Shown here: positions 1-32,589 of the stretch, piece by piece
How the letters are laid out: every line of letters starts with the position of its first letter
How positions within the stretch are numbered: the stretch's first letter is position 1
Notes under the pieces: generated by a model
The model's input: only the letters and a program-made list of their open reading frames with translations
Database searches by the model: none
What the model was told of the DNA's origin: nothing
Position numbers and translations under genes: made by a program
DNA from: Rhodobiaceae bacterium
GTDB lineage: Bacteria > Pseudomonadota > Alphaproteobacteria > Puniceispirillales > Puniceispirillaceae
DNA: 32,589 nucleotides
Direction of reading: 5' to 3'
Assembly (NCBI GenBank): GCA_018624035.1
Contig: JAAZUU010000015.1
Span: 1 to 32,589, forward strand

Positions 1-2
1 GC

Positions 3-782
3 AACTGGATCACCCGCGCGCCGTCACTTTGTCGCAAGGCCTCGCTTCTTGCCAAGGTCCAGGATGAGGGCGGGCATGGTCTCTATCTCTATTCCGCAGC
101 CGAGACGCTTGGCGTCAGCCGCGAGCAGATGACCGGCGAGCTGATTGACGGAACGGCGAAATATTCCTCGATCTTCAACTATCCGACCTTGAGCTGGGCC
201 GATATCGGCACCATTGGCTGGCTTGTCGACGGCGCCGCCATCATGAATCAGATTCCGCTCTGTCGATGTTCATATGGCCCCTATGCGCGGGCGATGATCC
301 GCATCTGCAAGGAGGAAAGTTTTCACCAGCGCCAGGGCTATGAAATCGTCATGACGCTGGCGCAGGGGTCACCGGCCCAGAAGGCGATGGCGCAGGAATC
401 GCTGAACCGGTTCTGGCAACCGGTGCTGATGATGTTCGGCCCGCCGGACAGCGAATCACGCAATACCGACCAGTCGGTGAAATGGAAGATCAAGCGTTTC
501 ACCAATGACGAGCTTCGCCAGAAATTTGTCGACGCCACCGTGCCGCAGGCCGAATGCCTGGGGCTGACGATCCCCGATCCGGACCTTGCATGGAACGAGG
601 CGCGGCAAAGCTATGATTTCGGCCCGATCGACTGGGATGAATTCTGGCGTGTCGTCAAGGGCAACGGCCCGATGAACCGCGAACGGGTCGCCGCCCGACG
701 CAAGGCCTGGGATGAGGGTGCCTGGGTGCGTGAGGCGGCGCTGGCGCATGCCGCCAAACGGCAGGCGCAGGCGGCCGAGTGA
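3..782 (+). CDS. paaA: 1,2-phenylacetyl-CoA epoxidase, catalytic subunit A (5' end off the window)
   Basis: This is the catalytic di-iron subunit of the multicomponent oxygenase that epoxidises the ring of phenylacetyl-CoA in aerobic phenylacetate degradation; it acts in the cytosol with PaaB, C and E. The open frame already runs at base 3, so the gene starts upstream and about 60 N-terminal residues are missing; 259 codons are visible. Matches to the family seen directly are NWITRAPSL at the left edge, [20 protein letters not shown], the second di-iron motif KEESFHQRQ, and [13 protein letters not shown], with the ending [10 protein letters not shown]. An internal ATG at 129 is not the start, because conserved PaaA sequence lies before it. 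It is followed after 18 bp by paaB and is clearly the first visible gene of a paaABCDE operon. Confidence 0.97.
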
Positions 783-800
783 GCGCCCGGGAGATACGTG

Positions 801-1112
801 ATGAGTGATGATAGTGGGACTCTCATGCCCCAAGATATGATGCCCTTATGGGAGGTGTTCATCCGCCCGCGGACCGGCCTTGCCCATAGCCATGTCGGCT
901 CGGTTCATGCCAGCGACGAGGTGATGGCGGTGCAGGCGGCGCGAGATGTCTATACACGTCGCGGCGAGGGGGTCTCGATCTGGGTCGTGCCATCGGCCAG
1001 CATCACCGCCTCCGACCCGGACCAGCGGGACGAGAATTTCGAACCGACAGCCTCGAAGATCTACCGCCACCCGTCCTTCTATGACATTCCCGATGATGTG
1101 GGCCATATGTGA
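801..1112 (+). CDS. paaB: 1,2-phenylacetyl-CoA epoxidase, subunit B
   Basis: Small structural subunit of the phenylacetyl-CoA epoxidase, thought to bridge PaaAC heterodimers. The 103-residue product contains the family core: PLWEVFIRPRTGLAHSHVGS, then RDVYTRRGEGVSIWVVPS, then KIYRHPSFYDIPDDVGHM at the C-terminus. The normal length is about 95 residues, so the N-terminus carries roughly ten extra residues; ATG 831 or 840 would give the standard length. ATG 801 is preferred because a GGGAG sequence lies about 8 bp before it. A GTG immediately upstream at 798 is also in frame. The stop codon overlaps the paaC start (TGATG), which indicates translational coupling. Confidence 0.96.
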   Translation: MSDDSGTLMPQDMMPLWEVFIRPRTGLAHSHVGSVHASDEVMAVQAARDVYTRRGEGVSIWVVPSASITASDPDQRDENFEPTASKIYRHPSFYDIPDDVGHM

Positions 1113-1906
1113 TGACCGGCCGTGACGAACTTGCCGATGATCTTGCCGGTGATCTTGCCGATGATCTTCTGGCGCTTCTGCTTCGCATCGGTGATGATCA
1201 TCTGATTCTCGGCCACCGGCTCAGCGAATGGTGCGGCCATGCGCCGATGCTGGAAGAAGATCTGGCGCTGCCGAACATGGCTCTCGATCTGATCGGCACG
1301 GCGCGGATGTGCTATGGCTATGCCGCCGAGATCGAGGGTGGTGGCCGCGGCGAGGATGATTATGCCTTCCTTCGCGACGGCACCGATTTCCGCCATATGC
1401 TGATGGTCGAACGGCCCAATGGCGATTTCGCCCACACCATGCTTCGCCAGTTCCTGTTCGCCGCCTGGATGCACCCGCTCTGGGACGGGTTGACCGGCGC
1501 GCCCGACGCCCGTCTTGCCGATCATGCCGGCAAGGCGGTCAAGGAGATGGCCTATCATATCAGGCACAGCGGTGAGTGGGTGATCCGGCTTGGCGACGGC
1601 ACCGCCGAAAGCGCTCGCCGGATGCGGGCGGCGCTGGATGATCTCGGCCCCTATATCGGCGAGATGTTCGAAAGTGACGACACCGCCGCGCGCCTTGTCG
1701 CGGCCGGCCTGCTTCCTGATCCGGCCGCTGTCAGGGTGGCATTCGACAGCACCGTTGCCCGCACCTTCACTATGGCGCAGCTGCCACCCCTCGAAATCAG
1801 CACCGGCATTTCGGGTGGCCGCGCCGGCCGGCATGGCGAGGCGCTTGGTCATCTTCTGGCCGAGATGCAGTTCATGCAGCGGGCCTATCCGGGGCTGACA
1901 TGGTAG
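1112..1906 (+). CDS. paaC: 1,2-phenylacetyl-CoA epoxidase, subunit C
   Basis: Structural ferritin-fold partner of PaaA in the epoxidase; PaaC has the four-helix fold but does not perform catalysis. The 264-residue product shows the family segments GDDHLILGHRLSEWCGHAP, LPNMALDLIGTAR, ERPNGDFAHTMLRQFLF and EMAYHIRHSGEWVIRLGDG, and its length is normal (about 250). The extra residues are at the N-terminus, where a 12-bp tandem repeat (1127-1174) encodes ELAD-DLAG-DLAD-DLLA just before the conserved part. The ATG overlaps the paaB stop; a GTG at 1109 is an alternative. The 3' end overlaps paaD by 7 bp. Confidence 0.96.
   Translation: MTGRDELADDLAGDLADDLLALLLRIGDDHLILGHRLSEWCGHAPMLEEDLALPNMALDLIGTARMCYGYAAEIEGGGRGEDDYAFLRDGTDFRHMLMVERPNGDFAHTMLRQFLFAAWMHPLWDGLTGAPDARLADHAGKAVKEMAYHIRHSGEWVIRLGDGTAESARRMRAALDDLGPYIGEMFESDDTAARLVAAGLLPDPAAVRVAFDSTVARTFTMAQLPPLEISTGISGGRAGRHGEALGHLLAEMQFMQRAYPGLTW
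1127..1174 (+). repeat. 12-bp tandem repeat inside paaC, four copies
   Basis: Four consecutive imperfect units of the type GATCTTGCCGAT start at 1127, 1139, 1151 and 1163. They encode the acidic N-terminal run ELAD-DLAG-DLAD-DLLA of PaaC, upstream of the conserved domain. The second and third units differ at one base. Confidence 0.8.
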
Positions 1907-2424
1907 CGGCGCGTGACATCGACCGGGATATTGGCGGTGACGACATGCTGGCCGATATCCGCCGCATCGCCGAATCGGTGCCCGACCCCGAGCTTGTCGT
2001 GGTGAATGTCGGCGATCTTGGCATCATCCGCGATTTGCGCCGTGACGGCCATGCCGTAGAGATCGACGTCACCCCCACCTATTCCGCCTGTCCGGCGACC
2101 CTTGCCATCGAACTGGCCATCGAAACGGCCGTTGCCGCGCAAGGTCATGAGGCGCGGGTACGGCGGGTGCTGGCACCTGCCTGGACAACCGACTGGATCA
2201 CCCCGGCAGGCCGCGCGAAGCTGAAACAGGCCGGCATCGCGCCGCCATCGCCGCGCGGTGATGGTAACGGGGGGCACGACTATTTCGCGCGGCCACAGGT
2301 GGCCTGCCCGCGCTGTGACAGCCTCGATACAACCGAACTGTCGGCCTTTGGCGCGACCGCCTGCAAGGCGCAATATCGCTGCCTGTCCTGCCACGAGCCT
2401 TTCGACTATTTCAAATGCCTCTGA
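1900..2424 (+). CDS. paaD: Phenylacetyl-CoA epoxidase maturation protein PaaD (MIP18/DUF59 plus zinc ribbon)
   Basis: PaaD is a MIP18-family protein needed for phenylacetyl-CoA epoxidase activity, probably in iron-sulfur or metal-centre maturation. The 174-residue product has the MIP18 domain in the first half (ESVPDPELVVVNVGDLGI, then DVTPTYSACPA). A C-terminal zinc-ribbon-like segment has paired cysteines, CPRC near residue 139 and CLSC near 163, ending FDYFKCL, which is the arrangement typical of PaaD as opposed to stand-alone SufT. The length is normal. It overlaps the end of paaC by 7 bp and is 36 bp upstream of paaE. Confidence 0.95.
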   Translation: MVAARDIDRDIGGDDMLADIRRIAESVPDPELVVVNVGDLGIIRDLRRDGHAVEIDVTPTYSACPATLAIELAIETAVAAQGHEARVRRVLAPAWTTDWITPAGRAKLKQAGIAPPSPRGDGNGGHDYFARPQVACPRCDSLDTTELSAFGATACKAQYRCLSCHEPFDYFKCL

Positions 2425-2460
2425 GATGACGAGGGCCCGCGAAGAAAGATTTCCGCCAGC

Positions 2461-3567
2461 ATGATCCCGAAATTCCATCAACTGACGATCAGCCATCTGC
2501 AGCGGTTCGGCGATTTCGCCGTGGCGCTTGGCTTCGAGGTGCCGGAGGAGCTTGCCGGTTCCTACCGGTTTCTGCCCGGCCAGTATCTGACACTGCGCGC
2601 CGATATTGATGGCGATGAGGTGCGCCGTCCCTATTCGATCTGCACTACACCGCATAGCGGCAGGCTGGGGGTCGGTATCAAGCATGTCGAGGGCGGGCGC
2701 TTCTCCGGCCATGCGCTGACCGGTCTTGTGGTCGGTGACAGGATTGACGTGATGACCCCGCAGGGGCGCTTTGTCCATGCCGGCCGGGGTGATGACGCGG
2801 CAGAGGATATACTGCTGCTGGCCGCCGGATCCGGCATCACCCCGATCCTGTCGATCGCCGAGACGGCGCTGGCGACCGGCCACCCCGCGTCACGGGTGAC
2901 ACTGATCTATGGTAACCGCAACACCGCCTCGATCATGTTCCGCGACCGGGTGGAGGATCTGAAGGACCGCTATCTCGATCGCTGCCGCGTTCTGCATGTG
3001 CTGTCGCGCGAACCGCGTGATACAGCGCTGCTGAACGGCCGTGTTGATGCCGGCAAGATCACCGCCCTTGTCGAGTCAGGTCTGATCACGCCGGCGCGCC
3101 TGTCGGCGGCCTATCTGTGCGGACCCGGCAGCATGATGACAGACTGCCGCGCGGCGCTTGTCGCCGCCGGTATGGATGGTGGGCGGATCGCCACCGAACA
3201 TTTCACCCCGGCCGTGCCGTCCGGCAATGCGCCGCCACCGCGGAAGCCGGCGGATGAATCGCCGGCCGGTGACACCGCTGACGCCGATTGCATGGTTGAA
3301 TTGCGGGCTGACGGCATCACCCGTCACTTTGCCATGGACCCGTCACGCCAGACGATTCTCGCCGCTGGTCAGGCTGCCGGAGTCGAGCTTCCCTATTCCT
3401 GCGAGGCCGGCATGTGCTGCACCTGCCGCTGCCGGCTTGTCACCGGCGAGGTCGATATGGACGCGAATTATTCGCTCGAGCCGTGGGAGATGGAGGCCGG
3501 TTTCATCCTGTCATGCCAGGCGCGCCCGAAGACCGACAGCGTGACGGTGGATTTCGACGCTGTCTGA
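2461..3567 (+). CDS. paaE: Phenylacetyl-CoA epoxidase reductase PaaE (FAD/NAD(P)H/2Fe-2S)
   Basis: Passes electrons from NADPH through FAD and a 2Fe-2S centre to the PaaA di-iron site. The 368-residue product has the full architecture in order: FAD-binding barrel with RPYS at 56-59; nucleotide-binding AAGSGITP at 121-128 and CGPGSM at 220-225; a proline-rich linker around 252-275; and a C-terminal plant-type ferredoxin with cluster cysteines C314, C319, C322 and C352. The E. coli enzyme is about 356 residues, so the linker is slightly longer. The start at ATG 2461 places FHQLTISHL where the family begins, although the ribosome-binding site is weak. This is the last gene of the paa run in the window; the next gene converges on it 21 bp away. 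Confidence 0.96.
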   Translation: MIPKFHQLTISHLQRFGDFAVALGFEVPEELAGSYRFLPGQYLTLRADIDGDEVRRPYSICTTPHSGRLGVGIKHVEGGRFSGHALTGLVVGDRIDVMTPQGRFVHAGRGDDAAEDILLLAAGSGITPILSIAETALATGHPASRVTLIYGNRNTASIMFRDRVEDLKDRYLDRCRVLHVLSREPRDTALLNGRVDAGKITALVESGLITPARLSAAYLCGPGSMMTDCRAALVAAGMDGGRIATEHFTPAVPSGNAPPPRKPADESPAGDTADADCMVELRADGITRHFAMDPSRQTILAAGQAAGVELPYSCEAGMCCTCRCRLVTGEVDMDANYSLEPWEMEAGFILSCQARPKTDSVTVDFDAV

Positions 3568-3588
3568 TCACCGATCTCCTGTCATATG

Positions 3589-4518
3589 TCAGGTGGGTGC
3601 CGCGCGATGCAGCCGCTGCGAGATCGCCAGCCCGATCAGGATCGTTGCCAGCGCCATCACGAAATGGCCTGGAAGCGCCTCGCCGAGGATGCTGACACCG
3701 ATCAGCACCGCCCATAGCGGCACCTGATAATTGACGAGCGAGAGAAAGGGCGGGCCGGCGCGACGGATGATGATGGTCAGCAGGATCGTCGCCAGGCCGG
3801 TTGGCAGAAGCGCCAGAAACAGCACGCCGGTCAAGCTGACAGTGCTGGCGGATGTCGGAACGCCATGCGTGATGAAGGCCAGTGGCAGGACCGCGAGGCT
3901 GGCGCAGACCAGCCCGGCGGCGGCGAAGCTAAGCGTGCCGACGGGCGGGCAGAGCCTGGTGATGATCGACCCGCAGGCATAACAGCAGCTTGCCCCGACA
4001 CAGGCCATCTGCGCCACCAGAATCATGCCGCCGCTGCCGGCTGCCGATGAAAACAGCCTTTCGCCGCCAACAAGCAGCACCACGCCGGCGAACCCGGTCA
4101 GAAAGCCGATGACCCGCGCCGCGCTCAGACGTTCGCCCGGGATCAGAAAGTGGCTCAGCGGCAGGACGAACAGCGGCACCACCGCCATGGTGATGCCGGC
4201 AAAGCTGGAGGTGACAAGCTGCTGGCCCCAGGACAACAGGCTGAACGGAATGGCGTTGGTGAACAGCCCCATGCCAAGGCAATGCAGCCAGATCCGGCGC
4301 TGTGTCGCGGTGTCGAAACCGGGCAGCCGCTGGCCGGTCAGAGACGCCACGCCGACAAGAAGCATGGCGGCAAGCGAGATCCGTCCCGCCGCCACCCAGA
4401 GCGGTGGCACGCTGTCGAGCGCCATCTCGACGCCAAGGAAAGCAGCGCCCCAGATCAGGCCAAGAAGCGCCAGCAATCCCCAATCGAGGGGCGCGGGTCC
4501 GGATCTTGATTCTGGCAT
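3589..4518 (-). CDS. EamA/DMT-family permease
   Basis: A 309-residue inner-membrane protein of the drug/metabolite transporter superfamily with about ten hydrophobic segments in two EamA halves. The first begins GLLALLGLIWGAAFLGVEMA and carries WAAGRIS-like residues. The second begins near IILVAQMACVGASCCYACGS and includes a VPLWAVLIGVSILGEALPG-type hairpin. Its ATG overlaps the kynU stop codon (TGATG on the minus strand), so the two are translationally coupled. It may therefore move kynurenine, anthranilate or a related aromatic compound. Family assignment is secure; substrate is inference from context only. Confidence 0.88.
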   Translation of the reverse strand: MPESRSGPAPLDWGLLALLGLIWGAAFLGVEMALDSVPPLWVAAGRISLAAMLLVGVASLTGQRLPGFDTATQRRIWLHCLGMGLFTNAIPFSLLSWGQQLVTSSFAGITMAVVPLFVLPLSHFLIPGERLSAARVIGFLTGFAGVVLLVGGERLFSSAAGSGGMILVAQMACVGASCCYACGSIITRLCPPVGTLSFAAAGLVCASLAVLPLAFITHGVPTSASTVSLTGVLFLALLPTGLATILLTIIIRRAGPPFLSLVNYQVPLWAVLIGVSILGEALPGHFVMALATILIGLAISQRLHRAAPT

Positions 4519-5810
4519 CAGGTGACCTTTCGGCGGAGGTGAAATTCAGGCCGGTCCCAGCGCCGCTGGTCGAGAATGCCCGCCAGCCTGTCAACCGCGT
4601 GCCAGACATCGACAAAGCGCGTATAGAGCGGCGCGAAGCCGAACCGCAACACATCGGGCGCGCGGAAATCACCGATCACGCCCTCGGCGATCAGCGCCGC
4701 GATGATGGCATGGCCGCCGGTCGCATGGGTGAAGGCAACCTGCGCGCCACGCAATTCGGCATCACGCGGCGAGATCAGCGCGAGGCCATGACCGCCACAG
4801 CGCGCCTCGACCAGATCGATGAAATAGCCGGTCAGCTGCCGCGCCTTGGCGTGGATTTGCCGCATGTCGATTCCGTCCCACAGATCGAGCGCCGCCTCCA
4901 GCGCCACTATGCTGATTACCGGCGGGGTGCCGCACAGATATTGCGTGATGTCCCCGGCCGGGCGATAATGCGGCGCGAAGCCGAACGGGTCGGCATGCCC
5001 GAACCAGCCGCTGAGCGGTTGCCCGTCGCCGCCAAGATGGCGCGGTGCCACATAGAGGAAGGCCGGCGCGCCGGGGCCACCATTGAGGAATTTATAGCCA
5101 CAGCCAACGGCGAAATCGACGTCGCACCCGGCAAGGTCCAGCGGTATCACCCCGGCCGAATGCGCCAGATCCCAGATCACCAGCGCCCCGGCATCATGCG
5201 CGGCGCGGGTCAGCCCGGCCATGTCATGAACGCTGCCATCGCGGTAATTCACATGCGTGAGCATCAGCACCGCCACATCATCATCCAAGAGATCGGCAAT
5301 CGTCTTCACGTCATCGGCATGGACAAGCCGGTGCGCGCCGCCGGTCTGCCGGATCACCCCTTCGGCGATATAGTTGTCGGTCGGGAAATTGCGCGTCTCG
5401 GTGATGATCTTCCGGCGCCGCGGGCGCAGCGCCAGTGCCGCCGACAGCACCTTGAACAGATTCACCGTCGTGCTGTCGGCAGCGATGACATTGTCCGGGG
5501 CGGCACCGATGAGCGGCGCGATCTTCGCCCCGACGCGGCGTGGCGCGTTGATCCAGTCAGCGTCATTCCAGCTGCGGATCAGCCCGTCGCCCCACTCGTC
5601 GGTCACTGTCGCGGCAATCCGGTCCGGCACGGCGCGCGGCAGCGCCCCCAGCGAATTGCCGTCGAGATAGATCACATCCGCCGGCAGCGTGAAGCTGTCA
5701 CGCAGCCCGGCCAGGGGATCGGCGGCGTCGAGGGCACTTGCATGTTCGACGCTGGCGTGATCAGTGCCGGCGTGTTCGGGGTCGAGATGAGAGGTGATCG
5801 CGGATGTCAT
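4518..5810 (-). CDS. kynU: Kynureninase
   Basis: PLP-dependent hydrolase that splits L-kynurenine to anthranilate plus L-alanine (or 3-hydroxykynurenine to 3-hydroxyanthranilate). The 430-residue product shows YLDGNSLGALPRAVP at 48-62, the GDGLIRSWND segment, DLAHSAG at 214-220 (PLP aspartate), and the PLP lysine K240 in GCGYKFLNGGPG. ATG 5810 is chosen because the frame continues upstream only through sequence with no similarity to the family. Before the conserved part lies an unusual N-terminal insert with a five-residue repeat (EHAGT-DHASV-EHASA). No kynA or kynB is in the window. The gene is divergent from the quinone oxidoreductase and coupled to the EamA permease downstream. Confidence 0.95.
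   Translation of the reverse strand: MTSAITSHLDPEHAGTDHASVEHASALDAADPLAGLRDSFTLPADVIYLDGNSLGALPRAVPDRIAATVTDEWGDGLIRSWNDADWINAPRRVGAKIAPLIGAAPDNVIAADSTTVNLFKVLSAALALRPRRRKIITETRNFPTDNYIAEGVIRQTGGAHRLVHADDVKTIADLLDDDVAVLMLTHVNYRDGSVHDMAGLTRAAHDAGALVIWDLAHSAGVIPLDLAGCDVDFAVGCGYKFLNGGPGAPAFLYVAPRHLGGDGQPLSGWFGHADPFGFAPHYRPAGDITQYLCGTPPVISIVALEAALDLWDGIDMRQIHAKARQLTGYFIDLVEARCGGHGLALISPRDAELRGAQVAFTHATGGHAIIAALIAEGVIGDFRAPDVLRFGFAPLYTRFVDVWHAVDRLAGILDQRRWDRPEFHLRRKVT
5733..5777 (-). repeat. 15-bp tandem repeat in the 5' end of kynU, three copies
   Basis: Three adjacent degenerate 15-bp units (5777-5763, 5762-5748, 5747-5733 on the minus strand) encode EHAGT, DHASV and EHASA at residues 12-26 of kynureninase, ahead of the conserved fold. 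Confidence 0.7.
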
Positions 5811-5832
5811 GTACCGGCTGCCGGACAGGTGA

Positions 5833-5847
5833 TGTTGCTGGACAACA
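5833..5847. promoter_or_regulatory. Dyad TGTTG-N5-CAACA in the kynU/qor divergent promoter
   Basis: A perfect 5-bp inverted repeat with 5-bp spacing lies 23 bp upstream of the kynU start, inside the 116-bp divergent region. It is a candidate operator; in other bacteria kynureninase is often controlled by an Lrp/AsnC-type regulator, which uses dyads of about 15 bp. No regulator gene is adjacent. Confidence 0.35.
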
Positions 5848-5926
5848 GGTAGCACGCGCCCCATATGTTGCCCAAGATGAAAACAGGCCGGCCGGACCCG
5901 GCGCACAGATCGCGATGGAGATGAAG

Positions 5927-6901
5927 ATGGGATATGCAATGGCGGCACAGGCGCCCGGCGGTGCCGAGGTCATTCACCGGATCGAGATTGGTGAGATCAC
6001 CCCGGCACCTGGCGAGGTGGTGATCGCGCATGAGGCCATCGGCGTCAATTTCATCGATATCTATATCCGCACCGGTGCCTATCCCTGGCCGGTCGACAAG
6101 GATCTTGTCCTTGGCAGCGAGGGCGCCGGAACCGTCACCGCCGTCGGCGCGGGCGTGACGCATCTGGCGGTCGGTGACCGCGTCGGCTACACGCTGCCGA
6201 ACGGGGCCTATGCCACGCACCGGGCGATCAACGCCGACATGGTGGTCAGGCTTCCCGAGACCATCGCCAGCGATATCGCGGCGGCGATCATGCTGAAGGG
6301 GCTGACGGTCGCCTATCTTGTGACGCGAAGCTACGCTGTCGGCGCCGGTGACACGGTGCTGTTCCATGCCGCGGCTGGCGGGGTCGGGCTGCTGGCCGGA
6401 CAGTGGATGAAATCGCTTGGCGCGACAACCATCGGCACCGCCGGCGGGGCCGAGAAATGCGCGCTGGCCAGGGCCAACGGCTATGACCATGTGATCGACT
6501 ATCGCAGCCGGGATTTCGAGGAAGAGGTGATGAGGATCACCGACGGCGCGGGGGTGAATGTCGTCTATGATTCGGTTGGCAACGACACCATGGCGAAAAG
6601 CCTGAAATGCGCCCGCCGGCATGGCACGGTGGTCAATTTCGGCCAGTCATCCGGCGCCTATGCCGATTTCCAGATCAAGGATCTTGCGGCCGGCTCGCTG
6701 TTCCTGACGCGCCCGACCCTGTTCCATTTCGCGACCGAGCGCGACTGGCTGGAATCGGCCAGCGCCGCGATGTTCGCCAGGGTCGCCGACGGCACGCTCA
6801 ATGTCAGCATCAACCGGCGCGCGCCGCTGGAAAATGTGGCCGAGGTGCATCAGGCGCTTGCCGCCCGCCAGACCACCGGCTGCACCATTCTGACAGTTTA
6901 G
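5927..6901 (+). CDS. NADPH:quinone oxidoreductase (QOR, zinc-independent MDR family)
   Basis: A 324-residue medium-chain reductase of the zeta-crystallin/QOR group, which reduces quinones or activated alkenes with NADPH. Seen in the sequence: GVNFIDIYIRTGAYPWP, LGSEGAGTVTAVG, GDRVGYTLPNGAYA, the Rossmann turn HAAAGGVGLLAGQW, and a C-terminal NRRAPLENVAEVHQALAAR. Length matches E. coli Qor (327). Three in-frame ATGs lie close together (5915, 5921, 5927); 5927 is chosen because GGAG sits 6 bp before it. It is divergent from kynU and monocistronic. Confidence 0.92.
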   Translation: MGYAMAAQAPGGAEVIHRIEIGEITPAPGEVVIAHEAIGVNFIDIYIRTGAYPWPVDKDLVLGSEGAGTVTAVGAGVTHLAVGDRVGYTLPNGAYATHRAINADMVVRLPETIASDIAAAIMLKGLTVAYLVTRSYAVGAGDTVLFHAAAGGVGLLAGQWMKSLGATTIGTAGGAEKCALARANGYDHVIDYRSRDFEEEVMRITDGAGVNVVYDSVGNDTMAKSLKCARRHGTVVNFGQSSGAYADFQIKDLAAGSLFLTRPTLFHFATERDWLESASAAMFARVADGTLNVSINRRAPLENVAEVHQALAARQTTGCTILTV

Positions 6902-6918
6902 ATGCAGCGGGTCCGCCG

Positions 6919-6978
6919 GTGCCGGGTATGCCGGTTTTGGGTATGACGGTGCCGGGCCTGACGATACCCGGTCTGACG
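6919..6978 (+). repeat. 15-bp tandem repeat downstream of the quinone oxidoreductase, four copies
   Basis: Four degenerate 15-bp units of the type GTGCCGGGCCTGACG start at 6919, 6934, 6949 and 6964, in the 101-bp gap between the oxidoreductase stop and the end of the Sel1-like gene. They are not inside a credible gene. Confidence 0.75.
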
Positions 6979-7002
6979 GCGTAGCGGGCGCGCCGCTCTC
7001 TG

Positions 7003-7473
7003 CTATGGCAATACCGACCCGCCGCCTGTTGTGGCGGCGGTGATGTCGGCATCGCTTCTGGCGAGGGTCCCCGTGGCCGAATTTTCAAGGGCCGGATTTT
7101 CGAGGGCCGGATTTTCAAGGGCCAGATCCTCGGCCGCGCTGGCCTCGCCGCAGTGCCAGTAATCGCTGGCGTGGCATTGTCTTGCCAGCGCCTGCGCGGC
7201 GGCGATTTCGGCCGGGGACAGCCGCGTCGCCATCCGGTGGCGCGCCGGATCGGCCGAATCATGCCCGGCCGTCGCCGCCAGCAGATACCACATATAGGCC
7301 AGCAGGTCGCTCTGCCGCACCCAGTCGCCGGCCTCGTAATTCTCGCCAAGGACAAACAGCGATTCGACAAGCGAATCCAGCGGTTCCTGCGCCGTCACGC
7401 CGCCCCCCGTCATCGTCAGAAGCAGCGCCGCCAGAACCGGCGCCTGTCGCCAATTTTTCAGCCATCCGGTCAT
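7003..7473 (-). CDS. Small secreted Sel1/TPR-like protein
   Basis: A 156-residue protein with a signal peptide: hydrophobic core APVLAALLLTM and a probable cleavage after GGGVTA (residue 28). The mature part has one Sel1-like helix pair, LGENYEAGDWVRQSDLLAYM followed by WYLLAATAGH and AAAQALARQCHASDYWHCGE. Such motifs mediate protein-protein contacts in the periplasm; no specific function can be given. The C-terminal third after the last cysteine is low-complexity, with an ENPAL five-residue repeat from a 15-bp DNA repeat. A fragment resembling its middle/C-terminal segment lies just upstream at 7567-7637, suggesting a former duplicate. No clear ribosome-binding site. Confidence 0.65.
   Translation of the reverse strand: MTGWLKNWRQAPVLAALLLTMTGGGVTAQEPLDSLVESLFVLGENYEAGDWVRQSDLLAYMWYLLAATAGHDSADPARHRMATRLSPAEIAAAQALARQCHASDYWHCGEASAAEDLALENPALENPALENSATGTLARSDADITAATTGGGSVLP
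7076..7135 (-). repeat. 15-bp tandem repeat in the Sel1-like gene, four copies
   Basis: Four 15-bp units of the type GCCGGATTTTCAAGG (plus strand) start at 7076, 7091, 7106 and 7121. Read on the minus strand they give the run LALEN-PALEN-PALEN-SA near the C-terminus of the Sel1-like protein. Adjacent central units differ at one base. Confidence 0.85.
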
Positions 7474-7566
7474 GGTCCAGTCTAGCCACCGACCGGTTAA
7501 CAGACCGTTACGGCGTCAGGGTCACCGATGAAAAATTTTCCCAAAAACCGACCGCGCCGGGGTCAG

Positions 7567-7637
7567 TTATTCGCCGCAATCCTGATAGTCGCTGGCAAGG
7601 CATCGCGCCGCCAGCGCCTGCGCCCGCGCGCCTGCCA
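7567..7637 (-). pseudogene. Relic of a second Sel1-like gene (C-terminal fragment)
   Basis: On the minus strand this stretch encodes AQALAARCLASDYQDCGE followed by TAA. It aligns with AQALARQCHASDYWHCGE in the neighbouring Sel1-like protein, with the same two cysteines and SDY core. The rest of the gene is missing: upstream it runs into T-rich sequence beside the xsc terminator. A GTG preceded by GGGGGA would allow a 23-residue peptide, but a truncated duplicate is the simpler reading. The stop directly after CGE suggests the ancestral protein ended there and that the ENPAL tail of the intact gene is a later addition. Confidence 0.6.
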
Positions 7638-7663
7638 AAAAATCTCCCACAAAAATCCCCCAA

Positions 7664-7695
7664 CAAAAAACGCCCCGGCCGGGTGGCGGGGCGTT
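7664..7695 (-). terminator. Intrinsic terminator of xsc
   Basis: Inverted repeat AACGCCCCG (7669-7677) and CGGGGCGTT (7687-7695) with a 9-nt loop. Read on the minus strand the hairpin is followed by a run of T residues (complement of the A-run at 7664-7670). It lies about 100 bp past the xsc stop. Confidence 0.85.
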
Positions 7696-7746
7696 CTTCA
7701 TGGTTCGTTTCGTCTTTCGTCCGGCGTCGCCGCCGGAAGTGTCTGC

Positions 7747-7802
7747 CCGGGAGTTTGACTCCGGGAGTATGACTCCGGGCGTTTTACGCCGGGGCGGTTA
7801 TG
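7747..7802. repeat. 14-bp tandem repeat at the 3' end of xsc, four copies
   Basis: Units starting at 7747, 7761, 7775 and 7789 follow the pattern CCGGGAGTATGACT; the first two differ at one base and the last two are more diverged. The array abuts the xsc stop codon at 7798-7800. A 14-bp period cannot preserve a reading frame, so this array is non-coding. Confidence 0.75.
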
Positions 7803-9579
7803 AGGCCAGCGGCTGGGTGCGCATGTCGGCCGGGTCGATTCCGGCGACGGCCACCGGCGCCTTCATGGCGTCGCGGCGGAACGGCTCGCCAAGCTCCTGG
7901 TTCAGCATCACCTCGATGAAGGTTGTCTTGCCATCCTTCATCTGCGCGTCGATGGCCTTGTTCAGCGCGTCGGTCAGCTCCGGCTGCGAATGCACGACAA
8001 CACCGGTCAGCCCGCAGGCGTTGGCGATGCCGGCATAGGAGACCTGCTCATCAAGCTCGGTGCCGACGAAATTGTCGTCATACCACAGGGTGGTGTTGCG
8101 CTTTTCCGCGCCCCACTGATAGTTGCGGAAGATGATCATGGTGATGGCCGGCCATTCCTCGCGGCCGATCGCCGACATCTCGTTCATCGAGATGCCGAAG
8201 GCGCCGTCGCCGGCGAACCCGACAACCGGCACGTCGCGGCGGCCGATCTTCGCGCCCATGATCGATGGCAGGCCGTAACCGCAGGGGCCGAACAGGCCGG
8301 GGGCCAGATATTTGCGGCCTTCCTCAAAGGTCGGATAGGCGTTGCCGATGGCGCAGTTATTGCCGATATCGGACGAGATGATGGCGTTCTTCGGCAGCGC
8401 GCTCTGGATCGCCCGCCAGGCCATGCGCGGCGACATCTTCTGCGGCTCGCGATTGCGCGCGCGCTCGTTCCAGGTGGTTCCCGGATCGTCATCCTCATGG
8501 TCGATCGAGGTCAGCTCCTGTGCCCAGGCCGACTTGGTCTTCGCGATCATCTCGCGGCGCGCGGTGCGGTCCGTATCGCCGGCATTCGGGGCCAGCCGGT
8601 CAAGCAGGCTGGCGGCCACATGCTTGGCGTCGCCGACAATGCCGACGGTGACCGGCTTGGTCAGGCCGATGCGGTCGGGGTTGATGTCGACCTGGATGAT
8701 CCTGGCGTCGCGCGGCCAGTAATCAATGCCATAGCCGGGCAGCGTCGAGAACGGGTTCAGGCGGGTGCCAAGCGCCAGCACGACATCGGCCTTGGCGATC
8801 AGCTCCATGCCGGCCTTCGAGCCGTTATAGCCGAGCGGGCCGGCGTGAAGCGGGTGCGACCCCGGAAAGGCGTCATTATGCTGGTAGCCGCAGCAGACCG
8901 GCGCGTCGAGACGTTCGGCAAGCTTCATCGATTCGCCGATGGCGCTGCCGATGACAACGCCGGCACCGTTCAGGATCACCGGGAATTTGGCTTCCGACAG
9001 CATCTTCGCCGCCGCGTCGATGGCGTCCTCGCCGCCCGACGGGCGTTCGAACTCGACAATGGCCGGAAGTTCGATATCGATGACCTGTGTCCAGAAATCA
9101 CGCGGCACGTTGATCTGCGCCGGCGCCGAGTTGCGCTTCGCCTGCAGGATCACGCGGTTCAGCGTCTCGGCGATGCGGACCGGGTCGCGGACCTCTTCCT
9201 GATAGGCGACCATGTCCTTGAACAGCGCCATCTGCTCGACCTCCTGGAAACCGCCCTGGCCAATTGTCTTGTTGGCGGCCTGCGGAGTGACAAGAAGCAA
9301 CGGCGTGTGGTTCCAGTAGGCTGTCTTGACCGGAGTCACGAAATTGGTGATTCCCGGCCCGTTCTGCGCCACCATCATCGACATCTGGCCGGTGGCGCGG
9401 GTAAAGCCGTCGGCCATCATGCCGGCGTTGCATTCATGCGCGGCGTCCCAGAAGGTGATACCGGCCTGCGGGAACAGGTCCGAGATCGGCATCATCGCCG
9501 AGCCGATAATGCCGAAAGCATTCTGGATTCCGTGCATTTGCAGGACTTTTACAAAAGCCTCTTCCGTTGTCATTTTCAT
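7798..9579 (-). CDS. xsc: Sulfoacetaldehyde acetyltransferase
   Basis: Thiamine-diphosphate enzyme converting sulfoacetaldehyde plus phosphate to acetyl phosphate plus sulfite, the common desulfonation step for taurine, isethionate and other C2 sulfonates. The 593-residue length is exactly typical. Diagnostic segments include MKMTTEEAFVKVLQMHGI at the start, ThDP-activating E49 in WDAAHECNAGMMADG, TPQAANKTIGQGGFQEVEQM, NVPRDFWTQVIDIELPAIV, and the ThDP/Mg motif GDGAFGISMNEMSA followed by FRNYQWGAEKRNTTLWYDDN. A GAGGGG sequence sits 9 bp before the ATG. None of the usual partners (pta, tauXY, tpa, ise genes) is in the window; the nearest candidate partner is the divergent TauD-like oxygenase. 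Confidence 0.97.
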   Translation of the reverse strand: MKMTTEEAFVKVLQMHGIQNAFGIIGSAMMPISDLFPQAGITFWDAAHECNAGMMADGFTRATGQMSMMVAQNGPGITNFVTPVKTAYWNHTPLLLVTPQAANKTIGQGGFQEVEQMALFKDMVAYQEEVRDPVRIAETLNRVILQAKRNSAPAQINVPRDFWTQVIDIELPAIVEFERPSGGEDAIDAAAKMLSEAKFPVILNGAGVVIGSAIGESMKLAERLDAPVCCGYQHNDAFPGSHPLHAGPLGYNGSKAGMELIAKADVVLALGTRLNPFSTLPGYGIDYWPRDARIIQVDINPDRIGLTKPVTVGIVGDAKHVAASLLDRLAPNAGDTDRTARREMIAKTKSAWAQELTSIDHEDDDPGTTWNERARNREPQKMSPRMAWRAIQSALPKNAIISSDIGNNCAIGNAYPTFEEGRKYLAPGLFGPCGYGLPSIMGAKIGRRDVPVVGFAGDGAFGISMNEMSAIGREEWPAITMIIFRNYQWGAEKRNTTLWYDDNFVGTELDEQVSYAGIANACGLTGVVVHSQPELTDALNKAIDAQMKDGKTTFIEVMLNQELGEPFRRDAMKAPVAVAGIDPADMRTQPLAS

Positions 9580-9623
9580 GATGCGTCACCCCTCATTCGG
9601 TTGTGGTCTTGCTTTTACTCTAC

Positions 9624-9689
9624 GTCCGGTATGTCTGGTCCGGTATGCCTGTCCGTTATGTCTGTCCGTTATGTCTGTCCGGTATGCCT
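9624..9689. repeat. 13-bp tandem repeat between xsc and the TauD-like gene, five copies
   Basis: Units start at 9624 (14 bp, one extra G), 9638, 9651, 9664 and 9677 and alternate between GTCCGGTATGCCT and GTCCGTTATGTCT; the two central units are identical. The array is 45-110 bp upstream of the xsc start, where promoter elements would be expected. Confidence 0.9.
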
Positions 9690-9827
9690 GCCGACACGCC
9701 GTCGCCCGATATCGGTTGGCGCCAGCGTCGTCACCCCTAATCAATCGCAGGCATCTCGATCAAGCATTAGAGCCAGATAGCCGTAAACATAGGTCCAGAT
9801 GCGCATGCTGTCACTGGCACCAAATGT

Positions 9828-9842
9828 CGCCACCCGGTGGCG
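9828..9842. promoter_or_regulatory. Perfect 7-bp dyad, candidate operator of the TauD-like gene
   Basis: CGCCACC and GGTGGCG flank a single C, 117 bp upstream of the dioxygenase start. It is too GC-rich and lacks a T-tract, so a terminator is unlikely; a regulator-binding site is possible. Confidence 0.3.
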
Positions 9843-9958
9843 GCGGTTGCGTCGCTGCCGCCTTCGCGATAGCGTCATTGCGGGGCGGCACCGGTCAGGC
9901 AGGTCGCGCCGGCAATTCCGGTTGGCCCGGTCGGCGTGCAAGGAGTGAGGGGTTTCCC

Positions 9959-10786
9959 TTGAAGGTTACAAGGCTGGCGCCGGCGATGGGCGCCGAAATT
10001 ACCGGCATCAATCTTGCCGCCAGCGATTTCGCCAACAATGTCATCGGCGATCTCAGGGCTGTCTGGCTGGAGCATAAAATGGTCGTGCTCCGCAATCAGA
10101 ATCTGTCCCCGCAACAGCAGCTGGCGTTGGCGCGGGCCTTTGGCGAGCCGGCGATCTATCCGTTCCTCGACGGCGTTGACGGCATTCCCGAACTCACCGC
10201 GGTGCTGAAGCGCGAGCATGAAACGGTCAATTTCGGCGGTGTCTGGCACACCGATACCATCTATCAGGACGAACCGCCGATGGCGACGATGCTGCAGGCC
10301 GTCGAACTGCCGCCGATCGGCGGCGATACGATGTTCGCCAACCAGGAACTTGCCTATGAGCGTCTTTCCGACGGGCTGAAGGAGATGCTTGGCGGGTTGC
10401 GTGTTGTCTGCACCGCCAACAAGGCAAAGGTCGCGGCGACGCGGACCGCGCGGATCGAGGAGGCCGGCAATGGCGCCGATGTCAACGCGCTGGCGGCGGT
10501 CCATCCGGTTGTGCGCACGCATCCCGAAACCGGCCGCAAATCGCTTTATCTCAGCCCCGGCCACGCGACCGCGTTCGAGGGCTGGACCGAGGAGGAAAGC
10601 GCCGGTCTTCTCGCCTTTCTCTTCCAGCACCAGATTGGGCCCGAATTCCAGTGCCGGCTGGGCTGGGGTGTCGGCGACATCGCGATCTGGGACAATCGAA
10701 GCACGCTGCACTATCCGCTGAATGATTATCACGGGCACCGGCGTCTTCTTCACCGAATCACGCTGAAAGGTGACAAACCTGTCTAG
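9959..10786 (+). CDS. TauD/TfdA-family 2-oxoglutarate-dependent dioxygenase
   Basis: Non-haem Fe(II)/2-oxoglutarate oxygenase related to taurine dioxygenase; 275 residues (E. coli TauD 283). The start is TTG 9959, with GAGGGG ending 6 bp before it, and the protein begins LKVTRLAPAMGAEITGINLA as TauD homologues do. Iron ligands are H97 and D99 (VWHTDTIY) and H251 (STLHYPLNDY); the 2-oxoglutarate arginine is R266 (LLHRITLKGDKP). Residues contacting taurine in E. coli TauD (H70, Y73, N95, recalled from memory) align with Y, L and G here, so taurine itself is a doubtful substrate. It is divergent from xsc and followed after 36 bp by a DMT permease. It may release sulfite or an aldehyde from another sulfonate, or act on an unrelated acid. 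Confidence 0.9.
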   Translation: MKVTRLAPAMGAEITGINLAASDFANNVIGDLRAVWLEHKMVVLRNQNLSPQQQLALARAFGEPAIYPFLDGVDGIPELTAVLKREHETVNFGGVWHTDTIYQDEPPMATMLQAVELPPIGGDTMFANQELAYERLSDGLKEMLGGLRVVCTANKAKVAATRTARIEEAGNGADVNALAAVHPVVRTHPETGRKSLYLSPGHATAFEGWTEEESAGLLAFLFQHQIGPEFQCRLGWGVGDIAIWDNRSTLHYPLNDYHGHRRLLHRITLKGDKPV

Positions 10787-10822
10787 CGCGATGGCATGTA
10801 GGGGAAAGAAGGGGATGAACCT

Positions 10823-11728
10823 GTGACCTCGCTGTGGATCTGGGTGACAATCGGGGCGGCGCTGTCGCAGGCCGTTCGCAGCACCTATCAGAAGAAACTG
10901 AAGGCGCCGCTTGGCGATCTCGGGGCCAGCTATGTGAGGTTTTCCTACGCCATCCCCTTTGCCTGGGCCTGGGTCTTCATCTATGGCGGCTGGAGCGGTG
11001 AGCCGCTGCCCGGCCTGAACATCCCGTTCCTGTTATGGACCACCATCGCCGGGCTGACGCAGATCATCTTCACCGTTCTGCTGGTGACGCTGTTCTCGCA
11101 CCGGTCCTTTGCCGCCGGCACCGCCTTTTCGAAGACCGAGGTGATCCAGGCGGCGCTGTTCGAGGCGATAATTCTCGGCCATATCGTCAGCCTCCAGGTC
11201 GGGTTGGCGATCATCATCGGCGTTGTCGCAGTGTTTCTTCTGTCATTGGCCAAAAGCAGCCTGACGCTGCGTAATCTTCTGGCCTCGCTGTTCACCCGCC
11301 AGACGGCGATCGGGCTTGGCAGCGGCGCGTTCCTCGGTTTCTGCACCGTTGCCTACAAGGCGGCAAGCGATTCGCTGGCAAGCGATGACCTGGTGACGCG
11401 GGCCAGCATGACCGCCGGTGTGTCGGTGCTGATCCAGGCGGTGCTGATGGGGCTGTGGATGTGGCGCCGCGCTCCGGACCAGCTGAAGGCAAGCTTTGTA
11501 CATTGGCGCGACAGCAGCATTGTCGGCCTGTCAGGCGCGGTGTCGACGGCCTGCTGGTTCACCGCCTTCTCGCTCTATGCGGTGGCGCCGGTCCGCGCCG
11601 TCGGCCAGATCGAACTTCTTCTGGCGCTTGGAATTTCCTTCTTCTATTTCCGCGAACGGCCATCCGGCAAGGAGTTGTTCGCGATGCTGCTTCTGGCGAT
11701 CTCGATCATCATGGTGCTGCTTGGCTGA
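10823..11728 (+). CDS. DMT-superfamily permease
   Basis: A 301-residue membrane protein with about ten hydrophobic segments and the two-repeat EamA pattern: the first half contains SQAVRSTYQKKL after the first helix, and the last helices end GKELFAMLLLAISIIMVLLG. Start GTG 10823 is preceded by AAGGGGA at a proper distance. It follows the TauD-like gene by 36 bp in the same direction and is probably co-transcribed, so it may import the oxygenase substrate or export a product such as sulfite. The substrate is not recognisable from sequence. Confidence 0.85.
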   Translation: MTSLWIWVTIGAALSQAVRSTYQKKLKAPLGDLGASYVRFSYAIPFAWAWVFIYGGWSGEPLPGLNIPFLLWTTIAGLTQIIFTVLLVTLFSHRSFAAGTAFSKTEVIQAALFEAIILGHIVSLQVGLAIIIGVVAVFLLSLAKSSLTLRNLLASLFTRQTAIGLGSGAFLGFCTVAYKAASDSLASDDLVTRASMTAGVSVLIQAVLMGLWMWRRAPDQLKASFVHWRDSSIVGLSGAVSTACWFTAFSLYAVAPVRAVGQIELLLALGISFFYFRERPSGKELFAMLLLAISIIMVLLG

Positions 11729-11798
11729 CCGGGCCGCGGGAGACATGCCCGCGCTCGCCCTGTGAGTCGGGGTGGCCGCCGGAGCGGCAGGCAGCGTA

Positions 11799-11834
11799 GC
11801 AGTCGTGTTGGCAATCGTGTTGGCAGGCGGGTGC
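11799..11834. repeat. 12-bp tandem repeat upstream of livK, three copies
   Basis: GCAGTCGTGTTG, GCAATCGTGTTG and a diverged third unit lie at 11799, 11811 and 11823, in the 214-bp leader between the DMT permease and livK. Confidence 0.6.
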
Positions 11835-11942
11835 GCGGTGGGAATATTGTCACATGCGGCCAGAATTGATTTGGTGACCGGTGATTCTTTGTTCATAGTG
11901 TCGTCTTAACGATGACTTCAGGATTTTCTCGGAGGAAACCAA

Positions 11943-13151
11943 ATGTTCATGAAGCATGGTATTGTGGCAGGCGTCGCCCTTGCGGTCAGCCTTGCAACGC
12001 CGGCTATGGCAAAGGTCGAGGGTGACACCATCATCCTCGGTTCGTCGATTTCGCTGACAGGTAAATACGCAACCAACGGCCTGCACACGCAGCGTGGTTA
12101 CGACTATGCCGTGAAGGTGATCAACGAGGCTGGCGGCGTGAAGGTTGGTGGCAAGAGCTACAAGCTTGACGTGAAATATTACGATGATGAATCGACCCCG
12201 GCTCGTGGCGCACAGCTTGCCGAGCGTCTGATCCAGCAGGATGGTGTCGAATATATGCTCGGGCCCTACAGCTCGGGCATGACAAAGGCCATCGCGCCGG
12301 TATCGGAAAAGTTCGGTGTGCCGATGGTCGAGGCAGAGGGCGCATCGCGCTCGCTCTTCACCCAGGGGTACAAATATCTGTTCGCTGTCCTTTCGACATC
12401 CGAGCAGTATCTGGCGACAGCGATCGATTTTGCGGCTGAAAAGTCGTCCAATCCCGGTGATGTCCGCATCGCGCTGGCATTCGAGGGCGACCCGTTCTCG
12501 ATGGATGTCCGCGCCGGCGTGATGGACAAGATCAATGAATATGGCATGAAGGTCGTGATTGACGACCAGCTGCCGGCCGATCTGTCCGACATGTCGACCA
12601 CGCTGACCAAGGTGAAGGCGCTGAAGCCTGACGCCCTGATCATCTCCGGTCACTCGAAGGGTGCCGCAACGGCCGCCCGTCAGATCGACGAGATGAAGGT
12701 CAACGTCCCGATGATTGCGCTGACTCACTGCGAGGCGGCGAAAGTCCAGGAAAAGTTCCCGAAGACAGCCAACGGCTTCCTCTGCCCGACACAGTGGGTT
12801 GAAACGCTGTCAAAGTCCGATCCGATGTTCGGCTCGGCGGCTGACTGGAACACCGGCTTCAAGGCTGACAACCCGACCTACACCTCGGTGCCGTACCAGT
12901 CGGCACAGGCATCGGCTGCTGTCTATGTCTTCAAAGAGGCGTTCGAGGCTGCCAACAGCTTTGACAAGGACGCTGTCCGTGACGCCATTTCCAAGGTCGA
13001 GATGGAAACCTTCTATGGCGACATCAAGTTCTCGGAGAACGGCAACAACATCGCCAAGCCGATGTTCATGCGCCAGATCGATGGCAGTGGCCAGTACAAG
13101 CTGGTCGAGAAGGCCGGCGACATGGTGTTCCCGCGGAACGTCGCCTATTAA
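11943..13151 (+). CDS. livK: Branched-chain-type amino-acid ABC transporter, periplasmic binding protein
   Basis: Type I periplasmic binding protein of the HAAT (Liv) family that captures an amino acid or related amide for the LivHMGF channel. The 402-residue precursor has a clear signal peptide, MFMKHGIVAGVALAVSLATP, with cleavage after AMA (residue 23). The mature part shows GDTIILGSSISLTGKYA, YDYAVKVINEAGGVKVGGKS, YKLDVKYYDDESTPARGAQ and GPYSSGMTKAIAPVSEKFGV, typical of the family. A very strong ribosome-binding site (GGAGGAAA) precedes the ATG. The gene ends at a strong intrinsic terminator before the permease genes, so it is probably made in excess over them. The exact ligand cannot be read from the sequence. 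Confidence 0.92.
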   Translation: MFMKHGIVAGVALAVSLATPAMAKVEGDTIILGSSISLTGKYATNGLHTQRGYDYAVKVINEAGGVKVGGKSYKLDVKYYDDESTPARGAQLAERLIQQDGVEYMLGPYSSGMTKAIAPVSEKFGVPMVEAEGASRSLFTQGYKYLFAVLSTSEQYLATAIDFAAEKSSNPGDVRIALAFEGDPFSMDVRAGVMDKINEYGMKVVIDDQLPADLSDMSTTLTKVKALKPDALIISGHSKGAATAARQIDEMKVNVPMIALTHCEAAKVQEKFPKTANGFLCPTQWVETLSKSDPMFGSAADWNTGFKADNPTYTSVPYQSAQASAAVYVFKEAFEAANSFDKDAVRDAISKVEMETFYGDIKFSENGNNIAKPMFMRQIDGSGQYKLVEKAGDMVFPRNVAY

Positions 13152-13172
13152 GGCCATATGACCCTACCTCTC

Positions 13173-13199
13173 GGGGGAAGCGTGTCGCTTCCCCCTTTT
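13173..13199 (+). terminator. Intrinsic terminator/attenuator between livK and livH
   Basis: A perfect 10-bp stem GGGGGAAGCG (13173-13182) / CGCTTCCCCC (13186-13195) with a 3-nt loop is followed by TTTTCTT. It lies 22 bp after the livK stop. Partial read-through would give many binding proteins per membrane complex, as in other Liv systems. Confidence 0.92.
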
Positions 13200-13266
13200 C
13201 TTAATTGGCAAATCTCCTGATCGATTAAAGTCTTTTCGAGTCCGCATCTCTGTCGAGGAAGGGAAC

Positions 13267-14172
13267 ATGTGGGATAATCTACAACTGCTGTTCGTATGGG
13301 CGCCGATCATCAACGTGCAGGTCATTCTTGACGGCATTTTCGTTGGTGCGGTGTTTGCGCTGAGCGCCTACGGTCTCGCGCTTGTCTGGGGTGTGATGAA
13401 CATCAAGAACCTTGCCCAGGGCGATTTTGTGATCATGGGCGGGTACATGGCGCTGGCCCTGCACCAGCTCCATGTTCCGCTTGTGCTGATCCTGCTGATC
13501 GTGATGCCGCTGATGTTCATGTTCGGGTGGGTTATCTATGTGTTGATGATCCGGCGTATCATCGACCAGGACATGTTCGTTTCGTTGCTGGCGACCTTTG
13601 GTCTGTCGCTGCTGCTGCAGCAGGTGATGAACCTGATCTTCGGCCCCGAGGTGCAGACCATCGACATGGAATTGCCTGTCTATGACGCGTTCGACAACAT
13701 GGTCACCGTGCCATCATCGAAACTGATCACCCTCGGCCTTGCCGCGGTCATCGCGACCGGTGTGATCATCTTCATGAAGCGTTCGCGCGCCGGCCAGGCG
13801 ATTCGCGCCACGGCTCAGGACCCGCGCGCCGCCCGCGTGCTGGGCATCGATATTGACCGCGTCTACGCCTTCACCTTCGCCTTCAACGCCGCGCTGTGCG
13901 GTGCGGCGGGCGTTCTGGTGTCGATCATCTGGGTGATACAGCCTTTCTACGGCATTACCTATTCGGTGCGCTCCTTCGCCATCGTGACGGCGGCCGGCCT
14001 CGGCAATCTGCCGGCGGTGATCGGTGCCGGGTTTGGCATCGGGCTGTTCGAGAAATATACCGGCGCGATTCTCGGCACCGCCTATGAGGTTGCCGCGCCT
14101 GTCAGCATCCTTCTGCTGGTCCTGATCTGGCGGCAGATTCAAATGAGACGTAACCGGCAGGTGGTACGATGA
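13267..14172 (+). CDS. livH: Branched-chain-type amino-acid ABC transporter permease LivH
   Basis: Inner-membrane channel subunit, 301 residues with about eight hydrophobic segments. The N-terminal LDGIFVGAVFALSAYGLALV and GVMNIKNLAQGDFVIMGGYM, and the coupling-loop region RAGQAIRATAQDPRAARVLG with GIDIDRVYAFTFAFNAALCG, are hallmarks of LivH. GAGGAAGG precedes the ATG. It starts the livHMGF block after the livK terminator; its stop overlaps the livM ATG (ATGA). Confidence 0.94.
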   Translation: MWDNLQLLFVWAPIINVQVILDGIFVGAVFALSAYGLALVWGVMNIKNLAQGDFVIMGGYMALALHQLHVPLVLILLIVMPLMFMFGWVIYVLMIRRIIDQDMFVSLLATFGLSLLLQQVMNLIFGPEVQTIDMELPVYDAFDNMVTVPSSKLITLGLAAVIATGVIIFMKRSRAGQAIRATAQDPRAARVLGIDIDRVYAFTFAFNAALCGAAGVLVSIIWVIQPFYGITYSVRSFAIVTAAGLGNLPAVIGAGFGIGLFEKYTGAILGTAYEVAAPVSILLLVLIWRQIQMRRNRQVVR

Positions 14173-15230
14173 GCATGACCAGAGACACAAAGGTAACCTA
14201 CGGGCTGCTGGCTCTGTTCGGGATTTTCGGTCCGATCCTGTTCCCGGACTACACGCTGTCAATCGCCTATCTGTGGATGATGGTGCTGATGGCGTCGACC
14301 TGGGACACGCTTGGCGGTCAGATGGGGTACAACTCGCTTGGCAACATCACCTTTTTCGGGGTCGGGATGTATGTCTCGGCGATCGTCCAGGTGTCATTCT
14401 TCTATGAGGGAGGGGTTGCCGAATACACATCGGCGATGGGCTCGATCAAACCGGAATTCACACCGGCTGAATATTTCTGGGGCCTTGGTCTTGGAATCCT
14501 CGCCGCCGGCGTTGTCGGTCTCGTGCTATCGGTGATTTTCAGTTCCTTCATGTTCGGTCTTCGCGGGCCCTATTTCGCCATCGGCTCGCTTGGCCTCGCC
14601 ATCGCCGTGGCCGAGGTCACCATCACCATCGATTATGTCGGCGGGGCATCGGGCATCTCGATGCCGCTGTTCCCGGGTGACATCGAGTTCCGGTCGACCT
14701 TCTTCTACATATTGTGCTTTGTGCTCACGATCATCTCGCATTTCCTGCTTCGCTGGCTGTATTCGACGCAGTTCGGACTGGCCATCAACGCCATCCGCGA
14801 TGATGAGGACAAGGCCGAGGCGATGGGGATTCCGACACTTGCCTACAAGCGCATCGGCTGGGCCATTCCGGCCTTCTTCATGGGCTGCATTGGCGCGGTC
14901 GCGGGCAATATGGCCGGCTTCATCGACAAGGAAGTGGCCTATCCGATCCCGACCTTCGGCATCTTCATGGTGGCGATGGCGCTCCTTGGCGGCAAGGGCA
15001 CCCTGTGGGGGCCGGTTCTGGGCGCGATCATCTTCCATGTAATCAAGGAAGCCACCTGGACCTATCTGCTGAATCTCCAATGGGTCGCGCTGGGACTGAT
15101 CCTGATCATCAATATCGTTTATTTCCAGCAGGGGATCATGGGCTGGTTGCAGACCAAATATCCCGAGCGTTTCGGTATCGTCGTTGACACCTCCACTGTC
15201 ACTGATGCCGATGGGAAGGAGGCCGCCTGA
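14169..15230 (+). CDS. livM: Branched-chain-type amino-acid ABC transporter permease LivM
   Basis: Second channel subunit, 353 residues. Family markers are WDTLGGQMGYNSLGNITFFG near residue 47 (matching the usual NLLGGYAGQ-SLG segment), FGLRGPYFAIGSLGLAIAVAE, and the coupling segment FGLAINAIRDDEDKAEAMGI followed by AGNMAGFIDKE. About nine hydrophobic segments are visible. It overlaps livH by 4 bp and livG by 1 bp, so the block is translationally coupled. Confidence 0.94.
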   Translation: MSMTRDTKVTYGLLALFGIFGPILFPDYTLSIAYLWMMVLMASTWDTLGGQMGYNSLGNITFFGVGMYVSAIVQVSFFYEGGVAEYTSAMGSIKPEFTPAEYFWGLGLGILAAGVVGLVLSVIFSSFMFGLRGPYFAIGSLGLAIAVAEVTITIDYVGGASGISMPLFPGDIEFRSTFFYILCFVLTIISHFLLRWLYSTQFGLAINAIRDDEDKAEAMGIPTLAYKRIGWAIPAFFMGCIGAVAGNMAGFIDKEVAYPIPTFGIFMVAMALLGGKGTLWGPVLGAIIFHVIKEATWTYLLNLQWVALGLILIINIVYFQQGIMGWLQTKYPERFGIVVDTSTVTDADGKEAA

Positions 15231-15976
15231 TGTCGGACCCGATCATTAAAGTCGAGGGTGTCTCGAAATCCTATGGCGGGGTGAAGGCGAATGTCGACAT
15301 CACGATGGGTGTCGAACGCGGATCAATCACTGGCATTATCGGGCCGAATGGCTGTGGCAAGACCACGCTGTTCAACTCGATTGTCGGCTATCATCCGATA
15401 GACAGCGGGTCGATCCAGTTCGACGGTCAGGAAATCTCGCATCTGCTGGTCGGTGATATTGCCCGTCTTGGCATGCTGCGGACGTTCCAGCAGACACGTA
15501 TCTATGGCAAGATGAACTGTGTCGACAACATGCAGATCTCGGTCTCGCATCGCGGGGATTCGAAATTCTCGATGTTCGCCAGCCGGAAAGGCGAGATCAA
15601 GGATCGGGCGGAACATCTGCTGGAATTTGTCGGCCTTTATTCAAAGCGCAACCTGATCTCGGGTGACCTGTCATTCGGCCAGCAGAAGCTTCTTGAATTC
15701 GCCATGGCGCTGATGAACGAGCCAAAGGTACTGCTCCTTGACGAGCCGACGGCCGGTATCAACCCGACGCTGATCAACGGTCTGATCGACCGGCTGCGGC
15801 GCGCCAATGAGGAGCTTGGGATCACCCTGTGCGTGATTGAGCACAATATGCGGGTGATCATGAATCTGGCCTCGCATATCTACTGTCTTGCCAATGGCCG
15901 CATGCTGGCCAACGGCACACCCGAAGAACTGCAGAATGACCAGCGCGTCATCGACGCCTATCTTGGAGGACATTGA
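15230..15976 (+). CDS. livG: Branched-chain-type amino-acid ABC transporter ATPase LivG
   Basis: Cytoplasmic ATP-hydrolysing subunit, 248 residues. Seen in order: Walker A GPNGCGKTT (near residue 38), the LivG-type insert with LGMLRTFQQTRIYGKMNCVD, the ABC signature region LSFGQQKLLEFAMALMNEP, Walker B VLLLDEPTAGINP, and the H-loop CVIEHNMRVIM. The signature has F for the commoner Y in LSYGQQ. It is coupled to livM (TGATG) and to livF (TGATG). Confidence 0.95.
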   Translation: MSDPIIKVEGVSKSYGGVKANVDITMGVERGSITGIIGPNGCGKTTLFNSIVGYHPIDSGSIQFDGQEISHLLVGDIARLGMLRTFQQTRIYGKMNCVDNMQISVSHRGDSKFSMFASRKGEIKDRAEHLLEFVGLYSKRNLISGDLSFGQQKLLEFAMALMNEPKVLLLDEPTAGINPTLINGLIDRLRRANEELGITLCVIEHNMRVIMNLASHIYCLANGRMLANGTPEELQNDQRVIDAYLGGH

Positions 15977-16989
15977 TGGCCGAGGACGAAAAGGCAAAGG
16001 CCGCAAAGAAGCCGGCCGCAAAGAAGCCGGCTGCAAAGAAGGCTGCCAAAAAAGCCGCCGCCAAAAAGGCAACCGCAAGGACAGCAACGGCAAAGAAGGC
16101 GTCAGCCAAGAAGACGTCAGCCAAGAAGGCGCCGGCAAAGAAGGGTGCCGTCAGCGGGTATGGCAGCGGGTCTGTCGATGTCGTGATGTCGGTCGACCAG
16201 GTGGCCAAGGAGGCGGCCTCGATCGCCGCCAACGCGCCCACGGTGGCCGAACTCGATGCCATGGTTACGGGCGAGACTTTCCTGTCGATCAACAATCTGC
16301 GTGCCGGCTATGGGAAGATGGAAATCCTTCATGATTTCAATCTGCGGATCGGCAAGGGCCAGTCGCTGTGCCTGATCGGACCGAATGGCGCCGGCAAATC
16401 AACGGTGCTGCATTCGATCTTCGGTTTCACCAACATCTTCTCCGGCAGCATCATGATCGACGGCAAGGATGTGACGGCGCTGACGCCCTCACAGAAGCTT
16501 GCCGAAGCCGGCATCGCCTACATCCTTCAGGACAAGTCTGTATTCCCGCAGATGACCGTCGAGGAAAATCTGCTGATGGGCGGGTTCCTGAAAAACAAAC
16601 CCGCCGAGGCCAAGGCAGCTGCCGAGGAGGTGTTCTCGAAATACAGCCGCCTTGCCGAACGTCGTGACAAGCCGGCCGGCGTTCTGTCAGGCGGTGAGCG
16701 GCGTCTTCTGGAAATCTCGCGGGCGCTTGTCATGCAACCGCAGGTTCTGCTTGTCGATGAACCCTCGATCGGGCTGGAGCCGCGTTTCATCGACATGGTC
16801 TTCGAGATTCTCGATGACCTTCAGCGAAGGGATGGCAAGACCATCATCATGGTCGAACAGAACGCGAAAAAGGGCCTCGCCTTCGCCGATCTCGGCTATG
16901 TGCTTGTGTCCGGTGAAACAGCCATTGCCGGTGACGGGGACGAACTTCTCGACAACCCGGATGTCGGCCGCCTGTTCCTTGGCGGCTGA
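15976..16989 (+). CDS. livF: ABC transporter ATPase LivF with a histone-H1-like N-terminal extension
   Basis: Second ATPase of the Liv importer, 337 residues where LivF is normally about 235. Residues 101-337 are a standard LivF: FLSINNLRAGYGKMEILHDF, Walker A GPNGAGKST at 135-143, signature VLSGGERRLLEISRALVMQP, Walker B VLLVDEPSIGLEP and MVEQNAKKGLAFAD. Residues 1-57 are a lysine/alanine-rich tract built from AAKK, PAAKK and SAKK units, like the C-terminal tails of histone H1 and AlgP, and 58-100 is a linker. ATG 15976 overlaps the livG stop, so the extension is translated from the coupled start. An internal ATG at 16261 would give a normal-size LivF, but no ribosome-binding site stands out there. 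Confidence 0.93.
   Translation: MAEDEKAKAAKKPAAKKPAAKKAAKKAAAKKATARTATAKKASAKKTSAKKAPAKKGAVSGYGSGSVDVVMSVDQVAKEAASIAANAPTVAELDAMVTGETFLSINNLRAGYGKMEILHDFNLRIGKGQSLCLIGPNGAGKSTVLHSIFGFTNIFSGSIMIDGKDVTALTPSQKLAEAGIAYILQDKSVFPQMTVEENLLMGGFLKNKPAEAKAAAEEVFSKYSRLAERRDKPAGVLSGGERRLLEISRALVMQPQVLLVDEPSIGLEPRFIDMVFEILDDLQRRDGKTIIMVEQNAKKGLAFADLGYVLVSGETAIAGDGDELLDNPDVGRLFLGG
16000..16041 (+). repeat. 15-bp repeats in the lysine/alanine tract of livF
   Basis: Two identical 15-bp units GCCGCAAAGAAGCCG (16000 and 16015) are followed by a 12-bp partial copy at 16030; further AAKK codons up to about 16143 continue the pattern with many synonymous differences (AAA/AAG, GCC/GCA/GCG). Confidence 0.75.
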
Positions 16990-17007
16990 CCGGCAGGGTG
17001 ACGCGGT

Positions 17008-18264
17008 TTGGCACGTCCGGGACCAGTCCCCGGTATCCTTGACGGAACCCGGCCAACCGCACTGATCACCATCACCTGCATGGCCGCTGTGCTGGCGATG
17101 ATCAGCTATGCGATCTGGCCGGTTTTTCTTGTCTCACTGGGGCCGGAATGGGGCCTGACCAATACTGAAATCGGCTGGATCAGCGGTGCCTATTTCATCG
17201 GCTATGTCATCGCCACCCCGCTGCTTGTGGGATTGACCGACATCATCGATGCCAAGCGCGTCTTCATCGGCGGCAGTCTGACCGCCGCCATCGGTTGCGC
17301 CGGCTTTGCCACCATCACTGACGGGTTCTGGGGCGCCGCGGTAACCTGGAGCCTTGTCGGAGCCGGGCTTGCCGGCACCTACATGCCGGGGCTGCAGATC
17401 CTGAACGCAAGGCTGTCGGACCAACAGCGTCTGAAGGCCGTTCCCTTCTATACCTCATGTTTCGGCATCGGCACGGGCGGTTCTTTTTATCTGAACGGCT
17501 ATCTGCTGATCAATTTCGACCATCTGATCGCCGCCTGGCTTGGCTGTGGCGGGGCGATCCTTGGGGCGCTGGTGGTGTTCCTGCTTGTTCGTGCCGCGCC
17601 GCCTGCCAAACGACCGGCCGCCGAACGTCGCCGCCATCCGCTGGATCTGCGACCTGCCTTTCGCAACAGGCTGGCCCTTGGCTATATCTTTGCCTACGGC
17701 GCGCATACATATGAGCTGTTCGCCTATCGCGGCTGGAGCTTTGCGATGTTCGCCTTCATCGGCGCCACGGCACAGCCGGCGCTGTCGCTGTCGGTCGTCA
17801 CGCTGCTGGTCAGCCTGTTGACGCTGACCGGCATGGCGGCCTCGATCATCGGCGCGCGCTACTGCCTTGCCTATGGACGGCATCGGGTGATCGCGATCAT
17901 CGGCGCGCTGTCGGTCGGATTTGCGGTGCTGTCGGCGCTGGCACTCGACGGGCCGGTATGGTTGGCGCTGGCCTGCCTGTGGATCTACAACATCTTCATC
18001 ATGCTCGACAGTGGCGCGCTGACGGCCGGCACGGTGGCCGCAGCGCCGGCGCATGAACGCGGCGCGCTTCTTGCGGTGCATTCGATGGTCGGGTTCTCCG
18101 GCGGCGCGCTTGGCGGCCCGGCGGTCGGGATGATGCTTGATCTTGGCGGTGGCGAGGCGTCGATGGATGCGTGGTTCTGGGCGATTCTGATCATGGGTGT
18201 CGGGTCGGCCATTGTCGCCATCATCCAGTGGCGGGCCTGGCGGCTGCGGGGATATGGGGTGTAG
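17008..18264 (+). CDS. MFS transporter, candidate pseudouridine/nucleoside permease
   Basis: A 418-residue major facilitator protein with about twelve hydrophobic segments. The N-terminal half has EIGWISGAYFIGYVIATPLLVG and then DIIDAKRVFIGG in the 2-3 loop, the MFS signature position. The central loop is basic (PPAKRPAAERRRHPLDLRP). Start TTG 17008 follows AGGGTG by 8 bp; it is not certain, and ATG 17080 would truncate the first helix. It ends 6 bp before psuK and forms one operon with psuK and psuG, so it may import pseudouridine. Known pseudouridine importers (PsuT) belong to a different family, so this role is inference. Confidence 0.85.
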   Translation: MARPGPVPGILDGTRPTALITITCMAAVLAMISYAIWPVFLVSLGPEWGLTNTEIGWISGAYFIGYVIATPLLVGLTDIIDAKRVFIGGSLTAAIGCAGFATITDGFWGAAVTWSLVGAGLAGTYMPGLQILNARLSDQQRLKAVPFYTSCFGIGTGGSFYLNGYLLINFDHLIAAWLGCGGAILGALVVFLLVRAAPPAKRPAAERRRHPLDLRPAFRNRLALGYIFAYGAHTYELFAYRGWSFAMFAFIGATAQPALSLSVVTLLVSLLTLTGMAASIIGARYCLAYGRHRVIAIIGALSVGFAVLSALALDGPVWLALACLWIYNIFIMLDSGALTAGTVAAAPAHERGALLAVHSMVGFSGGALGGPAVGMMLDLGGGEASMDAWFWAILIMGVGSAIVAIIQWRAWRLRGYGV

Positions 18265-18270
18265 CAGCTG

Positions 18271-19200
18271 ATGGCACCGGAACCGGGCTTCATCGTCTGT
18301 GGTGGATGCCATATAGACCGGCAGCTGCGCCTGACATCGACGCCGCAGCCGGGCCGGACCAATCCGGCCACTTCCCGCGAACGGCTTGGCGGTGTGGCAA
18401 CGAACATCGCCTGCCAGCTTGCCGGGTTTGGTGCGTCGGTGAGGCTTGTCTCGGTGCAGCCACCGGACAGTCTTGCGACGGTCGCGTCACGTCTCGTCGA
18501 TATCGGCATCGATCCGTGGCTGGCTCCGCTTGCCGGCGATCCGCCGGGATATACAGCGCTGCTCGCCCCGGATGGCGAGCTGCTGATCGGGGCGGCGGTG
18601 ATGGCGCTCTATGACATGGTGCCGGCATCCATGATCCAACCCGGGATCGAAGGATCGACCGGTCCGATCATCCTTGATGCGAATTTGCCGGCCGAAACCA
18701 TAACCGCCATCGCCGACATTGCCGCCGCCGACACCGCCGTCGCCGACACCGCCGTCGCCGACACTGGCATTACCGGTGAATTCGGGACGGCGCGGTCACT
18801 ATGTGCCGCCGGCACCTCAATCGCCAAGGTCGAGAGGCTGACGGCCGCGCTGCCATTGCTTGATGCGCTGGTACTGAATCGTGGCGAGGCAGCGGCCCTT
18901 CTTTGCGAGACGGGACCGGTGGACCGGATGGCGCTGGCGCTTGCCGCGGATATGCGGGGCAACGGCCTTGTTCTCGTCAGCGACGGGGCGGATATGGCGG
19001 CGCTGGCATCAGGCGGCGATGTGGTGACGGCACGCCCGCCCCGGGTTCGGCTCGTGAATGCGAATGGTGCTGGCGACGTGATGGCCGCACGGCTATTCTT
19101 CGACCTTGAGACTCGCCCGGACATGGCACCGGCGACGCGGCTCGACGCGGCGCTGGCGGCCGGAGCGGGTTACGCGGCGGGAGCGCGGATACAGACATGA
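18271..19200 (+). CDS. psuK: Pseudouridine kinase (PfkB family)
   Basis: Phosphorylates pseudouridine to pseudouridine 5'-phosphate for cleavage by PsuG. The 309-residue protein has the PfkB N-terminal pattern CGGCHIDRQLRL and GGVATNIACQLAGFGA, and the C-terminal anion-hole/base motif NANGAGDVMAA with the catalytic base at about D269. The family usually has D-T-T/S before GAGD; here it is N-A-N. The assignment to pseudouridine kinase rather than another sugar kinase rests on the 4-bp overlap with psuG. Between the substrate lid and the C-terminal half lies an ADTAV five-residue repeat from a 15-bp DNA repeat, an apparent loop expansion. Confidence 0.85.
   Translation: MAPEPGFIVCGGCHIDRQLRLTSTPQPGRTNPATSRERLGGVATNIACQLAGFGASVRLVSVQPPDSLATVASRLVDIGIDPWLAPLAGDPPGYTALLAPDGELLIGAAVMALYDMVPASMIQPGIEGSTGPIILDANLPAETITAIADIAAADTAVADTAVADTGITGEFGTARSLCAAGTSIAKVERLTAALPLLDALVLNRGEAAALLCETGPVDRMALALAADMRGNGLVLVSDGADMAALASGGDVVTARPPRVRLVNANGAGDVMAARLFFDLETRPDMAPATRLDAALAAGAGYAAGARIQT
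18712..18771 (+). repeat. 15-bp tandem repeat in psuK, four copies
   Basis: Units at 18712, 18727, 18742 and 18757; the second and third are identical (GCCGACACCGCCGTC). They encode ADIAA-ADTAV-ADTAV-ADTGI, a loop insertion in the kinase. Confidence 0.85.
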
Positions 19201-20123
19201 AGATGACGGAACAGCCCGCATTCACCTTCCGAATGTCCGATGAGGTCTCCGCGGCCCGCCGCGAGGGCCGGCCGCTGGTCGCGCTTGAATCGACCCTGAT
19301 CAGCCACGGCCTGCCGCACCCGCAGAATATCGAGGTCGCAACGGCGTCCGAGGCGGCTGTTCGCACGGCCGGCGCCGTGCCCGCGACCATGGCGGTGCTT
19401 GACGGGGTGGCGCATGCCGGACTTGCCGAGAGTGAGATGCATCGTCTGGCAACGGCTGATGGTGTGGCAAAACTGTCGCGGCGTGACCTTGCCATCGCGC
19501 TGTCGGGCGTGTCGGGGGCGGCGGCGCTTGGCGCGACGACCGTGTCGGCGACAATGATCCTGGCCGCGCGCGCCGGCATTGGGACCTTCGCCACTGGCGG
19601 CATCGGCGGTGTGCATCGCGGCGGCGAGGCCAGCATGGATGTGTCGGCCGACCTGTTCGAGCTGGCGCATACGCCGGTGGCGGTGGTCTGTTCCGGCCCC
19701 AAGGTGATTCTCGACCTGCCCCGCACGCGCGAGGTGCTGGAGACGATGGGGGTGACACTTGTCGGCTACCGGACCGACGACATGCCGGCCTTCTGGGCGC
19801 GGCATAGCGGGCTTGCCGTCGATTGCCGCGCCGACAGTCCGGCCGCGATTGCCGCCATCATCCGGGCGCGTGCCGAACTTGGCATTGGTGGGGCGGTGCT
19901 GGTCTGCAACCCGGTCGATCCGGCGCTGGCGATCGATATTGACGAGATCGAGAGCTGGATCGCCGCCTGTATCGATGATGCCCCGGCCGGTGCCGCGGCG
20001 ACACCCTGGTTGCTGGCTGAAATCGCGCGGCGATCGGAGGGCCGCAGCCTTGCCGCCAACAAACGCCTGATCATCGACAACGCGGCGCTTGCCGGTGCTG
20101 TGGCGGCGGAACTCGGCGGCTGA
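19197..20123 (+). CDS. psuG: Pseudouridine-5'-phosphate glycosidase
   Basis: Breaks the C-glycosidic bond of pseudouridine 5'-phosphate to give uracil and ribose 5-phosphate. The 308-residue protein is a clear PsuG: PLVALESTLISHGLPHPQN at 27-45 with E31, DVSADLFEL with the metal aspartate D152, and the Schiff-base lysine K169 in VCSGPKVILDLPRT, matching E31, D149 and K166 of the E. coli enzyme. NPVDPALAIDIDEIE and TPWLLAEIARRSEG follow as expected. Its ATG overlaps the psuK stop by 4 bp. The operon order is MFS-psuK-psuG. Confidence 0.96.
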   Translation: MKMTEQPAFTFRMSDEVSAARREGRPLVALESTLISHGLPHPQNIEVATASEAAVRTAGAVPATMAVLDGVAHAGLAESEMHRLATADGVAKLSRRDLAIALSGVSGAAALGATTVSATMILAARAGIGTFATGGIGGVHRGGEASMDVSADLFELAHTPVAVVCSGPKVILDLPRTREVLETMGVTLVGYRTDDMPAFWARHSGLAVDCRADSPAAIAAIIRARAELGIGGAVLVCNPVDPALAIDIDEIESWIAACIDDAPAGAAATPWLLAEIARRSEGRSLAANKRLIIDNAALAGAVAAELGG

Positions 20124-20128
20124 GCGGC

Positions 20129-20156
20129 TTGACAGCCTTCATGCAGCCGTCATCAT
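20129..20156 (+). promoter_or_regulatory. Candidate sigma-70 promoter for the acyl-CoA synthetase gene
   Basis: TTGACA at 20129-20134 and CATCAT at 20151-20156 (four of six matches to TATAAT) are separated by 16 bp, in the 100-bp gap after psuG and 68 bp upstream of the ATG. Confidence 0.4.
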
Positions 20157-20223
20157 ACGGGCAAGGCCGCGCATCACCGGATGGCATGGCCTGTCAAGCA
20201 TGGCTGATCCGAGGGAGATTTTC

Positions 20224-21858
20224 ATGAGGCAGCATTACGAATCCATGCCGCGGAACGAGGCCAATTTCGTGCCGTTGTCACCGCTCAGCTTCATCTCCCG
20301 AACGGCCGACCTGTTCCCGAACCGCACCGCTGTCATCTATGGTGAGCGACGTTATACATGGGCCGAGAGCTATGCGCGCATGCGCCGCCTCGCCTCGGCA
20401 CTGACAGGGGCCGGTTACGGGCCCGGCGACACCGTATCGGTGGTCGCGGCGAACACGCCCGAGATGTTCGAGGCGCATTCCGGTGTGCCGATGGCGGGTT
20501 GCGTGTTGAATTCGATCAATACCCGTCTCGAGGCCGAGACCATCGCCTATATCCTCGAACATGGCGATTGCCGGGTGCTGATCACCGACACCGCCTTTGC
20601 CCCGACCGTGGGGGTGGCGCTTGATTCGCTTGCGCCTGACGTGCGTGCGCGCATCCGCGTGATCGATATCCGCGACCCGGCGATGGGCAGCCTGCCGCCG
20701 CTTGCCGATGAGGATTATGAGAGTTTCCTTACCACCGGTGACCCGGATTTCGACTGGCAGATGCCGGCCGATGAATGGCAGGCGCTGGCGCTCAACTACA
20801 CCTCCGGCACATCCGGCCGTCCGAAGGGTGTCGTCTATCATCACCGCGGCGCCTATCTGATGAGCATGGGGACCGCCACCGGATGGCAGCTTCCTCAGCA
20901 CCCGACCTACCTCTATATCGTGCCGATGTTCCATTGCAATGGCTGGTGCCATGTCTGGACGATGACGATGATGGCCGGCACCATCGTGCTGATCCGGGAG
21001 ATCAGCGCCGAGGCCATCTTCGGCGCCATCGGCACCCACCGGGTGACGCATTTCGGCGGCGCGCCGATCGTGCTCAGCCTGCTTGTGAACGCGCCCGAGG
21101 CGATGCGCCCGAAGCTGGATTACCGGGTCAAGGCCTTCACCGCCGGGGCTCCGCCACCGGCCGCGATCCTGCAGAAGATGGCCGAGATGGATTTCGAGGT
21201 GATGCAGGTCTACGGCCTGACCGAAACCTATGGTCATGTCACGCAATGTGTCTGGCGCGAGGAGTGGGACGAGTTGTCGTTCGATGAACAGGCCGACCTG
21301 CAGAGCTGGCAGGGTGTCGCCTTCCCGATGCATGAGGGCGCGGCGGTGATGAACACCGATACCGGCGAGATGGTGCCGCGCGATGGCGAGACGCAGGGCG
21401 AGATCGTGCTGCGCGGCAATGCGGTGATGAAAGGCTATTACCGGAACGAGGCGGCGACCGCCGAATCGCTTCGCGATGGCTGGTTCTTTTCCGGCGATGC
21501 CGCGGTATGGCACGAAAACGGCTATATCCAGATCAAGGACCGGCTGAAGGATGTCATCATTTCGGGCGGCGAGAACATCTCCTCGGTCGAGGTCGAGGGC
21601 TATCTTTATCGCCATCCGGCGGTGGCGGCGGCGGCGGTCGTGGCGAAGCCTGACGAGACATGGGGCGAGGTGCCCTGCGCCTTTGTCGAGCTGAAGGCCG
21701 GCGAGTCTGTCGGCGAGGCCGAGTTTCTTGACTGGTGCCGCGGCCAGATGGCGGGATTCAAGCGGCCGAAACAGGTGGTGTTCGGCGAGCTGCCGAAAAC
21801 CTCGACAGGCAAGATCCAGAAATTCGTGCTTCGCCAGAAGGTCACCGACGAGGCGTGA
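20224..21858 (+). CDS. Acyl-CoA synthetase (AMP-forming), short/medium-chain type
   Basis: A 544-residue adenylate-forming ligase that activates a carboxylic acid to its CoA thioester. Start ATG 20224 follows AGGGAG by 6 bp; the frame remains open farther upstream without similarity. Motifs in order: A3 P-loop YTSGTSGRPKGVVYHH, VPMFHCNGWCHVWTM, A5 YGLTETYGHVTQC, A7 WFFSGDAAV, A8 GYIQIKDRLKDVIISGGENI and A10 lysine in PKTSTGKIQKFVLR. The N-terminus NEANFVPLSPLSFISRTADL resembles the plant AAE7/ACN1 and related bacterial ligases for acetate to medium-chain acids; DmdB (methylmercaptopropionate-CoA ligase) is a possible alternative. It stands alone, so substrate is open. Confidence 0.9.
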   Translation: MRQHYESMPRNEANFVPLSPLSFISRTADLFPNRTAVIYGERRYTWAESYARMRRLASALTGAGYGPGDTVSVVAANTPEMFEAHSGVPMAGCVLNSINTRLEAETIAYILEHGDCRVLITDTAFAPTVGVALDSLAPDVRARIRVIDIRDPAMGSLPPLADEDYESFLTTGDPDFDWQMPADEWQALALNYTSGTSGRPKGVVYHHRGAYLMSMGTATGWQLPQHPTYLYIVPMFHCNGWCHVWTMTMMAGTIVLIREISAEAIFGAIGTHRVTHFGGAPIVLSLLVNAPEAMRPKLDYRVKAFTAGAPPPAAILQKMAEMDFEVMQVYGLTETYGHVTQCVWREEWDELSFDEQADLQSWQGVAFPMHEGAAVMNTDTGEMVPRDGETQGEIVLRGNAVMKGYYRNEAATAESLRDGWFFSGDAAVWHENGYIQIKDRLKDVIISGGENISSVEVEGYLYRHPAVAAAAVVAKPDETWGEVPCAFVELKAGESVGEAEFLDWCRGQMAGFKRPKQVVFGELPKTSTGKIQKFVLRQKVTDEA

Positions 21859-21973
21859 GGGAGACGACCTACCCCTCCAAACTCCGCAAGAAACGGGTCG
21901 ATGCGACGGGTTACCTGCCGTTATTCTTGCCAGATAAAGGTGCCTGACGATGGCGCCCTGGCAGGAGGCCCCG

Positions 21974-22750
21974 ATGCAGAACCACACCCGTCCCGACCCC
22001 ACCCGTTCCGACGACACCCGTCCCGACGACACCCGGCCCGACGACACCCGTCCCGACGACACCCGGCCCGACCGGGCCTGTCTCGACTATCGGCGGATCG
22101 AGGCCGCCATCGCCTATATCGCGGCGCATTACCGCGATGCGCCGTCGCTCGACGAGATCGCCGCCGCGGCCAATCTCAGCCCGTTCCATTTCCAGCGGCT
22201 GTTCACCCGCTGGGCCGGCGTCAGCCCGAAGAGGTTTTCCCGCTATCTGAGCCTCGACCATGCCCGCGCGCTGCTCCGCCATCAGGGTGCCAGCTGCCTT
22301 GACGCCGCCTACGAAGCCGACCTGTCTGCGGTGGAGACGGGGCGGCAGACAATGGGCACGGCGGCGCAGGCAGCCCTCGCGGCGCTGGACCGCGACTGGT
22401 CATCACCGGCCGAGATCAGGCTGCATCTTCACGCCACCCCGTTTCAGCTGAAGGTCTGGGAGGCGTTGCTGCGAATCCCCACCGGTCGGCTGGCAAGCTA
22501 TGGCGATGTCGCCGCTGCGATTGGCCGGTCCGGTGCCTCCCGCGCCGTCGGCACCGCCATCGGCGCGAATCCCGTGGCCTGGCTGATCCCGTGCCACCGG
22601 GTGATCCGGCAGAGTGGTGCGACCGGCGGCTATATGTGGGGGCCAGCGCGCAAACAGGCCATCATCGGCTGGGAATCGGCGCAGGGTGACATGGCCGGAA
22701 TGGCCGGCAAGCCCGACAGCGCCGGTGGCCCGGCCGGGGCCCGGGCGTGA
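21974..22750 (+). CDS. Ada-like fusion: AraC DNA-binding domain plus truncated methylguanine-DNA methyltransferase
   Basis: A 258-residue protein combining an AraC-type helix-turn-helix region (SLDEIAAAANLSPFHFQRLF at 58-77) and the C-terminal DNA-binding/active-site domain of O6-alkylguanine-DNA alkyltransferase (TPFQLKVWEALLRIPTGRLA, acceptor C207 in IPCHRV). Start ATG 21974 follows AGGAGG by 5 bp; ATG 21950 is an alternative. The N-terminus is a repeat of DDTRP. Compared with usual AraC-MGMT fusions, the end of the second HTH and nearly the whole N-terminal ribonuclease-H-like part of MGMT are missing: DAAYEADLSAVETGRQ runs into AEIRLHLHATPFQLKVW within about 45 residues. Activity may be altered. 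The next gene, an Ada zinc domain, overlaps by 4 bp. Confidence 0.88.
   Translation: MQNHTRPDPTRSDDTRPDDTRPDDTRPDDTRPDRACLDYRRIEAAIAYIAAHYRDAPSLDEIAAAANLSPFHFQRLFTRWAGVSPKRFSRYLSLDHARALLRHQGASCLDAAYEADLSAVETGRQTMGTAAQAALAALDRDWSSPAEIRLHLHATPFQLKVWEALLRIPTGRLASYGDVAAAIGRSGASRAVGTAIGANPVAWLIPCHRVIRQSGATGGYMWGPARKQAIIGWESAQGDMAGMAGKPDSAGGPAGARA
21980..22069 (+). repeat. 15-bp tandem repeat at the start of the Ada-like gene, six copies
   Basis: Six 15-bp units run from 21980; the last four alternate GACGACACCCGTCCC and GACGACACCCGGCCC, giving a 30-bp higher-order period. They encode the DDTRP repeat just after the start codon. A repeat like this can change length by slippage without shifting frame. 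Confidence 0.93.
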
Positions 22751-23049
22751 TTGGGCATGATCATATCGACGGGGCGGCGCTTCACCGGATGATCCGGGAC
22801 GGGAGGCTGACCTTTGCCGGCAATCGGCGGCTGAAGATCTTCGGGCGGCTTGACTGTCGGGCCGGGCGGCGGCTGGCGCGCGCAAACAGGGTGTTCTTCA
22901 CCAGCCGGTCAGAGGCCGAGCGGTGTGGCTATCGCCCCTGCGCGCGGTGTCTGCCTGCCGCATACGATGTCTGGAAATCGACGGTAAAATCCGGCATACA
23001 GATAGCGTGTGGTCCCGTAGCTCATCAGGATAGAGCGACAGATTCCTAA
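22747..23049 (+). CDS. Small Ada-type metal-binding domain protein lacking the methyl-acceptor cysteine
   Basis: A 100-residue protein whose residues 15-77 match the zinc domain found at the N-terminus of Ada: FAGNRRLKIFGRLDCRAGRR, RVFFTSRSEAERCGYRPCAR and CLPAAYDVWKS. Three of the four Ada zinc cysteines are kept (C37, C65, C68), but the position of E. coli Cys38, which accepts methyl groups from phosphotriesters, is Gly33. It therefore should not repair methylphosphotriesters; it may bind DNA or another ligand. The GTG start overlaps the stop of the AraC-MGMT gene. Its stop codon lies inside the tRNA-Arg gene, so the last 13 codons overlap the tRNA. Confidence 0.8.
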   Translation: MIGHDHIDGAALHRMIRDGRLTFAGNRRLKIFGRLDCRAGRRLARANRVFFTSRSEAERCGYRPCARCLPAAYDVWKSTVKSGIQIACGPVAHQDRATDS

Positions 23050-23087
23050 TCTGTAGGTAGCAGGTTCGAGTCCTGCCGGGATCACCA
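23011..23087 (+). tRNA. tRNA-Arg (anticodon CCT)
   Basis: A 77-nt cloverleaf. Acceptor GGTCCCG pairs with CGGGATC; anticodon stem ACAGA/TCTGT encloses the loop TTCCTAA with anticodon CCT (reads AGG); T-arm GCAGG-TTCGAGT-CCTGC; discriminator A and an encoded CCA at 23085-23087. The 3' end of the upstream Ada-type gene overlaps its first half. Confidence 0.96.
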
Positions 23088-23121
23088 TTTCCCTGTCAGT
23101 CAGCAAGACGCATGCAAAACC

Positions 23122-23143
23122 GGCAGCGCCCTGTGGCGCTGCC
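23122..23143. terminator. Hairpin between tRNA-Arg and the small secreted protein gene
   Basis: A perfect 9-bp stem GGCAGCGCC/GGCGCTGCC with a CTGT loop. On the minus strand it is followed by GGTTTTGC, so it best fits a terminator for the minus-strand gene ending at 23242; it could also stop transcription from the tRNA side. Confidence 0.65.
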
Positions 23144-23241
23144 CGTCTGCCGTGGTTCGGAGTGAGGAAAGAAGGCGCCGCCCGGCAGAGGGAGGAATGC
23201 CGGGCGGCTCGGTGGACGGCGATGGAGGGGCGCCGTCCGGG

Positions 23242-23580
23242 TCAGTTCCGTTCAGCATGTTTGCCGACGCGCGGATTGCGGGCGCTGGCCATCCTGGTGA
23301 CGGGCCGACGGACCAGCGTGTCGGGAGTCGCCGCCCGGCTGGCGGGACGCAGCATGACATGGCCGGTATCGATGTTGAGTTTGCCGACGGTCATCGGCGC
23401 CATATCAGAGAATATGGTGGCAATGCCGAGGTTTTCATCGAGAACTGCCGGTTCACCCATGAAAGCGGACTCCGACCGGTCAGGAGCGTTGGTAAGGGCG
23501 CTCGTGCTCAGCGTGCCGCTGGCAAGGGCCAGACTGGCCGCGCTGGCGATGAAGGTGGAAATTCTGATGTGTCTGTTCAC
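23242..23580 (-). CDS. Hypothetical small secreted protein
   Basis: Function not recognised. The 112-residue product has a plausible signal peptide (basic MNRHIRIS, then hydrophobic TFIASAASLALASG). The rest is a short polar segment (residues 30-70 include FMGEPAVLDENLGIATIFSD) followed by a basic tail. The start is GTG at 23580 with GGAG 7 bp upstream. A terminator-like hairpin follows at 23143-23122, and the upstream region is the most AT-rich of the window, as expected for a promoter. Plus-strand frames over the same stretch have no signal or recognisable domain, so the minus strand is preferred. Confidence 0.5.
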   Translation of the reverse strand: MNRHIRISTFIASAASLALASGTLSTSALTNAPDRSESAFMGEPAVLDENLGIATIFSDMAPMTVGKLNIDTGHVMLRPASRAATPDTLVRRPVTRMASARNPRVGKHAERN

Positions 23581-23968
23581 GATTCAACTCCATTAGCAAA
23601 AGGTGATGAACCGAAGATGCAGTCTAAATGGTAAACAAAAAGTTAACAATTGATCACATAAGAGTTACACGAAAATTTTAATTATAAATCAATACGTTAT
23701 TTATTCTGAATGGCGGGGCTCACGGCATCAAACCTTATTGCCGATATTGGTCAAATGGCTGAAATGCCAGCAGAGGACAGGTTTGGCCGATGTCGGGATC
23801 GGTGTCCGCGAAGGCTGACCACATCGTCCTGCCGATTCCGCCAGACATCTGTTGTCAGATGCGGACGGGTGGCGCGTGCTCTTGTCTCCCGGCCCCTGAA
23901 ACTGGTATACCAAATACTGAAAGAGACGGCGCAGGGTACGGCGCGTGGCATAAACCGGGGGACGTCAC
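23581..23968. other. 388-bp AT-rich divergent promoter region
   Basis: Contains the promoter of the small secreted protein and that of the dehydratase operon. Bases about 23625-23710 are strikingly AT-rich (runs such as AATTTTAATTATAAATCAAT) in a GC-rich window. Toward the dehydratase lie the dyad CATCTG-TTGT-CAGATG (23846-23861) and the TGGTATACCA palindrome (23903-23912). No convincing gene is seen here. Confidence 0.6.
23903..23912. promoter_or_regulatory. Operator site 1 (TGGTATACCA) upstream of the dehydratase gene
   Basis: A perfect 10-bp palindrome ending 56 bp before the ATG at 23969. Near-identical sites occur at 29287 and 32308. The sequence matches the core recognised by UxuR/ExuR-like members of the FCD subgroup of GntR regulators (core TTGGTATACCAA). 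Confidence 0.7.
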
Positions 23969-25141
23969 ATGATTACCATCAAGTCAATTCGCGCGCGGGT
24001 GTGGAACTGGAAGGGGCCAACCGTGCCGCCGCAGGGGAATTTCTGCACCAACGCCTCGGACATTCTGGGCGACCGCGGTGACGCCATGCAGTCCTTCCGT
24101 TTTCACCAGTGGCTCACCTGCGAGGTAGAGGCCAGTGACGGTACCGTCGGAATCGGTAACGCGGCGCTGGCACCGTCTCTGGTGAAGCGCGCCATCGATG
24201 AATTCTACGCGCCGATGGTCATCGGCCAGGACCCGTTCGATTATGCCTATCTGTGGGAGAAGATGTATCGCCGCACCCATGCCTGGGGGCGCAAGGGAGT
24301 CGGCATGGTGGCGATCTCGGCGATTGACATCGGTATCTGGGATCTGATGGGCAAGCTTGCCGGCAAGCCTGTTTTCAAGCTCCTTGGCGGGCGCACCAAG
24401 GAGCGCATCCCCTGCTACTACTCGAAACTCTATGCCGGCCCGGTGGAGGCGATGCAGGCCGAGGCGGAAGAGGCGATGAAGAACGGCTATACCGGATTCA
24501 AGACGCGCTTCGGCTATGGCCCGCGCGACGGCATGGCCGGCATGCGCGAGAACATCAAGCGTGTCGAGGCGGTGCGCGAGGTCATCGGATGGGACCGCGA
24601 CATCATGCTCGAGGCCTATATGGGCTGGAATCTCGACTATACGCGCCGGATGATCCCGAAGCTCGAGAAGTTCGAGCCGCGCTGGCTCGAGGAACCGGTG
24701 ATCGCCGATGACCTCAGGGGCTATGCCGAACTGAACCGTGGGCCGATCCCGATTTCCGGTGGCGAGCATGAATATTCGCTTCTTGGTTGCGCGCAGCTGC
24801 TTCAGGGAAAGGCGGTGTCGGTGCTGCAATATGACACCAACCGGGTTGGTGGCATCACGGCGGCGCAGAAGATCAATGCGGTGGCCGAGGCGCATCAGAT
24901 CCCGGTCATCCCGCATGCTGGCCAGATGCATAATTACCATCTGACAATGGCCAACATGAACTGCCCGATCGCGGAATATTTCCCGGTCTTCGATGTCGAG
25001 GTCGGCAATGAGCTGTTCTATTACATCTTCGAAGGCGACCCGGATGCTGCCGACGGCTATCTGCAGCTTGACGATGATCTGCCGGGTCTCGGGATCACCA
25101 TTTCCGACAGTCATCTTGAACATTTCGAGATCGAGGAATAG
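23969..25141 (+). CDS. Mandelate racemase/muconate lactonizing family sugar-acid dehydratase (rhamnonate dehydratase-like)
   Basis: A 390-residue member of the enolase superfamily, closest in pattern to L-rhamnonate dehydratase: [62 protein letters not shown] and [14 protein letters not shown] with [10 protein letters not shown]. Enolase-fold metal ligands would be E215, one glutamate of E241-E242 and E266; the catalytic pair is D289 and H316. Position 215 is Glu (MLEAYM) where rhamnonate dehydratase has Asp (MVDCYM), a conservative but notable change. It probably removes water from an acid sugar or hydroxy acid; the exact substrate is unknown. GGGGGA lies just before the ATG and operator site 1 upstream; a DMT permease follows. 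Confidence 0.88.
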
Positions 25142-25171
25142 GCGCATGGCCGCCGCGCCTGCCGGGCCATT

Positions 25172-26110
25172 GTGGTGAGCGGTGACAGTGATATTCGGGA
25201 CCGTGATATTCGGGGGCGTGATGAGGGGCTGACGAATTTGCCGCTTGGCGTCAGTGTGGCGCTTGGCGAGATCACCATGATGGTGGTGGTCTCGGCGCTG
25301 GTGAAGCTTGTCTCGGACGATATCGCGACAACGACCATCCTGCTGTTCCGCTATGCGCTCTGCCTGCCACTCTTGCTGGCGACGGCGGTGTGGCAGCGTG
25401 GGCGGTCGGCATTCAGCATCAGCCGGCCGCGAACACTGTCCCTGCGGATCGCCACCGGGTTGATCAGCCTTGCCTGTTTCTACGCGGCGCTCGACCTGAT
25501 GCCGTTGTCGCTTGTCACCGTGCTGTTCCAGACGCTGACGCTGTTCGTCACGCTGCTGGCCCCGATGATGCTTGGCGAGCGTGTGGGCTGGCGCCGTTGG
25601 TCGGCGGTCATCGCCGGCTTTGGCGGGACCATGCTGCTGCTGAACCCGGCGGCTGGGGGATGGACGCTGACAGGCATTCTGCTTGGCCTCGGCTCACCCT
25701 TCTTCGGTGCGCTGATGATGATCACCCTGCGTCGGCTTGGTCGGCATGACAGCCCGGCGACAACCGCCGTATGGCATAATGGCATGGGGACGATTGTCTT
25801 TGCGCTGATCGTTGTAGCGGCCGATGCGCCGCTGCCGACCGGCGGGGCGGATCTGGCGCTTCTGATTGGCATCGGGGTGTTGTCAAGCTTCCAGCAATTC
25901 GGCCTTGCCTTCAGTCACAAGCTGGTACCGGCCAGCATTTTGGCGCCGCTCCACTACCTGTCGATTCCGATGGGGATCGGCGCCGGTGTGTTGATGTTCG
26001 GCGAGGTGCTGACGGCCGAGATCCTTGTCGGCAGCACCATCATCATCGCCTCGTCGATCTTCATCCTGCGGCGCGAGCGCCAGCTTCGCCGGGCTGCCCG
26101 GGAATCGTGA
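25172..26110 (+). CDS. EamA/DMT-family permease
   Basis: A 312-residue membrane protein with about ten hydrophobic segments and EamA features (LLFRYALCLPLLLATAVW, FYAALDLMPLSLVTVLFQT, PMMLGERVGWRRWSAVIAGF). It starts at GTG 25172 or 25175, about 30 bp after the dehydratase, with no clear ribosome-binding site. The first 20 residues (SDIRDRDIRGRDE) come from a 15-bp repeat and may not be translated if a later start is used. Co-transcription with the dehydratase suggests it moves its substrate or product. Confidence 0.82.
   Translation: MVSGDSDIRDRDIRGRDEGLTNLPLGVSVALGEITMMVVVSALVKLVSDDIATTTILLFRYALCLPLLLATAVWQRGRSAFSISRPRTLSLRIATGLISLACFYAALDLMPLSLVTVLFQTLTLFVTLLAPMMLGERVGWRRWSAVIAGFGGTMLLLNPAAGGWTLTGILLGLGSPFFGALMMITLRRLGRHDSPATTAVWHNGMGTIVFALIVVAADAPLPTGGADLALLIGIGVLSSFQQFGLAFSHKLVPASILAPLHYLSIPMGIGAGVLMFGEVLTAEILVGSTIIIASSIFILRRERQLRRAARES
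25184..25228 (+). repeat. 15-bp tandem repeat at the 5' end of the DMT permease gene, three copies
   Basis: Units start at 25184, 25199 and 25214; the first two (GACAGTGATATTCGG, GACCGTGATATTCGG) differ at two bases and the third is diverged. They encode D-S-D-I-R, D-R-D-I-R and a third partial copy. Confidence 0.7.
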
Positions 26111-26129
26111 CGGACCGGTTGGTCACGCC

Positions 26130-27635
26130 TCAGCTGAACAGCTCGCCATGCGCCTTGCGAAGTTCGGCCTTCTGGACCTTGCCCATGCTGTTGCGGGGCA
26201 GCGCATCCGCAAAGATGACTGATTTGGGCTGTTTGAATTTCGCCAGCCGTGTCGCCAGTGTGGCTTCGATGGTCCCGGCCTCAAGGGCCATGTCCTCACG
26301 AACGACAATGGCGACAACGGCCTCGCCGAAATCGCGGTGTGGCACGCCGATGACAGCGCTTTCCAGCACCCCGTCAAGCGCGTCGATCAGCCCCTCGACC
26401 TCCTTTGGATAGACGTTCAGGCCGCCCGAGATGATCAGGTCCTTGTCGCGCCCGACAATACTGACATAGCCGTCACCATCGCGCATGGCCATGTCGCCGG
26501 TGATGAAGAACCCGTCATTGCGGAAGGATTCCGCCGTCTTCTCCTCCATCTCCCAATAGCCGAGAAAGACATTGTCGCCGCGCAGCTCGATGATCCCGAT
26601 CTCGCCATCGGCAAGCTCGGCGCCGGTCCTGGCATCGGCGATCCGCAACTCCACCCCCGGCAGCGGAAAGCCGACCGTGCCGGCGCGCCGGTCGCCATCA
26701 TGGGGATTGGAGGTGCACATGTTGGTTTCCGTCATCCCGTAACGTTCAAGGATGGCCTTGCCGGTGCGCTCCTCGAACTGTCTGTGCGTCTCGGCAAGAA
26801 GCGGTGCCGACCCGGAAATGAACAGCCGCATATGCGCGCTCGCCGCGCCGGTGAACGCGTCGCTGTCGAGAAGGCGGGTGTAGAAGGTCGGCACGCCCAT
26901 CATCGTGGTGGCTGTCGGCAACCATTTGAGCGCCGCATCCACCGAGAATTTCGGCAGGAAGATCATCGATCCACCGACCATCGCCAGCAGGTTGCTGGCA
27001 ACAAACAGCCCGTGCGTGTGATAGATCGGCAGCATGTGAAGCAGCACGTCATCGGCGTTAAAGCGCCAGTAGTCACGGAGCACTTCGGCATTGGACAACA
27101 GATTGCGGTGGCACAGTTTTGCGCCTTTCGACCGGCCGGTCGTCCCCGAGGTGTAGAGAATGGCGGCCAGATCCTCGGACCCGCGGGGCACGGCGGTGAA
27201 GTGTGGCGGATGCATGGCCGCCGCCTCGGCAAGGCTGCCGGTCTCATCGCCGTCGAGAGTGAACAGCACCGCCCCGCCGCGCGCCGCAAGCGGCGCAATG
27301 GCATCGGCGGCGATGGTTCCGACAACGACGATCCTCGGCTTGGCGTCACCGAGGAAATAGTCGAGCTCGGCTGCCGTGTAACCGGTATTCAGCGGCAGAT
27401 AGACACCGCCGGCCTTGACCGTCGCCGCATAGAGCGCCAGCAGCATCACCGACTTGTCAGCCTGTACCGCCACCCGGTCGCCGGGGGCCAGCCCCGTGGC
27501 GACAAGAAGCCCGGCAAGCCGATCGGTGAGCGCGGTGAAATCGGCGAAACTCACCGTGCCGGCATCGGTATAGAGAAAGATCTTGCTGCTGGCGGCATGC
27601 TTTCCGAAGACGCTGTCATAGAGATGATTGGTCAT
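26130..27635 (-). CDS. matB: Malonyl-CoA synthetase
   Basis: AMP-forming ligase making malonyl-CoA (or methylmalonyl-CoA) from malonate, ATP and CoA. The 501-residue length and many segments match rhizobial MatB: MTNHLYDSVF at the start, YLPLNTGYTAAELDYFLGDA, LAAILYTSGTTGRSKGAKL (P-loop), LPIYHTHGLFVASNLL, RLFISGSAPLLAETH, ILERYGMTETNMCTSNPHDG, GFPLPGV, VSIVGRDKDLIISGGLNVYP and the catalytic lysine in LPRNSMGKVQ. AGGAT precedes the ATG at 7 bp. It lies 48 bp downstream of the sulfatase on the same strand, so the two probably share the promoter near 29200-29300. Its placement suggests that the pathway yields malonate or a substituted malonate. Confidence 0.95.
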   Translation of the reverse strand: MTNHLYDSVFGKHAASSKIFLYTDAGTVSFADFTALTDRLAGLLVATGLAPGDRVAVQADKSVMLLALYAATVKAGGVYLPLNTGYTAAELDYFLGDAKPRIVVVGTIAADAIAPLAARGGAVLFTLDGDETGSLAEAAAMHPPHFTAVPRGSEDLAAILYTSGTTGRSKGAKLCHRNLLSNAEVLRDYWRFNADDVLLHMLPIYHTHGLFVASNLLAMVGGSMIFLPKFSVDAALKWLPTATTMMGVPTFYTRLLDSDAFTGAASAHMRLFISGSAPLLAETHRQFEERTGKAILERYGMTETNMCTSNPHDGDRRAGTVGFPLPGVELRIADARTGAELADGEIGIIELRGDNVFLGYWEMEEKTAESFRNDGFFITGDMAMRDGDGYVSIVGRDKDLIISGGLNVYPKEVEGLIDALDGVLESAVIGVPHRDFGEAVVAIVVREDMALEAGTIEATLATRLAKFKQPKSVIFADALPRNSMGKVQKAELRKAHGELFS

Positions 27636-27683
27636 GGCTACGATCCTGTTTTGAATGGCTCGGCGGTACGCCGGAACAGGGGC

Positions 27684-29180
27684 TCAGGTCAAGTCGAAAC
27701 GGGTATAGAGTTCGGCTGGCGCCTCATGTGATGCCATTTCGGCGCGAATCAGCGCGCACATCTCCGCCTCCAGCCCGGCATCGCGAAAGGGTGATGTCTG
27801 TTGCGGGTCGGTGGCGAGATCGTAAAGCACGGTCGCCGTCTCGGCGAATCCGCCCTGACGCGGTGATCGCTTGGCGTCGGCGCGGGCGGGGAGCCGCAGC
27901 ACCGGCGCGCCGCAAGTGAAATCAAATCCGCGATGCAGCGTCGCGGGCGCCAGCTCGCGGGTGGTGAACAGGCTGTCGTTATGCGCCGGCATCAGCGTGT
28001 ATTCGAACAGGTCGTGGCTGTCCATGGATTCCGGATAACGGAAATAGCAGTGCCGCCCGTCGGTGGCGTTGATCGCCCCGCCGAAGATTCCGTAAAGCGC
28101 GACATCGTGGATCTTTGTCTCACGCCCGTCAAGAAGCGGCAGCAGCGAGCGTCCCCGCACATGCGGCCCCGGCGTCTCGCCGTGCAACTCAAGAAGCGTC
28201 GGCATGATGTCGATGCTCTGCGTCAGGGCGCTGATTCGCCGCCCGCCGGCATGGTCCGGATGATGGATCATCAGCGGGATTCGCGCGATCTCATTGTAGA
28301 ACGGCATCCTGTTCTTGGCCCACCAGTCATGTTCGGACAGCAGGAACCCGTGATCGGTCGTCAGGATGATGGCGGTGTCATCCCACCCGTCAGTGTCGTC
28401 AAGATGGTCAAGCAGGCGGCCAAGCTGGGCATCACACAGACGCACCAGCGCCGCGTAATTGGCGCGAAGTTCAGCTATTTCGGCCTCTGTCTCATCGACC
28501 TTTTTGTAGCGTGGCCAGTCAAGCACTGGCCCCTGATGGCCATTGTCGGCGTCGCGATACTGATCCGGGGCGTGAAAGGGTTCATGCGGATCGAAGGTTT
28601 CCATCTGCAACAACCAGTTGTCGGAACCGCCATTCTCTTGAAGGAACGCGATGGCGGAATCAACGCATTTCACCACCGGAAAATCGCCAACATCCCTGAT
28701 CCGTGTCCGGTTGATCATGCCCTGAAGGCGGTGTCCGTCGCGATGATCCTCGAACTGTAGCGGATGATATTGCGCGCGGAACCTGTCGAGCGGCGGGGCG
28801 ACCATCGCCACCCAGGGGTCTGATTCCTGGCCGCGGATGAAATCCCAGCTGGCATACCGCGTATGGTAGGTGGCCCCGCCATCCTCGAAATAATGATAAT
28901 GGTCCGATACCAGATGGCAGTAGGTGCCGCCTGTCTTCAACTGCGCGGCGAAACTGTCATCGAAGGGCTCCAGCGGTCCCCAGCTGCGATGCAGGAAATT
29001 CAGCCGCCCGGTCTGCATGTCGCGCCGCGCCGGCATGCAGGGAAGCGAGCCGGCATAATGCGAGTCGAAAACAGTTGACCGGGCCGCCAGCCGGTCAAAA
29101 TTCGGCGTCGGGATGGTCCCGCCCCAGGCACCGAGCGCGGACCGGTTCAGGCTGTCGAACAACAGGAACAGCGTTTTCAT
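27684..29180 (-). CDS. Formylglycine-dependent sulfatase (alkaline phosphatase superfamily)
   Basis: A 498-residue hydrolase predicted to cleave a sulfate (or phosphonate) ester. The sulfatase signature CMPARRDMQTGR at 48-59 contains C48-x-P-x-R, the cysteine that becomes formylglycine. N-terminal metal aspartate in LLFDSLNR and the later ILTTDHGFLLSEHDWWAKN supply metal ligands. ETFDPHEPFHAPDQY is typical of the group. No signal peptide is present (it begins MKTLFLLFDSLN), so it should act in the cytoplasm, unlike most polysaccharide sulfatases. It is divergent from the CaiB-type gene across a 178-bp region with operator site 2 and is followed by matB. A formylglycine-generating enzyme gene is not in the window. 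Confidence 0.9.
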   Translation of the reverse strand: MKTLFLLFDSLNRSALGAWGGTIPTPNFDRLAARSTVFDSHYAGSLPCMPARRDMQTGRLNFLHRSWGPLEPFDDSFAAQLKTGGTYCHLVSDHYHYFEDGGATYHTRYASWDFIRGQESDPWVAMVAPPLDRFRAQYHPLQFEDHRDGHRLQGMINRTRIRDVGDFPVVKCVDSAIAFLQENGGSDNWLLQMETFDPHEPFHAPDQYRDADNGHQGPVLDWPRYKKVDETEAEIAELRANYAALVRLCDAQLGRLLDHLDDTDGWDDTAIILTTDHGFLLSEHDWWAKNRMPFYNEIARIPLMIHHPDHAGGRRISALTQSIDIMPTLLELHGETPGPHVRGRSLLPLLDGRETKIHDVALYGIFGGAINATDGRHCYFRYPESMDSHDLFEYTLMPAHNDSLFTTRELAPATLHRGFDFTCGAPVLRLPARADAKRSPRQGGFAETATVLYDLATDPQQTSPFRDAGLEAEMCALIRAEMASHEAPAELYTRFDLT

Positions 29181-29286
29181 ATAAGTGTATCACTCTCCGG
29201 GGCCGCGCCGGCTGTGGCTGATCACCGCGTCAGCGCGCCGTTGGCAAGTTTTGAATTGACTTCAAAAAGGCTATCGTTTTCTAATT

Positions 29287-29296
29287 TGGTATACAA
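29287..29296. promoter_or_regulatory. Operator site 2 (TGGTATACAA) between the sulfatase and CaiB-type genes
   Basis: The 10-bp core differs from sites 1 and 3 only at positions 9-10. It lies 62 bp before the CaiB-type ATG (29359) and 106 bp before the sulfatase start (29180), so one repressor could control both directions. A second dyad, GGGT-N5-ACCC at 29316-29328, lies closer to the plus-strand gene. Confidence 0.65.
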
Positions 29297-29358
29297 TATT
29301 TTTTCATTGCTGATGGGGTGTTATACCCTGTCCAACGCACATAGGTGACGAGTTTCAG

Positions 29359-30543
29359 ATGCCTTTCGAACCTGCCAGCGATATCCTGTCCGACTACACC
29401 GTGCTTGATCTGACACGGGTGCGTTCGGGGCCGACCTGCGTTCGCCAGCTCGCCGACTGGGGTGCCAATGTCATCAAGATCGAGAACCCCGATACCGCCG
29501 GGTCGGACATGGGTGGCTCACGCCAGGGCTCGGATTTCCAGAATCTGCATCGCAACAAACGCTCGATGATCATCAATCTCAAGGATCCTGACGGCGTCGC
29601 GGTTTTCAAGAAGATGGCGGCCACGGCCGATGTGGTGGTGGAGAATTACCGCCCCGACGTGAAGTTCCGCCTCGGCATCGACTATGAAACGCTTCGCGCC
29701 ATCAATCCACGCATCGTCTATGCCTCGATTTCAGGTTTCGGCCAGGACGGGCCGCTGGCCGGCCGTCCGGGTTTTGACCAGATTGCGCAGGGTATGGGCG
29801 GCCTGATGTCGATCACCGGCGCGCCCGGCGAGGGCCCGATGCGGGTCGGCATCCCGATCGCCGATCTGACGGCTGGCGGTTTCGCCGCACAGGGCGTTCT
29901 GCTGGCGTTGCTTGGCCGCGAAAAGACAGGCGAGGGACAGTGGGTGCAGACCTCGCTTCTGCAGGCGCAGATCGCAATGCTGGATTTCCAGGCGGCGCGC
30001 TGGCTGATGGATGGTGATGTGCCGGGACAGGCCGGCAATGATCACCCGACATCGATCCCGACCGGTGTGTTCACGACGTCCGACGGCTATATCAATATCG
30101 CCTGCGCCGGCCAGCATATCTGGCTGCGCCTGAAGGATGAGCTGGCGGATCCGCGGATGGATCACGAGGATTATGCGGACCAGCCGACGCGAAGCAAGAA
30201 CCGCGTCGCGTTGAACGCCATCATCAATGAGAATACATCACGGGAAAGCACCGAATACTGGGTGGCGCGGCTTGCCGAGATCGGTGTTCCCTGCGGCGAG
30301 ATCAATAATATCCGGCAGGTGTTCGAGAACCAGCAGGTGCAGCATCTTGGCATGGCCCGCGACGTCGACAGCCAGGAACGTGGTCCCTCGCAGATTGTGG
30401 GCCAGCCGATCAGAATGAGCCGCTCGCGTGCCGATATTCGCCGTCCGCCGCCGACAAAGGGCCAGCATACCGCCGAAATACTTGCCGAGTACGGCTATTC
30501 GGAGGATGAGATCAACGGCTTTGCCTCGCGGGGAATCACATGA
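29359..30543 (+). CDS. CaiB/BaiF-family (class III) CoA transferase
   Basis: Class III CoA transferases move CoA between carboxylic acids. The 394-residue protein matches the family: VLDLTRVRSGPTCVRQLADW, GANVIKIENPDTAGSDM, HRNKRSMIINLKDPDG, VVENYRPDVKFRLGIDYETL, ISGFGQDGPLAGRPGFDQIA, and the catalytic aspartate D169 in VGIPIADLTAGG. It begins the plus-strand operon CaiB-crotonase-TIM barrel under operator site 2, and its stop overlaps the crotonase start (ATGA). It may activate the imported acid using a CoA donor formed later in the pathway. The acid is unknown. Confidence 0.9.
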   Translation: MPFEPASDILSDYTVLDLTRVRSGPTCVRQLADWGANVIKIENPDTAGSDMGGSRQGSDFQNLHRNKRSMIINLKDPDGVAVFKKMAATADVVVENYRPDVKFRLGIDYETLRAINPRIVYASISGFGQDGPLAGRPGFDQIAQGMGGLMSITGAPGEGPMRVGIPIADLTAGGFAAQGVLLALLGREKTGEGQWVQTSLLQAQIAMLDFQAARWLMDGDVPGQAGNDHPTSIPTGVFTTSDGYINIACAGQHIWLRLKDELADPRMDHEDYADQPTRSKNRVALNAIINENTSRESTEYWVARLAEIGVPCGEINNIRQVFENQQVQHLGMARDVDSQERGPSQIVGQPIRMSRSRADIRRPPPTKGQHTAEILAEYGYSEDEINGFASRGIT

Positions 30544-31352
30544 AATTCGACCAGCTCACATCGCATGCCGATGGCAAACTCCTGACCGGCATCATCGAGC
30601 GTGTCGGCCATGTGGTGATCAACAATCCGGAACGGCATAATGCGATCTCGCTGGCAATGTACCGGGCCGGTGCCCAAGAGGTGGCCCGCATGGCGGCCGA
30701 CCCCGAGGCGCGGCTGCTGGTCATTCGCGGGGCCGGTGGCAAGGCTTTCGCCTCTGGTGCCGATATCTCGAAATTCGAGACAGAACGCTCCAGTGCCGAG
30801 GATGTCGAGACCTACGCGCAGGCAAGCAAGGCGTTCTATGACGCCGTCTTCACCTTTCCCAAACCGACCATCGCTGTGATCCAGGGCTATTGCATCGGTG
30901 GTGGCATGGGGCTTGCCGTCGCCTGTGATCTGCGCCTGTGCGAGGACAAGAGTCGGTTTGCCGTGCCCGCCGCCAGGCTTGGTGTCGGCTATGGCTATGA
31001 GGGGATCAGACGGTTGGCCAGTCTTGTCGGCCCGTCGATGGTGAAGGAAATCTTCTTCACCGCGCGCCAGTTCAGCGCCGCCGAGGCCTATGAGATGGGA
31101 CTGGTCAACCGGGTGCTGTCGCCACAGATGCTGACCGCCTATGCCGATGACTATGCCAGCCGGATCAGCGAGAATGCGCCGCTGACAATCGAATCGGTGA
31201 AGGCCATCACGCAGGCGCTGCAGCTTGACGAGGCGGATCGTGACCTCGACGCGTTGGATGCGTTGGTGACGGGGTGCTTCGCCAGCGAGGACTATATCGA
31301 GGGACGCCGCGCTTTCATGGAGAAACGCAAGCCGAAATTCACCGGCAGCTGA
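30540..31352 (+). CDS. Crotonase-superfamily protein lacking both hydratase glutamates; possible acyl-CoA decarboxylase
   Basis: A 270-residue protein with the crotonase fold: oxyanion-hole segments GKAFASGADISKF (67-79) and QGYCIGGGMGLAVACDLRL (115-133). The two glutamates that hydrate enoyl-CoA in canonical crotonase (E144 and E164 of the rat enzyme) are G124 (GGMGLA) and A144 (VPAARLG) here. Downstream it reads LGVGYGYEGIRRL followed by VKEIFFTARQFSAAEAYEMG, a pattern close to E. coli methylmalonyl-CoA decarboxylase (ScpB/YgfG), whose active-site tyrosine aligns with Y151. The histidine of that enzyme aligns with A74. With matB nearby, a malonyl-CoA-like decarboxylation is an attractive inference; hydratase activity is unlikely. 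Confidence 0.85.
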   Translation: MKFDQLTSHADGKLLTGIIERVGHVVINNPERHNAISLAMYRAGAQEVARMAADPEARLLVIRGAGGKAFASGADISKFETERSSAEDVETYAQASKAFYDAVFTFPKPTIAVIQGYCIGGGMGLAVACDLRLCEDKSRFAVPAARLGVGYGYEGIRRLASLVGPSMVKEIFFTARQFSAAEAYEMGLVNRVLSPQMLTAYADDYASRISENAPLTIESVKAITQALQLDEADRDLDALDALVTGCFASEDYIEGRRAFMEKRKPKFTGS

Positions 31353-31395
31353 TACAGCCAGCCATGGGGGTTGGCATGAGACTGGGGAGGGATCT

Positions 31396-32238
31396 GTGAC
31401 CGGCATGACTTTGAAAGACAGGATAGGTGTTGATCTTGGCCGCAGATTGCCGCTTGAGGACGGCATTCGCTGGGCGGCGGAGAATGACGTCCGCTTTATC
31501 GACGCGCAGACCGACATCGCGCCGAACGCGCTTGAGACTTTCGATGACGCCCGCTGCGGGACGGTTCGCGATCTGCTGGCCGAGACAGGGGTCCATTTCG
31601 GGCTTCATACACTGTCCGGGGTCAATGTTGCCGAAATCTCACCCTTCTGCCGCGACGCCGTTGACAGCTACATGAAGGCCTATATCGACCTGGCGCCCAA
31701 ACTCGGGGCGAACTGGATCGTTGTTCATGGCGGCTATCATTTCACCGGCTGTCGCAAGATCAGGATGCAGGCCGCAATCGACAGGCTGCGCCGCATTGGC
31801 GACTATGCCGCTGAGCGAGGTGTCCTGCTGCTGCTGGAAAATCTGAATTGGGAACCGGTGCTTGCCGAGGTGAATTACATGCCCGTCACGCCGGCGGAAT
31901 GCATGCATTTCTTCCGCGAGGTCGACAGCCCGTCGGTACGCTGGTCATTCACCGCGAACCACGCGCATTTCCTTCCCGGGGTGGGAATTGCCAATTTCAT
32001 CGACGCGATGGATTTCAGCCTGTGCCACGAGGTCAGGCTTGCCGACAATAACGGGTCCTACGAAATCCACCAGCAGCCCGGTGATGGCACGATCGATTTC
32101 GGCGCCATGTTCAGCAAGATCGAGGGCATGGGCTATACCGGTCACTACATGAACGGGTTCGGCTCGATTGACGATATGCTGGTGGGGCGTGACCACATGG
32201 TCGCCCGCGCCCGTGAGGCCGGCCTCGCCGTCGATTGA
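31396..32238 (+). CDS. Sugar phosphate isomerase/epimerase-like TIM-barrel protein
   Basis: A 280-residue member of the xylose-isomerase-like/AP-endonuclease-2 TIM-barrel family, which includes hydroxypyruvate isomerase, IolE and IolI. Metal-ligand-like motifs are WIVVHGGYHF, LLLLENLNWEPV, SFTANHAHFLPG, and VRLADNNGSYEIHQQPGDGTID, each at the end of a predicted beta strand. Start GTG 31396 has GGGGAGG 6 bp upstream. It lies 43 bp after the crotonase gene in the same direction. The specific substrate cannot be read from the sequence; a hydroxy-acid or keto-sugar isomerisation fits the neighbours. Confidence 0.82.
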   Translation: MTGMTLKDRIGVDLGRRLPLEDGIRWAAENDVRFIDAQTDIAPNALETFDDARCGTVRDLLAETGVHFGLHTLSGVNVAEISPFCRDAVDSYMKAYIDLAPKLGANWIVVHGGYHFTGCRKIRMQAAIDRLRRIGDYAAERGVLLLLENLNWEPVLAEVNYMPVTPAECMHFFREVDSPSVRWSFTANHAHFLPGVGIANFIDAMDFSLCHEVRLADNNGSYEIHQQPGDGTIDFGAMFSKIEGMGYTGHYMNGFGSIDDMLVGRDHMVARAREAGLAVD

Positions 32239-32307
32239 GCGGCGTTGATGCGGATATGCCGAGGCTGGGCGATGTGGCGTTTTTGAACATTGTCTCCTTC
32301 TGGAATT

Positions 32308-32317
32308 TGGTATACCG
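32308..32317. promoter_or_regulatory. Operator site 3 (TGGTATACCG) upstream of the binding-protein gene
   Basis: The core shares nine of ten bases with site 1, and the flanks also agree with site 2 (AATTTGG before the dyad). It lies 144 bp before the ATG at 32462, separating the transporter gene from the TIM-barrel operon and suggesting co-regulation. Confidence 0.65.
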
Positions 32318-32461
32318 TATTTCGAGGCTGGCGGAGTCACTCCGTCCATGGGCGTCGTGATCACGAAGAGGGGGCGCGCCGCCCTGGCCGGAAAATGTGA
32401 CCAGACCAAACACTGGTCCAGCATGAAAGATGATTTTGGAGCAAACTTCTGGGAGGAACCA

Positions 32462-32589
32462 ATGCTCAGCACTAAGAAAATCCTGTCGGTTGGTGTCGGC
32501 ATCGCGTCGATGGCCGGCGTCATGGCGATGTCATCGGCACCTGTTGTCGCTGCCGAAGGCACAATCGAAGTTGTGACTCATGCCGGTGC
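32462..32589 (+). CDS. Periplasmic substrate-binding protein of a solute importer (3' end off the window)
   Basis: Only the first 42 residues are visible. They form a signal peptide: MLSTKKILSVGVGIASMAGV then MAMSSAPVVAA, with cleavage near AA-EG, followed by a first beta strand TIEVVTHAG. That start suits a tripartite tricarboxylate (TctC-type), TRAP or ABC binding protein. TctC-type is my first choice because such proteins often begin with a short IEVV strand, but the sequence is too short to decide. AGGAGG (GGGAGGAACC) lies directly before the ATG. With operator site 3 it probably imports the substrate of the neighbouring catabolic genes. Confidence 0.7.
   Translation, partial: MLSTKKILSVGVGIASMAGVMAMSSAPVVAAEGTIEVVTHAG

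Follow-up and report, generated by a model that had tools for sequence, protein, structure and literature searches.

The analysed window, a 32,589-nt stretch of DNA that constitutes an entire contig of a SAR116-group ocean bacterium (genome size, 2.75 Mb), may represent the left-hand portion, about half, of a single catabolic regulon that SAR116 bacteria place under GntR control; in its full form, this reading is plausible but tentative. One jointly controlled gene set probably serves to import a branched sugar acid resembling vitamin C and to degrade it to a central metabolite, and links a known pathway with a set of predicted CoA enzymes.

Organization of the locus and the common operator

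Five genes are packed around one divergent promoter, in the positions and with the families that an earlier note on this DNA had given. The reverse strand carries the genes encoding MatB (26130..27635) and a sulfatase (27684..29180), and the forward strand carries those encoding a CaiB protein (29359..30543), a crotonase (30540..31352) and a TIM-barrel protein (31396..32238). Two additional forward-strand genes encode an enolase-superfamily (MR_MLE) dehydratase (23969..25141) and, as indicated by a domain family match, an EamA-family transporter (25172..26110). At the right end, the 5' portion of the gene for TctC, the solute-binding protein of a tripartite tricarboxylate transporter (TTT), is present on the forward strand (32462..32589), and the contig end falls 128 bases into this importer gene.

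The window covers only half of the cluster, which relatives carry uninterrupted into the counterpart of another contig of the genome, C124 (L014). This contig encodes TctBA, a PdxA-type enzyme, a GntR regulator, an L-2-keto-3-deoxyarabonate-type dehydratase (DapA) and an aldehyde dehydrogenase (ALDH). In relatives, the genes following TctC are arranged in the order TctB, TctA, MRMLE2, PdxA, GntR, DapA and ALDH. Two observations count against the single-regulon reading. ALDH is not in the visible cluster of relatives G004 and G032, and the window dehydratase is missing from nine relatives with a visible flank, six of which have MRMLE2, two of which end before MRMLE2, and one of which (G032) shows neither.

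The operator core TTTGGTATAC occurs in four copies in the 2.75-Mb genome, and the control pattern, i.e., the core read backwards, occurs in two. Three of the four copies lie in the window, where predicted operators are found before the dehydratase gene (TGGTATACCA, 23903..23912), within the sulfatase/CaiB divergent promoter (TGGTATACAA, 29287..29296) and before the importer gene (TGGTATACCG, 32308..32317), as had been claimed; the fourth is located on contig C124. The operator recurs at the same four promoters in SAR116 relatives (67 sites seen in 25 stretches versus 12.7 expected from single-base shuffles), which bears out the view that one regulon includes the importer. We infer that the TGGTATACCA operator is the target of the GntR/FCD regulator encoded on contig C124.

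The probable pentonate branch

The window dehydratase is similar to L-lyxonate dehydratases and features a KTR motif (residues 178-180) and His316. We take the KxR motif and the catalytic His316 to be the mark of MR-subgroup L-lyxonate dehydratases, and the acid-sugar dehydratase function is predicted from sequence. Its score is 78.5% to a Ruegeria pomeroyi protein and 65-67% to Burkholderiales proteins adjoining PdxA. In Ruegeria, Qingshengfaniella, Variovorax and Marinovum, genes for relatives of this dehydratase adjoin those for PdxA, DapA or both, and related clusters also encode all or some components of a TTT or TRAP importer. The Variovorax cluster additionally carries a cytochrome b561 and SMP-30 gene, presumably for the first steps of the ascorbate pathway.

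Over residues 3-304 of its 305, the DapA protein of contig C124 aligns with L-2-keto-3-deoxyarabonate dehydratase (PDB 7c0c/3fkk; 346 bits, E about 1e-102), and it is assigned to the DapA-type L-2-keto-3-deoxyarabonate (lyxonate) dehydratases. The best NCBIfam match of the ALDH is alpha-ketoglutaric semialdehyde dehydrogenase, with 514 bits, below the cut-off of 770. The PdxA-type enzyme belongs to the PdxA family by Pfam. In all 16 aligned cluster-type PdxA proteins, the C124 protein included, three histidines, D247 and K274 are kept, Asn283 is replaced by T/S and Arg292 by V/I; we take these positions to serve metal binding and phosphate binding. The residues of the C124 protein are those of a PdxA-family decarboxylase for a non-phosphorylated substrate, an activity that is predicted.

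Together with the window dehydratase, the PdxA-type enzyme, DapA and ALDH appear to fit the lower steps of the L-ascorbate/L-lyxonate route, so that alpha-ketoglutarate is the likely end product. For the dehydratase, a pathway of a known kind thus exists, a point on which the earlier note, whose author knew of no described pathway with this set of genes, is not supported.

The CoA enzymes, the sulfatase and the TIM barrel

MatB is a member of the malonyl-CoA synthetase subfamily (NCBIfam NF005702, 759.6 bits, above the cut-off of 558). CaiB is a class III CoA-transferase (PF02515, 388 bits), and its Asp169, which we take to be the catalytic residue of this class, lies in a GIPIAD motif (residues 164-169) conserved in all 19 relatives listed. 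The protein falls below the NCBIfam equivalog cut-offs for both succinate-glutarate CoA-transferase (276.7 vs 750) and formyl-CoA:oxalate CoA-transferase (209.1 vs 504.2). The crotonase was described earlier as a non-hydratase, and rightly so, as Gly and Ala occupy the two PaaF glutamate positions, which presumably correspond to the hydratase catalytic residues Glu144 and Glu164 (rat numbering); an enoyl-CoA hydratase was accordingly rejected. Tyr151, which is invariant among 11 sequences, aligns with Tyr140 of E. coli ScpB (LGVGY against LGVPY), which we take to be the active-site tyrosine. A decarboxylase-like active site, as proposed earlier, is suggested by these residues, on which the assignment is based; the match to ScpB-type methylmalonyl-CoA decarboxylase is below the cut-off (NCBIfam PRK11423, 159.9 bits, cut-off 257).

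CaiB adjoins the crotonase gene in 29 of 40 alphaproteobacterial loci. Moreover, CaiB and the crotonase (ECH) gene adjoin the TIM-barrel gene in all 20 relatives that have a TIM-barrel orthologue, CaiB being cut by the contig end in one of them (G060). The trio therefore does co-occur, contrary to the outcome that the earlier note had named as fatal to its pathway, namely, that these genes are never found together. Several observations count against the single-regulon reading: in 11 of the 40 loci, CaiB does not adjoin the crotonase gene, two distant CaiB-linked crotonases (Azospirillum and Bradyrhizobium) retain the first glutamate, two SAR324-type loci contain CaiB and the TIM-barrel gene and lack the crotonase, many loci that lack CaiB carry the TIM-barrel gene or a paralogue of it, and both CaiB and the crotonase score under substrate-specific cut-offs.

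A somewhat unlikely alternative is that one regulator controls two independent modules, i.e., one pathway for pentonates/2-carboxypentonates (PdxA, dehydratases and ALDH) and another for malonate or methylmalonate (MatB and an ordinary malonyl-CoA decarboxylase), with CaiB and the crotonase acting on another CoA ester. An ordinary malonyl-CoA decarboxylase gene is present on contig C137 of the same genome; MatB may therefore simply feed that enzyme, which also counts against the single-regulon reading. Each module is found without the other: PdxA, dehydratase and DapA genes occur without CaiB in stretches of Ruegeria, Qingshengfaniella and Variovorax, and CaiB and crotonase genes occur without PdxA in stretches of Roseomonas, Roseivivax and Octadecabacter. 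In the latter two, MatB, GntR, CaiB, crotonase, thioesterase and TTT genes lie together, an arrangement that speaks for the CoA branch of the single-regulon reading. However, one rare operator is common to both modules in SAR116, and Granulosicoccaceae, Afifella and SAR324-type contigs likewise carry both.

Elsewhere, the neighbours of the CaiB/crotonase pair are varied, and include monooxygenase, fumarylacetoacetate hydrolase or hydantoinase/oxoprolinase genes (Sphingobium, Bradyrhizobium). The chemistry of the pair may therefore be generic, and the two proteins might work as a unit that hydrolyses C-C bonds (retro-Claisen type) or isomerises its substrate in a CoA-dependent manner, with an aromatic or alicyclic dicarboxylate as the substrate and no decarboxylase involved. 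We consider this unlikely, as malonate-type substrates are what MatB and the tyrosine held in common with ScpB would suit.

The sulfatase (Pfam Sulfatase) is of the cytoplasmic type, no signal peptide being evident by eye at its N-terminus. Its CMPAR sequence (residues 48-52), the same in 10 of 10 relatives, provides the CxPxR motif of formylglycine sulfatases, and the maturation enzyme family is represented in the genome by two PF03781 matches. In Marinovum, a 47% identical sulfatase precedes a dehydratase-DapA-GntR-ALDH operon. The sulfatase is an optional member, present in 10 of 20 relatives, and not a core step; in eight relatives with a visible interval, it is absent between MatB and CaiB, and no copy of at least 70% identity was found elsewhere in these eight, some of whose genomes are incomplete. 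The pathway of the earlier note, in which a sulfated hydroxy-dicarboxylate would lose its sulfate, undergo isomerisation, be activated by either CaiB or MatB and yield acetyl-CoA or propionyl-CoA on decarboxylation, draws on the motif, the maturation family and the Marinovum operon but is very unlikely, given the eight relatives and the PdxA, DapA and ALDH genes of the hidden half, which point to alpha-ketoglutarate.

The TIM barrel (AP_endonuc_2) adopts a ketose-3-epimerase fold (best Z against ketose 3-epimerases 26.7, rmsd 2.6, 258 aligned residues). At what we take to be the four metal-ligand positions of ketose epimerases and isomerases, E148 is kept, and T186, R214 and N253 replace the ligands of UlaE and YcjR; Hyi carries Gln at the R214 position. 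A metal-dependent ketose epimerase or hydroxypyruvate isomerase was thus rejected, and the fold, not the function, of the proposed TIM-barrel isomerase is retained.

Proposed route and comparison with known systems

The analysis establishes which genes are present and in what order, their common operator, their conservation and their active-site residues; each substrate and reaction of the single-regulon reading is one that we infer. The compound imported by the TTT would be a small, branched hydroxy-dicarboxylate, with 2-carboxy-L-pentonate, an ascorbate breakdown product, or a close relative as the leading candidate. The PdxA-type enzyme would decarboxylate this non-phosphorylated substrate to a pentonate such as L-lyxonate, which the enolase-superfamily dehydratase would convert to a 2-keto-3-deoxy acid; the DapA-type dehydratase would then yield alpha-ketoglutarate semialdehyde, and the aldehyde dehydrogenase alpha-ketoglutarate. 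CaiB, the crotonase and MatB would perhaps provide a second, CoA-dependent decarboxylation route for malonate-type acids, a cycle that MatB would prime with ATP; CaiB would hand the CoA of the product on to the next substrate molecule, and CO2 would be removed by the crotonase. The sulfatase, where present, would strip sulfate from a sulfated form, and the TIM barrel may rearrange or epimerise a sugar-acid intermediate. The most specific version, in which branched hydroxy-malonates (2-carboxypentonates remaining from algal vitamin C) would lose CO2 in SAR116 bacteria through a catalytic MatB/CaiB/crotonase CoA cycle beside a PdxA-type decarboxylase, under one operator and with the metal-site-depleted TIM enzyme as a further new step, is improbable as a whole.

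According to one study (PMC11066805), the branched dicarboxylate arises from diketogulonate non-oxidatively and needs no enzyme to do so. A beta-propeller candidate for the ascorbate rearrangement enzyme (from Ruegeria, role guessed from context) was found in none of 61 family genomes, in a search with no positive control and therefore of little weight. An amidohydrolase-type lactone hydrolase candidate (from Chelatococcus, role also guessed from context) was without a match in this draft genome (G000) at 1e-20 and had matches at 30-36% identity in 18 of the 61 genomes. Ascorbate itself is therefore not supported as the substrate.

SAR116 bacteria are ubiquitous in surface seawater, according to the abstract of one report (PMC12262181). 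If the single-regulon reading is true, they use branched sugar diacids that form from ascorbate of their own accord and are not mentioned as a carbon source in the two SAR116 surveys searched, and both the CaiB-crotonase gene pair recurring in Alphaproteobacteria and the divergent TIM-barrel family gain a function.

The lower part of the L-ascorbate pathway of Cupriavidus necator H16, on which Stack et al. are said to have reported in 2020, reportedly comprises a PdxA-family decarboxylase, an enolase-superfamily dehydratase, a DapA-type dehydratase and an aldehyde dehydrogenase. The same four enzyme kinds are encoded in the SAR116 cluster, which, unlike the C. necator pathway, adds CaiB, the crotonase, MatB and the TIM barrel. 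The L-lyxonate pathway of Pseudomonas aeruginosa PAO1, reportedly the subject of work by Ghasempur et al. in 2014, is said to proceed through a KxR/His316 dehydratase, a keto-deoxy-acid dehydratase and a semialdehyde dehydrogenase; the same succession is predicted here, but the SAR116 genes share their GntR/TTT regulon with genes for CoA enzymes. In the formyl-CoA transferase/oxalyl-CoA decarboxylase pair, a class III transferase passes CoA from the product to the decarboxylase substrate, and the decarboxylase is a TPP enzyme; in SAR116, it would be a crotonase. In E. coli ScpABC (Sbm), ScpB and ScpC are likewise annotated as the crotonase decarboxylase and CoA-transferase of one proposed cycle. 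In contrast to ScpC, presumably a class I CoA-transferase, the SAR116 transferase is of class III; moreover, the cluster has no mutase and contains MatB. The E. coli Scp cycle needed an added epimerase for propionate, as one study found (PMC5512728), which counts against the single-regulon reading. Finally, the TIM barrel is like the ketose 3-epimerases (D-tagatose 3-epimerase-like, UlaE and YcjR) in fold and unlike them in three of the four metal-ligand positions.

Extent of the cluster and its operator

The window spans the whole of contig C176 in a draft genome of 2.75 Mb, and the closest named relatives of its TIM-barrel gene include SAR116-cluster bacteria. The gene reading of the earlier note was correct. 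The sulfatase (27684-29180, minus strand), the CaiB-type CoA transferase (29359-30543, plus), the crotonase (ECH; 30540-31352, plus) and the TIM-barrel protein (31396-32238, plus) gave strong Pfam family matches, and MatB (26130-27635, minus) scored above a curated cut-off. The CaiB and crotonase genes overlap by 4 bases, and a 43-base gap separates the crotonase and TIM genes. An enolase-superfamily dehydratase (23969-25141, plus) and an EamA transporter are encoded on the 5' side of the MatB/CaiB block; the 3' end of the contig cuts TctC, which encodes the binding component of a tripartite tricarboxylate transporter (TTT). In relatives, C176 and C124, another contig of the same genome, form a single continuous cluster. 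The route drawn in the earlier note, from the sulfatase, MatB, CaiB, crotonase and TIM proteins to acetyl- or propionyl-CoA, rested on half of the genes; as a stand-alone five-gene pathway it was rejected, because the cluster runs on into the PdxA, DapA and ALDH genes of C124.

The genome holds four copies of the motif TTTGGTATAC, against two occurrences of the reversed control pattern. Three of the four copies lie within the window; the other is found on C124, upstream of an operon encoding an ALDH, a DapA-type enzyme, a GntR/FCD regulator, a PdxA-type enzyme and a second dehydratase, with TctB and TctA adjoining. A 14-base palindrome (up to 3 mismatches) has 67 sites in 25 stretches, 23 from relatives plus C176 and C124, compared with 12.7 in single-base shuffles (three per stretch, a weak control). 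Stronger evidence for an operator comes from the repeated positions of these sites, which recur at the same four promoters: those of the dehydratase, of the sulfatase-or-MatB/CaiB genes, of TctC and of ALDH-DapA. The GntR protein encoded on C124 is presumably the regulator acting at this operator. An operator-like site on C137, the contig carrying a malonyl-CoA decarboxylase gene, was rejected because it lies inside a coding sequence, read by eye as a thiolase.

Other genes were observed nearby. A BhcA-like aminotransferase and a YdiJ-like FAD oxidase adjoin the cluster on C124 (L014:7536-12668) and on L050 of genome G056, where gcvT-, gcvH- and gcvP-like genes, assigned by their N-termini, are also adjacent. 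These genes likely constitute a glycolate/glyoxylate-to-glycine unit and look separate from the cluster. Positions 11943-20123 of the window encode a branched-chain-type ABC transporter, an MFS protein, a PfkB kinase and an Indigoidine_A protein (pseudouridine-5'-phosphate glycosidase-like), which may form an operon for the uptake and breakdown of pseudouridine. A short Ada-like protein, a fusion of an AraC-type HTH and a methylguanine methyltransferase DNA-binding domain, is encoded at 21950-22750, and a partial phenylacetate-degradation-like set (a PaaA_PaaC protein and a reductase) at 1-3567.

Conservation and the place of the sulfatase

The cluster is real, conserved and co-regulated. Among 61 family genomes, ranging in size from 1.1 to 2.8 Mb, 24 (source genome included) have a TIM match at 1e-30. 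Genes of the relatives were called with a basic ORF-finding script and by BLAST comparison with the window and C124 proteins, unlabelled ORFs shorter than 130-150 aa being dropped. In 20 relatives with a TIM orthologue, the crotonase is always present, CaiB is found in 19 (the G060 contig ends within the gene) and MatB in 18, the contigs ending in the remaining two. TctA (14/20), PdxA (13/20), GntR (11/20) and DapA (11/20) follow, and the contigs of the other relatives end first. The window-type dehydratase is present in 7 of the 20; 4 of the 13 relatives without it have contigs that end or are cut nearby, and the other 9 have a visible flank that lacks it.

Farther afield, 41 of 56 TIM loci were inspected (L093-L133), and a match to the TIM protein was found in one plasmid record. 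Among the loci listed, Afifella, Granulosicoccaceae and two SAR324/Deltaproteobacteria contigs combine PdxA, CaiB, TIM and TTT genes. The Granulosicoccaceae and SAR324-type loci also have DapA, which Afifella lacks, and the two SAR324-type loci have no crotonase. No joint regulon that includes CaiB, crotonase, MatB and TIM turned up in the literature searched; most subscription journals were missing from it, so that absence from print is not proven. None of the terms searched occur in two SAR116 surveys, the main text of which also lacks the word "sulfatase".

The sulfatase carries the motif CMPAR, and the genome holds two FGE-family genes. It is present in 10 of the 20 relatives with a TIM orthologue and absent from the visible MatB-CaiB interval in 8, none of which has a copy at least 70% identical elsewhere; in G057 and G060, a copy is located on another contig. 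The sulfatase was therefore rejected as a core member. In Marinovum, a related sulfatase (46.8% identity over 504 columns) is encoded ahead of an operon of dehydratase, DapA, GntR and ALDH genes that has a sugar ABC transporter, an analogy suggesting that the enzyme may serve sulfated forms of sugars or sugar acids. The 2.75 Mb SAR116-type genome encodes 12 Pfam sulfatases, one of which, on contig C142, is 56% identical to the sulfatase studied here.

TIM barrel and proposed CoA branch

The predicted model of the TIM protein (mean pLDDT 83.7) has a ketose 3-epimerase fold (Z 26.7, rmsd 2.6, 258 residues). In a sequence alignment of 14 family members with UlaE and YcjR, only one of the four positions that we take to be the metal ligands of ketose-epimerase-type TIM barrels is kept; in Hyi, one of the four is occupied by Gln. 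Among the loci listed, a TIM paralogue sharing about 52% identity is accompanied by a TRAP transporter and a different dehydratase, and has no CaiB alongside; these loci represent a second conserved cluster. They include L059:6807-7640, L069, L070, L114, L116, L121 and others, many of which encode an MR_MLE dehydratase or a methyltransferase-like protein. The TIM gene adjoins, in two distant lineages, a DRL-type (homoserine-dehydrogenase-like) oxidoreductase gene (L101:8462-9799, identified by Pfam, and L131:8511-9896, by a similar N-terminus), the product of which may share the substrate of the TIM protein.

The window crotonase has Gly and Ala at the positions of the two glutamates of E. coli PaaF, and a Tyr, invariant in 11 sequences, aligned with the LGVPY motif of ScpB. 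In two more distant CaiB-linked crotonases, from Azospirillum and Bradyrhizobium, the first of the two positions is occupied by a glutamate. Acrylate-type CoA-transferase/hydratase pairs such as AcuN/AcuK may also be a model for CaiB and the crotonase; the window enzyme lacks the hydratase residues.

A class search yielded crotonase matches at 1e-60 in 93 of 385 genomes. Of 40 loci, hand-picked from the upper part of 110 match rows (the source genome, G005 and several other upper rows were left out; G020 belongs to the SAR116 family, and G363 is counted twice), 28 have CaiB directly upstream, 1 has it downstream, and 7 have a TctA relative within reach. Plasmids of Roseivivax and Octadecabacter combine MatB, GntR, CaiB, crotonase, thioesterase and TTT genes, and Roseomonas marmotae carries TTT, GntR, CaiB, crotonase and TIM genes. 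In E. coli, ScpB is annotated as a methylmalonyl-CoA decarboxylase and ScpC as a CoA-transferase. According to PMC5512728, ScpB and ScpC allegedly complete a succinate cycle, and propionate needed an added epimerase. The crotonase residues, the CaiB neighbourhood, the MatB/TTT plasmid loci and the E. coli ScpB/ScpC pair suggest a putative CoA-recycling decarboxylation by the CaiB/crotonase/MatB branch. Against this reading, the source genome also encodes a standard malonyl-CoA decarboxylase, 11 of the 40 crotonase loci have no CaiB, and the CaiB-crotonase pair also adjoins unrelated catabolic genes elsewhere.

The proposed lower pathway and known systems

An alignment of 16 cluster-type PdxA proteins to the E. 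coli enzyme shows conservation of the three histidine ligands, D247 and K274, and replacement of N283 by T or S and of R292 by V or I. All five solved PdxA/threonate-phosphate enzymes compared retain VN..T.GL, then IRTS, in the N283/R292 region. Given the roles that we assume for N283 and R292, their replacement suggests that cluster-type PdxA would act on a non-phosphorylated substrate.

The C124 DapA-type enzyme is a full-length match to L-2-keto-3-deoxyarabonate dehydratase, and the protein nearest to the C124 ALDH is alpha-ketoglutaric semialdehyde dehydrogenase, with a score below the cut-off. The window dehydratase scores 755-775 bits against three solved proteins, named by family or as putative galactonate dehydratase. 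In plasmid records of Ruegeria pomeroyi, Qingshengfaniella, Variovorax and Marinovum, its relatives adjoin PdxA and/or DapA genes; match positions and our own ORF calls place PdxA and the dehydratase next to each other in Cupriavidus sp. EM10. Qingshengfaniella features a single run of TctCBA, dehydratase, DapA, GntR and PdxA genes, with no CaiB in the stretch.

The Variovorax stretch additionally carries cytochrome b561 and SMP-30 genes, which reportedly serve the initial steps of the ascorbate pathway in Stack et al. 2020. A complete ascorbate pathway is not supported for the cluster. According to PMC10444878, a SAR202 genome encodes a nearly complete ascorbate pathway, for which such a dehydratase is required, and ascorbate enhanced growth. 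Diketogulonate, according to PMC11066805, undergoes a non-oxidative rearrangement to the branched dicarboxylate 2-carboxy-L-pentonate, then yields lyxonate and xylonate. The lower half of the cluster is a known kind of pathway.
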